Part shown: positions 1-64,000 of the stretch, one piece after another
How positions within the stretch are numbered: the stretch's first letter is position 1
Layout: each line of letters starts with the position of its first letter
Assembly: GCA_030998225.1 (NCBI GenBank)
Contig: JAPYXD010000419.1
Coordinates: 1-64,000 of the forward strand
Source: Diplolepis rosae
Taxonomy: Eukaryota > Arthropoda > Insecta > Hymenoptera > Diplolepididae
DNA length: 64,000 nucleotides
Direction: 5' to 3'
Notes under the pieces: model-generated
What the model was told of the DNA's origin: nothing
Databases searched by the model: none
What the model saw: only the letters and a program-made list of their open reading frames with translations
Program-made: the position numbers and the translations under genes

Positions 1-2416
1 TCATTTAGAAAATTATATACCTGGATTATATTTTAGTGATCCTGTCATTTTGAATATTATATTTAGTAGTCCAGGTGCTTAAAAAACATCTTCCTCAGGG
101 AACTTAAGCTGAGAACTGAAAATTAAGGACACCTCGTTTATATTTTAGAGATCCCATCATTTTGAAAATTATATCTAGTAGTCCAAGTGCCTAAAAAACA
201 TCTTCCTCAGGGAACTTAAGCTGAGAACTGAAAATTAAGATACCTAGTACATATTTCAGAGATCCCGTCATTTTAAAAATTATATTTAGTAGTCCAAGTG
301 CCTTAAATACATCTTCCTCTGGGAACTTAAGCTGAGAACTGTAATTAAGGATACCTGGATTATATTTTAGGGATCCCGTCATTTTAAAAATTATATTTAG
401 TAGTCCATGTGCCTAAAATACATCTTCCTCTGGGAACTTAAGCTGGGAACTGAAATTAAGGATACCTGGATTATATTATAGGGATCCCGTCATTTTAAAA
501 ATTATATTTAGTAGTCCAAGTGCCTAAAATACATCTTCCTCAGGGAACTTAAGCTGAGAACTGAAAATTAAGATACCTAGTACATATTTTAGAGATCCCG
601 TCATTTTGAAAATTATATCTAGTAGTCCAGGTGCTTAAAAACCATTTTCCTCAGGGAACTTAAGCTGAGAACTGAAAATTAGGATACCTTGTTCATATTT
701 TACAGAACCCGTCATTATAAAGATTATATTTAGTAGTCCATGTGCCTAAACTACATCTTCCTCTGGGAACTTAAGCTGAGAACTGAAATTAAGGATACCT
801 GGATTATATTTTAGGGATCCCGTCATTTTAAAAATTATATTTAGTAGTCCAAGTGCCTAAAATACATCTTCCTCAGGGAACTTAAGCTGAGAACTGAAAA
901 TTAAGATCCCTTGTTCATATTTTACAGAACCCGTCATTATAAAAATTATATTTAGTAGTCCATGTGCCTAAGTTACATCTTCCTCTGGGAACTTAAGCTG
1001 AGAACTGAAATTAAGGATACCTGGATTATATTTTAGGGATCCCGTCATTATAAAAATTATATTTAGTAGTCCATGTGCCTAAGTTACATCTTCCTATGGG
1101 AACTTAAGCTGAGAACTGAAATTAAGGATACCTGGATTATATTTTAGGGATCCCGTCATTTTGAAAATTACATCTAGTAGTCCTGGTGCTTAAAAACCAT
1201 CTCCTTCAGGGAACTTAAGCTGTGAATTGAAAATTAATATATCCGAATGGTATTTCAGTGGTCCAGTCATTCTAAAAATTATATCTAGTAGTCTAGGTGT
1301 TGAAATACAACTAGATATAATTTTCAAAAAGACAGCATCTCTAAAATATAAACTAGGTATCTTAATTTTCAGTTCTCACCTTAGGTTCCATGTAGAACAT
1401 TTTTTTTTTAAGCACCTGGACTACTAAATATAATTTTCAAAATGACGGGATCTCTATAATATGAACTAGGTATCTTAATTTTCAGTTCTCAGCTTAAGTT
1501 CCATGAGGAAGATGTAGTTTAGGCACTTGGACTACTAAATATAATTTTTAAAATGACGGAATCTCTAAAATATGTACTAAGTATCTTAATTTTCAGTTCT
1601 CATCTTAAGTTCCCTGAGGACGATGTTTTTTAAGCACCTGGGCTACTAAATATAATTTTCAAGATGACGTAATCTCTAAAATATGTACTAAGTATCTTAA
1701 ATTTCACTTCTCAGCTTAAGTTCCTTGAGGAAGATGTATTTTAGGCACTTGGACTACTAGATATAATTTTCAAAATGACGGGATCTCTAAAATATAATCC
1801 AGGTATCTTAGTTTTCAGTTCTCAGCTTAAGTTCCATGTAGAACATTTTTTTTTAAGCACCTGGACTACTAAATATAATTTTCAAAATGACGGGATCTCT
1901 ATAATATGAAACTAGGTATCTTACTTTTCAGTTCTCAGCTTAAGTTCCATGAGGAAGATGTAGTTTAGGCACTCTGGACTACTAAATATAATTTTTAAAA
2001 TAACGGGATCTCTAAAATATGTACTAGGTATCTTAAATTTCAGTTCTCAGCTTAAGGTCCCTGAGGAAGAGGTTTTTGAGGCACCTGGACTACTAAATAT
2101 AATTTTTAAAATGACGGGATCCCTATGATATGAACTACGTATCTTTAATTTCAGTTCTCAGCTTAAGTTCCCTGAGAAAATGTTTTTTAAGCACCTGGAC
2201 TACTAAATATAATTTTCAAAATGACGGGATCTCTAAAATATGAACTAGGTATCCTTAATTTCAGTTCTCAGCTTAAGTTCCCTGAGGAAGATGTTTTTTC
2301 AGCACTTGGACTACTAAATATAATTTTTAAAATGACGGGATCTCTAAAACATAAACCAGGTATCTTAAATATCTGTTCGCAGCTTAACTTCCCTGAGGAA
2401 GGTGTATTTTAAGCAC
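1..2416. repeat. 111-bp satellite arranged as a large inverted repeat
   Basis: About 21 degenerate copies of a 111-bp monomer fill this stretch. In the left half the conserved core GGGAACTTAAGCTG recurs every 111 bp (about 99, 211, 322, 433, 544, 655, 766, 877, 988, 1099, 1209). From about 1309 onward the same monomer appears reverse-complemented (AGCTTAAGTTCCCTGAGGAA) for about ten more copies, up to a sharp end near 2416. The centre of symmetry is near 1300. Because 111 is divisible by 3, the array gives spurious repetitive 37-residue reading frames, which I do not regard as genes. The left arm may continue outside the window. Confidence 0.93.
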
Positions 2417-2675
2417 TTAGATCACCTGGTTTACTTCTTACAATGATGAGCTCTTTGAAAAATCATCACAAATACCTCTTCACATTCAAAATAATATTTT
2501 CGCAGAATACGTTAGTAAACTCATAAGAAATATATTCATCGTGCAATCTATTTCTTTATTTTCTAAAAACCTGCCTACCTTACCGACTTTCACTCTTTTT
2601 TGAAAATATACACCACTCTTGTCTTCCTACATTGCATGTTGACATTAGTACGCTCTGAAATTAGCGTTCTTCTGA
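2417..2675. other. AT-rich spacer, no recognised feature
   Basis: Short unique-looking spacer between the satellite and the foldback element. I see no coding signal. Confidence 0.5.
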
Positions 2676-4190
2676 CAAAATTTTTTTCTATTCACTTCGA
2701 GTTCAGGCTATCGATCCCCTACCCAATGTGATACTTGAAAATTTCGAGATATAATTTTTTTTTTTTCAACAGCTCACTGTAAAAGCAGTTTTGAATATAA
2801 AATGTAACCCTTGCACTTGAAATGCGCGAAAGAGTACGTGCTTTCAAAAAAGTTATAGCATACATTTCGTTGTTTTTTTTGTAATAACAATATAGTACAT
2901 TTTTATAAACAATTTAATTTTTTTTTAATTTGGAACTAATTTTTTCCGATTTTTTTGTTTCTAAATCTTTGATGAAGTTTTTTCAATATGCAGGCAAAAT
3001 TTTGGAATGGAAAAATGAAAACTGTAGGTGTAATTAATTTATAAAATCTGTCCCGCGTGTTGCAACGAGCGAGCTCGCACGCTGCAACTACGCTTAAGCT
3101 TGATTATGCATGCTCCGACTTGAAGCACGTGTGGCAGTGAATGCAGTGACCGCTGTTTTAGTATTCTGTAAATGTTCCTCAAGTGTTCACCTATTTCAAA
3201 TTAATACAGAAATGCCAAGCTCTCGATTTAAACATGTCTGCTGCAATCCGTTTAATAAAATAAATCATAGTGGAAAAAAGCAAAAAAAAATTTGCGTTTT
3301 GAATGTATCATTTAGAGTAATTTTATCGTAAAACTTCACTCATCAATTCATCATTATAACTAATGATTCGTTTAGAAATTATCTACGCACAAGTTTGAAT
3401 GTAATTACAACAAAAATCTTCCATCTCCATTTCGTTTGCTTCTATTCTGCATTGTGTACACAAAACATCATCCGGTTTGAAAATTTTCAATTTTTCAAGT
3501 ATCTAGGACGAAACGCGACGCAATTTTTTTTTGCTTTTTTCCACTATGATTTTTTTTATTAAGCGAATTGCAGCAGACATGTTTAAATCGAGAGCTTGGC
3601 ATTTCTGTATTAATTTGAAATAGGTGAACACTTGAGGAACATTTACAGAAAACTAAAACAGCGGTCACTGCATTCACTGCCACACGTGCTTCGAGTCCGA
3701 GCATGCCTAAACAAGCTTAAGCGTAGTTGCAGCGTGCGAGCTCGCTGGTTGCAACGCGCGGGACAGATTTTATAAATTAATTACACCTACAGTTTTCATC
3801 TTTCCATTCCAAAATTTTGCCTGCATATTGAAAAAACTTCAACAAAAATTTAGAAACAAAAAAATCGAAAAAAAATTAGTTCCAAATTTAAAAAAAATTT
3901 AATTGATTATAAACATGTACTATATTGTTATTACAAAAAAAACAACGAAATGTGTGCTATAACTTTTTTGAAAGCTCGTACTCTTTCGTGCATTTCAAGT
4001 GCAAGGGTTACATTTTATATTAAAAACTGCTTTTACAGAGAGCTGTTAAAAATTAAAATTTCCCAAGTGCCAAACTTAAAAAAATTATATCTCGAAATTT
4101 TCAAGTATCACATTGAAAAAAAAATACGTGTCGATTATTTTTGAAGTAAAAAGGCAAAAAAAAATGTTTCGTCGAAAAAAAAATTTTGAC
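2676..4190. repeat. Foldback (long inverted-repeat) element, copy A
   Basis: The left arm (about 2676-3292) is the reverse complement of the right arm (about 3525-4190). Matching landmarks are CAATGTGATACTTGAAAAT near 2724 and its complement ending near 4114, and the mirrored GAGCTCGC...TTGCAACG segments near 3060-3085 and 3735-3755. A loop of about 230 bp separates the arms. The two mirrored ORFs at 3110-3331 (+) and 3495-3704 (-) are the two arms read outward, not genes. No transposase is encoded, so this is a non-autonomous foldback or MITE-like element. The outer ends are degenerate, so boundaries are approximate. Confidence 0.85.
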
Positions 4191-6380
4191 TGTAAATCTC
4201 CCATGAAATGACCCACATATTATCAGATTTATACTTTATTATATAATATTTATATTAGATTTAATATTGAGATTTTAGATTTAATATAAAAATTTAGATA
4301 CTATAAGAAAGTGAGAATGAAATAATGTCGTCCTTTATCGTAAACAGAAAAATCATTATTATTAAATATTAGAACCACTCAGACACTACAGCACTCCTAG
4401 TAGCGATACGGCTAGTTGGCGCGGTGCACCTACGCTCTTATGACCTTTTTCAACTTGACTAATACTTTCTATTATATTTTCCTTATGGGATGTTTTTCAA
4501 GAGGAAAAATTGAGTCACAAGTGTGACTATAATGGAGTGAATATCCCACATGTGTAAGAAGGACACAACAATTATTCTTCTTAGCACTGAGTCTAAAATC
4601 CTTTCAAAGATTGAAAAAACGGACCACGGTAAATTTATGACACTCGGATCTTAACAACTGGTGAACTGCACGGTACAATTACTTCAGGCTGGGAATCCTT
4701 TTTAAAGTTTTCGAAAATATCGCACTTAAATTCTGCTCACAAGACTAGCTTTACCCTTGGCGGCATGTCCTTTTTATATTATATTTTTTGGTGACGTCAC
4801 GCATTGCACAGTATCCCGCTGTGTGTGACGTAATTATACCTCTCTTTCAATAGGTGGTTTTCTCTCTCTTTAGTGATTTCCTCAGATTTTTTTCTAGACC
4901 TAGCCTGTGCCTATAGTACATTTCAATACGTCAGGGGACGCGACACTAGCTTACTTGAAAAAATGCCACATTGTAAAATGAACTCAAAAATATTTCAAAA
5001 ATAAAATTTTGGAGTGAAATAATCTTTTGTTTCCAAATGATTCTTTTTACTGTAAACCTTGTCAAAAAACCTTTCTAAAACCCCCATAAAAAAGTAAAAT
5101 TGGATAACTGTATTAGAAGTTATGTACAATTGAAGAGTGGACATTCAAAAGGGCGTAACCCACAATTTTTCAAAAATCGTTTTTTTGGCGAAACAATCAC
5201 GAAACTCGATGCTATTGTCGGTTTGTCGTCCGAAGTGACTACTAGACCTAGAAAATACTAAAAACTAAGTTGAATACTCGAGACGCCACATACTGGTAAG
5301 TAGCGTCCAATTAGCTGTCTTTTATTCTGTGTTTCCGGAAGTTCGTTATTCTCGAGTAATTTAGTCAAGTGACGATCGAGAGTGAACGCATAGCAGTGGC
5401 ATGTAATATTGCAGCCACTTGCTAAGGAGATTCCCAGCCGACAAATTCTAGGTCATGTCTGCTTAAATTAAAGGGCGAGTAAGTGTACGCGATTTGGATT
5501 TATGCCTGACATGAGAAGCCTCAGTGGGTAATTGTACGGGGTGATTTATCACGAGTTGACTGGCCAATCTGGACCAGTTAGTGTAAAACATTGTAATTTA
5601 AGTTATTTTACATAAATAACCTGGCACTTGACTTATTCGAAATCGCTACGCCATCTTCGTGACTTGTGTAAATCTTATGTGGTCGGTTTAAGCTGCCCTG
5701 GGTAACATCTTAGTCTTCATTCTTTTTTATTTTATTTTTTTTTCAACAGCAGCAAGAATGTCTTAATCCGAGGGTTACGAAATTGTCCTATACAATTGCG
5801 GGACCCAGGTGCATCAGTCCCAACTGGCTTCTTATCTCAACAATGAAAAATTAATGAACAAATGTAAAAGCAAAATATCTGTAAAAAGACGTTTCGCCTC
5901 CCTGCGTTTGAATGTCCGTATATCACACATTTGCATTACCTTTTTAATCCTCTATTATACAAACAAAATAGTTCTTGTGTCAATTAAAGAAATCCGAACT
6001 GCCTGCAGGCATTTTATATGTTTGCACTTTGGAATTATTATAGTCATCAGATTTTTCTCAACTTTGATAAAGTAATTGAGACTTCATTGGTGAACCTGAG
6101 CTTGTAAATAGCTGTTTATTTTACCATTCTTATAATATTCCATAAAGTTAGAGATGGGTATCTGAGAAGAATCATTATCTATAGAACTGTTAAGTCATAA
6201 GCCTCAAATAACCATGCCAACGTCCAGCAGCAAATCACTCGTTCAGCTTGTCTTCATTTGCGGCAGCAAAAATTCGCAGAATGGAAGATCCTACGTCATC
6301 TGGACCTGAAAATGGATCACTCAGACCGGAAGGTTTGGATCAACTGGAAAAATGAGGGTGCTTAAATACTGAATTATCGA
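4191..6380. other. AT-rich intergenic DNA, no recognised gene
   Basis: Mostly low-complexity AT-rich sequence with short ORFs that show no family resemblance, including 5809-6075 (+). The only recognisable feature is the dispersed repeat at 4665-4950, listed separately. Confidence 0.5.
4665..4950 (+). repeat. Dispersed repeat, paired with 33400-33663
   Basis: The stretch from GCTGGGAATCCTTTTTAAAG through GCCTGTGCCTATAGTACATT matches 33405-33663 over about 270 bp with scattered substitutions. It may be a fragment of an LTR, because the 33-kb copy ends in ACGTGACA and has TGTTACGT about 310 bp upstream. No coding content. Confidence 0.75.
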
Positions 6381-6933
6381 ATACCCCTTCTAGCCGTGTT
6401 TTATAGAGCTTGGGCCTCGTCGCAACGAGCTGCGCATCACCAACTGTGAGCCAGTTACCTCCTCGGTTGAAGAGGGTCTTTCACATTCGGGCCAAAATTT
6501 TAAACCTCTTTTTGCGAATTTCTTGCGAAGGAAATACACATAATAATTGGAAACGGTTTCTTGCCTTTTATTGATACATTCTCCGAATTTTGAAATATTA
6601 TTTTGATAACAAATTATTTTTACATCCGCGACCTTGAAGCGTCCTTCACCACGCGTCTGGAATAACGTCATAATCAATTTTGTGGTAAGACGTCGGCCAT
6701 TTAAATTGCCTACAACAAAAAAAGTGAAAAATATCTTTAATTGTTATTATGAATATTTTCAAAAGAGCTCGTGTTCTGATCTAGCGACATGTTTGCTAAA
6801 TTATTAAGAAAAAAACAGATTTTCTAAATACTTCTTGTCAAAGTCTTATCAAAAAGTTTAAAAAACACGACTTTAGGAAAAACGCGTTTAAACATAAATG
6901 ACAGAATAAAATATGATTGGACAAAGAAACGAT
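6381..6933. other. No recognised gene
   Basis: A 95-codon minus-strand frame (6390-6677) runs through here. I cannot match it to a family and its composition gives no strong coding signal. It may belong to the same decayed transposon as the feature at 6934-7220. Confidence 0.35.
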
Positions 6934-7220
6934 TTAATCGACTATATCAGGGCCGTAGAATTCACCTTCCTCGTCACGAAGTTGTTCACGGTTTGCCATT
7001 TGTTGCTTCTTTGCTGGATTCTGGCTCATTTCGTTGGGACACTGACCCTTCGCTCTGCGCAGTAGATGCATTGCCCGTCCAGCCGAGTAGTTCACGACTC
7101 TGCTTTTGGCCCCACGGTGATTCCCAATACGTCCATAGTCTTCACAATCGCCGCATATCCTTCGTTGGAAATAATTAAAGCGAGATGAGTAGCGGTTTCG
7201 TAACTTCAGAACGAGTGATT
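6934..7220 (-). pseudogene. C-terminal relic of a Mutator-like transposase
   Basis: On the minus strand one frame near 7215-7110 reads a segment containing SNEGYAAIVKTMDVLGITVG before a stop. Another frame ends, just before its stop at 6934, with EGEFYGPDIVD. Both fit the C-terminal end of the arthropod Mutator-like transposase family (Pfam 'Mutator' PF20700 type), whose tail usually carries an N-E-G-Y segment, an L-G-I/L-x-V/I-G-P segment and a terminal Y-G-P/A-G-I-A-D. The pieces lie in different frames with internal stops, so this is a broken copy. The 160-codon ORF spanning 6934-7416 is therefore partly a shadow frame. The upstream catalytic part is not recognisable. Family assignment rests on memory of the tail motif. 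Confidence 0.45.
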
Positions 7221-8270
7221 TATAATGACATATAGATTGGAAGTACGCAAAAAAAATCGGTTTTTTAAAACCTCGAACGTGGAAGACCCCCTTAAAAAGG
7301 GTTTCTGCGCATAGCTGTTGGAGCGGATTAAGAATTAGGCTGGGGAGGACCCTATATTTAAGCGTATAGACAACAATATTTATGCCAGAATCTATGGCCC
7401 CAATAGGAGTTTTCACAGGTAAAATAAATTTGTTTTGTGTTCAATTGAAGCGTCCTCCTTTATGATATAACCCACTGGATTCTGGTTTCCAATATGAATG
7501 CATGCACTGAAGGCACGTTTCTCTTTTTGCCTTTCTTAGATTTAGGTCTCTCTTCTTTGTGTGCTTGCATCCAGATTCACAAGTTAAATGGTCAAAAGGA
7601 TTTAGAGTGGTTCTACCGGGGATCTGGCCACTAAAGAGAACCAGATCCCATTTCCTGATATTAAAGTAGGAAAAATAAAAATATTGGTTGACAGGCATCT
7701 ACAATTTTTTGTCTCATTAAAACAGGGATATTAGGAATATTCAAGCAAAAAAATTATACCATTTTATATAGGCAATCCAAAGTTTGTTACATAGAAAATA
7801 ATTACAGTGGCGTTTTTTACATTCTCATTATGGATGAGAAGGTATTAGTTTTATGTGAAAAATGACTTTCACAATTTTCATCAAATCTTTGCATTTTGAG
7901 ACCCCCTGAGTCAGAAAAAGTGGTTTTTACAAAAGTGTCTGTCTGTAGGTAATATGCTCGATAACTCTCGATAGAATTATCAGATTGAATTGAGCTTAGG
8001 CACACTTTATCGGAGCCGAAAAAGTAAGGACAAGTTCGTTAACCAGCCATATCCAACCAAAATTAAGGAAACTAGACCATTTTTTGTGTTTTTGAAAAAA
8101 TCTTTTTGATAAAATCAAAAATTCTAATACTGGTTTTTCATAGTACTCATAAATCTCTACAAATTATTTTCATAACATTCTTTGATTGAACCAAAATTAG
8201 AAATGTTACAGCATATTAAAACTTGAAAAAAGTCAATATCAAAATTCCATTTCCAGTTAAATTATACGAG
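7221..8270. other. No confident gene; small Cys-rich minus-strand ORF
   Basis: A minus-strand ORF at 7441-7698 (85 codons) has several Cys and Lys/Arg residues, including CESGCKH and CLQCMH. That could be a relic of a zinc-binding segment, perhaps of the adjacent transposon. I do not recognise it. The rest is AT-rich without signals. Confidence 0.25.
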
Positions 8271-8274
8271 AGTT

Positions 8275-8700
8275 GAAAAAAAGTTATCATACAAAATTAT
8301 TTTCTACATTAAGATCTACAAATTTGAATTGCAACATTTTTTCATAAGATGTATATTTTTCTCTTTAATTTAAAAAAATACTATTGAAAACCCAAAATTC
8401 AATTTTTTTTTGACAATAATATGTGAAATACGAAAAAACGTAAGAATGCAAAGTTGTTCGTTTTAAAAATACTTACAATTTTTGTCTCACACAGCTTCTG
8501 ATAAAACATATATTTTTCGTTTCAATTCCAAAAATACGATTAAAATTCAAAAATTCTATTTTTTAGACAAAATATGTGAGATACAAAAAAAAAGGTTTAG
8601 ATGGAAAACTATTTGCCTAAATGAGGTCTTTATGTTTTGATTGTAAGAAACACTATTGAAAAATTCCATTTTTTAGCCTAAATAAGTGATATGTTTATTA
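8275..8700. repeat. Degenerate tandem and dispersed AT-rich repeat
   Basis: 8275-8432 (ACAAAATTATTTTCTACATT ... TTTTTCATAAGATGTATATT) is closely matched at 62326-62469. Within this region the unit recurs in diverged form at about 8440-8590 and again towards 8700, so it is a short tandem of units of about 150 bp. Confidence 0.7.
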
Positions 8701-11299
8701 AAAAGTTACTAAAATTTATACAAAGAATCGAGCGCGAAGCGCGAGTGTCATGATGAGAATGTGTTCCTTGAGGCCGATAGAGCCTTAAGTGAATTGAATT
8801 TCCTGTTTCACTTAAACTCAAAAACAAATTTAGTGACTGAGAAAATTTGTAATTCACATCATCGGTAATATTATGTTGGAATATTTTACAATTGACTCTA
8901 AATATGCCGCACCGAAAAACTGTGCTACCGAAGCCACTTTGTAAGTAAAATTTACAAATTAAAATCATTGTTTTACTCTGTCAATTTAAATAAAAGAAAA
9001 AACTACTAATCGATGATAATAAAAAATAACTCATATGTAAGTTAATGTATTTAGTACATAGTTAAATTATTATTACATTATTAAAGAAGATGGGTATATT
9101 ATTGGTAAAATTTATAATATAAATATTAATTTATCATTCTAAAATTTGTTTCAAAGCCAGAAATTGAGAATTTTATGATGAAAAATCTAAGAAATGTAAT
9201 AACAGCAAGTTCAATGTTTAACATTTGATAAATTGAGCTTCGGATTTGTTTTGAGCGTTATAAATATAAATAAATATGTATATATATATTTTCAATTGTG
9301 GTTTATTCACAAATAACAATACTTATAATAAATAAAAATGATCTTAGCAGCAAAACATGTCACTAGTTCCCGGCTTATCTCGGTGTTGTGCACTTTCAAA
9401 CCATTTATTTCATACAATCGGATTTACCAAAACTGGAGAAAAATTTTTTCGGATGTCTTGGTTGTTGAATTATAACACCCATCGACAAAATACCATTTAT
9501 ATGTCGTTTTTTTGTTGGCATTTTACAGACTTTTTAATCGGCGTCAAAACAAAGATGCGACCTCGAGCGATTGTACACAACGACGTGAGGTCACTGTATC
9601 ATCGGAAACATTCGAATATTTCCGGAACATTTTCGGAAAATTCAAAATTAAAACTTTTCTCATGCTCATTGATAAATTATTAGAAACTAAAAGATGCAGA
9701 AAAAAATGTTGTATGCAAATGCGTGTTACGAGCGGTTGAGAATAAAATAAAAAGATTCTTACTCAATTAAACAAACTGAAATGGATCATTGAACGATTTT
9801 CACTGAAGTTGTTTTTTGTTTAATTCTTTGCACTCGTAACCTGAGTATATTGTAGACTCAGCATGAAGGTGACAAAAAAGGAGGTCAGTTCAATGACTGA
9901 AGAAGAATGACAAATGTTAAGAAGTTTCTTTTTTTTATTGCATGTTTCTAAATAAATGGATAAATGGAACGTTTGAGTAATTGAATGTTTGTATACGATC
10001 AAGTATTAAATAATAAAATACTGGATGCAAGAAGAAGGATGAGGAGTGAGAGAGAGAAAGAAGGGCTAGAGATTAGTAAAACCAAAACGAACACGCACGT
10101 GGTAACTGTCACCGACGCCGTAAAAGAAAGCAAAAATCACGTTACCCACACTCATGTACTTGCGAACCTTATACGCCCTTCCATATTTAGGCAATATGCA
10201 TTGAATTCCTCGATCACTAGTATCGACGTCAAACTCGCAAGCCATTTCCCGTTGTACTTATCCTTCATCAAACATAACTATGTGCACAATGTTTGAAACT
10301 TGGAAGGTCGAGAACTGTTACAACCAGCGAGTCAAGAATCGTTGGAAATTCTGAATCGCTGTCCTTTTGATATGAGAAATGGAAAAAAGGAGAGGAGGAT
10401 TCAGAATCAAAATTAACAAAATTAAAAGGTCAGGTCGACGTTAATTCCTGATTTAATATTTCTACAAGTCGAAAAACGATTATGTGGCAAAAAAGGAAGA
10501 ATTCTCGTTTGGAAATAGAAACAAAAGTAATTCAGGCCGCCAAGTATTAGGAAATCCACTATTTCCAAATTCCTGGTCAGCACGCTCCAAATAAAATCCT
10601 AAGTCATCATAATTCCCTACCAAGGAACCGTCGACACGAGTCTACGAGGCAAATCAATTCCGATTCATAAATGCAGTCTGACGAACCTCTTGATCCGATC
10701 AAGAAGTTTAGATAGTAAATCTCGGTTTTTTCTTTTCCAAACCTTCTCTTCGACAGAAGCTTTTCGCGGGGTTGTGACGCGGAAAAATATTTCGAATATT
10801 TTTCATCACCAAAATTTGTGACCCTCTTTTTTGTGTCACGACCAGCCAGGAAAATTACAAGGCCCAGTCAAGCCAAACGGATTCTGAGAACGGTCAGAAT
10901 CCTTCCTTCTCTCGTTCAGCCATCATCATTCTCAGCTGGTAGGATTAAGTTCACAATAGAATAACGGTGAAACTGTATCATTCGTGATTTATTTTTGTAA
11001 TTTTATAGAAATAATTTAGGAAATAGTATAAACAGTAAGAAACGTTTCACGATTAAAACCTTATTTTAAAATCAAAAAGTCAAAAAGAATTTTTCTTTTA
11101 CCACCCTATCACGCTAAAATTGAGGTAGTTAGCTAGGTGGAAATAAGGCACTCTTAGCCGAGAGTAGGGAGACAGCGAGTCCACAATAAAAATAAAAGGA
11201 CACATATGAGTCTTACGGTTCGGGTAGTCTCCGCTTACGTAAAATTTAAATAAATTATTTCATTTTAATTTTAATTTCAATTTCATATTATATATATTA
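8701..11299. other. AT-rich DNA, no recognised gene
   Basis: Contains ORFs of 60-108 codons (for example 9357-9683, 9985-10296) with no recognisable motifs. A less AT-rich block at about 10750-11230 has an LTR-like look (GTGACGCGG, an ATAAAAGG box, an end in CTTACGTAA). I found no partner repeat or primer site, so I do not call it an LTR. Confidence 0.4.
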
Positions 11300-11791
11300 T
11301 CATGTGTACAAATAAGTTTCCGCCGTTTTTTTCCAATAATTGGGCATTTCTTGCGAAAGAACAGAACCTTATTTTGTATTCAAAGTATTGTCCATCGTAT
11401 TGTTATTCTTGCGTTTGGGACGAATCTTGATACAGTAATGCTTCCAATTTTGCGTCTTCGTACACTTTCGGCCTTCCGCTACGTTCTTCGTCTTCGATGT
11501 AAAATTCACTGTTCTCAAACTTTTGAAACCACTCACGACAACTTCTCTCACTTAAGGCAGCCTCACCATATGTTTCTACAAGCAATCGATGCGACTCAGC
11601 GGCAGATTTCTTCAAACTGAAGAAGTAAATCAAAAGTTCCCGTAAATGACACTTATTCGGCTAAAAACTCGACATTTTCGTGCACAAAAAAGTATATTAT
11701 ACTGATAAAATGTCACTAGTATTTCAAGGTTATGTTGCTTACTAGTGACGCCAACTTTTGTCAAACGGTGGAAACTTATTTGTACACCTGA
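11300..11791 (-). mobile_element. mariner-like element, internally deleted
   Basis: Imperfect terminal inverted repeats bound this 492-bp element. The left end reads TCATGTGTACAAATAAGTTT and the right end is the complement of TCAGGTGTACAAATAAGTTT. A TA dinucleotide flanks both sides (11298-11299 and 11792-11793), as expected for Tc1/mariner insertion. Between the ends only the N-terminal transposase helix-turn-helix region remains, on the minus strand. About 800 bp of a full mariner is missing, so the copy cannot supply its own transposase. A relative lies at 35862-36181. Confidence 0.9.
11403..11633 (-). pseudogene. mariner transposase N-terminal fragment
   Basis: A 76-codon minus-strand frame contains the paired helix-turn-helix DNA-binding region of mariner transposases. 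Visible hallmarks are LKKSAAESHRLLVE, then the SERSCREWFQKFE segment, then DEERSGRPK, the conserved linker leading to the second helix-turn-helix. The frame runs out after QTQE, and the catalytic D,D34D domain is absent. It sits inside the TIRs of the 11300-11791 element. Confidence 0.9.
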
Positions 11792-12380
11792 TAATTTTTT
11801 CCTAGTGTGTTTTCTGAAGGACTACATTTTTCTCTGGTCAAGTATGCATTCATCATTGATAGATAAGATTCAATTTTTAACAGTAAACTCAAAAGTGGGA
11901 GACATCTGTGTCACAATCCATAGATTAGAAAAAGACATAAAATTCATTAAACATTTTGGAGCCTTCCTCTGTTCACTTTATTCAGTTCATCTTGCACACA
12001 CCCGTTTAATATTTTTTCTTCATTTCTCCTTAAACCTAAACTCTGTATAAATAAGACACCTCCCCCCTTTACTTCACTTGAGAATGCCTTTCCAAATGTG
12101 ATCCAAACATAACTCAATTATACAGAAAAATTCTTGGCAATAACATTGTACAAAAAAAATGTGGTTCCTCAGAAAACACATCAGTAAAAAATTAAATTAC
12201 ACACTAAGCTTCATCGATTATTACTGACTCACTAAAGCGAACCACGATTCACACAAAGTTAAGTCTAATAAAAAATATCCCTTTATTTTTTTGGGCACTG
12301 GGGAGACCGGTACTTGACGGATCCTGCAGGCTCATCACCCGCTTTGGTGTGGGTTGAAGACCGTAGTGATCTGGCTAGCT
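11792..12380. other. AT-rich DNA, no recognised gene
   Basis: I see only short meaningless ORFs between the mariner and the GC-rich LINE relic. Confidence 0.5.
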
Positions 12381-12459
12381 GAGGCAGATGCCGCGCGTCT
12401 GTTTAGCTAGGTAAAATTAGGATCGAGTGGCTTGCGAGCCGCATCCGCGAGCATGCGGA

Positions 12460-12625
12460 AGTCGCCCGATGCTTCAGGTGTCATGGTTACGGCCATGGGT
12501 CCCTGGGCTGTGGCAACCCCGACAGGGAGAATGCCCGTCGGAGATGCAACACCACGGAACACTTGGCCAGGAGCTGTAAGACGCCGCCAAGGTGCCTGCC
12601 GTGCTTAGACAGGGGCGACAAAGAT
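12460..12625 (+). pseudogene. LINE ORF1 zinc-knuckle remnant
   Basis: The plus-strand frame reads tandem CCHC-type knuckles: a CFRCHGYGH segment, then RRCNTTEHLARSC, then a CLPCLD-like third element. Tandem knuckles at the end of ORF1 are typical of R1/I-type LINEs, where the protein binds element RNA. The rest of ORF1 is missing. Confidence 0.7.
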
Positions 12626-12629
12626 ATCG

Positions 12630-13121
12630 CCAATTTCTTCTGATAAGGCCCGCCTAGATAGGAGGGGAATCTTGATTGGCAAGATGGTCGCTAGAAATAG
12701 CCTTATCGTCTTAAATCAGGGCAAAGAGTTTGCGTTTAGACGAGCAGCGTGGGGGTCAATGACTAACCTCACGTTTGCCGCAACTCGCCCCGCCCCAAAG
12801 AAAGGCGACGGGTCGGTTCTCGAGGAGACAACCTTGAGTGACCACCGGTGCATCGAATTGAGCCTGAAACAACGGCGCCAAGCAATGGACAAGTATAGGG
12901 GCGGTAAAGGAAGCAGGCCCTCCTGGAACATAAGACGACTTGGCAGGGAAAAACTTCGAGAACACCTCGAAGAAACCCGGCTCAATTATGAGCTTGGTAG
13001 GGTCTGCCCTGCTGGGTCGTTAGAAGCAACTGTGCGCTCCGCGAGGCAGAAGGTAGTCGCAGCTTGCGACTGCTCGATGCCTCGCCGCAAGCGCACGCAA
13101 GCCAGGGGTTCGATGTATTAG
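12630..13121 (+). pseudogene. LINE endonuclease tail and start of RT region
   Basis: The frame reads LNQGKEFAFRR, then NLTFAATRPA, then EETTLSDHRCIEL. This is the end of an apurinic-type endonuclease domain: strand, D-L-T-F segment, and the S-D-H catalytic region. It continues into the linker rich in Arg/Lys before RT. Only about the last third of the endonuclease is present, because ORF1 knuckles lie immediately upstream where the rest should be. The frame stops at 13121. Confidence 0.75.
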
Positions 13122-13497
13122 TGGAACGACCAGTTGGCTGCCCCACGTCATGAATACCTCGCAGGGCGGCGGAAATACACTCGCTCAAAGGGGGATGCTA
13201 TGTTGCATGAGGCATGGAAAGGGGCAAAAGCAGCTTTGAGGCGAGGAATAAAGAAAAGCCGACTTCAATGCTGGAAAGACTTGATTGGTGATGTCGAGAA
13301 GAACCCATAGGGTCTCGCTTTCAAAATAGTCACCAAAATATTGGTGACTAGAAGAAAGATTCAGGGCCTGGATAATCCCGGTCGAGTCAAGAACTTTGTG
13401 CGGAGCTTGTTTCCACACGTAGAGCCGTTCCAAAGACAGGACCGAAGTTCCTGCGTGATCCAGCGCGAAGAACTTCACTCTCCAAGAACTAAAGAGG

Positions 13498-13875
13498 GTG
13501 GGTGGAATTCTCAAGGCAAATGCAGCGCCGGGTATCGACGGTGTGCCAAACGAGATTTTCAAAGAGGTGATCGGGGCATACCCGGAGATACTCCTAGAAG
13601 CCTTCAACTCCTGTCTTCAGGAGGGGAGGTTCTTCGTAGACCGGAACAAGCAGAGTTTGGTTTTCGCCACAAATACAAGAAAAGGAACTGCTAAGCGTAA
13701 GGGATTCTGCGCGTCGATCAGCATTGACATACGCAATTTGTTCAATACCGCGAGGTGGAATATATGCATCGAGGCGATGGTGCGGAAAAAGGTTCCACAC
13801 TACCTGTTGCGAATGATAGATGACTATCTGAGCGACAGGTACGTGATATACGAAGGCGAAAAATGGTCTCTTTAA
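13498..13875 (+). pseudogene. LINE reverse transcriptase, finger/palm fragment
   Basis: Recognisable RT motifs include AAPGIDGVPNEIFK (RT block 1, the P-G-x-D-G-V hallmark), and further on a degenerate palm segment SISIDIRNLFNTARW (normally D-V-x-N-A-F-N). The segment between them, which should hold block 2, is compressed and probably deleted. A stop follows at 13875. Confidence 0.75.
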
Positions 13876-13911
13876 GAAGAGATGACATGTGGCGCCCCTT
13901 AAGGCTCGTGG

Positions 13912-14391
13912 GTGGGTCTACTCGTTTGGAATGTTATGTATGATGATTTCCTGCGCATGGATCTACCTGTTGGAACGAGCATCACCGCCTTCGCGGATAA
14001 CGCACTTGTAGTGTATGTCGCTGAAGACGTCAGAATCCTTGAGATAAGGATCAATGAAAGTCTGTGGCGGGTAAAGCGTTGGTTAAATAGCAGAGGCCAG
14101 AAAATGGCCCCTGAGAAATCCGAGGCTTTGCTCGTCAGAGACAGGAGATCCTTCCAGTACCCGAGGATCGTTTTCGGAGAGCATGAGGTCGAGTGGAAAA
14201 CAAGTATTAAGTATCTGGGGGTGAAGTTGGGTCGTAGACTCAGCTTTAACGAGCACCTAAAGATCGCAACTGCCAAAGCCATCCAATGTGGAGCAAACTT
14301 AACTCGGCTTATGCCAAACATTGGTGGACCCAGGGAAGCGAAAAGGAGACTGCGAAGGCACAGACTCGTCGAGAAATGGCTGATGAGATGA
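13912..14391 (+). pseudogene. LINE reverse transcriptase, palm/thumb fragment
   Basis: The frame contains GLLVWNVMYDDFLRM, then the active-site block as AFADNALVVYV. The usual A-D-D has become A-D-N, so the catalytic pair is lost. Next come the thumb segments MAPEKSEALLV and KYLGVKLGRRLSFNEHL, characteristic of R1/I-type RTs. It ends at 14391. Confidence 0.8.
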
Positions 14392-14481
14392 CATGGTGAA
14401 CTGATCGGGAGATGGACCTACCGCCTGATCCCGGAGCTCGCCACCTGGCTGAACAGAGAGCACAGGGAAGTCGACTTTTAT

Positions 14482-14799
14482 TTGGCGCTGGCGCTCTCAG
14501 GCCATGGCTGTTTTAACGCGTACCTGAGGCGCTTTAAGAAGAGAGACAAGGAGAAGTGTTGCTACTGCGATTTCCCTGTGGATAATGCAGAGCACGCACT
14601 CTTCGTCTGCGCAGAGTGGAGCGTGGCAAGGGTAGCGCTCGGTCAGGCTGTCGGTGCCGAGCTCACTCCTGACACGATGACTTCTCTGATGCTCCAGTCT
14701 GAGCGGTTCTGGACGCTCATCGAGTCATTCGCTACACTTGTGATTAAGACAAGAGAGCTCGATGAGCATCGAGAGCGAAACAATGAGGAGGGCCAGTAA
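14482..14799 (+). pseudogene. LINE ORF2 C-terminal zinc-motif fragment
   Basis: This frame has the late ORF2 segments: GHGCFNAYLRRFK, then a CCHC-like motif CCYCDFPVDNAEHALFVC, then WSVARVAL. This C-x2-C-x8-H-x4-C motif is the usual C-terminal feature of R1-clade ORF2. The stop at 14799 may be close to the native end, because the following DNA resembles an R1-type 3' UTR. Confidence 0.8.
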
Positions 14800-15089
14800 A
14801 AATCGCAACGGGGCCTGCACCCGCGGTCCTGCGTCATGGGCGGACTTGTCTGTCCCCGTCGTTCGGGGAGGAATCTTTTTATGCGCCTCCTGGTTGGGGC
14901 GGCTAGTCGGTTTGCCTAACGGGCGTGTGGCCGCGGATGGGAGTCCCAGGCGAACGGATGTCGGAAGAGTCATACTCGACTTTAAGCTGGAACCAATCGC
15001 TCACGAAGTTTAAAGCCGAAAGGCGTTCCGCTCTTAAGAAATCACACCGGAATCTGCGATGTCTAATTTCACAGTGCTGCACATAGGAA

Positions 15090-16425
15090 GAAAGAATTTT
15101 CATACTGGTTGAAGAGTTACAGCAGGTATTACGGCATGAACAGGAGCTGACAATTCAGAGATGTTCAAGTGAAGCAGCGGTTCGTAGATGATTTCGGTTG
15201 TTTCCTTCTGAATGATGGCGCCTGGTAGTGTCCTCTCTTCTATTCCCAGGCCTGTCCCTTTTGACTCGATTTGTTTGTTGGCCTGACTGGGGCAGACTGT
15301 TGTAGCGAAAGTTGGCTCTTGGAGAGAGTAGAACCATCCGTCTAGGGTCTCTATCATTTTCCAGTCTACTTGGTTTTTATATGTGACTCGAACGTCACAA
15401 ATTTGGAACAATGAAAGCGATGGATTTAGCAGGAATTACGCCTCGATTTTCCGTTCTCATTGATATACAAGTTTCCCTTGCAGATCTTGTAAGCTGTCAC
15501 TTCCCTACTTGCCGCAACGTCTTGATAGTTCATCAAAACATAAGTCCTCTGTGATTCTTCCACGACGATATGGGGAAATCTTGGAGGAATGTATGCTCAT
15601 CCGGAGTTGTTTCCTAGGATGGTCTAAGGCATTAAAATTGGGTGAATTCGGTACATCAGCAGTATTTTAAGGACTCCCCTTTTGTAGATTAGAGTGACGG
15701 TGGATAAGCTGGTAGGCTCATCGGTGTCCAAACAAGGTCCAGATATTAGGAAGGCCACCTCAGGGAAGTGGTCCTAAAGTCACGGTAAATTGCTTCCAGC
15801 TGTTTTTGAGTCAATATTTCTGGATGCATTCATTTCTTTCTGGTGACTTGAATGATATCCAACATTTTTGACTGAGCTCATGTATTCTTCAACAGCCGCT
15901 TCGGCCGCTTACAGGACTCGAGTCACGGCTTCGGTGTATTTAAGCTCCGCGATCTTCCTAGTAGCCTGATCGAGTTCCTGATTGAGATTGAAAAGTTCGT
16001 TCTTAAACGAATTTAGTCTTTCCTCGTGTTGTTGTGCGAAAATTTGATGACAGTTTTCCTCCTACCCTGGTTGGCAATGGGCAGTTAAGTTGTCTATACT
16101 GAATTTATAGGCTAATCGGAGGCCTTGAATTTTGCTGATGTCCATGAATGTTGTGATTCTCCATGTACTAGTCGTCTACCTTATTTTCCCTAGGTACTTA
16201 TAGTACACACCTCTACTACTTTTGAGCGGAGTAATCCGATACGTGTCCCCATTGAGGTTCTGACTGGTGGTAAGTAGAGAAGGGCAATCCATTGATTTCT
16301 CATTATTGTCATCTACTGTCAGAATCTGGAAAGGATAAGCATTAGATTGTCTCTTCACGACTGGGAGAGCACTGTTCCGAGATATAATATGCATTTCATA
16401 TTTTTAAGAAGGCCGGAGCTTCATT
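15090..16425 (-). pseudogene. Degenerate env relic, relative of the env at 55.1-57.3 kb
   Basis: On the minus strand, fragments align in order with the Env of the intact provirus: a leader/start segment (ORF 16176-16394, with TPLKSSRG), the coiled-coil region near 15930-16050, the mid-region near 15480-15800, and the distal ectodomain (15100-15411, with CDVRVTYKNQVDWK and LHLNISELSAPV). Homology extends a few tens of bases upstream into the pre-env untranslated segment (near 16425). Stops and frameshifts are frequent. About 100 codons that contain the cleavage site and fusion peptide in the intact copy are missing at about 16035-16050. No TM anchor is seen before the homology ends near 15090, where it abuts the LINE relic. 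Confidence 0.88.
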
Positions 16426-16985
16426 TATTTTCCGCGCGAGAAATCTCTTTAACTTATTTTATACTTGGATTTCATGAGGTTTCAGTGATGCATATTCTTT
16501 CTCGGTTTCTTTCTTTTTCTCTAAATCGTAACGTTTTTAACAGTGAGCAAGTAAGAGTTTATCTTTGTGCTTCATGAGCTGTTTACTGGAGCCTGTGGTT
16601 CCACTGTCGAATTTTCCGTCCTCGAGTTCCTTAATAGCGTAAACCGTATCTTTAATCTTTTTTTATAATTACTACTATTCCGACTTAAACCTACAACGGT
16701 GATATTTGATCTATCGCTATAATCACTGTCTGTTATCGTACTACCTGAATCACATGTTTCGAGCCCTATGCTATAACTATTGTCGCTCATTATTTCAATA
16801 AATAATTGTCTCGTATTTTGTGTTCTCGTTGACACGTTTGATCAAGCTTTTGTTATAATACTTTCCGACGGTTTTCTTTGATTAAATTTTTTTATAAATC
16901 TTCTATTTCTAATCAGTATCAAAACATTTTCAAACCTTACAACGTACGAACGATCTCCTGATTGACGTAATACAAGCGCTGGTTC
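16426..16985. other. Unassigned; minus-strand ORF of unknown origin
   Basis: A minus-strand ORF at 16572-16835 (87 codons) is rich in Ser/Asp/Asn. I do not recognise it. The upstream pol expected next to the env relic is not here, so the relic is truncated at about 16425. Confidence 0.3.
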
Positions 16986-18027
16986 CCATAACGATATTAA
17001 TTTTTTTGTGCGTATACATTTTTATTATCTGGGAGTCTTGGTAATTCTTTTGCGTTTTTCGTATTGTAGAATTTTTGTTGTTCTTTCTGCATTTTTATTA
17101 TATGGTTACTCATTTCTTCTGTCTGTGCTTTTGGTTTTAGTATTTGATATGTGTATGGTAATTTAGATCTTAATTTTCATGTTTTTCTTATGTTTTACCC
17201 ATTCAATTATATCGTCAATATACACGTCGCAACCCTATGTTCCAAATATTTTATTTTAATCTCGATTGAAAAACTTCAGGAGCTGAAACAATACTATACG
17301 GCAATCGTAAAGATTTGTATCTGACAAAAGGTGTTCCGACCGTGCATAATTTTCAGCTTTCTTCACTCAACTTAATTTGTTAAAACCCATTGGTTGCGTC
17401 TAGGGTGCTAAAGTATTAAGCGCCTGTTAATTTTTTCGTTATTTGCTGAAGCGTAGGAATTTGAAAATACTCAAGTTTAATCGCTTCATTTATATCCTTT
17501 GGATCGAGACAAATTCGCAAACTACCGTTGGGTTTCCTGACAATGACAAGAGCACTTACCCAATCAGTTGTGTCTTCAACTTTTCCAATTATGTTTTGTT
17601 TTTGCAGTGTTATCAGATGTTCTTTAGATTTATCTCTAATATTTTTTGGTAATTTTCGCATAGTGCGTACCACCGGGATTGCATTAGTTTTCCATTCGAT
17701 TTTATACGGTTTATTCATGCAACCTATTCCTGCAAATAATTCTTTGTTTGCGCTTATCAGTTTACTGTAATTTGAAACATTAGTTTCGATGGAGTCTACT
17801 CTTTGTATCAAATTTAATGCGACCATCAATAACAATCCCAGCAGGAGTTTCTTATCAGTGTTTACTACGAAGAAATGAAGCAACTGTTGTTTTGAATTGA
17901 CTATGCGTTGTAATTTACATTTTCCTAAAACTAACAAGTTTTTTCCTGAGTAAGCTGAGAGAGTTGTGCGCAAACTTTTAGTTTTCGATTTTTCTAAGAC
18001 GCACAAACCTCTACAGTTATGCTCCAA
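16986..18027 (-). pseudogene. Ty3/Gypsy protease-RT relic
   Basis: The longest open part (17416-18027, 203 codons) reads a protease tail (an LVLGKCKL strand, then KKLLLGL) followed by the pre-RT region and RT fingers: PVVRTMRKLPKNIRDK, then GKVEDTTDWVSALVIVRKPNGSLRICLDPKDINEAI. That is the Gypsy pattern of S-x-W-x-S-P, then P-N/D-G-x-x-R-x-C-x-D-x-x-x-L-N. Beyond a stop, the palm (T-L-D-A-T-N-G-F-like) continues in broken frames to about 16986. It differs from both other Gypsy RTs in the window. No LTRs were found. Confidence 0.85.
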
Positions 18028-18925
18028 AAGCTAAAATGGATAATATATAAGAAGAGTAAAGTCGTCTAAACTCACTCATGTGGGCAATACTAGCATTTTT
18101 ATTTTGCTTCTTTTCAATTTTGTTTTGTGTTGTTTTATTTTATCTCCTTTTGGTTTATCTCATTTATTTTTTTAAAATTGTATTCTCTTTCTCGACAAAA
18201 AGAAAAAAATATATGCATGTTTAATATTAAGAATCATCAAGGAAATTAAGTATCAATACGATCGCGAATTGTGAGAAATAATATTATTAAATTGTTTTGA
18301 ATAAGTCTGATATGAAATTAGATAATCGACAGTGTGATTTAAACCACTGGAAATATTTGTGTTTTGGCCTCGCTTCCTGACTGCACGATAAGGCCGTTGA
18401 CAAAATAATCACACGTGGACGTTGCATTCTTTTCTGACACTCGTGTCGTCTCTTTCATTCTTATCTCAAAATGCACAGAGCACAATCCCGATCAGACAAA
18501 ATAGTAAAACATCAATTTTTTAACCAAAATTATTATTCTTGCTAGCTTCATTTTTTACTATTTCTATTGGTTCCACATTTTGATTATCGCAAATCAGGGC
18601 CGTCGCGCAAGCCCCTCTTTTGGCCAACTTCAGAAAGGTAGGAAAAATTTGCCACCAATTGGATAGAGACCGAGGAGACGAGTGCAGTGAAGAATCACCA
18701 AAAATCACTTCGATCTCAGCACTTGCCTTAGGTAAGTTCGAGCGAGCACTCTGATTGTAATTACTTTTAATCATAGGAGATAGACTTAGCGATTGTTTAA
18801 CTGCATTGTAGCATCAGTCAATCAATCGTTTTAAGAGCTTCTCGACGTGATTGTTTCTTGTTGCTTGAGTAGCCAACAAATGTTGTGTTGTCGTAACGTC
18901 ATCCTCCTTGTGCTCCGACATATTG
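18028..18925. other. No recognised gene
   Basis: Pyrimidine-rich and AT-rich DNA. A minus-strand ORF at 18520-18774 (84 codons) is unrecognised. Confidence 0.4.
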
Positions 18926-19795
18926 ATTGAATTTTTTCCAGGGAATAGCATCCACGTTATTTTCGCTGGGGTCTGCTCGCTCTATCTCATCACTGCGCTT
19001 CTTGGAAATCTGGATTATTGCAACACATCAACGTAACTTGCACATGGCGTATGTTGACAATGAACAAGCTTTTCCCTCGGTTCCTCACGATTCTTTTTTT
19101 GGGGACTAGGACAAAGTATTTTGATCGTGGACAACCAAGGGCGACAATATTCTTGCGCATCACGAATGGCATTTTTTAGAGTGACTCATTTAGTGCAATA
19201 TGATTCTGTTTGGCTCTCAACCCGTTAAGTAGGGCACGGAATAAAATGTACTGTGGGTATAGTATTGGAAGGGATGAGGGTCGATACCAACTCACCCACC
19301 TTTTTTATCTGGATTACCTGAAGTTGTATGCAAGCTCAGTAACAAAACTGCAGAGTGTTCTTGATATCACACTGCAGTTTTCCAATGACATCGGTATGGA
19401 ATTTGGGCTGGACAAGTGTCGAAAAGTACACTTGGTGAGGGGTGAGGTTGACATGAAATTGGGACATGAGGATGAGGCTCTCATCTAAACAAAGACTGAG
19501 AAGAACTCCTATAAGTACTTAGACGGACAACATCCTTTGGTCCAAAATCAACCAAATGTGGATAAACACACGCAGGCACAATGATGTGTGTGGGATTATT
19601 CACCAACAAATAGCCTTGAATCTGGGACTGCTACAAGATTGGAAGCCTTACTACCGATACGTCCCGGTACAAGTTCTTGAGAATGAACATTATCTCTTGT
19701 ACTGGGACAGGACCATTCAGGCAGACCGCCTCGTTGTACGAATGAGGCATGTGAGAAAATTAATAACACGGAAGACCTATCTGTAAAACATAAGT
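18926..19795 (+). pseudogene. R4/Dong-like non-LTR reverse transcriptase relic
   Basis: An RT segment NLHMAYVDNEQAFPSVPH (block with A-Y-V-D-x-x-x-A-F-x-S-V-P-H) lies at about 19030-19095. Downstream, ORF 19210-19488 starts with LNPLSRARNK and contains LTHLFYLDYLKLYASS. In that segment the catalytic Y-x-D-D has become Y-L-D-Y. The ORF then reads FSNDIGMEFGLDKCRKV. This combination fits R4/Dong-type elements rather than the R1 relic at 12-15 kb. Fragments continue to about 19795 in broken frames. The catalytic change and stops show it is dead. Confidence 0.75.
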
Positions 19796-20706
19796 AGGGA
19801 AATTATAAAGAGATATGCATCCCGACCCGCGCAGGGCAGTTACAGTTATAGCCCTGACCTAGGGTTGTGTTTTGCATGCGAAAGGTGCGTTTGTGTGACC
19901 AGTGCCCAACGGGGTCGAGACTTTTCCGTCGCCTCTCTGCTTAATTGCAAGATGTACGTTCTACCACTCAGCCTCATTTAAAATAAATTGTCATTTTACC
20001 CGACGCTTGCTTTATCATTTCTCTTACTTGACCTATAATTAAACATATTATAACTGTTTTTGTTGATTTGAAATTTTTAGGATTTCCTCCTAATACTTTT
20101 AGATCCTTGAACCGATCCCTCAACCTGCCTACGTTGATTGTGTAAAGATGATCAGGTTACGAGAACCGAGGATAATTTGTCTACCATCTATTTGAGTTTT
20201 AAGTGGAACATACGAATAAAATAGTTCACTTGCTCCATTATTAAATATTTTTGTTTGAAAATTTTAGTCACGGTCTGCTTGCAACACATATATCATAGAA
20301 AGAGGTTGATTGATCATAGAAAATTTATCATAGAGGACCAATTATCAATCATGGGTCACAATGTTTGATATGCAAGTTACAGATGAATAGTTTCAAGTGT
20401 ACACAGTATTGCATTTATTCTTAAATTCGGAATTGAATTAGGCAATGGTACGTAATAACCAACTATCACTCCATTTAGTAGTGAAAGCTATCCGGAAGTA
20501 GCACGTGAAACGCGTTTCCTTGCAATGTTCAAATGTCGTCGTATTCAGTCGCATTTCGGATAATGGTATTTTATTTTTTAGTTTTGGACCAACTAACTTG
20601 TCTTGTCAGTGAGTGCATTGTCAGATTCATTTTATGTGTACTCAGCAAGATATGTAAGTGGATTATAGATCGCGCGAATTATTGGAATTGCATCCCTTAC
20701 TTGCAT
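19796..20706. other. No recognised gene
   Basis: AT-rich DNA with a short less AT-rich block at 19820-19970. Nothing recognisable. Confidence 0.4.
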
Positions 20707-21993
20707 AGACTACCGTCGGAAATTGTGCGAACGGTGCTTGTCATCTCTATTAAAAATCACTGCTGACTTTGAACCCCGATATCTCGGTGAAAAAAAGAGA
20801 TAGGGCATTTTTAAAAATATAGTTGGAAAGCTTATTAAATTCCACTTCTAGTAATGCTCAACAAATATTTTTTTGACCTTCTGAAAATAATACAGCATGT
20901 GATGAGTTAAAAAAAAAATTCAAGATTTTCTCACATTCTCTACCTCAACTTCAACTTTTTGCATGACCTAGGAAAATTTTTCTCAAAATCTGGAAATTAT
21001 ACGACATAAAGTCTAAAATCTTATCTTTAATTTAAGCCAAGAAAACTTGAAAAATATTCATGGATACCCGAGATACGATTAAAAATGTTCAATCGTATCT
21101 GAGTTGAATTTTAATCGACGATCACGGATCTCGGCCGGTTTGTTGCTCGTCTCCTTCGTTGAGGCAGGACAGAATAGGCCACGCATAAAGGTGGCGCTTA
21201 AGTGGAGCTCTCTTATATGCATTTTTGATTCTGTTCATTAGTAATTTTTATTTCTAATTATTCTAAATTTGAAAAATATCTATTGTTATTTGTGATTATT
21301 AAAATTATTTAAATCCAATATTATCCTCATAGTAACGAATAGAACAATGATATGTAAACATTTTTTATTTCTTAAAATTCTTATAAACTAGAACATTAAT
21401 AAAAATTTTAATAGTCATTGTAAATATCAACTAAGAATGAAAGGAAAGGAAATAAAGGAAACACGTTCTTGGATCAAAGAACATATAAGAGAGCTCCACT
21501 TAAGCGCCACCTTTGTGTGTGGCCTATTCGGTCCTGCCTTAACGAAGGAGGGGAGCAACAAACCGGCCGAGATCCGTGATCGTCCATTACAATTCAACTC
21601 AGATACGATTGAACATTTTTAATCGTATCTCGGGTATCCATGAATATTTTTCAAGTTTTCTTGGCTTAAATTAAAGATAAGATTTTACACTTTATGTCGC
21701 ATAATTTCCAGATTTTGAGAAAAATTTTCCTAGGTCATGCAAAAAGTTGAAGTTGAGGTAGAGAATGTGAGAAAATCTTGAATTTTTTTTTTAACTCATC
21801 ACATGCTGTATTATTTTCAGAAGGTCAAAAAAATATTTGTTGAGCATTACTAGAAGTGGAATTTAATAAGCTTTCCAACTATATTTTTAAAAATGCCCTA
21901 TCTCTTTTTTTCACCGAGATATCGTGGTTCAAAGTCAGCAGTGATTTTTAATAGAGATGACAAGCACCGTGCGCACAATTTCCGACGGTAGTG
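20707..21993. repeat. Foldback element, copy B (family hit by the provirus)
   Basis: Left arm 20707-21222 and right arm about 21482-21993 are near-perfect reverse complements, about 515 bp each. They start and end with CTACCGTCGGAAATTGTGCG and its complement, with a loop of about 260 bp. No transposase ORF is present; the 61-codon ORF at 21437-21622 is the arm. A second copy of the right arm is split by the provirus into 42998-43180 and 62167-62323. This intact copy (around 21838-21845) shows what the uninterrupted target looked like. Confidence 0.92.
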
Positions 21994-22817
21994 TAATTTA
22001 TTGTAGTTTTGCAAATAGACGGAGATTCAAACGGAACACAAACATACTGCGAGAATTCGTGCCGTTTAGGGTCATGTCAAGGTCAACTTTTATTTTACAA
22101 ATGGAAGCGCGGTTTTGACAGTGGATTCTGAAATGGTGGCATATTTAACGTTCGCATACGGTTTGACCTATGGAACAAAGTTGCTTAATATTAAAGTAGA
22201 TATTATATACTGGCTGCCCAAACATATTGGCGATAAGAGACTGATGAAGGAACTGAAGCATCACTGATGAACCTAACTTCAGTATCCGAGAAAAACGCTT
22301 TAATTCTACGGGAACACTCTGATCTTGTTATTGAAATCCAAAATTCAGCTTTCGCAATCTACTATGGGACCTAAAAAACAAAACAACCATGAAACAGCCT
22401 TAAAGAAAATATGTATTGGTTGTTTTATGATGATGACAAGATGGGATTCCGAAATGGAATCTAGAGATCTGAAGTTTATAAAGCCTGAATCTCGGAAAGA
22501 ATCATGACAGGAGTTAACAAAAAAAATATTGGTCTTCAATATTTCGACGTCCCAACGTTAATAAAATCCGTAGAAAGTTTCTAATTGACATATTTATCAA
22601 TAAAAATTATTTTTCATCCTATTTAAATTAATTTCAGAGAAGGATTCGACCTTCTGATGGCTTCTGAAGGTTACTTTAATCCATAGGTCAAATCATTTCG
22701 AACGTAAAATATCCTGCTATTTTAGAATCCGCGGTTAAAGACGCGTTTCCATTTTCAACAACGTTTTCAACAGAAATCCAACCTACCCTCCCCTAGCACA
22801 GGAAGTGAAAGCTAATT
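21994..22817. other. No recognised gene
   Basis: AT-rich DNA. It could include decayed LTR sequence, because a primer-binding-site match follows at 22818, but no LTR partner was found. Confidence 0.35.
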
Positions 22818-22835
22818 TGGTGGCAGCGGTGGGAT
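22818..22835 (+). other. Isolated tRNA-Leu primer-binding-site match
   Basis: TGGTGGCAGCGGTGGGAT is identical to the provirus primer site at 45344-45361. It equals the complement of the 3' end of tRNA-Leu (AAG/UAG type, CCA included). An 18-base match is unlikely by chance in AT-rich DNA, so it probably marks the LTR/leader junction of an old relative. No gag follows. Confidence 0.6.
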
Positions 22836-23787
22836 GTCACTTTTGTTGTCACAATAAATAATAAATTTAAAATTACTTATCTAGAGCTAATAAAAATTAT
22901 ATTTACAATTTATTTCGAATATTCAAATTTTTACATAAATGGAAACTTCAATTTGTAGATAATTTTTAAAATTGAAAAAATTTGCAAAGTAGTAGAAAAA
23001 ATTACAACAGACATTTCTACTTGTCCAAAGTTATAATATCTTGGAATAAATGTTGAAATAAATTATTTTATTTCAAACCTTAGTATAACATGCGTGTTTA
23101 AAAGCTTTGCTATCACTAGTAATATCATCGTACTACCCTGAATAAACTTTGCATGCATTTTTTACAGCAAGATTGGACAATTGCGCGGTTTGAAAACAAT
23201 AATCTGTACTGAAGTCTGGTCTGAATAAGCTTATGGTACCTGCATAATCTCATACTACTGAAATTCTAAATTGTTGACTAAGTTTCGATTCAAGTTTTAA
23301 AGAAACTAAAGGCAGCTCACGCGAGCATGAGTTACTTTTACATTTGTTGAACGGTCACCATTAATTACGACCAATTGAGTAAAAAAAAGTTCGAAGTGTT
23401 TGTGTCGTATTTATTTATAACGGCAAAATTGTATAACACTTCTCCTTTTATTGCTTATGTATTGATAATAAACATTTTCTGTGATAACAAGGATTATTAA
23501 AAGATTTGTTCTTGAGTCTGAATTGACATATTTTGTATCACTGAAAACGCAAGTTGTTAGTGTGCATAAATGACTTATAATTTTAGCAATTGCAATAGAT
23601 TTTTGAGGTATTTATGCTTGATTCTGCTCATTCCAATATTGCCTCACTAAAATTATATGTTTCAGGGTTAAATGCAAATTGATGATTGATATGCTTTCTT
23701 AATGATCGACATAATGGAATGACTGACCTGCTTTTTTAGATACCACAATAAACAATGCTTCAACATTCTCCATAGAATATTACATAC
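22836..23787. other. AT-rich DNA, presumably intronic or intergenic
   Basis: No coding signal seen. It may be the 3' flanking intron of the exon at 23788-23949. Confidence 0.4.
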
Positions 23788-23949
23788 CTGGAATGTCCAA
23801 AATATGGCAAAGCGAATCACATTACTGCGGCGATCATCAAACCTCTTGTCTCGGCCAATCTTTATGATTCTATAAAGAAGATAACCAGAAAGACGTACAC
23901 CCCAGAGGCACACGAAGACAGTCACCATAAGTTGACGACTATCATAATT
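23788..23949 (-). CDS. Host exon: DUF1295 / steroid-reductase-like membrane protein
   Basis: This is the only stretch that looks like an ordinary host gene. On the minus strand a 162-nt segment is preceded by a pyrimidine-rich TTTTTTTCATCACAG acceptor and followed by a GTATGTAA donor. It begins and ends in phase 0 and encodes 54 residues without stops. The translation includes [20 protein letters not shown] followed by KRFDDRR and FAIFWTFQ. That fits the core of the DUF1295 family (relatives of 3-oxo-5-alpha-steroid 4-dehydrogenases, multi-pass ER-type membrane enzymes), where R-Q, W-x-x-R-L, Y-L-x-x-R and G-x-D-x-R-F-D are typical. I could not find the flanking exons within a few kb on either side, so the gene either has long repeat-filled introns or this is a stray exon. 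Confidence 0.75.
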
Positions 23950-24809
23950 CTGTGATGAAAAAAAAATCACTTAAATGTTTGTACAATTAAAACAGTTTTT
24001 TAAAAATTTCTAAAGAATCTACTCAATTGAGAAAATAATTTCAACAATTATATTTTTTACTCATTGAGTTTTTATTCATCAAAAGTGATGTACTTCTGCT
24101 ACTTAATTCTAATCAGGAAAATAATAGATTTAATTAAATTAGAAGCAAATTCAATTATTCCAATTAATATCTGTGTTTCATCTTTGTTCTTACTTTTCTT
24201 TTTCTTACCGTACATTTAAAATTCCTAGGGATTGGGTGCATGTGCACTCTCACAAATGTGTTAATGCACCTGGAATTATAAGTTTCTAAATTTAAAAATT
24301 CTTATATTCACGTAAGAACATTTAATTACCCTGGAGATACTCCAGAAAAACACAATGACAAAATATTCTTATTTTTCTAAAAGGTTTTGTGAACTTGTAA
24401 GTGTAATTTTTGAAATATTTCTGAAGACTCGAAGAGATTGATTTCGGAACTATCCACCGTCTCAAGACCGACTTACCCGAACAAAAATGCTGAGTCACAT
24501 TAGTTGTTAGTATGCACATAGGTCATGAGCACGAAAAATTGTGAAATTGCTTGAGTACGAATTAGAATTTGTATATGATGCTAAAATTTTTAAAGAAAAA
24601 TATTGCACATTTTGGACTGCCTGTAATAGCCATACTAACTGGTAGAATTAAGACTTTAAAAAAAACGGTAAGCTGTATCCGTCAAATTTTATAAAAGATG
24701 AATGAAAATTACTTAATAAAACAGAACCTTACAATTAAATTTCTAAACTTTAATTTTTTTTTTGTTTACCATGAATAGTGTTTAAACAGAAAAAATACTT
24801 AATCACTTT
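23950..24809. other. AT-rich DNA, presumably intronic
   Basis: No recognisable coding sequence. The minus-strand ORF at 24322-24519 is unrecognised. Confidence 0.4.
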
Positions 24810-25752
24810 CCTCATTGAAATTTCGAGACACCTTTGGCTCTGGAAGGCATATTGCGTGTTGCGAACACTTAATAAGTCCAATCGCAGAAGAAACATTGAA
24901 TTTTCATGATGCAACAACGTTGTGTGCAAAAGTAAAGAAAATTGGTACGTTTTTTAAACAGCTTACTATTGCTGCTCTCGCGTTGCGGAAACTCATACCT
25001 CTTAGGTTAATTCAAAGTACTGAAACATGATGGAATTCAACCTACGAGATGTTACGAAGATTTATTTTGCTCTCGACAGAAGTTACATCCATTTGACTAA
25101 ATCTTCGGGATTCACCTGAAATATTGACTGCTTCTGACCTCCAGTTGGCAAACGAAATTTTGAAGTTTTGCAGCTACTTGAAAAAGTTACAAGAGAACTG
25201 TGTGGAGAACGATTTGTAACAGCTAGTAAAATCATTCCACTGATCAATTGCTTAAAAAATAAAAATAAAAACCTCTGCGAGAGCCTAAATACGCAAACTG
25301 CACTTGCATTAGTTGATCGTCTTCAAAACGCTATTTCTGTGCGATTTGATAAAATAGAAAACAGTGCTATTATGGCAACTTCGACAATCTTGGATCCCAT
25401 ATTCAAAAAATTGCATTTTCAATAGCCTTTGGCCTGTTCAAATGCAATCAATCGCATTGCTAGACTGATGATGATCTATGGTCCTTTCGTGATAATCTTA
25501 GTAAGGCGAACAGTGCAAATACTTTGCAACGACAAGATGAGATGCCAACTGACCTAAAACATTACTTACATTCTCAGTGTTGTTGCCACAAAATACTTGG
25601 CAATTATTGGAACTTCAATACATTCTGAAAGATTATTCTCAAGAGCAAAAAACATTCTGACTGATTCCAGGAACCGCCTTATATCTCAGCATCTACAACA
25701 ATTGTTGTTTTTAAACTCATTGTCAATTAAAGATTGGCAATTAGGAAAATAA
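24810..25752 (+). pseudogene. hAT-superfamily (ZBED-like) transposase relic
   Basis: Three plus-strand pieces lie in the right order. 24815-25030 has a HDATTLCAKVKKIGTFFK-type segment. 25168-25425 has KVTRELCGERFVTASKIIPL followed by LINCLKNK and later TILDPIFKKLHF, the usual pre-dimerisation block. About 25570-25745 has, in broken frames, TKYLAIIGTS, SERLFSRAKNILTDSRNRL and LLFLNSL, the hAT C-terminal dimerisation domain with the conserved S-E-R-x-F-S. Stops and frame changes separate the pieces, and the N-terminal BED finger and first catalytic D are absent. No terminal inverted repeats or 8-bp duplications were found. Confidence 0.85.
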
Positions 25753-27157
25753 GACAATAATTCGTATTTTTTGTTCACCTATTGACTAAATATACATTTC
25801 TGGAAACAAATTAAAATCTGATTGTTCAATTACTTACTTTAGTACCATTAAGTAACCTTATATAATTTTATTTCTCCGTTTTCTGCATCAATTTTCAATT
25901 TAAAGAAATACGTTTTTTATGTCTAACCACTACTTTGTTTTAAATCAAAAATACTTGTAAAAAACGCGAGGAAAGTACTAGGGGTGTTAGTTGAAATTTG
26001 CCGGTTTTACTCATACATGTCGCTAGAGATATGTATACATTTCTATGATTTGGCATCTATGTCATATTTTTCTATGGACAATAACCATCATAAATACACA
26101 ATTACATTCTGCCAAAATAATAGCATCATAGTTGTTTACCTCAGTGAATATGTCGAGTTTCGTTCCAAGTAAATCGCATTTGCGGCATTCGTTGCAATTT
26201 TAGAAAAAATTGTTCATGCTTCCAAGAGTGAAAAAAATCTCATAAGCTTTTAAAAGTCTTATTATGTATGTTACAATGCGATTCTGGAGAGTAATAGAGT
26301 TAATTTTTTTTGCAATTTTTGAATAAACTACAAGACATAATTTTTCTTACATTTTTAAAGAAATTGGCTAAGCATAACATTACGTATAACAAATATTTGA
26401 TTTATATTAAAATAAAGGATCAGAGGGCATTCATGCAATGTTTACAGAGAAAAATAATAATACAATCGAAATTACGAAAGACCAAAAAGTTTTATCTAGA
26501 TTAGTCAAATTTTTGAATACTAATAAAACAAATGATTTTTAAAAAATTGTTGCTTATTCCTAAGCTAAAACTGAAAAGTAATACTTTATTACTTTTTGTA
26601 AATGAACATAAACGTTATAAATAAATACAATAAGAGTTCATTTTTCATTCGTGTTGTCTATTAAAAAGCTTCTAAAATTTATTTCACCTGTATCGATTAA
26701 TTGCAACATCAATCAATTTACACAAACATCTAACTGCGAAAATAAGGCATTCGTACAAATCGTACGGCTCGCGGTAAGCGTACGCGCGCGCAGTTGAAAA
26801 GTAGTGCCGGTACACGTATTTTTCATGATGACATACGATTCCTTATAATCTCTAGTATGATATACTAGTTTTCCAAGTAAATCTAAAGAAAATTGTGCTT
26901 TTAATGTAAAAAAATGTACCGCGAAACTGAACTATGCCTATCTAACACATATCAAGAAATTCAACTTTGGAGCCTAATTTCTCGATTTTGAGTACCAGTC
27001 TTGCTGCTAATCTTTTTACCGCTTTGTAGATCATGGTAAAAAGTACTTATTTACGAAGTTTGAAAGAAATCTAAAGAAAAATGATTTTCAAAAGAACGTC
27101 CTTAACATAAAATATAAAAAAAAATTACTTAGTTGTTACCAGTATATGTTATTAATA
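25753..27157. other. AT-rich DNA, no recognised gene
   Basis: Nothing identifiable; a short GC-containing stretch near 26755-26815 has alternating CG/TACG runs. Confidence 0.5.
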
Positions 27158-28668
27158 GTGAGAATGATGGCCTTGTTGGTATTTTTTTAAAAGATGTAAT
27201 ATAGGAAATCAAAAATCCATTTAAAGGTCCTTTGAAATAAAATTTTATTTTTTCCCAACTAAGTCAAAGTTTCGACTAAAGCTTCACTCCTCATCAAGAC
27301 TAAAAATAATAATAATAATATGAATTATGCACATAGAAATAAACAACAAACAGTCGAAGGTTACGATAAAAAGTATTCAAAGTTGTTACCTGAGAAAAAT
27401 CGTTGCGTAGAAGTAAAATTTAAAACTGAGACATTGAATGGTGTATATTTATTGTGTTTAAATTTGTTGAAGTGAGACATTTTTTGTTAAAAATTATTAA
27501 TATTGTACATTTATTTTTTTTATTTTTTTTTTTATTATTATTTATTAAGGTGTACAAGTCGAGTCGATTTTTCTTAGATTAAACTCTATGCCCGGATATG
27601 TTTTTTTAGTAGATTTGAGGTTGTTATTAATTACTTTAGTTCAAATAAAATAAAATTAATCAAAAAATATCTTTAGATCAAAGAAACTTTTCTATGACCT
27701 TATAGCAAGGCACAAAGGGGAACTCACGAGAAGAAAGCACCCCAAAAGAAACAGAACTTACTACGTCCACGCTGTTGTTTCTGGGCAACGCTAAAAGTAA
27801 GGAAAAAGTGTTCTTTTTTTTGTAACTAGTCACAGAGAAGTGGCATTGTCATGATTCTCACTTTTGTAAATACATAGTCACAGGCTTTACATCTTATCCG
27901 AAATGATTGTTAGTGTCTAGGTGTGTTTGGGGGGGGGGGGGGGGGGGGGTTGTGTGTTGCGATAACAATGCACAGCCGGAAGTCTACAAAAGAAATTTAT
28001 CCGGGCACAGAGTTCAATCTAAGAGAAATCGTCTTGACCTTCAAGTCATCTTGAAAATTGACCTGAAGGTCGTGATAGTCAAGGCGATGTACACCTTAAC
28101 ATTTCATCGACTTTTGTGAAGCATCTTGAACGTTTGTTTACCCCGAAAAACCAAGACAATTCAGAAAAAGGGCATTTGGTCGTTTCTCAGACAATTGACC
28201 TTAATTTTTTACCTTTCCAAGGTCACAAAAACCATTTTTCCACAGGTAATTTTATACGTGAAATTTCCCGCTCCATAAGATCTTTATATCTTATGGCAAG
28301 CAACTGAAAAAATAGAAATTTTAACAATATTAATAATTTTTAACAAAAAATGTCTTACTTCAACAAATTATAAAACAACAAATATACACAATTCAATGTC
28401 TCAGTTTTAAATTTTACTTCTACGCAACGATTTTTCTAAGGTCACAACTTTTAATATTTTTTATCATACCCTTTGACTGTTTGTTTTTTATTTCTATGTA
28501 CATAATTCATGTTATTATTATTTTTAGTCTTGACAAGGAGTGAAGCTTTAGTCAAAACGTTGACTTAGTTGGGAAAAAAATAAAATTTTATTTCAAAGGA
28601 CTTTGAAATGGATTTTTGATTTCCTATATTACATCTTTACCAGAAAGGCCATCATTCTCACCATTAAT
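27158..28668. repeat. Foldback element, copy C
   Basis: The left arm 27158-27510 starts AGTGAGAATGATGGCC. It is matched in reverse complement by the right arm about 28312-28668, which ends GGCCATCATTCTCACC. Arms are about 355 bp, slightly diverged, around an 800-bp centre that includes a 21-base G run. The sequence is unrelated to copies A and B. Small ORFs in the centre (27907-28119, 28116-28307) are not recognised. Confidence 0.88.
27929..27949 (+). repeat. Homopolymer run of 21 G
   Basis: An uninterrupted run of 21 G, likely length-variable and prone to sequencing error. Confidence 0.9.
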
Positions 28669-28950
28669 TAGCACAAAATATTGTCTATTTTAACCAATTT
28701 AAAGTTGAAGTCGGGTAATTAACCTCTAAAGTTAGTGAAAAATGATATGATACATAAAAACTCTCAAATAGTATTTAAACATCAATCAAATACTATAATT
28801 TCAGTTTATTCAGAATTTTTAAAAAACGAAGTAGGTGAATTTTTATATGATCCGAGCTTAAATATCAATTTAGTCCAAAAAAGAAAAATCAGCCTCCTCT
28901 GCTAACCTGAATCATCTTCAAATTTACGTAATTCACAACGTCACCATTAC
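28669..28950. other. AT-rich spacer
   Basis: No feature seen. Confidence 0.4.
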
Positions 28951-30857
28951 AACAATTGAGCGGCCGGATGCAATAATCGGTCGAGCGCTCGAAAACTCGA
29001 AAAAGTCATTGGACACGTTGTGACGTCACGAGTAAAAACTGAAAGTCCGAAATCACATAAATAAAAAATATAATGTTAAAGAACTCTTAAAATCAAATCG
29101 AGGTTGTATTAGAAATTTTTTTGTAAATTTCATACTTTTGACAATAAAAAATAAAATCAACAGATTTTTTACACTAGAAAAACCGTGCTTTTGAATGCAC
29201 AACTTGACGAAAATTGGTTAAGTTATTAGTGAAATTAATAGTTTTTGGTGTCAATCTACTCGTGATGCTTCAGCAATGCCTCCACGCTAATTAAAGTGGT
29301 AAAAAATTTATAATTTATTAATAACATTTTAATTGAAAGTTAAAACCATGTTTTTCCCTCTTCCAAGAGGAATAACTTTCGGACTGTTAGTGCTATGAAA
29401 AACTTTCAGCGACAAAGTTGTTCCTTAATAAATGAGGCAACTTTTAGGAGGTTTGGAAATCAATCAACAAAAAAATTCAACAGTCTTATGTGCCATCGTC
29501 GATAAAATATTCTTTTTATTGGTGAACAATGAAAAATAATCTTGAAAAAATAATATTTATATTCCAAACTTAATTTACATTAGGTTATATACATTTTTTT
29601 CATACATCTTTAAAAATTACAGTAAAACGACTAAAAAAATTTATATACAATGCTAATTCAACTGTCTTAGCGAACAATATTCACGCGTCTTTTGTTTATG
29701 TAAGATCATCATTATGAATAGAGAAATATTTCACCACAGACAATCGAAAGCGTGCATATTGTCTGTTAAGGAACTTGTATTTTTACCTAAAATTTGCACG
29801 TATCTGGATTTTTTTTTGTACAAAAAAGAGTGAAAATAAAATATTTTCCAAATAGACAAATAGATTTGTTTTATGGCTATAACGAAAAACCGAAAACCCA
29901 TGTTCTGGATTCAATGATTGCTTTCAATGATATGTTGAATAGACCATTGGCTGTTTCGGTTGGAATAAGCAATGAAAAAATAACCGACGTTAAAGCCTTG
30001 AGAAAGTATCTAAGTAATAATGGACAACAGTTTTTCAATAATTTATTCAATGTCTCGTCAGTCAAAAAATTCAAGAAACTGTTGACAGCTAAAAATTAAA
30101 AGATTGTGTTAAAAAACGGCAACGGTTGTTTTACTGTAAATTTTAAAAATGTATCTAACCTAATATAAATTCAGTTTAAAATATAAATATTATTTTTTCA
30201 AGATTATTTTTCATTGTTCACCAATAAAAAGAATATTTTATCGACGATGGCACATAAGACTGTTGAATCTGAGTGCGATTCGGTCATGCGCGTGCCGAGC
30301 GTTCACAGTTTCACATCGCCTTTTAACTACTTGATTTTTTGTTGATTGATTTCCAAACCTCCTAAAAGTTGCTTCATTTATTAAGGAACAATTTTGTCGC
30401 TGAAAGTTTTTTGTAGCACTAACAGTCCGAAAGTTATTCCTCTTGGAAGAGGGAAAAACATGGTTTTAACTTTCAATTAAAATATTATTAATAAATTATA
30501 AATTATTTACCAATTTAATTAGCGTGGAGGCATCGCTGAAGCATCACGAGTAGATTGACACCAAAAACTATTAATTTCACTAATAACTTAACCAATTTTC
30601 GTCAAGTTGTGCATTCAAAAGCACGATTTTTCTAGTGTAAAAAATCTGTTGATTTTATTTTTTATTGTCAAAAGTATGAACTTTACAAAAAAATTTCTAA
30701 TACAACCTCGATTTGATTTTAAGAGTTCTATAACATTATATTTTTTATTTATGTGATTTCGGACTTTCAGTTTTTACTCGTGACGTCACGACGTGTCCAA
30801 TGGCTTTTTCGAGTTTTCGAGCGCTCGACCGATTATTGCATCCGGCTGCTCAATTGG
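28951..30857. mobile_element. Foldback element, copy D, with an ORF in its loop
   Basis: The left arm (28951 to about 29580) starts CAATTGAGCGGCCGGATGCA. The right arm (about 30178-30857) is its reverse complement and ends GCTGCTCAATTG. Arms are about 620 bp and highly similar, except that the right arm carries an extra segment of about 67 bp at 30268-30334 that is absent from the left. The loop of about 600 bp contains a 101-codon ORF (29794-30099). No transposase motif is present. I could not settle the target duplication. The right flank runs on towards the gag relic. Confidence 0.85.
29794..30099 (+). CDS. Unknown 101-residue ORF in foldback loop
   Basis: This is the only sizeable ORF within copy D. 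It is Lys/Asn-rich and starts with a hydrophobic stretch (GFFFVQ). It then reads segments such as RQIDLFYGYNEKPKTHVLDS and later VKALRKYLSNNGQQFF. The look is that of a compact globular protein fragment rather than random AT-rich sequence, but I do not recognise a family. It could be a captured gene fragment or the remains of a longer element protein. The ATG at 29794 has no special context and ends cleanly in TAA. An antisense ORF (29877-30074) is a shadow. Confidence 0.35.
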   Translation: MHVSGFFFVQKRVKIKYFPNRQIDLFYGYNEKPKTHVLDSMIAFNDMLNRPLAVSVGISNEKITDVKALRKYLSNNGQQFFNNLFNVSSVKKFKKLLTAKN

Positions 30858-31129
30858 CACAATAAAAATTCCAATATTAATTCCAGAGATTGAATTCAAC
30901 GTAATAAGTCTGGACATAGGTATAGGCCTATCCGGAATAATTGGGAAATCGTTTTCAACTCTGTTGAAAAGAAAATCCCGGAATACTTTCAAACATCCCT
31001 TGGGAAATACAATTTTGAAAACATCTGCAATAATTGCAAATAAAAAACTACTTAGGTCAAAATGCCGCTCGATAAAAATAACATAATTTATAACAAAACA
31101 CAAGGCGGAGAGTTTACAGGAAAAATCTC
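30858..31129. other. Unassigned, possibly decayed leader or coding sequence
   Basis: ORF 30793-31086 (+) straddles the foldback boundary, so it is not a single gene. Its right part has a bias towards Ile/Gly but no recognised motif. Confidence 0.3.
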
Positions 31130-32375
31130 ATGTACACTTAACAACGCATAGTCACATCAATAGCGGAATGTTTCACCATACAACGGGGAGTGATAAACAT
31201 CCCTAATTTCAATGGGGAAAATATGCCCGTTAGAGACTTCATTCAAGACGTGCTAAACGGAGAATCTAGTGTCCAGACGCAATATCAGGAACGGTAGAAT
31301 CACGGAATCTATCCTTATTAGAGACAGCTTTGAAGTACGTTCTCATGTATGAAGGTAGATATCAATTAAACCCCCATTTTCTTATGAAAAATTTTCAGGA
31401 AAATAGATACTCTACACGCTACGCTGGAGCTAGGGATCGAAGTCCAAGCCCTAATGTTAGGTTTACGTCATCACCCGACGAAAGCAAGATTTTTAAATCA
31501 AGACAAGGACTGACAGAAATAATAAAGAGGCCAACATTGCCAATAGGCCTAATTATTCGAATAATTACGCACCCCCACTCTAGTACCCACCTTATCCGTA
31601 CTATCGAGGTACGCCTATGTCAAAAAACCCCTACCCTAATCCAAATTCGCCTTATAAAGGAACCAATACACCCCCGAGAGCACAATCACAAGCTTCAGTC
31701 AGTAATTAAAATTTTAATTTCGACTCTGCTCTCCGAACAGACGCAGCAACGAACTCGGAGAATATAGAGCGTCAGACCAGCGTGAGATTTCTCAAGAAGC
31801 AAGCAAAATCCTCTGTATCAAATTCAGTCGAGAATCCCTAGTACTAGTACACGGATTAGAAAGAGATGAATATCTTCTATACAAGTCAAAGAAAAATTTC
31901 CTGAACTGCGCTTGAAACTCTTGTGGAATTTTTACTGGTATTATGCGCACTCGTCAGTGTCCATTTTTTAGATACGCACAATTTATATTACATTGTAAAT
32001 TGACATAAACTTCAGAAATTATGGAATTCTTACATCTCAAAAGCATTACATTACAAAAGCAAGATTCTTAGTTGAAACAGGTGCAGATATAAATATTAAC
32101 AAATCAGAAGCCTTAGATGAAGACCTCATGGTCGAAGAAAATCAGGCCATAGAAATTATAGGAATAACATAGTGTAGGATTTCAACCATAGGCATTGTAA
32201 ATATAAAATTAATGAAAACAAACATCTCTCTTCATGTAGTGCATTCTGACTTCCCAGTAAGCACAATGGAATATTAGGACAAGAATTTCTTCCCCAGGAA
32301 AAGGTGTAAATATCATTCTGTCACAACACGATTGTCATATATTCCAACCCTACCAAGCCTACCTACCAAGCATTC
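31130..32375 (+). pseudogene. gag-protease relic related to the 43-62 kb provirus
   Basis: Frames on the plus strand align in order with Gag and protease of the intact provirus. Near 31190 the segment IPNFNGENMPVRDFIQDVLN parallels HIPQFDGKNPPLKEFLQDIA in the intact Gag. A Pro/Tyr-rich stretch lies at 31565-31640. RTDAATN with a downstream SVRF near 31735-31790 parallels the end of Gag. Near 32060 a protease active-site region reads RFLVETGADIN, where the intact copy has D-P-G-S. Further protease and IIGIT/TIGIVNI-like segments run to about 32280. Stops, indels and a large gap in mid-Gag show it is dead. RT is absent. Confidence 0.85.
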
Positions 32376-33351
32376 ATAGACAATGAATTGTGACGTAGTA
32401 AATTTTTACCCGTCATTTAAATAATAGAGTAAACTCACCGGCGTGAGGTGGGGTTATGTCCTGGGAAAAAGTCGCGAGACAAGAGACCGCGCTTCATCTC
32501 CACCCGAGAGCACTCGCAACACTTATTACTCACTACCCGCACTTATGCTTCCTGTCCCGTCTGTTCCATGACCACCACGAGGACGGCACCAGGGGCCAGC
32601 GGCGTTGGAAATGCGACCGAAGAATCGATTATCGCCGCCATCGATCATGGGAGGACGACTCACCCGACGACAAGCTTTAATCACGTGACCCGAAAGATAC
32701 AGTCTGAGGCCCACTGACCTCAGGACTTTATATTTAGTGCTTCGAACATTGAAATGACTAAAATTATGCTTACGGAAGTGATTCGACACTACCTAACATA
32801 GATCCAACGTACCACACACGCTATTCACCGTAATAGAGAGAACCACGTGACATGTGACCTACTTCCGGGTTCGCCATTAGGTCAAGCAATCAATTCATGG
32901 GTCAGGTTAGGAATTTTGCGGGCGTTGCGACTTTCTTCTTCACTCTTGTCCTGCAAATGCTAACAACAGGTATCGGAATCTCCACCTTTGCGAAAATTTA
33001 AGGAACCATTGGGAAAATGGAAATGGAAGGAGAGTTTATCCTGCGATTTGTGCGCGAACTTGGTGATGTGATTCAGGTAACGTAAGTTTGGTTTTATTCA
33101 ATTTTTCTCTTGACAAAAGGCTCGGAATTCTGAGCATATTGCCACTCGAACGCTTCATGGAGTCTATCACACACATCGAGGCCATTTCGCCTCTCTTTTA
33201 AGTGTACACGAGTGCATGTCTCGGTTTTTTTCTTTTTCTCTCTCGCGGTTACTAAAATTCAGAAATAAAGGAAGGGTAGCTACCCTTAAAAAAGACCATA
33301 GAAGGTGTGCTGCTGATAGGTGAAGCAGGCATAACTAACTTAAATTGCGTC
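32376..33351. other. No recognised gene
   Basis: A moderately GC-rich block at 32430-32720 carries overlapping ORFs on both strands, none recognisable. The rest is unremarkable. Confidence 0.4.
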
Positions 33352-33663
33352 TGTTACGTATTCGCTACCAACACCACAGATGACGACATGGTGGTAGAAC
33401 TAATTATTTCACGCTGGGAATCCTTTTTAAAGTTTTGATAATGCCGCAATGCTCACAAGACTGATTTTGACCATGGCGGCATTTGCTTTTATATTCTATT
33501 ATTAGGTGACGTGGCGCATTGCGCAGTATCACGCTCTGCATGAAGTAGTTATATCCTTCTATTTTCTATCGGGAGTTTTCTCTCTTTTCGTAACTTCCTC
33601 AAATTTTCCCTAGTCCTACCCTGTGCCTATGGTACATTCAAATACATCGCGGAACGTGACACC
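33352..33663 (+). repeat. Dispersed repeat, possible solo-LTR fragment
   Basis: Its right 260 bp match 4665-4950. The block starts TGTTACGT at 33352 and ends ACGTGACA at 33661, an 8-base imperfect inverted terminal pair of the kind seen on the provirus LTR (TGTTACG...CGTAACA). No target duplication or primer site follows, so the LTR interpretation is tentative. Confidence 0.4.
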
Positions 33664-34131
33664 TCCCCCCTCTGTACAAGCGTAGGGGCAAAGCTTCCGC
33701 GAACAAATCTTCAGAAAAATAGTACATAGGTTATTGAATTCCTATTGTTGATATAATGACAATATTTAAATAATAAAATTAAATATACACGTTGATGTTG
33801 TTGACAATTTGTTTCCAATTTGTATTCTTTGCTTTTTACTATTCGTTACATTTCAATATTAACATACTTTTTGGATATCGTGAAACGTTTATATTGTTCT
33901 AATACTAGACTTTTGTTATAAATTATTACATGGCTTTGTTTTTGCAATGGTATGAACATAATGGTATAACATAAGGTTGAGGGACATTTTTATATTTTTT
34001 ATTTCGAAGATGGTTGTGGCAATGCGGAGCCAAACGTCCTCCTTGAAAACACTTTTCACATGACTTGGTCAATTTTTTTAGAATTTCTCAGTTGTTGGTA
34101 TCACTAATTTAAAAAAATTTCGAGTCTGTAG
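33664..34131. other. AT-rich DNA
   Basis: No feature recognised. Confidence 0.4.
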
Positions 34132-35421
34132 CTAACTTTTGCTCTGCAATGTCTTCGAAAGATATGAACCTAGTGGAAAGAATTTCCAATTTTTTAGTTG
34201 CTGCGTTTTGTTTAAAAATTTTACAGCAGTACCTTTCGATAGGTTTCTTGTTTGTAAGGTCATTGTTCTGATCTGCAAGGAAATGTTCAAAACATTATTT
34301 TTAAAACTGTTAAAAAAAATGTTAATTTCGTTATATAGAATTTTTTTTCTAATTTTTGTTTCTAATGTGGTTTTTATAATTTCAAATACATGTTCTATGC
34401 AAGTAGAATATTGGTCCACTTGTTGATATATGTAAATTCATTGATATGAATTTATTTTGTTTTGGACATTTTTTTTTTTTGAAGCTTCGGTAATATGGAT
34501 TGTTGTTGGTGTTAGATATAGATTTTGGTGGATGACAAAATGTTTGGAATCCATTTTGATAACATTCATTAAGAAAATTTTCATTTTTTGTAAAGTACGA
34601 TTGGTTATTTGAAGAAATAGCGAGTTAAGGAATTCGAGGTTTCATGTAAAGAATATGTAAAGATATGGGTCTTCTTTGTTAGATTTGAAGTCTAGGAAGG
34701 TATCTGGAAGTACCATAGGGTGCCATAAATTAGTTGCGGCATGGTTAATAGCTTTTGTAAGTTGGTCAAGGAGTAAAAGAAAAGATTGAGAAATTTCATG
34801 TAGATCTTCAAGCAATCTTTTGCTGCTAATATTCGATATAGGTGAATATTTGGATCTTTTTGAGAATTAGGCCAATTTTTCTAGGTCATAATGTTGCCAA
34901 GTTTTAAAAAAAGATTTGTAACTGTTGGAAAAAATAGATTAGGAATAAATTTTCTTTGGGACAGTAAAGGGAGGTTTCCTGTCTCATTCTCAATTGTAAA
35001 CGTACTTTTTGTATCTGTTGCAAGAATGGATAATAAGTTTTACAAATATTCGTGATATTACGAGCTTGTCTAGTATAAATGATATTTCTCCAAGAAAATA
35101 GTTGCTTCTATGTTCTATAAAATCAAGCTGTGTTAGATGATCGTATAAATTACAATTATTGGCAATATTTGAAAGTATGCAATATTCATATAATTTATGT
35201 GAGAAATCTATTATTCTGTATTTAAGTGCGTCTGGTTGAAAAATATCGATGTAAGATATAAAGATATTTTTCAGAAAAAGACGTACTTTTGAAATTGATT
35301 CAAAATAAATGTTTGAAGAGTGAGAAAATTGTGAGTCTATGAAGTATTTTTGTGCTTTGGAGTAAAAGAGTGCAATTAAAATTAAATACACTCCGGATGC
35401 TAGTCGATTAAGGAAACTCAT
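34132..35421 (-). pseudogene. Decayed minus-strand ORF region, possibly a retroelement env
   Basis: Two minus-strand ORFs (34990-35421, 143 codons, and 34132-34419, 95 codons) are joined by a region readable in broken frames. The upstream one begins with a signal-like hydrophobic stretch (SGVYLILIALFYS) after a short polar start, followed by an Ile/Phe/Ser-rich sequence. Position and strand (downstream of a minus-strand gag-pol) suggest an env relic of that element. I cannot identify cleavage or fusion motifs, and the AT bias could create such ORFs. The identity is an inference. Confidence 0.35.
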
Positions 35422-35861
35422 TAGGCTTATCGGAAGGCTGAAAAAGGAAAGTAGGAATAATATTGGATAAAAAAGGATGCTTACACGTGGCTGGATTTAA
35501 GTTCAGAAGTTTTTTGGAGAAAAGGGCACAACAGTCTTACTAAATGTTGAGTTTTTAGGTGGGAGTGGAGGGGGGAATTGGGTTGATTTGTCAACTTGTA
35601 AAATATTTCGTTTACGGCACTCTTTTGTAGCATGCATTTGAGTGTAATGTGTCTACAGGAATTTTCCTAAGGTATTAATTTTTGTCTTGGATCGGTTTGG
35701 ACACTGATTTTTTGTTTTTTGCATTTTTTATCATCATTATTATAAAAATCTTCAACGCAGAGATAGTATGATCTTATTAGTAGTAATAATAGTTTCAATG
35801 CTGCTCTATTTTATGCAAATTCACTAGTAGGGCCGGCTTGTGTAAAAAAATGATCATTTAT
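35422..35861. other. No recognised gene
   Basis: AT-rich DNA. Short minus-strand reading frames with Cys/Lys residues exist, but I cannot assign them. Confidence 0.35.
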
Positions 35862-36181
35862 ATTGATCCAATAATGCTTCCAATCCCGCTTCTTCGTACA
35901 CTTTCGGCCTTCCACTACGTTTTTTGTTTTCGACGTCAAATTCACCGTTCTTAAAGTTTTGAAAATATTCACATCAACTTCTCTCACTTAAGGTAGCCTC
36001 ACCATATGTTTCGCACACAAAAGAATATATTATACTGATAAAAATTAACTAATATTTCAAGGTTATGTTGTTGAAAGATGTCCAAACTTACGAAAGTGAC
36101 GTTGTACATTTGTCAATTTCAACAAAAACTTACTGGTGGCACCAACTTTTGAAAACGGCGGAAACTCATTTGTACGCCTGA
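35862..36181 (-). mobile_element. mariner relic, second copy
   Basis: 35862-36010 matches the transposase N-terminal coding segment of the 11300-11791 element (minus strand), and the right end ACTCATTTGTACGCCTGA matches its TIR. A TA follows at 36182-36183. The left TIR is missing. The middle (36060-36140) has about 70 bp not present in the other copy. Transposase coding is frameshifted. Confidence 0.85.
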
Positions 36182-36183
36182 TA

Positions 36184-36413
36184 TTTTTAACAGGGTTGTT
36201 ATTTGAAGTACTAGGTTTTATTATTTGGCTACTCGTTGAAGGTTTTGGATCGTTTATAGATGGCTCCTGAATTGCGAAATGCAAAAGTGAGTTTATCAAA
36301 CGTAGTTCACATTTTTCGTCTTTTTGTAAAAGGAAATTAATAATTCTTATTGCAGCAAAATCCTTAGCTGTATCCATTGAGTTTGCTATTTCTATTTGTT
36401 TAATATCATTAAG
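36184..36413 (-). pseudogene. ORF fragment truncated by mariner, continued across the MITE
   Basis: The minus-strand frame here (within ORF 36063-36377) starts with DTAKDFAAIRIINFLLQ and continues into a Ser/Pro-rich tail before running into the mariner right end. Removing the TTAA-flanked MITE at 36414-37285 makes this frame continuous with the ORF at 37276-37635. An A-K-D-x-A-A-x-x-x-I/L-x-F-L helix is typical of the second helix of a double-stranded-RNA-binding domain, but that is only a resemblance. Confidence 0.5.
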
Positions 36414-37285
36414 GGGGTATTCTAGTCTAGAGGCTCGATTTTAAGGTGATTTTATGGGCGTGATGAAAAAAAAACAGTAAAAATTGTTACTATCCGTTTT
36501 CTATCAGTTTTTTATTAATATTTGAAGAGTATAAAAATGTATAAAAGTTGAAAAAAATTCAAAATTGAAGTCGGTAGAGTCCGGCAAAGTGGGGACTCAA
36601 AAAAAGGTGTCTCCTGGTTGACGAGATTCCAATCCTCCTAGTGATCTGAAAAAAAAAATTATAGAGAATTCTTATTAAACAAGGAGGTAGAATTATCTGG
36701 ACGTAGCCGATTTGAAAATTTTTTTTTCACAAAATGGCGCCTTTTTGAAAAAAAGGTCATTTTTTTGCCTTCTATTTTCAACTTTGGGAATTTTTTAAAA
36801 ATAGTAAAAATAAAAAATTCCAAAATCCCCTAGGTGGGGACAATTTCGACAGTATTAAGAAAGTCTGTACTAAATTTCAAGTAAATCGGCGCATTAGAAC
36901 TTGAGATATCATGTTAAGCGTATCGAAAAAAGTAGTTTCGAAAAAAACGCGTTTAAAGTTTGCAGTCTCATTTCGGACAGTCTGAGTGGTTTAATAGTAT
37001 GTTATACTTACATTTTTGCAATCAGCCATCCCAGCCTCATACAATGTTCCTTCCTCCACCTCAAAAGCTACATTGTTAGCAGATCTTTCAGCCATGCGAG
37101 CAGTTCTGCCTTCTTTGGAAGCCGGGTAGTAGCTGGAGAGTACCTATCGCTACTATTGATTCGTTCCGGCCGGACCGGTTTAGTTGGCGCGTCACAAAAT
37201 TACTATAACTGCAAAAATAATTTGAATTTCCGTAAATCCTCTTAGAGAAAAAATTGATTTTTTCGAATTTCTAGACTAGAACACC
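36414..37285. mobile_element. MITE with TTAA target duplication
   Basis: The ends are GGGGGTATTCTAGTCTAGA and its near-complement TCTAGACTAGAACACCCCC, each flanked by TTAA. The length is about 870 bp. The interior has no transposase, only AT-rich sequence and a short less AT-rich patch near 37080-37190. TTAA duplications point to the piggyBac superfamily or a similar TTAA-using transposon. The ORF at 36901-37245 is not recognised. Confidence 0.8.
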
Positions 37286-37637
37286 CCCTTAATAAAACAA
37301 ATTGCTATGGATGTTGAATCTTCTAATGAAGTTTTTATTCGTAATACTGTATTTTTTAGAAATGCAAAGTTGTTCTGAGTGCGAATTTCGTTCAATTTTT
37401 TGCAATTTTTACTGATAAAATTTGGTTGGTCATTTCGATCGGTTTTTTCCGATTCATTAATTAAGATCTTTATCTTTGCAGTACTCAAAATTATGTAATT
37501 TTTATATTGCAAATTAACGTGAAATAAATACTCATTATTAATCCTTTGTTCAGTAAGTATTTCATAATTGAGGGGTGGATCTCCTGTTAGTTTAATAAGT
37601 TTGTTCAATAAATTAACAAAAGCAACATGTGGCATTA
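37286..37637 (-). pseudogene. Unknown ORF fragment with dsRBD-like look
   Basis: The minus-strand ORF reads HVAFVNLLNKLIKLTGDPPL followed by NYEIL and later LFHVNLQYKNY. An N-x-L-x-K-L-x-x-x-x-P-x-Y-E pattern followed by an F-x-V-x-V strand resembles the first helix and strands of a double-stranded-RNA-binding domain. It ends artificially inside the MITE (ICFIK, then MITE sequence). It starts two bases after the stop of the upstream glycoprotein-like frame, so the two may once have been one gene. The function is unknown. Confidence 0.4.
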
Positions 37638-38075
37638 TTAAGATGTTAGATTTGGATAGAGTATTGTGTTCCAGAATGTTCGTCTATATTCTACGTCTGT
37701 ACAGTATGTGTCGAAAAGTATGCATATTATTCCAGATCCTAATGGAATTTTATTTGAATTTAAATGAATAGTCGCAAAATATGCTTGCAAAGTTATTTTA
37801 AATATTGCTTGGACTACAATATTTTTCCATGTTCCGTATGGGTCCGAAAATGGTGTGCAAGTACAGTCTCCATTAGGTGTTACAGAACCTGCTAAGGTAT
37901 CGCTATGGAATCAAGTTTTATTTATAATACATTTCATTTTGGTATTCGAAGGGAATGGGCTACTAAAAATGTTCCTATTGTGTGCATTTGGTTACATTGA
38001 TCTCGTGTGACATCTTGTATATATTCACTGTGGCCATTTGCAACTATGGAAATGTGTGAATGTATATCATAATGA
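37638..38075 (-). pseudogene. Viral glycoprotein-like fragment fused to Gypsy RNase H
   Basis: Just after the RNase H frame loses similarity (about 38075), the minus strand keeps an open frame with DVTRDQCNQMH. After one frameshift and one stop it continues open for about 80 codons to 37638, with CTCTPFSDPYGTWKN and later FDTYCTDVE followed by FW. The Cys spacing, the S-D-P-Y-G-T-W block and W/C pairs do not fit Gypsy RNase H or integrase. They remind me of the class of arthropod negative-strand-virus glycoproteins (chuvirus type) that occur as endogenous copies and as env genes of some retroelements. No signal peptide or anchor is visible. Confidence 0.35.
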
Positions 38076-39133
38076 GCAAGTCTCCTAACTCTAGTAAGGA
38101 TAATGTCGTAATATTTGATTGATTTGATTAATTTTCTTGAAAAATATGCTACTGGTTTTTCTATTTTTGGGGTTTCGTTTAGTTGTGGCTGTTTCAATTC
38201 AGCACCTATGCCTTTTAAACTTGTGTCTGTGTACATATGTATTGGTAAGTCTGGGTCAAAGATGGCTAATACCGGTTGAGTACAGAGAAAGTTTTTCATG
38301 TATTCGAAGACTTTTTGACATTCCTCCGACCAGATGAATTCTTGTCCTTTTCTTAGTAAATTATGCAATGGATCCAGGATTTGTGAAATTTTTGGTACAT
38401 ATTCATTATAAAAGTTGATTTTTCCTAAAAATTGTCGAAAATTTTTTTTATTTTCCGGAATAGGAAAATTTCTTATGGAAATCAAATTATCTTTTATTGG
38501 AGAAATGGAGTTGTGTCTTATTATGTGGCCTAGATATTGTACGGAGTCCAATGCAAATGTGCATTTTGAAAGTTTCAATCGGAATCCTTCTTCCATTATT
38601 GCTTGTAGTAATTTTGATAGATGGTCTATATGTTCCTCGAAAGATTTTGAAAATATCAATATGTCGTCTATATAATTGAATGAAAAATTTGCTAAATTAT
38701 GTTTTCTTATTATATTACTTAACATTCTTTGGAAAATAGCCGGTGACAGTTTTAATCCAAATGGTAAGCAAGTCCATTGAAAATGACCTTCTTGGGTTAC
38801 AAAGCCTGTTTTTCGTTTATCTTCAATTCGTAAAGGAATGAACCAAAATGCCGAATTTATATCAAGTTTTGAGAAATATCTGCAATTTCTTGTTTTTATT
38901 ATTAAATCTTCAATTAATGCGAATGGTTGTGATTGAGGAACTATTATCTTATTTAAATCTCTGAAACCTATACATAATCTTCATTTTTTGTTTTCATCTC
39001 TTTTATAAGCTAATGTTACTGGAACAGCGAAGGGACTGTATGATTCTTCTATTAGATTTCTTTTGAGTAACTCTGAGATTTGCTCTTCTATTTCTTTCCT
39101 GTCTTCAATAGTGCATCTATATGGTCTTTTGCT
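38076..39133 (-). pseudogene. pol: Gypsy reverse transcriptase and truncated RNase H
   Basis: The minus-strand sequence carries RT fingers (39133-38990, with a stop), a palm, and the ORF 37934-38725 with the active site FNYIDDILIF (Y-I-D-D). RT continues with YLGHIIRHNSISP and FRQFLGKINFYNEYVPK. RNase H follows with MYTDTSLKGIGAELKQ and PVAYFSRKL. The RNase H E- and second D-containing segments are missing because the sequence changes character at about 38075. Upstream stops and a frameshift separate this from protease. This Gypsy is distinct from the intact provirus. Confidence 0.9.
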
Positions 39134-39691
39134 TCAGTACTGATCTATTATAAGATATATTCTGGCTTCGTAATCCCTTACGGTGCCTATATCATACTTA
39201 TCTTTTGCAAATATATTTTTATATTTGTCTATTAGATTCATTATTATTGTTTCTTCATGATGATTTAAGTGATTTGTTAAAACATTGAAATTATTTATTT
39301 CAACATGTTCATTGAAATTTATTTGATACTCTTTTATTATTGGTTCTGTAGATTCGGAACTTTTCTGTTCTATCTCTAATTTCTCATTTTGTATCAATTT
39401 AAATTTTGTTATACAATCTAATCCTACTAGAAAGTTATATTTAAAATTCTCATTATTAATTATGAACACATTTATGTGGTCCTCTATGTTCATGATTTTT
39501 ATTTTTATTAATCCATCTGTCTCATACCCACCATTAATTGTTCTCAAATTCGTTTTTCCTATATTATTATCTTTAGATTTTAATTGTACCAGCTTTGAAT
39601 TTATTAATGAAACATTGGGTCCTGGATCATAAATAGCAGGTATTTCTAAAACATCATTTAGTTTAATATTGAGTTCGATTAATGGTGTCAC
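39134..39691 (-). pseudogene. pol: Gypsy protease and pre-RT region
   Basis: A 185-codon minus-strand ORF contains a retropepsin-like core: LEIPAIYDPGPNVSLINSKL, then a GLIKIKI strand, then NFLVGLDCI, the G-x-D loop of retroviral-type proteases. It continues into the pre-RT segment NIFAKDKYDIG. The catalytic D-S/T-G is D-P-G here, as in the intact provirus. A stop at 39134 interrupts the run into RT. Confidence 0.8.
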
Positions 39692-40340
39692 TATTAGTTT
39701 TTTGGATCATCGTTTCAATTGTAAGTTTCAGAAGTGCACAACTATACCAATATACGGCACCCTTTTCCATAAAAGATTTTAAAATCTCTATTTTTTTCTC
39801 GTCTGTTGTTATTTCAAACCATGCACATTTTTTTTCAAAATTGTTAATCCATTGATTTGCGTTTGAATTTTTACCGTCAAACTTTTCGATTGTAAATTCT
39901 TTAGCTAGTTTTCCTAAATTTTTCTCTTGTGATTTTTCTTGGCTTTTTTCAAGTAATTTTTCCAGTAATTTTACTAAAGGTTGTTCTGAAGCATTAACCA
40001 ATATGTCACTATTTTCTTGTTTTTCAATTATTTCTTCTAAATATTGGCCCTCATATTGCATATTTCCATCTTCATCGTAATAAATATTTTCTAATTCTTT
40101 AGTTAAATTAATCCATACTTTCCTCATTTGACCTCTTTGTTTAATAGTTTTCTTTACCTTAGCAAATGAAGACGTTTTTATAAGCTGCGTGTGGGTGAGT
40201 GCATTCAAATTCTCGTGTGGAATTTTATAATTGCGGCCATCCGGCGTGGTGATTCTGGTTACACACAACACACTAGATTTTTCATCAACGGCTGGTAGCA
40301 TCTTGAACGTAAATTCTAATTTGTCCATCGTGATATACAA
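39663..40340 (-). CDS. gag: Gypsy Gag-like protein
   Basis: A 225-codon minus-strand ORF overlaps the start of the protease ORF by about 30 bases in another frame, a typical gag-pol junction. After a basic N-terminal half there is an amphipathic repeat (EKLLEKSQEKSQEK), then EFTIEKFDGKNSNANQWINN and ILKSFMEKGAVYWYS, the standard capsid segment of Ty3/Gypsy Gag (F-D/G-x... W-x-x-x-F and L-x-G-x-A-x-x-W). No CCHC knuckle is seen before the ORF ends. No LTR was found upstream. Confidence 0.8.
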   Translation of the reverse strand: MYITMDKLEFTFKMLPAVDEKSSVLCVTRITTPDGRNYKIPHENLNALTHTQLIKTSSFAKVKKTIKQRGQMRKVWINLTKELENIYYDEDGNMQYEGQYLEEIIEKQENSDILVNASEQPLVKLLEKLLEKSQEKSQEKNLGKLAKEFTIEKFDGKNSNANQWINNFEKKCAWFEITTDEKKIEILKSFMEKGAVYWYSCALLKLTIETMIQKTNSDTINRTQY

Positions 40341-41110
40341 CGAGAATGTGGTTTTATAATGTTCTCTTATGTTTTATAATGTTTATATCAAGCTTCTATA
40401 ACACACTTTCTTCTTCTTTTGAGGTTAGAAAAAAAAATGAATTGGTTCTCTGTGAATAACAAAGAAACAACATTCAATGTTATTATTCACAAGGTTGTTT
40501 TTGGATTACTTTTACAATATTTAATTTCGTTGTTTTTGGTACCTCTCAATTAATCATACTCATTAACACGTGCGGATTTCATCATCACCCGTATATTCAG
40601 GGATCTGATTTACCAACCTGGTTACGCGCGCAACTCAATTAGGATAATTTCCTTACATATTTTTTTAAGTTAATGATTTATTTTTTGTATTTTGTGTACC
40701 TAGTTTATTATATCCAACATGTCGGCTATGACAATGTGATCTGATAGGCGTAGACTGAGAATTAAATTTTTGTCTGCGTCCGGTCCTCTTGTTTTTATTG
40801 TTGAAAAAAAGTCTTTTATTGTATCTGGATTGTTTAGGTTCCTGCTCCATGTGGGAATATTACAGTCATCTTGGTTAAAACTTCTAGTTTGAATTAAGTG
40901 TGGCCAGAGAGTTATCATGTCGATAAAATAGGGAACTATTCAATAAAATCGTCAATGCGTTTCCAATGAATTTGATCCAATGTATCTGGAATAACGTGTT
41001 AGGTCTCAAATTTCATGACTATTTAGTGTTACATAAGTTTTTTTTATAAATTCTTTTTCATTATTTACCAAAAAAACAAGGACAAATTTCTATATTTTTG
41101 ATTTACTGTA
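40341..41110. other. No recognised feature
   Basis: AT-rich upstream flank of the minus-strand Gypsy. An LTR and primer site would be expected here, but I could not recognise them. Minus-strand ORFs 40665-40918 are unassigned. Confidence 0.35.
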
Positions 41111-41111
41111 T

Positions 41112-41112
41112 A

Positions 41113-41153
<41 letters not shown>
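41112..41153. repeat. (TA)n microsatellite
   Basis: About 20 uninterrupted TA units within AT-rich DNA. Confidence 0.95.
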
Positions 41154-41158
<5 letters not shown>

Positions 41159-41339
41159 GTCTTTTTTATAATTAAAGTAAAGCCAAATTATTTCTATTCG
41201 TTTACTTTTATATGTGCACATCTGAGTGTTTCAGTCTATTAATGTGAACTACAGGAAGTTTGCCTTTATAACTGATTTTAAAATTTTAAATTGAAATGAT
41301 CATTATGATCATTATCGTCTTCTTCAGAGTTTATTTAAT

Positions 41340-41600
41340 ATCTTCGGTTTAGTTTCAAATTTTCTTCAAAATAAGGATCTTCAAATTCTTCTTCAAAGTT
41401 TTCTCCATGGCTCTCTTCAACCCTCTTTTCAAAATTTTCTTTAAAATTATCTTCAAAATTCCCGTCAAATTTCTTTCCGAAATCTTCTTTAGAATTATGT
41501 TCGTAATTTTCCTTGTAATTTTTTTCATAATTTCCTTCGTCAGTTCATTCAATGTTGTTGATTTTATCTTCTGAGGTTGAAATATAATTTTCACTTTCAT
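41340..41600 (-). repeat. Short-period coding-like minisatellite
   Basis: The minus strand repeats variants of GAAAATTTTGAAGAT-like units of 15-18 bases, giving a Lys/Leu/Ile-rich 81-codon ORF (41355-41600). Long low-complexity frames like this are best read as a minisatellite, though a relic of a charged repeat protein is possible. Confidence 0.6.
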
Positions 41601-41654
41601 CGTATTAAAAGTACAATTGAAATAAATAATTAAAACAGTGTGTATGTATAAATG

Positions 41655-41740
41655 TGAATATAAAATAACAGATGGTGTGCCGGTGTCAGTGTGCGAATCT
41701 ACTGTGTGTGAGTAGGTGTGTGGGTGTGTGTGTGCGCGAG
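41655..41740. repeat. GT-rich low-complexity tract
   Basis: An interrupted GT/GTGTG run, ending in GCGCGAGC at the edge of the GC-rich island. Confidence 0.7.
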
Positions 41741-42960
41741 CACAGGCCTAGCGGTTCGGGCTTATGGACCGGTTTATCGTTGACATTTCAAAATTTCTAT
41801 AAAACACTAAAAAATCGTAGGGGTTAAAAGATCGGCGGTTCACAATGTATTGTCGTAGCCCGATTCCCCTCGGGGGGCGCGTTCACCCAAATCTCTCATC
41901 CGGTCGCTCGTTTAGTTGGCCACGGTCTAGTCTTGATCATTTAGGGAGGGGCGCCCTCAGCGGTATCTGAGCGTTCGCGCCCCACCCTCGGTGCCTCAGC
42001 CATGGCAATATCCAGAGCAGTATCCGGTCGGTAATTCCCCAGGTCGGCCCGGTCACTGGTATTTGACGGGACCCGGTCCTGGGCGGGGTCTCGGCTATGG
42101 AACGATCCACAAGGCCGAAGGTACTGGTGTGTCGGTCAGTCGGTCGGTATATTCGTCCGGTGAGGTGATCAGGTTTACGTTGCCCCGGTGAGAACCGTGT
42201 GAGGCGGGAACCAGGCGTGCCCGATATCACGCACCGCCCCCTCTTCCCATGGCCAATGGCTTCTGCCATTGGTCAGGGGACGAGCTGGTTCGCCGGTTTT
42301 GTTTATACAGACTGGTATGTTTGAATTTGGTTATGTGCGGATGGGTACGGTGGAATACGGTTAGGTTTGGTTAGGTACGGTTGGGTACGGTTAGATCCGG
42401 CGGTAGCGTCGTTTGTGTTTGTCCTGGTACAGCCTGAGTAGCACCCAGTCAGAGGAACCTGACGGTGGGTGCCAGCTCCCGCCGAGGGTCGACCATGGGG
42501 GAACCCATCGATCGATGCTCAGTGTGGCCGGACCAGGAAGACCGGTGTCGGTGAGTTCCTGGCGTCGTATGACGGTCACCACCTGGCTTCGCCTAGAGCA
42601 ACACCCAGCCAGGGGAACCTGACGCTGGGTGTCAGCTCCCACCGAAAGTCGACCATGGGGGAACCCATCGATCGACGCTCGGTCCGGCTTCACCAGGTGT
42701 CTGGCGGTCGGGGTCGGAGATACCCTTCTATGGGGGAACCCATCAGGAGAGGCATCTCCATGCCGTCCGTCTAGAGCGCCGCTCCCGTGTGACTCGGATC
42801 AACGCTTCAGCCGAACTGCCCAGTCTCGGCGCGCGGAACGGCGGTCGGTGGGGGTACTCACGTGAGTAGCGCAGTGGGAGTATCCCTCCGAACGCCGCGA
42901 TAGGGGCACGGTGGCGTAGCGCGTATGTACGGTTCGTTACAATCGCTTTCATGTATAGTA
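41741..42960. repeat. GC-rich island with 160-bp tandem repeats
   Basis: About 1.2 kb of strongly GC-rich DNA lies between AT-rich neighbours. From about 42430 two units with a 160-bp period share GTCGACCATGGGGGAACCCA (42488 and 42648), and a partial third copy (GGGGGAACCCATC) is near 42730. 42335-42400 holds a degenerate run of GGTTAGGTT/GGTACGGTT units. ORFs on both strands here are composition artefacts. It is not rRNA as far as I can tell. Confidence 0.65.
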
Positions 42961-42997
42961 ATTTCTTTCGGCCTGTTGGCATTTATCCTTTTTTTTT
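42961..42997. other. Junction into foldback copy
   Basis: Short poly-T containing junction before the foldback arm. Confidence 0.4.
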
Positions 42998-43180
42998 TCT
43001 TGGCTTCAATGAAAGATAATATTTTAGAATTTATGTCGTATAATTTTCAGATTTTGAATAAAATTTTCCTAGGTCATGCAAAAAGTTGAAGTTGAGGTAG
43101 AGAATGTGAGAAAATCTTGAATTTTTTTTTAACTCCTCACGTGCTGTATTATTTTCAGAAGGTCAAAAAAATATTTGTTG
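42998..43180 (+). repeat. Foldback family B arm, part upstream of the provirus
   Basis: Matches 21660-21842 closely and continues at 62167-62323 after the provirus. Only the right arm of the foldback is present. It was the insertion target of the retroelement. Confidence 0.92.
43177..43180. other. Target-site duplication GTTG, left copy
   Basis: GTTG here and at 62167-62170 flank the LTRs. The empty relative at about 21838-21842 has the target once. Confidence 0.88.
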
Positions 43181-45337
43181 TGTTACGTGCGAGTCTATAA
43201 AATAAAATCTTTTTGCTGAACTAATGTCGGTATAAAATATTATACTCAATGCTGACATTAGTTCATGAGTTACAATGAAGCAAGTCTACGCTTGAATCGC
43301 TCGTAACCTGAGCCTTCCTGATAACCACCGCGACTCAACATTTCTGGGGTGGCGAGTTGGTTCGAGGCAAATGCGAGTGAAGAATGGGAGAGAGCAAAGT
43401 GTAAGAATGAGAGAGCGCGGGAAAGGTAGAAGTAGATCGAGATGCTATGTAACACGCTCGTCCCACCGCTACAAATAAGAGTAAGGAGAAGCGATTAAAA
43501 ATAATGTACGACTCGAAAGAAGTTTTCATGAGCGTCAAAATCCCAATTTATAAATTCCAGGACGATCAGTTATCCTCATTCAAAAACCTATGTAGCCATG
43601 TACGAGAGGCTTTTCGATATGGGTTCTGAATGGGATAACTTTTGCGAATCTAACTATGTTGCACGCATTGAAATTAATGTGACATGCACGTGTGTATATA
43701 TGTACATACATATGCATATATGTATGTGTACTGCATGCCTACCACACGAAAATCATCTCATGAATAAAAAAGAATGAACAAATAGGGAAGATGAAAGAAA
43801 TGGAAAAGAGATGTAAGGAATAGAATAGGAAAAAGGAGAACGAAAGAGAGAAGAGGGAGAGAGAGAGAGCTATCTCCCTGCAGCTCAAGCTAGCATCTCG
43901 CGTTAAAGCCATCTTTCTGCTTTTGCTTGCTTCCATCTTTCTGCTTTTGCTTGCTTCCATCTTTCGTCCGCCCAGGCACGCACCAAAGAAGGCAGATATA
44001 TGCATATATTTTACCCGATTCTATGACTGCCACGATCCGACTCTGCGCTCAGCGTAAGGTCCAGCACACACCTACCCCTTCCCGTACCCCGCACCCATCC
44101 AAGCCTAAATGCTTGCCGACTGACCTACCATAACAAAAGCCACGTGCTTTTAAGACATCAAATAAAATCCTCTGAACAATGGAATTGTTTCAGTAACAAT
44201 TTTCCTAATAACAATTAAAATTCAGACAAACTATAATATTTCAATCCAACCTGAATTAGGAGAAACTAAAAATCGTTTCTAAAATAATTAATGGATATGA
44301 ATCGAATGATAGTTGCGAGCCACTTCCTTTTGCTAAGATAGCAAGGATGAAGGTATCCAATAACACCTATGGGTCAGCAAAAGTCGGATTACTAAAATTC
44401 AGCATTCACATAGTTTCCCACGTACCCCTGCCACATTTATTTCATCCAATCCAAAACTCCTTAGCAAACAAAAATCCCTACCATGCTCACCGGGCGATGA
44501 GCTTAAGAGTTGGATCTAAACCAGGCAATTACGCAGTCTTCTAAGTGTCTTGATTAGATCTTGACCTTAGAATAATAAAGAAAATACTTTTCTTTTATCA
44601 TGCCCGTCTGCGGTCTAGATCGACAGTTCCTTCGCGATTCGTTAGTCGAGTAAAATCGTAAAATTTTTATCTAACGAGTATTTATTTATTTTTGGAATCG
44701 TGTCGGGCGGACGAAAAAACCCAAAAGTCTTCATCTAGACGGAAGCAAATTTATACTTGAATATATTCAAGTATATTTCAATCTTCGGCGGGCTAATTTA
44801 AAGTCCAAAATTCCTATTTGAAGGAACGACAAAAGCAGGTGGCGAAACGGTAATTTCTTTGGTGTGCGCATATTGTGCGCGACCGACCAATAAGACTCAA
44901 GTTGTGATTTCTTCGCAACAACAGGAAACCACTGCCCGGTCTAGGACGAATAAGGAGCCCAGGGGTAAACCTCTCTCTCTCTCCTAGTACTGGTAGAATT
45001 AGGAAAAACTCGATGTAAGGTATTGTTCTAATTATATGTATGTGTGTACCCCACATTTAATTTTTTTTTTCACCTGTTTGGAAAAATAAAAATTGGTAAT
45101 TTTTGAACTTATCCTTTCATTCAGCTTTATTTTCAAGAAAAAGGGGGTTTTCTTGTGCAAAGGGTATAGCCTCCTCAGTCAGAGGAGAGGGCAAATACGA
45201 TCCCAGATTAAAAACAAATTTTGGTTTACTAAATTTTAAATTTCCTAAGCTCAGAGTTTGGCAGTTTGGAGCCTCAAGCGGGCGAGTAATCGAACTTAAT
45301 ATTTCATTGTATTGGGTTTAGTTATTCGTACGTAACA
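43181..45337 (+). repeat. 5' LTR
   Basis: 2157 bp, TGTTACG...CGTAACA. Compared with the 3' LTR I see one substitution (the C/T in AAAAGCAGG near 44836), one (CT)2 difference at 44972-44985, and three homopolymer length differences. It contains two tandem 24-bp units around CTTTCTGCTTTTGCTTGC (43910-43957). It lacks ORFs with recognisable content; the small ORFs on both strands repeat exactly in the other LTR. It should carry the promoter and polyadenylation signals, but I could not pin a TATA box. Confidence 0.97.
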
Positions 45338-45343
45338 AACTGA

Positions 45344-45361
45344 TGGTGGCAGCGGTGGGAT
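45344..45361 (+). promoter_or_regulatory. Primer-binding site for tRNA-Leu
   Basis: TGGTGGCAGCGGTGGGAT starts 6 bases after the LTR and is complementary to the 3' 18 bases (with CCA) of the AAG/UAG-type tRNA-Leu. This is where minus-strand DNA synthesis would be primed. Confidence 0.88.
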
Positions 45362-45549
45362 TTTTGTCTCGCGCTTTACCTAGCCACGTTACACGTTGCA
45401 GAGTCACACTCACCAACCGCTTGCAACTGCTTTCTGATCTTAATTGTTTCTGCTTTTCATATTAATATTGATCTGTCAAATTTCTGGGATTAAATTTACT
45501 CCCTTTTCCAAAAACAAAATCCTTTTATTTTCCAAAATTGTGTTCTCGA

Positions 45550-46005
45550 GAATTCCCCTTTATGCTTTTCAGCAGAAGGTAAATTCTTAAATTTAGGCTT
45601 TTATGCTCTTTAGCAGAAAGAATAAATTTCGAACGTCAGTTTTATTCCATCTTTATTCCAATTTTCTTTTAATAGGAATTTACACTTATGCTCTTTAGCA
45701 GAGTGTCAATTCCAGAATTAACTCTTTTATGCTCTTTAGCAGAAAGCATTGATTCGAAAAAAGAAAATTATTTTTATTCCTAAAAATTGTGTTCTCGAGA
45801 ATTCCCCTTTATGCTTTTTAGCAGAAGGTAAATTCTTAAATTTAGGCTTTTCTGCTCTTTAGCAGAAAGAATAAATTTCGAACATCAATTTTATTTCAAA
45901 TCATCTCTTTCAACTCATTTTCGTGTAGGAATTACCCTTTATGCTTTTCAGCAGAAGGACAATTCCATAACTTGCGCTTTTATGCTCTTTAGCAGAAAGC
46001 TTAAG
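45550..46005 (+). repeat. Leader array of eight mini-hairpins in four paired units
   Basis: The motif TATGCTCTTTAGCAGA (variants CTTTTC, TTTTTA) occurs eight times, starting at 45561, 45602, 45687, 45728, 45810, 45851, 45940 and 45981. Within every pair the spacing is exactly 41 bases, and pairs recur every 123-130 bases. Each copy can form a small stem (TGCT/AGCA, or CTGCT/AGCAG in the sixth) with a CTTT-type loop. Its location just after the primer site suggests an RNA function such as packaging, dimerisation or translation control, which is an inference. Confidence 0.85.
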
Positions 46006-46033
46006 TTTAACGAAAAATTCTTTACCTTTCCTC

Positions 46034-46348
46034 ATGTTGCAACCTACCCCTAATAGAGATTGCAAACGCAAATCAAAGTCTCGAGCAGGAAGACAGGTCA
46101 GACAAAGAACAATTCAGCAATTAGAAGAATTAAAATCAATTTCTAACAATTTTGGGGATACGGTCCCCACTGCAACACCCGAGGCTCCAACCCAAACTTT
46201 CGACCCGCAGGAATTAGAAATCAGAGAAATAAATAATTTCGACGAATTTTCATTCTTTTTTGAAAATCTACTCAACAAGGCGGAAATTGACTTGAGGAAA
46301 TTCCAGCAGGCAAAACAAGAGTCTCAAGGAGCGTCCACTTCCAAATAA
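46034..46348 (+). CDS. Leader ORF 1, unknown 104-residue protein
   Basis: The ORF begins with an ATG right after the hairpin array. It has a basic N-terminus (DCKRKSKSRAGRQVRQRTIQ), an acidic middle (DPQELEIREINNFDEFSFFF) and a Gln/Ser-rich end. It is well formed and unlike the shadow ORFs. It lies between primer site and gag, where errantiviruses normally have untranslated leader. No family is recognised. It could be an accessory protein, an upstream ORF that regulates gag translation, or a first exon; a splice donor was not identified. Two further repeats and leader ORF 2 follow. Confidence 0.5.
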   Translation: MLQPTPNRDCKRKSKSRAGRQVRQRTIQQLEELKSISNNFGDTVPTATPEAPTQTFDPQELEIREINNFDEFSFFFENLLNKAEIDLRKFQQAKQESQGASTSK

Positions 46349-46433
46349 TAAGCTTGTTTAGCTCTCTATTCTCGACACACGTATATTGCACATTTCTTCC
46401 AACCCATTTAGTATACTCTACCATTATCATATA

Positions 46434-46775
46434 TACCGGTGGAAGGAGAATAATGTAACAGAGTTTTGATTGGGTTTTATTCAACCAAAATTCTAGTGGT
46501 TCTCTCGCTCTGAAGTACGTACGTTGAGTCACTGACTCTGTTGTCACCGTTGAGCGTTTGAATTAATTATTCCCCTTTTTCCATAGAGTAACGAGAGGAA
46601 AATTCAAATCCTAATTTCCCTTTTAATTTGAATCTTCTGAAAATTCTTCCGCTCTGTGGTACGTACGTTGAGTCATAGGCTCTGTTGTCCACGTCGAGCG
46701 TTTGAATACTCATTATTCTATGTCCTAGTTCTGACAAATTCAATCCAAGTAAACATCTAGTCGATCTTTATTGAA

Positions 46776-46828
<53 letters not shown>

Positions 46829-47128
46829 CATAACATATACCGGTGGAAGGAGAATGATGTAACAGAGTTTCGATTGAATCATTAATTCAATCAAAATCCT
46901 AGTGGTTCTCTCGCTCTGAAGTACGTACGTTGAGTCACTGACTCTGTTGTCACCGTTGAGCGATTGAATTGATTATTCACCTTTTTCCATAGAATAGGGA
47001 GAGGAAAATCCGAATTAGAAATTTCTGATTTGAATTTTCTTAGAATTTCGTCCCCTCTGTGGTACGTACGTTGAGTCATAGACTCTGTTGGCCACGTCGA
47101 GAGTTCGAATACTCCTTGTTCTATGTCC
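46434..47128 (+). repeat. Leader tandem duplication with four TGAGTCA sites
   Basis: 46434-46728 and 46838-47128 are two diverged copies (period 404) starting TACCGGTGGAAGGAGAAT. Each copy contains two related sub-blocks with GTACGTACGTTGAGTCA, giving four TGAGTCA sites at 46523, 46669, 46931 and 47072. TGAGTCA is the classic AP-1 (Jun/Fos type) recognition sequence. The leader is where the Drosophila gypsy element carries its insulator/enhancer, so a regulatory role is plausible. Antisense ORFs here are by-products of the repeat. Confidence 0.8.
46779..46826. repeat. (AT)n microsatellite between leader duplicates
   Basis: About 24 AT units separate the two leader duplicates. Confidence 0.95.
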
Positions 47129-47527
47129 TGTCAAAAGAATCCTACTCTTCTGGAACCACTCAAGAAGAAAAAGCGTTCCGGGAGAAAACACCTTTACACA
47201 CCCGCCCTATCAATAATTTATCGAAGCTTAATATTCCCTGTTAAGAAGAATATTCCTGTGTGTGCAGTTTTACCCGTTCGACGGACTGAAGTACCAGCAC
47301 CTGAAATCACACGCGAAATCCCTCAGGCCACAATAATAGATCTGGAAATCGGTGAGGCTCTTGAGCAAAGAAGACAAGCTTATAGAGAAGAGAATCATCC
47401 CTCACGCGAAATCAACCAAATTCCTATTGGAAGGGCCCTAAATAGGAATATTTCCGAGAACGAAATTTCTAACACAGAAATTATCGTATTGGACTCAGAA
47501 TCAGAAACAGGACAAATTTCAGAATAA
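47123..47527 (+). CDS. Leader ORF 2, unknown 134-residue protein
   Basis: The ORF starts with an ATG at the end of the second leader duplicate. A basic region (LKKKKRSGRKH) resembling a nuclear-localisation signal is followed by a hydrophobic/basic stretch, a middle with EIGEALEQRRQAYREE, and an acidic tail ending near IIVLDSESETGQISE. Composition and length look like a genuine small protein. No homologue is recognised. It ends about 360 bases before gag. It may be an accessory protein of the retroelement, or the product of a subgenomic or spliced RNA. Confidence 0.55.
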   Translation: MSCQKNPTLLEPLKKKKRSGRKHLYTPALSIIYRSLIFPVKKNIPVCAVLPVRRTEVPAPEITREIPQATIIDLEIGEALEQRRQAYREENHPSREINQIPIGRALNRNISENEISNTEIIVLDSESETGQISE

Positions 47528-47888
47528 TAAAATTTCTGCACCGTCGAAGTCTGATACGTCAGACAAGGTTCGATTTCACTCCTTTTGTTATCACTGGGTA
47601 ATTCCTAGTAAGTTCGACACCTTGAGTCTCTTGAATTGCTCCAGCTGGGATAATAAAGACGACATTTTTCCATTGTAAGCCTGAAAATTTCCAGATTTAA
47701 TAATAGGCCATTATCTAATCCCCTTTTTCTTCTACATATTTTCTTTTGTGTTGTTATATATATGTATTCTAATTTTTAGTAAGCACTGTACTCGTAAGTA
47801 TCCACACATAGGAACACAAAAACCTATAAACGTCTAAAACCTTTCAAAAATTTACGTCGAATTTTCCGGATCCTCAGCACATTTTAAA

Positions 47889-49205
47889 ATGTCGAACGAC
47901 AATCGAACCCGTAATCCTAGGGAGCCTATCGGTAACGACCCTAACGAATCAAGTACTGAAGCATACCCGAGTATCACTAATTCATTAACCGGACCCAACC
48001 CTAATATTGCGCCCCCTAATCAATCAATGAATTTAGATGCTAGTGCGGCTATGGCTTCGGTATTAGAGTGCATGACTCTTCAGCAAAGCACCTATCACAT
48101 ACCACAATTTGACGGTAAAAATCCTCCACTGAAGGAATTTTTACAGGACATCGCAAACGGCGCAGTATACATCACGGAATCCACGGAACCCGGTTTCATA
48201 AAGGTTGTTTTAAGTAAACTCAAGGGTGTCGCACGAGAAAGCGTTAGGGACAAAAGATTTAATCGGGTAAACGACTTAATGGCACATTTAAAAAAACGTT
48301 TCGCCCCTTCGAAGAAATATCAATGGTACTTCGAGTCTATCGTGAACCTAAGGATGAAACAAACGGAAACCGTAAGCGACTATTACGACCGGGAACAGGG
48401 TTTGCTGAGTGGGGCAAAACATGCCATCGAGGATAAGTATACACAGGTTCATTATGCCGGCACTCCTCATGAAATAAGTGAGAGCACCATCATGATGAAA
48501 CCAGTGGTGGACTGTGCACTAGACGCCTTCATTAAGGGCCTCCCGGACGAAATGTCTACCTTCGTGGACACCAGAAATCCGAGGGACCTTGGTGAAGCCC
48601 TCGAACATGCCCTCCACATAGAGGAAAGACTAAGACAAACGGAAAGAGTAAGGCCCTTCGCGTCTTCTTACCATATCATGCGGCAAAACGAGAAAATTCC
48701 GGAACGCGCGCGATCACCTAGCCCCTACACAAGACAAATGGTTAAACCAGATAAAGCTGAAAGGACAAAAGGCGAAGCTTCACCAGAAGTCTCCAACCTA
48801 CGCAATCCGACATCCCCACACCAACCATTTCACCAATATCCACCACAGTACCCTTCATACCCACCACAGTTCCCCTACTCTTATGCCCCACCTTACCCTC
48901 CAACTTACCAATATCCCTACTCATACCCACCCCTTCCACCTATGCCGCAGTACCCCTCTGAAGCACCGAACAGGAACGGTCACGGGAGTAATCAACCATG
49001 GCGCGGGTATGGTAGGCCGCCAGGAGCCATGACACCTCCTAGATCAACTTCACCAGGGCCTCCGGAGAATTTAAACTCCCAACAGGTTCGTCGTTCAGAC
49101 GCGGCAACGAACCAACCACACCGAGAGCGTCCCAAGGCAGTCCACTTCCAGGAGAGCTCAGTAGGATCTTTCGAACAAGATCCAAAACCGAAGACTCACC
49201 CGTAG
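47889..49205 (+). CDS. gag: Gag polyprotein
   Basis: 438 codons, with ATG in a fair context (TTAAAATGTCG). It is the structural capsid precursor. The capsid-type segment comprises IPQFDGKNPPLKEFLQDIA (residues about 74-92), then a region with RESVRDKRFNRVNDLMAHLKK and TVSDYYDREQGLLSGAK, the order typical of Ty3/Gypsy and errantivirus capsids. The C-terminal third is basic, then Pro/Tyr-rich (about 310-360) with two PPxY motifs (PPQY 318-321, PPTY 337-340). No CCHC zinc knuckle is visible; Arg-rich segments near the end may bind RNA instead. Gag stops 5 bases before the first in-frame Leu codon used as the nominal pol start, and pol is in the -1 frame. A decayed relative lies at 31130-32375. 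Confidence 0.95.
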   Translation: MSNDNRTRNPREPIGNDPNESSTEAYPSITNSLTGPNPNIAPPNQSMNLDASAAMASVLECMTLQQSTYHIPQFDGKNPPLKEFLQDIANGAVYITESTEPGFIKVVLSKLKGVARESVRDKRFNRVNDLMAHLKKRFAPSKKYQWYFESIVNLRMKQTETVSDYYDREQGLLSGAKHAIEDKYTQVHYAGTPHEISESTIMMKPVVDCALDAFIKGLPDEMSTFVDTRNPRDLGEALEHALHIEERLRQTERVRPFASSYHIMRQNEKIPERARSPSPYTRQMVKPDKAERTKGEASPEVSNLRNPTSPHQPFHQYPPQYPSYPPQFPYSYAPPYPPTYQYPYSYPPLPPMPQYPSEAPNRNGHGSNQPWRGYGRPPGAMTPPRSTSPGPPENLNSQQVRRSDAATNQPHRERPKAVHFQESSVGSFEQDPKPKTHP

Positions 49206-49210
49206 TTGAG

Positions 49211-52200
49211 TTGAGTGCCCCTGAATTCCGCAACAGTAAAGCTAGTTTTCTTGTGGACCCAGGTTCGGACGTTAATCTAATCAAACTGAGCACCTTGCGT
49301 CAAGAACTAATTCTTGACCCGAAGAGATCAATCCCGATCACCGGAATAACGAACCACCCCGTAATTACGATAGGCACTATTAACCTTTCAATACTTAACA
49401 CCCTAGTGGAATTCCATGTTGTGGAAAATAGTATCCCCATCTCACCAGATGGAATTCTCGGGAGACCTTATTTGAGGCAGGAACAGGCTCAAATTTCCTT
49501 CCGACACAATGCATTAGTAACCGCTTCCAACCCTATCACACCGATCCCTTTCATCGACCGGGAATCACAGGAAGCGAGGAAATCACTTAAAACCGAGATC
49601 AAACCTTTCTCTAGAATTTTAAAAATTAAGGCTAGAACAAGGCAACCCATTGCTATAAGCGTCACAAATCCAGAGGTTGCTGAGGGCTACCTGCCTAAAC
49701 TAGATACCCCCGAAGGGCTTTACCTTGGAGAGGCAGCAGTCTCAACGCACAATGGCGTCTGTCACGCAATCGCCATCAATACCACTGAAGACGACATAGA
49801 TATAGAAATTGCTCCCCAGGAGGTCATACCATTCGATTTCTGTACATTCCCCGGCGAAGAATCTTCTGACTCAGCACCCGAGTACTCTACCCTAGGCATA
49901 CTGGGACATCTGAGCTCTTATGCAGAGCGTGCCGAAAGAGTCAAAAGGAGCCTGCGCCTTTCTCATTTAAATGATGAAGAGAGGAACTACGTCCTCAGAT
50001 GGGCAGATGACTACGCTGATATTTTCCATCTAAATGGCGAGAAACTTAGCAGCACTCATCTGATCCAACACCGAATTCCAACACTGGACAATGAGGTGAT
50101 TGCAAAGAAGCAATATAGATACCCTCATGATGCAACAGACCAAGTCATTCTGCAGACCGAGAGGCAATACAATAGCGGAATTATTGGTGACTCTAAATCC
50201 CCTTACAATTCTCCACTTTGGATTGTTCCAAAAAAGCTCGACGCCTCGGGAGAAAAGAAGTGGAGAGTTGTTATTGATTTCAGAGCCCTTAACGAAAAGG
50301 TAATTGGGGATGCCTACCCCTTGCCCAACATCACAGATATTTTGGACCACTTGGGGAATGCACAGTACTTTTCTGTATTTGATCTGGCCAGTGGCTTCCA
50401 TCAAGTTGAAACACATCCCGAAGATCGATTGAAAACGGCGTTCTCGACACCCCGTGGACACTTTGAGTATCTGCGGATGCCAATGGGGATTAAAAATGCT
50501 CCTGCTACCTTCCAACGCCTCATGGACATCGTTTTGAAGGGCATGCATGGGACCGAAGTTTTTGTCTATCTGGATGACATTGTTATTCATTCAGAAACCT
50601 TAGAAGAACACGACGTAAAAGCCAGGAGACTATTCAATAGACTAAGAGAGGCGCATCTAAAGCTTCAACCGGACAAGTGCGAATTCTTACGAACCGAGGT
50701 GGCTTACCTGGGCCATATAATCGGCCGTGATGGAATGAAACCCAACCCCGCAAAGATAGCCGCTATTAGAAAATTTCCAAAACCGAGGACAGTTCGGGCT
50801 ATTCGACAATTCCTAGGCCTCTCAGGATACTATAGGAGATTTATAAAAGACTACGCGAAGCTAGCAAAACCCTTGTCCAACCTCCTAAAGAAGGACACAA
50901 AATGGGAATGGGGACGCTCACAACGAAAAAGTTTTCGAAAAATACGCAGATACCTCTGCAACGAACCTGTGCTCCAATACCCCGACTTTAACAAGACCTT
51001 TAAGCTAACCACAGATGCCTCTGAACATGCTGTCGGAGCTATGCTAACCCAAGAAAAGGATGGAGTAGATATGCCCATCGCCTACTTTTCCAAGGTGATG
51101 AATTCCTGCGAACAAAACTACTCGAAAGCAGAAAAGGAATGCCTGGCGGTATTGTATGCTGTTACGAGCTTCCGCCCATATTTGTACGGAAGGGAGTTCG
51201 TGCTGGCCTGCGACTACGAACCAGTTCACTGGATGACCTATATTAATAATCCAGGAGCAAGGTTGCTGCGATGGCGACTTAGACTCCAGGATTATCAATA
51301 TAAGTTTGAATATAAACAAGGGAAACTAAATAGGGGAGTTGAAGCCTTGTCAGGAAACCCTGTGGCTAACGAACAATACTCGGAATCTACTGACTCTACG
51401 GACTCCGACGATTCTGACAAACCTGATCAATCGTACGAATCCTCTTCACTCCCAAAACCTTCTGAAAACATCCAGAATTCCGTGGAAAATCCCTATAACA
51501 CCGGAAAAGTGTTGGTTATAACGCGCTCTGGAGCATCACGGGGAGAACCTAGTAAAGGTGAATCCCCCTCCACCAGTCAGGAGCCGTCAGGTTCCGCTGA
51601 ACACCCAACTCGAACGAGGAAACCCATTCAGACAAGGAACCAACCCACTTCTGGATCCAGTGTAAATTTTGCAAACAAAGGAAAACCTTCTGTACCCCGA
51701 TCCATCCCCTTCAACGCAGTAAGGACTAAACCCACTGTTTCTGCAAGACCGCCGACCTCAGCCGGAGCAATGCCTAAACGACGTGGAAGGCCAAGAAAGG
51801 ATTCGGCTCCCGAAAATCCCCAAGCAGCTCACGAATCCCAAAGTAAACCAAAAGCAACCAACCTTGACGAAAGTTGCATTGGTAAACGACTTTCGAGACG
51901 AAAAGGAATTAGTGAGGCCCCGGTGTTAAACGAAAACTCTTCCAGTGATCCATCGTCAGACGACGAGGACAGTGACGACTCCGACCCCCCAGTGTTTTGC
52001 GAATCCCGTAGTGTTTTACCGAACCTAAAGCCAATTCTAGTAGCAAAGACGGACATCACCGCCCCTAAAAGTGCGCCCCCTAGACTTCCGGGTCCAAGCC
52101 CTTGGTCAGCCCCACTACAAGACACTTACGTAGACGTTTACGTTGACGGAGCGTGCAGCTACAATGGACGTGGGGAACCAAGGGCGGGAATAGGAGTCTG

Positions 52201-54106
52201 GTTTGGACCCAACCATCCACTAAATGTTTCACGTCCCTCCCAGGGACGTCAAACAAACAACTCAGCTGAAATTGAGGCAGCAACAGTAGCAGCTCAACAG
52301 GCTCAAGAGGCTGGCATCAAGAAGCTAAGGATAAAGACTGATTCTAAGTTTCTAGTAAACAGTGCCACGGAATGGATTCCAAGATGGGAAGCAAACAACT
52401 GGAAAACATACGAGAATAAACCAGTTAGAAATCGATCTGAGTTTGAAAAGATGAAAACAGCCCTGGAACCCTTGGATGTGATTTGGGAACACGTTCCAAG
52501 CCACAAAGGAATCCCAGGAAACGAAATGGCCGATAAGCTAGCCAGAGAAGGGATTGAAGCCTCACCATCTACTGAGAACAAGGAAGAAGAGCTACTTCCC
52601 GAACGGATGATCGTTGATGTCCTCCCACAACCCCTGGACAGTGAAGACAGCAACGAAACCGATGAGGACACCCCCAGACAACACCAATCACAGAACAAAT
52701 TAAGAGAAGATCTACAGAAATCTTTCTCAAAGCTGGATAAATCAATGAAGAACCGAGGGCTCGAGAGCTCCAACATCGTTCATGAGTCTCTATGGTGGGA
52801 TCATGAAGATATGCAGGACGAATGTCGACCTCCGTGCACCTATGTCTCCGAAGGCGAAGAAGACCGAGAACTCCTGGAAAACTTAGAAGCTCTCGATCCC
52901 TGTGGAGAATATGACGACGTCGAATTCTCCAATAGAGTGAAAAACTTTTTGGAAAAATACGAAAAGGAAGTAAGCAGGGAAGCATGCACACCACAAGACT
53001 GGCAAATCGCAACAAGTTCCTCTACAAGCCAAGCAAAAACCTTAGGCGAACCTAGATCCACTGGGCAGATAACGAAGTCAACGGAATTCTCTGACAAAAA
53101 TTCCGGGGTGGCGAGGAAAAGCATGGTCCGATTTAAGGATGCCCCTGAAGAAATCGAATCCCCCTCACAGTCCCCAATAATTGGAAGACAGCCCCCTCGA
53201 AGATCCTTGCTTGCAACGCCAGCAGCCCCTGCAACGCCAGGAGCCAGATCAACGCCCTTCACAAGGACAGTCATCGACCCAGATGACAGCAGAAAAGACT
53301 CAATAGGAAGAACAGCAGGAATAAAACCAAGAAGACTGGAACAATCGAAACCATTTTACGAACCCGTCCAAGGTCCCATATCCCATCCTAGCTCCATCAT
53401 CGACCTCAAGATACCGTATGTGGACGACGCACCTACCTCTATCGGACCTCACCAGAATCTCTCAAATACAGGCCAAAAACCAATTAGCATCTGCACCGAT
53501 GAACCTAACGTCATCCACCAATGGACAGAACCTTTAACTTTCAGACATGACAATTATGCTCACTTTATATCCGAAGATTGCGAGCCTACGAACCCCATAG
53601 CAAAACTTCTTGTGGCTACCGAGCGTCTTGACCTACAAGACCTCTGGGGATGCCGCCCTAAGAAGGGACAAGTCCTCGTCACTCCGCACGGTCGACATAA
53701 GACATATTCCGTGGTCCTAAAAAGACGACATGTTGACAATGTCGACTGGAAGGATGTGGCGCAAGGACTAATGAACCTTCGAACTGCCTTAGAAAAGGAC
53801 AACCAGACCACCTGCCGTATGGCAAATTCAGGAGATTTGCTGGGATCGTTACCGCAAAACAAAATGACGGAGCTCGTGGCAGAAATATTTCGGGGTAGCA
53901 ACATTACTATTACTCTCTGCCACGGAAAAATCGAAGTTCCTCCCGTAGAAATCCGACCCAATATTATCGCCGAATATCACGGCAGCCTTATAGGCGGCCA
54001 TAAGGGCATTACAAAAACCTACCGCCGCATCAGAGAGCGATACACATGGCCTGGCTTACGAGACAGAAATCAGCGAGTTCATCCGAGGATGCAGAAGCTG
54101 CCTTGA
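49211..54106 (+). CDS. pol: Pol polyprotein with two RNase H domains
   Basis: The frame is -1 relative to gag and stays open upstream across at least the last 125 bases of gag, so expression by ribosomal frameshifting is likely. The TTG at 49211 is a convention, not a start. Domains (residues from 49211): retropepsin with FLVDPGSDVN (D16); RT about 300-530 with active site YLDD at 453-456; Gypsy RNase H with D602, E643, D668 and a degenerate end VEALSGN (E711); a Ser/Pro/Asp-rich linker about 720-965 with an AT-hook RGRP at 858-861; a cellular-type RNase H1 domain about 973-1118 with D979, E1020, D1044, H1098, D1108; a second linker; then the start of integrase with the two His of the zinc finger (YHGSLIGGHKG). 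The frame is broken near 54060, before the two Cys of that finger, and stops at 54106. At 1631 codons to that point it is unusually long. Confidence 0.93.
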   Translation: MSAPEFRNSKASFLVDPGSDVNLIKLSTLRQELILDPKRSIPITGITNHPVITIGTINLSILNTLVEFHVVENSIPISPDGILGRPYLRQEQAQISFRHNALVTASNPITPIPFIDRESQEARKSLKTEIKPFSRILKIKARTRQPIAISVTNPEVAEGYLPKLDTPEGLYLGEAAVSTHNGVCHAIAINTTEDDIDIEIAPQEVIPFDFCTFPGEESSDSAPEYSTLGILGHLSSYAERAERVKRSLRLSHLNDEERNYVLRWADDYADIFHLNGEKLSSTHLIQHRIPTLDNEVIAKKQYRYPHDATDQVILQTERQYNSGIIGDSKSPYNSPLWIVPKKLDASGEKKWRVVIDFRALNEKVIGDAYPLPNITDILDHLGNAQYFSVFDLASGFHQVETHPEDRLKTAFSTPRGHFEYLRMPMGIKNAPATFQRLMDIVLKGMHGTEVFVYLDDIVIHSETLEEHDVKARRLFNRLREAHLKLQPDKCEFLRTEVAYLGHIIGRDGMKPNPAKIAAIRKFPKPRTVRAIRQFLGLSGYYRRFIKDYAKLAKPLSNLLKKDTKWEWGRSQRKSFRKIRRYLCNEPVLQYPDFNKTFKLTTDASEHAVGAMLTQEKDGVDMPIAYFSKVMNSCEQNYSKAEKECLAVLYAVTSFRPYLYGREFVLACDYEPVHWMTYINNPGARLLRWRLRLQDYQYKFEYKQGKLNRGVEALSGNPVANEQYSESTDSTDSDDSDKPDQSYESSSLPKPSENIQNSVENPYNTGKVLVITRSGASRGEPSKGESPSTSQEPSGSAEHPTRTRKPIQTRNQPTSGSSVNFANKGKPSVPRSIPFNAVRTKPTVSARPPTSAGAMPKRRGRPRKDSAPENPQAAHESQSKPKATNLDESCIGKRLSRRKGISEAPVLNENSSSDPSSDDEDSDDSDPPVFCESRSVLPNLKPILVAKTDITAPKSAPPRLPGPSPWSAPLQDTYVDVYVDGACSYNGRGEPRAGIGVWFGPNHPLNVSRPSQGRQTNNSAEIEAATVAAQQAQEAGIKKLRIKTDSKFLVNSATEWIPRWEANNWKTYENKPVRNRSEFEKMKTALEPLDVIWEHVPSHKGIPGNEMADKLAREGIEASPSTENKEEELLPERMIVDVLPQPLDSEDSNETDEDTPRQHQSQNKLREDLQKSFSKLDKSMKNRGLESSNIVHESLWWDHEDMQDECRPPCTYVSEGEEDRELLENLEALDPCGEYDDVEFSNRVKNFLEKYEKEVSREACTPQDWQIATSSSTSQAKTLGEPRSTGQITKSTEFSDKNSGVARKSMVRFKDAPEEIESPSQSPIIGRQPPRRSLLATPAAPATPGARSTPFTRTVIDPDDSRKDSIGRTAGIKPRRLEQSKPFYEPVQGPISHPSSIIDLKIPYVDDAPTSIGPHQNLSNTGQKPISICTDEPNVIHQWTEPLTFRHDNYAHFISEDCEPTNPIAKLLVATERLDLQDLWGCRPKKGQVLVTPHGRHKTYSVVLKRRHVDNVDWKDVAQGLMNLRTALEKDNQTTCRMANSGDLLGSLPQNKMTELVAEIFRGSNITITLCHGKIEVPPVEIRPNIIAEYHGSLIGGHKGITKTYRRIRERYTWPGLRDRNQRVHPRMQKLP
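52118..52570 (+). CDS. Captured RNase H1-type domain within pol
   Basis: This subregion of pol encodes a complete RNase HI fold: VDVYVDGACSYNG, then GEPRAGIGVWFGPNHPLNVS, QTNNSAEIEAA, IKTDSKF, WIPRWEANNWK, and HVPSHKGIPGNEMADKLARE. The catalytic D-E-D-D plus the active-site His are all present. The spacings (41, 24 and 64 residues between the acidic residues) are the same as in human RNase H1 (D145, E186, D210, D274). It is much closer to eukaryotic cellular RNase H1 than to the Gypsy RNase H that precedes it in the same polyprotein. The likely role is removal of genomic RNA from the RNA-DNA hybrid during reverse transcription. The hybrid-binding N-terminal domain of cellular RNase H1 is not seen. 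Confidence 0.92.
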
Positions 54107-54983
54107 ACAGAAACTCATCCGAGCTCGTACCCGCGAGCCAATGCTCATCACTGACACCCCTGCTGAGCCATTCGAGAAGGTATCACTCGATACTGTCGGA
54201 AAATTGCCCACAACACCAAACGGGAACAGACACATCTTGACAATGCAGGATAATTTCAGCAAGTACTGCATTGCAGTTCCCATACCAGACTTGAAAACAA
54301 CTACCATTGCCCACGCAGTTGCAACAACACTCTTCTCCCAATATGGCGCGCCTAGATATATTCTAACAGACAGGGGAGGGAGTTTTATTAGCAAATTGAT
54401 GAAACACCTAGAAAGATTATTTAACGTCAAGCAACTCACCACTTCCGGGTACCGACCACAAACTAATGGATCACTCGAGAGAAGCCATATTGTATTGACG
54501 GATTACATAAAGCACTATGCTGACGATTATGACGACTGGGATCGATTGCTCCCTTTCGCCATGTTCGCATATAATACGTCGGTACACGAGGCTACGAACT
54601 TTACACCCTACGAGTTAGTTTTCGAGCGAGTCGCCAGGACACCCAGCTCGTTTCCTCAGGGTACAGAACTCGAAACCTATGGATCCTACCTACGCGACCT
54701 AATAGTAAGAATAAGCGAAATCCAGAAGATTGCCCACAAGAATCTCATCAAAGCGAAATCTCGCTCGAAAGAGCAATATGACAAGAAAACTCGGCCACTA
54801 AACGCGAAAATCGGAGATACGGTTTACGCCCTTAAGGAAATTAGGGACGGGAAATTCGACAGTCGAGCCACAGGACCGTACGCCGTCGCCGGTTTCACAG
54901 AAAATAATAATGTTATTCTGGAAACAGAGGACGGCGAACGGATCATGAAACACAAAGACAAACTCCTGCTTGCGCACTGTTAG
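54063..54983 (+). pseudogene. pol: Integrase, downstream part, out of frame with pol
   Basis: From about 54063 the integrase coding sequence is in a different frame from the upstream pol, consistent with a one-base indel near 54060. This part holds the zinc-finger Cys pair (GCRSC), the catalytic core and the C-terminal domain. In the numbering of the ATG at 54141, the catalytic residues are D17, D77 and E113, with the classic 35-residue D-E gap, followed by WDRLLPFAMFAYNTS. A GPY/F-type module (ATGPYAVAGF) sits near the end. All catalytic residues are intact, so the break is the only visible defect. The stop is at 54981-54983. In its present form no full integrase can be made without a frameshift. 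Confidence 0.92.
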
Positions 54984-55108
54984 AAAACCTGCGATTAAGG
55001 GAAGAAAACCCGAGGAAGAATATGCATTATTTAGATCCCATGAGGTTCCAACCTAATAATTTTTCTCACGGTAAAGCAAATAGAGCTCCGGCATTCTAAA
55101 AGTATGAA

Positions 55109-55327
55109 ATGCATATCCTTTCTCGAGGCAGTGCTATGCCAGCTGTGAAGAAAAAACTAATGCTCCTCCTTTCCAGATTCCGAATTTCAATGACAAAGAT
55201 GGGATGTCGATGGCTTGCCTTTTTGTTACCTCTTATCACCACCAGCCAAGGGAATCACGAAGACACATTCCGGGTTACCCCACTCAAGAGTAGTAAGGAG
55301 TGTACTATGAATACCTGGGGACCATAA
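55109..55327 (+). pseudogene. env: Env leader: signal peptide segment, separate frame
   Basis: A 72-codon ORF carries the Env start: a basic N-region, a hydrophobic core CRWLAFLLPLITTSQG that looks like a signal peptide, then the first mature residues up to TPLKSSK. After that the frame deviates from the long env ORF that starts at 55300. In the decayed 16-kb relative the same segments lie in one frame, so here a one-base indel near 55295 separates them. A TTCTAAAAG just upstream (about 55093-55101) could serve as an env splice acceptor. This is inferred, not shown. Confidence 0.75.
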
Positions 55328-57321
55328 AGTGGACAACCAGTACCTGGAGGATCACCATCTTCATGGACATCAACAAAATCCAGAACCCACTATCATCCTA
55401 TAAACACAATATGAACAGCTTAGCCGCACATTGCCAACCAGGATACGAGGAACACTGCCACCAAGTCATCGCCAATCATGCCCTTGCATCCAAGCTTAAT
55501 CTGGCCGAAGGGCTCCAAAGAGAACTTATGAGGGAAACAACCATGATGGAGCAGCGAGCCGAAAAACTCCTTCCCTCTCACCTACCAAAAGCAATGCGAA
55601 GACGACGAGCGACTCCACTACTAGGTTTCTTGGGTGGAATCATTGGACCTGTAGCCGGGCTCCTGACCTACGACGATGGTCAGATGATCGAGGCAAAAAT
55701 CGAAGAATTGAACGAAGCACAGACCAACATTTCGCACCTAGTAGGGCAACAGACCCACTTGGTCAGGTCCCAACTAGAAAGGATGCACAAACAAGCTCAA
55801 CAGCATCAGGAGAAGCTCGAATCACTCAAGAACGAACTCACCAATCTTAATCGGGAACTTGGTCAGGACACCAGGAAGATCACTGAGCTGAAATATACCG
55901 AATCCCTAACCCGAGTCCTGCGAACGAACGAAGCAGCTGTAGGGGAATATATAAGAGCAATCGAAAAAATTTTGAATGTCCTTCACGCCGCCAGACAAAA
56001 GCAGATGCATCCAGGACTATTGACTTCAAGGCAACTGGAATTAATCTACCGCGACATCCAGGATCATCGCCCAGAGATGGTCTTCCCAGTAACCGGACCT
56101 GCTGTAGACATCGAGGAGCTGACCAGCATATCCACCGTCACCCCCATATACAGAAGGGGAGTCCTTAAAATATTGCTGGATATACCGCTGTTGGGAAGAG
56201 CTAACTACCTGGTGTATCAACTACATCCACTTCCAGTGCCTCAAGCCATCTTAGGAAACAACTCTGGGAAGGTATATGTACTACCAAAATTCTCCCATAT
56301 CGCTGTAGAAGAATCACAGAGGACCTACGTCCTAATGAACCATCAAGATGTTGCTGCTTGTACTGAACTATCGTCTTGCAGAATTTGCAAGAGAAACCTA
56401 CCTATCAATGAGAATGGGAAGTTTAGAACCTGCGAGGCAGAGCTTCTGTTGAGTCCCTCATTATCCACCTTCCGAATTTGCGACGTCCAAATAACATACA
56501 AGGACCAACTCGACTGGAAATTATTAAGCACCCTGGGCGGATGGTTATACTCTCTCCAAGAACCAATTATTGCTACAATAGTTTGCCTTCACCAGAACAG
56601 CAACCAGACCGAACTAAGAGGAACAGGCATAGTTCAACTAGCTCCAGGATGCGACCTCCGAATAAAAGGGAGAATGCTGCCAGGCACGATAAATCAAAAG
56701 GGGCGGACCGAAATCATCTATACTCCGCCGCTTCACCTAAACCTCTCCGAATTGTCATCAGCTGTGCAGGAACTTCAAGGATACACACCTGTAGGTAAAT
56801 CAATGCCTGATCAGACGAAGGAAATCACGACCGAGGATAGAGCCTTTGAAGCCAGCGACAAGTCCTTGGAATACCTAGAACAACAGCTGTATGAGCTCAG
56901 CTTGGCCCGACGAGCAGGAAACAATCAAACAAAACTGATCCACGGGTCTTACCTAGGCCTAGGAATCATATCTACCGGACTGCTGATATACCTTATCTAT
57001 ACCAGAATACTGAAAAAGTTTATTGCCTGCCATCCACGACTCTCACCAAGAATGAAAGCTGATCAAGATGTCAACTTTAGTACCATCAAAGGAAAACAGC
57101 AGAACATCCCCACGACGGCAGAGAACAATCAGACGATCAGCCCCAGTCTTGCATCTGTCGACGAGAAGTTACAAAGGAGGGATTCCGGAAATTCTACAAC
57201 ACAGACATCCAAAGCCTCGACTGACCTGATCAGTGCTGCCATGCCTTCAGTGACGCCGAGGGAGAAATCATCCATGACTGCGGTAGTCCAACTACCACCC
57301 CAAAAACTTCAGCCGGCTTAA
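55300..57321 (+). CDS. env: Envelope fusion glycoprotein
   Basis: 673 codons, but the ATG at 55300 is probably not the native start (see leader ORF at 55109). The protein would insert in the host membrane and mediate fusion. Visible features: a furin-type site MRRRR (residues 99-103), directly followed by a Gly/Leu-rich fusion peptide (TPLLGFLGGIIGPVAGLL, 105-122), a long heptad-rich coiled coil (about 128-195), a Cys-containing ectodomain with CRICKRN (about 364-370), and a TM anchor (LGLGIISTGLLIYLIY, about 553-568) with a cytoplasmic tail of about 105 residues. Cleavage site, fusion peptide and coiled coil in this order match errantivirus Env and the related baculovirus F type. The tail is Ser/Thr-rich. 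The ORF ends 2.7 kb before the 3' LTR. Confidence 0.93.
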   Translation: MYYEYLGTIKWTTSTWRITIFMDINKIQNPLSSYKHNMNSLAAHCQPGYEEHCHQVIANHALASKLNLAEGLQRELMRETTMMEQRAEKLLPSHLPKAMRRRRATPLLGFLGGIIGPVAGLLTYDDGQMIEAKIEELNEAQTNISHLVGQQTHLVRSQLERMHKQAQQHQEKLESLKNELTNLNRELGQDTRKITELKYTESLTRVLRTNEAAVGEYIRAIEKILNVLHAARQKQMHPGLLTSRQLELIYRDIQDHRPEMVFPVTGPAVDIEELTSISTVTPIYRRGVLKILLDIPLLGRANYLVYQLHPLPVPQAILGNNSGKVYVLPKFSHIAVEESQRTYVLMNHQDVAACTELSSCRICKRNLPINENGKFRTCEAELLLSPSLSTFRICDVQITYKDQLDWKLLSTLGGWLYSLQEPIIATIVCLHQNSNQTELRGTGIVQLAPGCDLRIKGRMLPGTINQKGRTEIIYTPPLHLNLSELSSAVQELQGYTPVGKSMPDQTKEITTEDRAFEASDKSLEYLEQQLYELSLARRAGNNQTKLIHGSYLGLGIISTGLLIYLIYTRILKKFIACHPRLSPRMKADQDVNFSTIKGKQQNIPTTAENNQTISPSLASVDEKLQRRDSGNSTTQTSKASTDLISAAMPSVTPREKSSMTAVVQLPPQKLQPA

Positions 57322-57767
57322 CTTGCGCAAGGAATAATAGACATATTTCAGACTACTAAGAACTAAGTATTGGGAACTATCGCTCCTTCTTCCAGCGCTG
57401 CTTATCTCAACCTCACCTTTCCCTGACCATCACAGGTTGAATGCCTGAAACTCCAAACCCTAGCATCCCAATTCACCTTACTTATCCTACTTATTACGAT
57501 TATTATCCATTCCGTTTTTTTTTATTATTATTTTTTCTTATCTACTTATCACCCTATTTACCTTATTGATATAATTATTATAATGGGTATCAAGTTGTAT
57601 CTAGGTATTATAAAGGAAGGGAAGCCAATTGATTGTTGGACTACAGTCAACTTTGTTCAATCGAAATATCGTGCAAATTAGATTTAACGATTTTATTCAT
57701 AGACTGGCCTCGCGTATAAATGCAATCTGTGTATTTATAATATCATTGCTACAACTATTATTATTAT
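57322..57767. other. Env 3' flank, no ORF
   Basis: T-rich untranslated DNA between env and the end of the antisense gene. Nothing else is recognised. Confidence 0.6.
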
Positions 57768-57773
57768 TTTATT
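57768..57773 (-). terminator. Polyadenylation signal of the antisense gene
   Basis: AATAAA on the minus strand, about 125 bases downstream of the antisense stop codon. The expected cleavage site lies before env is reached (the env stop is at 57321), so the convergent genes would not overlap. Confidence 0.6.
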
Positions 57774-57895
57774 TTCTTTTTTCTTTTTTTCTCTTCTTTC
57801 CTTTTTTCTCTTTCTCTCTTTCTCTAACATTGTGACCCAGCAATACTCGGGTTGGCGCAGGAAGTTGAAGTTAGTAGCAACCCGCTCCTTATTGG

Positions 57896-59460
57896 CTAAC
57901 GCCAACTCTCCCAATGCTGCTCCAGACCAACTGCATAACGCTGGAAATTATTAATCATGAGAATTGTTTTTCTCTCTCGTTGTAACACTACCTCAAGGAA
58001 GGAAGAAGAGTATCACTTACCAGCTCCCAGTTATACGAGACACGCGGTTCGTCGGGGCCCAGAAAGTAATGGCGCTGGACCCACACCAAGGTGTAGGCCT
58101 TATTACGAGGTTGATACCCAGTGCGCGGAGGGATACCAGGAAGGTCCTTGAAGATACTAAAGAAAAGAAGAAAGAGGAAAAAAAAAAGGGAGGGGGATGA
58201 ATATGTGCACGTATGTATGTGATTTCTCACGCGAACAGCCATGGTTGCGCGTTAACACATCTAAGTGATTATATGTTGCTATACTAGTATAATGACAGGA
58301 AAGGCAACTAACCACGTCGAAATCGGAGGACTGGAGCGACCCGCCCCTTGCCACATCTCCATGCTCGACACCTCCAAGTCCGCCACCATAGGATGACGAT
58401 AAGGATACTAGAAAGAAAAAGAAGGGGGGGGGGGCATCAATTAAGGATATATATATGCGTAGAGAGAATCAAACTAAGATCTTCTAAGGGAAAAGAGCGT
58501 AAAAGTAAATATTCGGCAACATGCATCACAACAACGAATAAGCAACATGAAGACGGAGTACCTACCTTGGCCCAATACCCTCTACAAAAGTAGGCGCCCT
58601 CTGACTCCATCCAGGTGTATTCCTGGATCCATCTCGACCTAAGGAAGGGCTTTGGCGGAGCCAGGTGTCGGAGACGACCCTCATATCCCCAAGGTGCGGT
58701 AAAAAGAGGTCGCGCCGGCGCCAACGACCAATCGCCAAAGATTATCATAAATCTGAAACAAACAAACAGACGTTCTAAACTCGGTTGCTTTAGGTTACAA
58801 ATATAATTCACAGGTAGCCAAACATTGGGAAAGAGAACTGTATCCCTTAGATGCAGTCGCCACAAACCTCAGTACCATCTCGCAAAAAAAAAAAAAATAA
58901 AAAAAATAATAATAATAATATTTTTGATTTTTGGAAAATAAAAAGTTAAGGGTGGCGGTTCCCCTCCACAGGGGAGGATAATATAAACGGAAAATGAAAA
59001 GGAAGACAATTATAAAAAAAAATATAAAAAAGCAATAGAAAAATATACCATTTACAAGGTAAACTCCAGTTTGCTAAAACGGTATTCTTTCAAGTTATGA
59101 ATAAATCTCCGTTTGTATATATATGTCTAGATTTTCATCAATCTGTTTTGCATAATTCCACACTGTTTAAAAGATTTTATTCACGTCAAAAGAAAGAGGC
59201 TGAATGTGTCAATTTGGAAAGAATAAATAGAATTTTTCTATCAAAATGCACAGTTAAATATAGCAAAAAGGGGAAAAATAGTAATGCAGGACTCACCCAT
59301 CTCTTGGTGATCCTCCCAGGGAGGCGGCCTTCTGATGAGCCAGGACTAGGGGCAGAAGACTGGAGGGTGGTGGTTTCCTGAGCCTCCGGACTTCACCCTC
59401 CAACGATTGGTCGACCTTCCCCAACAGGCCTTGCAACAATGCAACCTTAGAAGTCGACAT
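57896..59460 (-). CDS. Antisense five-exon gene inside the provirus, 208-residue unknown protein
   Basis: Minus-strand exons: 59460-59297 (164 nt, from ATG), 58752-58566 (187), 58407-58313 (95), 58156-58021 (136), 57940-57896 (45, with TAG). They total 627 nt. Introns are 544, 158, 156 and 80 bp, all GT-AG. Donors are GTGAGT, GTAGGT, GTTAGT, GTAAGT. Acceptors are TTTCAG, TTCTAG, TTTTAG, TTCCAG, three with clear pyrimidine tracts. Phases are 2, 0, 2, 0 and agree at all four junctions, which is improbable by chance. The product has a Leu-rich helical N-terminus (VALLQGLLGKVDQSLEGEV), then Trp/Arg/Pro-rich segments (WGYEGRLRHLAPPKPF; WIQEYTWMESEGAYFC; TLVWVQRHYFLGPDEP) and ends HWESWR. No signal peptide or TM segment. 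No family is recognised. Sense-strand purine tracts at 58160-58200 and 58411-58434 are its intronic pyrimidine tracts. Further 5' exons cannot be excluded. Confidence 0.75.
58957..58980. other. GC hairpin in intron 1 of the antisense gene
   Basis: CCCCTCCACAGGGG can fold as a five-base stem within otherwise AT-rich intronic DNA. The significance is unknown. Confidence 0.35.
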
Positions 59461-60003
59461 CCCGTTTCCTCTTTTTCGCTGATGTTCTGTTTTCACTCCT
59501 CTTCTCACCAATTTTTCACAACTTAGCCCGCACTGAAACTCCTGGTTAGCCACTGCACACTGGTCTCACTACCGCGACGCGCGAATGACTCGGATCAACG
59601 ATTAAAATTGTAATGAACGACTGACGAAAAGTGGGTGGTCAAGAGCAGCATACCTTATGGGACTTCAGCCTCTCTTATAATTATGATGAGGGGGGGGGGG
59701 GGGAGCTGCTCACTCCAGCTTCCTGCCTATATCATTTCTGAGAAGTCCAATGCGATAGGAAGCAAACGACAAAATATGTCTTCACGGCACCATACGTGTA
59801 GAACAAATATTTTTAAAAATAAGACCATTGCAAGGGAAGTCTTTTTTTTTCTTTTCTCTTCTCTCTCCTCTCTTTCCTAAATAGATATAAAGAAAAGGTA
59901 CGGACGCACGATGCCACCTGAAAGCATGGAATGAATGCAGTTATGCTTGACTCGAACCACCCTAGTTTGTCGGGGACGAAAACATAAAAATTCCGGTGTG
60001 GTT
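59461..60003. other. Region between antisense ATG and 3' LTR
   Basis: It contains the presumed 5' leader/promoter of the antisense gene and a 14-base G run at 59690-59703 within a purine stretch. Immediately before the 3' LTR the sequence is CCGGTGTGGTT, not the purine tract expected for plus-strand priming. No ORF is recognised. Confidence 0.5.
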
Positions 60004-62166
60004 TGTTACGTGCGAGTCTATAAAATAAAATCTTTTTGCTGAACTAATGTCGGTATAAAATATTATACTCAATGCTGACATTAGTTCATGAGTTACAATG
60101 AAGCAAGTCTACGCTTGAATCGCTCGTAACCTGAGCCTTCCTGATAACCACCGCGACTCAACATTTCTGGGGTGGCGAGTTGGTTCGAGGCAAATGCGAG
60201 TGAAGAATGGGAGAGAGCAAAGTGTAAGAATGAGAGAGCGCGGGAAAGGTAGAAGTAGATCGAGATGCTATGTAACACGCTCGTCCCACCGCTACAAATA
60301 AGAGTAAGGAGAAGCGATTAAAAATAATGTACGACTCGAAAGAAGTTTTCATGAGCGTCAAAATCCCAATTTATAAATTCCAGGACGATCAGTTATCCTC
60401 ATTCAAAACCTATGTAGCCATGTACGAGAGGCTTTTCGATATGGGTTCTGAATGGGATAACTTTTGCGAATCTAACTATGTTGCACGCATTGAAATTAAT
60501 GTGACATGCACGTGTGTATATATGTACATACATATGCATATATGTATGTGTACTGCATGCCTACCACACGAAAATCATCTCATGAATAAAAAAGAATGAA
60601 CAAATAGGGAAGATGAAAGAAATGGAAAAGAGATGTAAGGAATAGAATAGGAAAAAGGAGAACGAAAGAGAGAAGAGGGAGAGAGAGAGAGCTATCTCCC
60701 TGCAGCTCAAGCTAGCATCTCGCGTTAAAGCCATCTTTCTGCTTTTGCTTGCTTCCATCTTTCTGCTTTTGCTTGCTTCCATCTTTCGTCCGCCCAGGCA
60801 CGCACCAAAGAAGGCAGATATATGCATATATTTTACCCGATTCTATGACTGCCACGATCCGACTCTGCGCTCAGCGTAAGGTCCAGCACACACCTACCCC
60901 TTCCCGTACCCCGCACCCATCCAAGCCTAAATGCTTGCCGACTGACCTACCATAACAAAAGCCACGTGCTTTTAAGACATCAAATAAAATCCTCTGAACA
61001 ATGGAATTGTTTCAGTAACAATTTTCCTAATAACAATTAAAATTCAGACAAACTATAATATTTCAATCCAACCTGAATTAGGAGAAACTAAAAATCGTTT
61101 CTAAAATAATTAATGGATATGAATCGAATGATAGTTGCGAGCCACTTCCTTTTGCTAAGATAGCAAGGATGAAGGTATCCAATAACACCTATGGGTCAGC
61201 AAAAGTCGGATTACTAAAATTCAGCATTCACATAGTTTCCCACGTACCCCTGCCACATTTATTTCATCCAATCCAAAACTCCTTAGCAAACAAAAATCCC
61301 TACCATGCTCACCGGGCGATGAGCTTAAGAGTTGGATCTAAACCAGGCAATTACGCAGTCTTCTAAGTGTCTTGATTAGATCTTGACCTTAGAATAATAA
61401 AGAAAATACTTTTCTTTTATCATGCCCGTCTGCGGTCTAGATCGACAGTTCCTTCGCGATTCGTTAGTCGAGTAAAATCGTAAAATTTTTATCTAACGAG
61501 TATTTATTTATTTTTGGAATCGTGTCGGGCGGACGAAAAAACCCAAAAGTCTTCATCTAGACGGAAGCAAATTTATACTTGAATATATTCAAGTATATTT
61601 CAATCTTCGGCGGGCTAATTTAAAGTCCAAAATTCCTATTTGAAGGAACGACAAAAGTAGGTGGCGAAACGGTAATTTCTTTGGTGTGCGCATATTGTGC
61701 GCGACCGACCAATAAGACTCAAGTTGTGATTTCTTCGCAACAACAGGAAACCACTGCCCGGTCTAGGACGAATAAGGAGCCCAGGGGTAAACCTCTCTCT
61801 CTCTCTCTCCTAGTACTGGTAGAATTAGGAAAAACTCGATGTAAGGTATTGTTCTAATTATATGTATGTGTGTACCCCACATTTAATTTTTTTTTTCACC
61901 TGTTTGGAAAAAATAAAAATTGGTAATTTTTGAACTTATCCTTTCATTCAGCTTTATTTTCAAGAAAAAGGGGGTTTTCTTGTGCAAAGGGTATAGCCTC
62001 CTCAGTCAGAGGAGAGGGCAAATACGATCCCAGATTAAAAACAAATTTTGGTTTACTAAATTTTTTAAATTTCCTAAGCTCAGAGTTTGGCAGTTTGGAG
62101 CCTCAAGCGGGCGAGTAATCGAACTTAATATTTCATTGTATTGGGTTTAGTTATTCGTACGTAACA
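60004..62166 (+). repeat. 3' LTR
   Basis: 2163 bp, the same ends as the 5' LTR. The 6-bp length difference is fully explained by one A-run (-1), a CT repeat (+4), an A-run (+1) and a T-run (+2). It would provide the polyadenylation site of the genomic RNA and, read backwards, could also promote the antisense gene. Confidence 0.97.
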
Positions 62167-62170
62167 GTTG
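62167..62170. other. Target-site duplication GTTG, right copy
   Basis: Matches 43177-43180 on the other side of the provirus. Confidence 0.88.
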
Positions 62171-62323
62171 AGCATCATTAAACGTGGAATTTAATAAGCT
62201 TTCCAACTATATTTTTAAAAATGCCCTATCTCTTTTTTTCACCGAGATATCGTGGTTCAAAGTCAGCAGTGATTTTTAATAGCGATGACAAGCACCGTGC
62301 GCACAATTTCTGACGATAGTGTA
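62167..62323 (+). repeat. Foldback family B arm, part downstream of the provirus
   Basis: Continues the arm interrupted at 43180 and matches 21838-21993. It ends GATAGTGTA at about 62323. Confidence 0.9.
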
Positions 62324-62493
62324 TGAAAAAAGTTATTACACAAAATTATTTTCTACATAAAGATCTACAAATTTGAATTGCTACATTTTTTCATAAGATG
62401 TATATTTTTCTTTTTAATTTAAAAAAACTATTGAAAATCCAAACTTCAATTATTTTTAACAATAATATGCGCACAATTTCTGACGATAGTGTA
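62324..62493. repeat. Inserted AT-rich repeat flanked by a 25-base direct repeat
   Basis: 62326-62469 matches 8275-8432. It is bounded by two copies of GCGCACAATTTCTGACGATAGTGTA (about 62299-62323 and 62469-62493), which is the end of the foldback arm. Confidence 0.75.
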
Positions 62494-62510
62494 TTTCTGC
62501 AAGTTCGTCT

Positions 62511-62675
62511 TCATATATTTGTTTTTTTAGTTTTTTGTGCTTCCAAAATTTCGCTTAAATGAGCTACGTTGTTTGGTACGTCCACTGGATTCAAATTTCT
62601 TGGTTTGAAAGGTTTTACCTCATTATTAGAGTTTACTTGTTTATCACTTGTAAACATTTTTTCTTGAGAAGTCAT
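62511..62675 (-). other. Small unassigned minus-strand ORF
   Basis: A 54-codon frame starts MTSQEKMF and is Asn/Lys-rich with PRNLNPVDVPNN. It lies just downstream (minus strand) of the RNase H fragment. Unrecognised; probably part of the same retroelement relic. Confidence 0.25.
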
Positions 62676-62705
62676 AAAAGTATCGTTGTCACCAACTTGT
62701 AAATG

Positions 62706-62815
62706 TTATGATTCCTCTTTTTTATCATCAATATGGTTTCTTGAGAGAACTAGAGATTTGTGATCAGTCACTAGAGTAAATTTTCTTCCATACAAATGAG
62801 GACCCAGAGCTGTAC
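62706..62815 (-). pseudogene. Gypsy RNase H fragment
   Basis: The minus-strand frame reads GPHLYGRKFTLVTDHKSLV, the conserved end of Gypsy-type RNase H (L-Y-G-R-x-F-x-x-x-T-D-H-x-x-L). The upstream part is replaced by the GC-rich block starting near 62811, so the relic is cut by the next element. Confidence 0.8.
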
Positions 62816-63096
62816 CAATACGCTCGGGCACGACAAAGCTGGAAGCTTGCGTGCTTTCAGGACCCGGCATAGAGGCGCGCGTGTACTGGAGGAACCCGTG
62901 GCGCGCCGCTCCAACGCTTGGCACACGAACAGCCGACGAAGAAAAGGTGGTTCACGTGCATCACAACACCGACGACCCAGGCCCTTGGGTGCGACGACGC
63001 ACACGACCGGCACTGCTCCATAGGCGGCCCACCGACACCAGCCATCCCCAGGCGGGATAATACCTAGTGCTTCATCTTTCACCCTTTTCTAAAACA
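62811..63096 (+). repeat. Possible 5' LTR of a second element
   Basis: The block starts TG (62811), where the RNase H relic breaks off, and ends AAAACA at 63096, 3 bases before a primer-site match. It is GC-rich. The 3' partner is outside the window, so this is tentative. ORFs on both strands are composition effects. Confidence 0.4.
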
Positions 63097-63099
63097 ATT

Positions 63100-63111
63100 T
63101 GGCGCCCAACG
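63100..63111 (+). promoter_or_regulatory. tRNA-Lys-type primer-binding site
   Basis: TGGCGCCCAACG matches the well-known start of the tRNA-Lys primer-binding site used by many retroelements. It differs from the tRNA-Leu site of the main provirus. Confidence 0.65.
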
Positions 63112-63194
63112 TAAAGGCCCTCTCTATTTTTATCATATATATATATAAAGTAGAGAGTAAAGAAATTGGATTATTTCTTTCGAACTCTGAAATA

Positions 63195-63975
63195 ATGAAT
63201 CTTCAAAGAACACCAACAATGAAACTACGGAGTCGAGACATTCCAGAAGACGAAACTAGAGGCGAACCAAGCAATGTAGCTGGAGAAAAAACTTCATTCC
63301 AAAACGAAAAAAATACGGAAATAAGCTCAATGAATATAGCCACAACCAACGTCGTATACACAAGCAGGACACCAAGAATGACAGCTGAAGTCACCTCAAC
63401 AATGGCAAACCTAGTCCTCCCAGGGTCGCCTTGCCACTGCCAAGTCTCGAACATACCTTACGAAGCAACCTGTGTTAACGACCGGGCAACGACCAATCAA
63501 TTCAATCTGGTTCCACACAGTGATAGAAGAGACAATGGACACGAAGTAGACCAAGCCAGCATGATAACTGGAACGGCATTTTTTCCAATCAGTGAACATC
63601 TCTCGGCAGCACAAAATCTGCGGCATAGAACGACTTATAACTTCACACCACCGAACTCAGAACTTCATCAAAACCAATCACCTTTCACAGCTAGGGCTAA
63701 CAATCAACAAGGATCATACGACACCAGGCAAACTACTCAGGAACCAGAAATGTGGGAAAGAGAAAACAACGCACCACCTTTTCCCTCGTGGAATGACTTT
63801 TTACAAAATATTTCCGCCCCCCCTACCACCAATGCCTGAGTATAGCGGCAGAGATTACGAAGACCCAAGACGCTTTCTGAATGAGATGACCACATATTTA
63901 CGGGTCACTAACCGACATTCAGAATATTGGCTTCGAGTGACAACACAGGCACTAAGAGGAGAAGCAGAAAAATGA
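63195..63975 (+). pseudogene. gag: gag of a second LTR retroelement, broken
   Basis: The ORF listed from 63099 would include the primer site, so the likely start is the ATG at 63195 (NLQRTPTMKLRSRDIPEDE). The first part is polar and low in motifs, and ends at 63839 after WNDFLQNI. In the next frame the sequence continues with PPMPEYSGRDYEDPRRFLNE and WLRVTTQALRGEAEK, a normal Gypsy capsid start (P-x-Y/F-S/D-G-x-D-x-E-D-P-x-x-F-L). So a frameshift lies near 63800-63825, and a TGA stops it at 63975. The rest lies beyond the window. Confidence 0.75.
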
Positions 63976-64000
63976 TGGGACGCATACAAAGGACTACAAT

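Follow-up and report, generated by a model that had tools for sequence, protein, structure and literature searches.

An LTR retroelement carries, between its env gene and its 3' LTR and on the opposite strand, what appears to be a five-exon protein-coding gene. Comparison with related copies in the same genome leads us to read it as a resident accessory gene of the element that would yield a spliced mRNA from the integrated provirus, a reading to which we assign a probability of roughly 0.78. Its frame and splice sites are intact in many near copies, its coding constraint and intron positions can be followed into strongly diverged ones, and in several loci it sits within a segment that is far more diverged than the env and LTR sequences on either side.

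Gene model and host element

In the window, as we call the whole 64,000-nt stretch of DNA that was analysed, the gene occupies the minus strand between the env stop (57321) and the 3' LTR start (60004). As delimited by the spliced model and by comparison of copies, exon 1 opens with an ATG (59460-59297, 164 nt) and is followed by exon 2 (58752-58566, 187 nt), exon 3 (58407-58313, 95 nt), exon 4 (58156-58021, 136 nt) and exon 5, which ends in TAG (57940-57896, 45 nt). The sum, 164+187+95+136+45 = 627 nt, is 208 codons plus the stop, joined in phase. The four introns (58753..59296, 544 nt; 58408..58565, 158 nt; 58157..58312, 156 nt; 57941..58020, 80 nt) are every one GT...AG, with junction phases 2, 0, 2 and 0. 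A putative poly(A) signal of the gene, AATAAA, lies on the same strand at 57697-57692, 198 nt beyond the stop. An initial annotation made from the letters of this stretch had proposed five minus-strand exons with in-phase GT-AG introns of 544, 158, 156 and 80 bp, an ATG, a stop and an AATAAA, and our analysis reproduces that model exactly. Upstream of exon 1, comparison with the far copies picks out conserved blocks at 59510-59761 and 59914-60003; the minus-strand region 59461..59761, with blocks common to the group C copies introduced below, is a candidate 5' UTR or promoter.

The surrounding element extends from 43181 to 62166 (18,986 bp) and contains gag, pol and an F-type env, all on the plus strand. 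Its 5' LTR (43181..45337, 2157 bp, TGTTACG...CGTAACA) and 3' LTR (60004..62166, 2163 bp, with the start as read in this analysis) differ by 1 substitution and 4 gap openings across 2,164 aligned positions; judged by that single substitution the element appears very young, as had been claimed for it. It is flanked by an identical 4-base target-site duplication, GTTG, at 43177..43180 on the left and 62167..62170 on the right, and its empty target site is represented in the same window by a repeat copy at 21656-21995. Further copies of the repeat that received the element occupy 20704-21995, the stretch that ends with this empty-site copy. Elsewhere in the window, positions 1-2420 hold an array of repeats that run in either orientation, are about 81-90% similar and are offset in steps of about 111 bp.

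A gag-like ORF of 438 aa (47889..49205) matches Pfam Retrotrans_gag at E=5e-5 and 23.8 bits, slightly below the curated cut-off of 24.1. The pol ORF of 1631 aa (49211..54106) has Pfam matches to reverse transcriptase (RT), RNase H, a second RNase H and an H2C2 zinc domain, and the integrase core (54141..54983; Pfam rve, E=7e-11) lies in a separate frame in the window copy. The second RNase H match (PF00075, residues 973-1115) is separate from the RT-linked one; a pol layout with two RNase H domains is found in plant Tat elements and vertebrate retroviruses. The env ORF of 673 aa (55300..57321) is Baculovirus-F-like (Pfam Baculo_F, E=2e-35). Between the 5' LTR and gag, the leader at 45510-47129 contains several direct-repeat families with copies of 47-140 nt at spacings of about 125 and about 400 nt. 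Gag, RT/RNase H/integrase and a Baculo_F env are accordingly all present in errantivirus-like fashion, gag just below its cut-off and integrase in its separate frame, together with the LTR pair and the 4-bp target-site duplication, a duplication length that is a feature of the errantivirus family. By domains and layout we assign the element to the env-bearing Ty3/gypsy-type LTR elements.

Copies of the gene in the genome

Searching the 757.7-Mb genome with the region of the gene gave at least 66 matches, around which 39 loci were fetched. Exon matches occur in 38 of these, and the remaining one (L039) matches in intron 1 only. Groups A and B comprise 28 near copies (L001-L028), with the window copy counted among them as L001; ten farther loci make up group C (L029-L035) and group D (L036-L038).

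Both the complete frame and the eight splice sites are intact in 12 of the 28 A and B copies, window included (L001-L005, L007, L008, L013, L015, L016, L021 and L022). One more, L006, has an intact frame and a changed first donor, and the other 15 are broken by stops, frame-breaking indels or deletions. Among the nearest 11 copies (L001-L008 and L021-L023) nine are intact; a deletion in L023 takes the last part of exon 2 along with intron 2 and exon 3. The random stops and indels without frame conservation that the initial annotation had set against its gene are therefore not what the near copies display, and the diverged lineages retain protein-level constraint, visible in dN/dS and in codon-position bias. 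The AATAAA is found in the same alignment column in four of five other aligned A and B copies (L013, L014, L015 and L027), while the fifth, L020, has AATAAG there. It is absent at that place from all five aligned C copies, four of which have no AATAAA or ATTAAA anywhere in the stretch; L034 has one elsewhere.

In groups C and D, DNA similarity to the window is concentrated mainly in blocks that correspond to exons. When the entire region serves as the query, exons 2 and 3 emerge as separate matches in L029, L031, L034 and L035, and these blocks end no more than 14 bp from the exon ends, except in L034 and L035, where the exon 2 block stops short at its outer end. As a counter-case, L030 and L033 each have a match that spans intron 2. 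Intron 1 gives no match in any of the seven C loci when the window region is the query. Spliced alignment, by an aligner that gave a slight bonus to introns at reference junctions, places introns at the same codon and phase across the ten C and D loci in 9/10 (intron 2), 10/10 (intron 3) and 7/10 (intron 4) cases, although the exon following intron 3 is unconvincing in L030. Most of exon 1 is recognised in L030, L031, L032 and L035 alone, and its beginning in L029 and L033. Over exons 2-5 the amino-acid identity to the window is 69% for L029, and for L037 it is 54%. These two alone are open through exons 2-5, and the other eight of the ten have a frameshift or stop there. Because the C and D loci are mostly decayed, the constraint seen in them would be a record of history and not of present function.

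Evidence for coding and selection

Several signals point to the annotated frame as the one that has been preserved. In exon 2 it has the highest amino-acid identity of the six frames in all four comparisons made. Changes are weighted toward the third codon position: at positions 1, 2 and 3 they number 33, 34 and 71 against L029 (chi-square p = 4e-5) and 57, 46 and 85 against L037 (p = 0.0016). Each of the three sense frames of exon 2 in the window has 1-2 stops, and against L029 their amino-acid identity is 0.40-0.63, versus 0.69 in the gene frame. The longest open stretches in the region measure 143 codons antisense and 117 sense. To judge from these comparisons, the five-exon antisense gene is more than a product of chance.

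Substitution rates suggest that the protein was what selection acted on. Five A-C pairs, covering five of the seven C copies, have dS of 1.7-2.3, dN of 0.22-0.26 and dN/dS of 0.10-0.16, ratios that are rough because dS is close to saturation. The pair L036-L037 gives dN/dS of 0.08 at dS 2.9, and for L001-L037 dN is 0.39 with dS past estimation. Within groups the ratio is 0.25-0.30, post-insertion decay included. Measured against the window, the intact B copies L013 and L015 have dN/dS of 0.29 and 0.18. In all, the ratio was computable for 12 of 14 pairs and lies between 0.08 and 0.30 in every one. Because silent divergence is near saturation and dN between groups is low, the gene appears to be both old and kept, and purifying selection appears to have maintained the five-exon frame over the diverged copies, with intron positions conserved.

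Comparison of exons with introns gives a similar picture in the three intact B copies, where exon and intron divergence is 4.8 vs 8.0%, 4.5 vs 9.4% and 5.1 vs 10.0% (p = 0.016, 2e-4 and 5e-4). Among 10 young copies, variable sites number 4/627 in exons versus 32/938 in introns. This contrast is not robust: it is carried by two ambiguous intron clusters, and p is 0.15 when these are left out.

Element linkage and exchange of the post-env segment

The gene is associated with element sequence. It adjoins the pre-LTR sequence in 27 of the 28 A and B loci and has env on its opposite side in 24. Six of the seven C loci run into an LTR start, and the seventh, L034, is linked through env, with no LTR within its fetched stretch. 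Inside the three D stretches there is no match to the window env, pre-LTR sequence or LTR start. In wider flanks, L036 sits between two LTR-start-like sequences (TGTTACGAGCG) that match one another at 84% over 184 bp; its gene is antisense to both, with exon 2 about 480 bp from the nearer one. On one side of L037 we find an LTR end and leader, exon 4 lying about 1.7 kb past the leader match and antisense to the leader. At L042/L043, two same-orientation LTR-start-like sequences enclose a D-type gene region, with a leader match after the lower LTR, a layout that appears to be a tandem or composite arrangement. Separately, L046 and L048, on contigs other than C428, contain near full-length COX1 matches that are probably nuclear copies of mitochondrial DNA. 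The host genome looks like that of an insect, and its COX1 (L047) looks hymenopteran.

Within group C the gene and its surroundings have diverged to very different degrees. Close homology to the window stops at 57323, two bases beyond the env stop, in L031, L032 and L034, and at 57102 in L029, L030 and L033; in the six C loci having an LTR it picks up again at 59914 or 59946. Identity to the window is 78-94% for env and 88-94% for the initial 480 bp of the LTR across the C loci, while in some of them the exons lying between a close env and LTR start are 67-88% identical. The discrepancy is clearest in L029 and L034, where the 3' portion of env shares 93-94% identity with the window (and the first 300 bp of the L029 LTR share 93%), despite which local alignments of exons 2-4 reach only 67-87%. 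In several loci the post-env cassette thus appears much older in divergence than the backbone that carries it. Because close env and LTR sequences flank strongly diverged exons in these loci, the segment at 57324..59945, delimited by the boundaries of close homology to the C copies, behaves as a swappable module that exists in A and C types; for its swaps, template switching between co-packaged relatives seems the best account.

Predicted product

The predicted product is a 24-kDa, basic (pI 9.6), Trp-rich protein with no membrane-like segment. It has no family match in Pfam (E<=10), NCBIfam or PHROGs; neither TRP28 (PF04195; Pfam, E<=10) nor a bZIP domain (Pfam) is detected in it. Among PDB sequences two weak hits (E 0.41 and 0.46) were taken as chance, and a second PDB search gave none. 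An alignment of the product searched against 5.8 billion proteins returned four unnamed ENA hits (P0001-P0004), all of them exon 2 or exon 4 read through into flanking sequence, whose source assemblies may derive from the host species itself. With exon 2 as the sole query, none of nine candidates from the same set scored, and collections of viral contigs and genome contigs yielded no relative of the product. These searches gave no named relative, curated family or solved structure for it, and the proposal that it belongs to no recognised family stands across Pfam, NCBIfam, PHROGs, PDB sequences and the protein and contig collections.

Alternative explanations

The same gene could have begun as a host gene that was picked up in reverse and is carried as passive or recently acquired cargo without a function for the element. 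A captured genomic gene would be expected to look like this five-exon structure, the product matches no viral or other family, and the D loci, whose own stretches match neither the window env nor the LTR start, leave room for a non-element origin of that group. We consider such a capture unlikely, though deserving of real weight, because the gene is old and kept, as its near-saturated silent sites and low dN between groups suggest; because it is linked to elements through the pre-LTR sequence in groups A and B, the LTR start in group C and env in L034; and because LTR parts appear in the wider flanks of L036 and L037. Moreover, the DNA-level genome search, in which the best candidates only were scored, gave no match assignable to a separate host locus. 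The sharp module boundaries at 57323 and 59914/59946 in several C loci might instead mark a nested insert, either a mobile element of greater age or another virus's gene, trapped within this one in antisense orientation. This we regard as improbable: no repeat pair of at least 40 nt (seed of 20 bases) flanks the cassette, and the cassettes that are exchanged are homologous to one another, a pattern more in keeping with template switching than with insertion.

Two further explanations dispense with the protein. LTR elements can have antisense transcripts that do not code for protein, according to the accessible part of PMC7264820, and minus-strand RNA would pair with the sense genome, so conservation might serve a spliced regulatory or dsRNA-forming transcript in which the frame is incidental. 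The codon-position bias, the low dN/dS in all 12 computable pairs and the superiority of one frame among six make this very improbable. Lower still is the chance that the model was stitched together from fortuitous ORFs, or that a sense-strand function constrains the exons. GT and AG sites are plentiful in AT-rich DNA and the region holds long open stretches on both strands, as given above, but in several C loci the blocks of conservation fall on the exons, and the sense frames of exon 2 contain stops and score below the gene frame in amino-acid identity. We therefore retain the resident accessory gene as our preferred reading.

Proposed expression and significance

If the gene is a resident of the element, the sense genomic RNA would carry it as a reverse complement whose splice sites the spliceosome would not read, and its introns would thereby pass intact through packaging and reverse transcription. 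Such survival of introns follows from known retroviral biology, and globin vectors make use of reversed intron-containing cassettes. Once the provirus is integrated, antisense transcription would be driven by a promoter lying within 59461-60003 or the 3' LTR, and the minus-strand mRNA would be spliced four times and polyadenylated near 57692. The introns would tie protein production to nuclear transcription of integrated DNA. We give even odds to the product being a nuclear protein that regulates either the element or a host response; a nuclear regulatory role seems the most likely of its possible roles by analogy with GENE23 of Grande, a protein said to be about 23 kDa, and with HBZ of HTLV, together with the size and charge of the product.

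Retroelements normally lose introns each cycle. A fuller picture, to which we give somewhat less than even odds, is of a natural, long-maintained multi-intron gene whose reversed orientation lets it stay for good in a genome that passes through an RNA stage, and whose A and C cassettes have been swapped between similar env-LTR backbones. If true, a four-intron gene kept through many cycles would make reverse orientation a workable natural route for keeping introns. The introns would restrict the protein to cells holding an integrated, nuclear-transcribed provirus, as might suit a provirus-only switch or an exclusion factor. The swapping of modules would resemble that of serotype-determining genes, and modular exchange between backbones hints that the specificity of the protein matters. 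The element would also offer a system for testing the roles of antisense accessory genes, which are debated for HTLV and for plant elements.

Relation to known systems

Engineered retroviral vectors provide a precedent for the proposed mechanism, since reversed intron-containing cassettes are described in the available text as keeping their introns through the RNA stage (PMC13148933); by contrast, the gene in the window is natural, and apparently old and maintained. The element itself resembles insect endogenous retroviruses and errantiviruses with F-type Env in its gag-pol-env layout, Baculo_F-like Env and LTRs, as these are portrayed in the accessible portions of PMC12992720 and PMC13172572, which mention no antisense accessory gene. 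It differs from them in its 19-kb length, 2.2-kb LTRs, second RNase H in pol and antisense accessory gene.

The initial annotation had likened the gene to the antisense gene of HTLV-1. As an analogy this is fair, in that HBZ/APH is likewise an antisense gene at the proviral 3' end and has spliced forms, but HBZ, on the part of the account available, is a bZIP factor transcribed from the 3' LTR (PMC10186651), whereas the gene in the window occupies a region of its own with five coding exons, and its product has no detected domain, bZIP or other. Closer in layout, as far as the accessible descriptions go, are the plant genes of Grande and Retand. They belong to the antisense ORFs termed aORF-3R of Ty3/gypsy elements, reported from maize Grande (gene23), rice RIRE2, Silene Retand and the fungal Boty of Botrytis in the sections available of PMC7264820 and PMC11963269; there the Grande protein is given as nuclear and, according to the review, as transcribed from a promoter upstream of the gene. 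Like them, our gene is antisense to gag-pol, lies between pol/env and the 3' LTR, is conserved across copies and has no clear relatives. Unlike them, on the same partial descriptions, it has four introns where they are described as ORFs, it is separated from pol by an F-type env, its product is without TRP28 (the domain of Retand), and its host is probably an animal instead of a plant or fungus.

The word 'intron' has no occurrences in the main text of PMC7264820, PMC11963269 or PMC10186651, and the accessible portions of the open-access literature, PMC6431247 included, gave us no description of an LTR element with an antisense coding gene of several introns, though one may still be in print. 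Antisense accessory ORFs in plants and a fungus, and spliced antisense genes in deltaretroviruses, are already known; as far as those sources extend, the four-intron structure is what this element adds to them.
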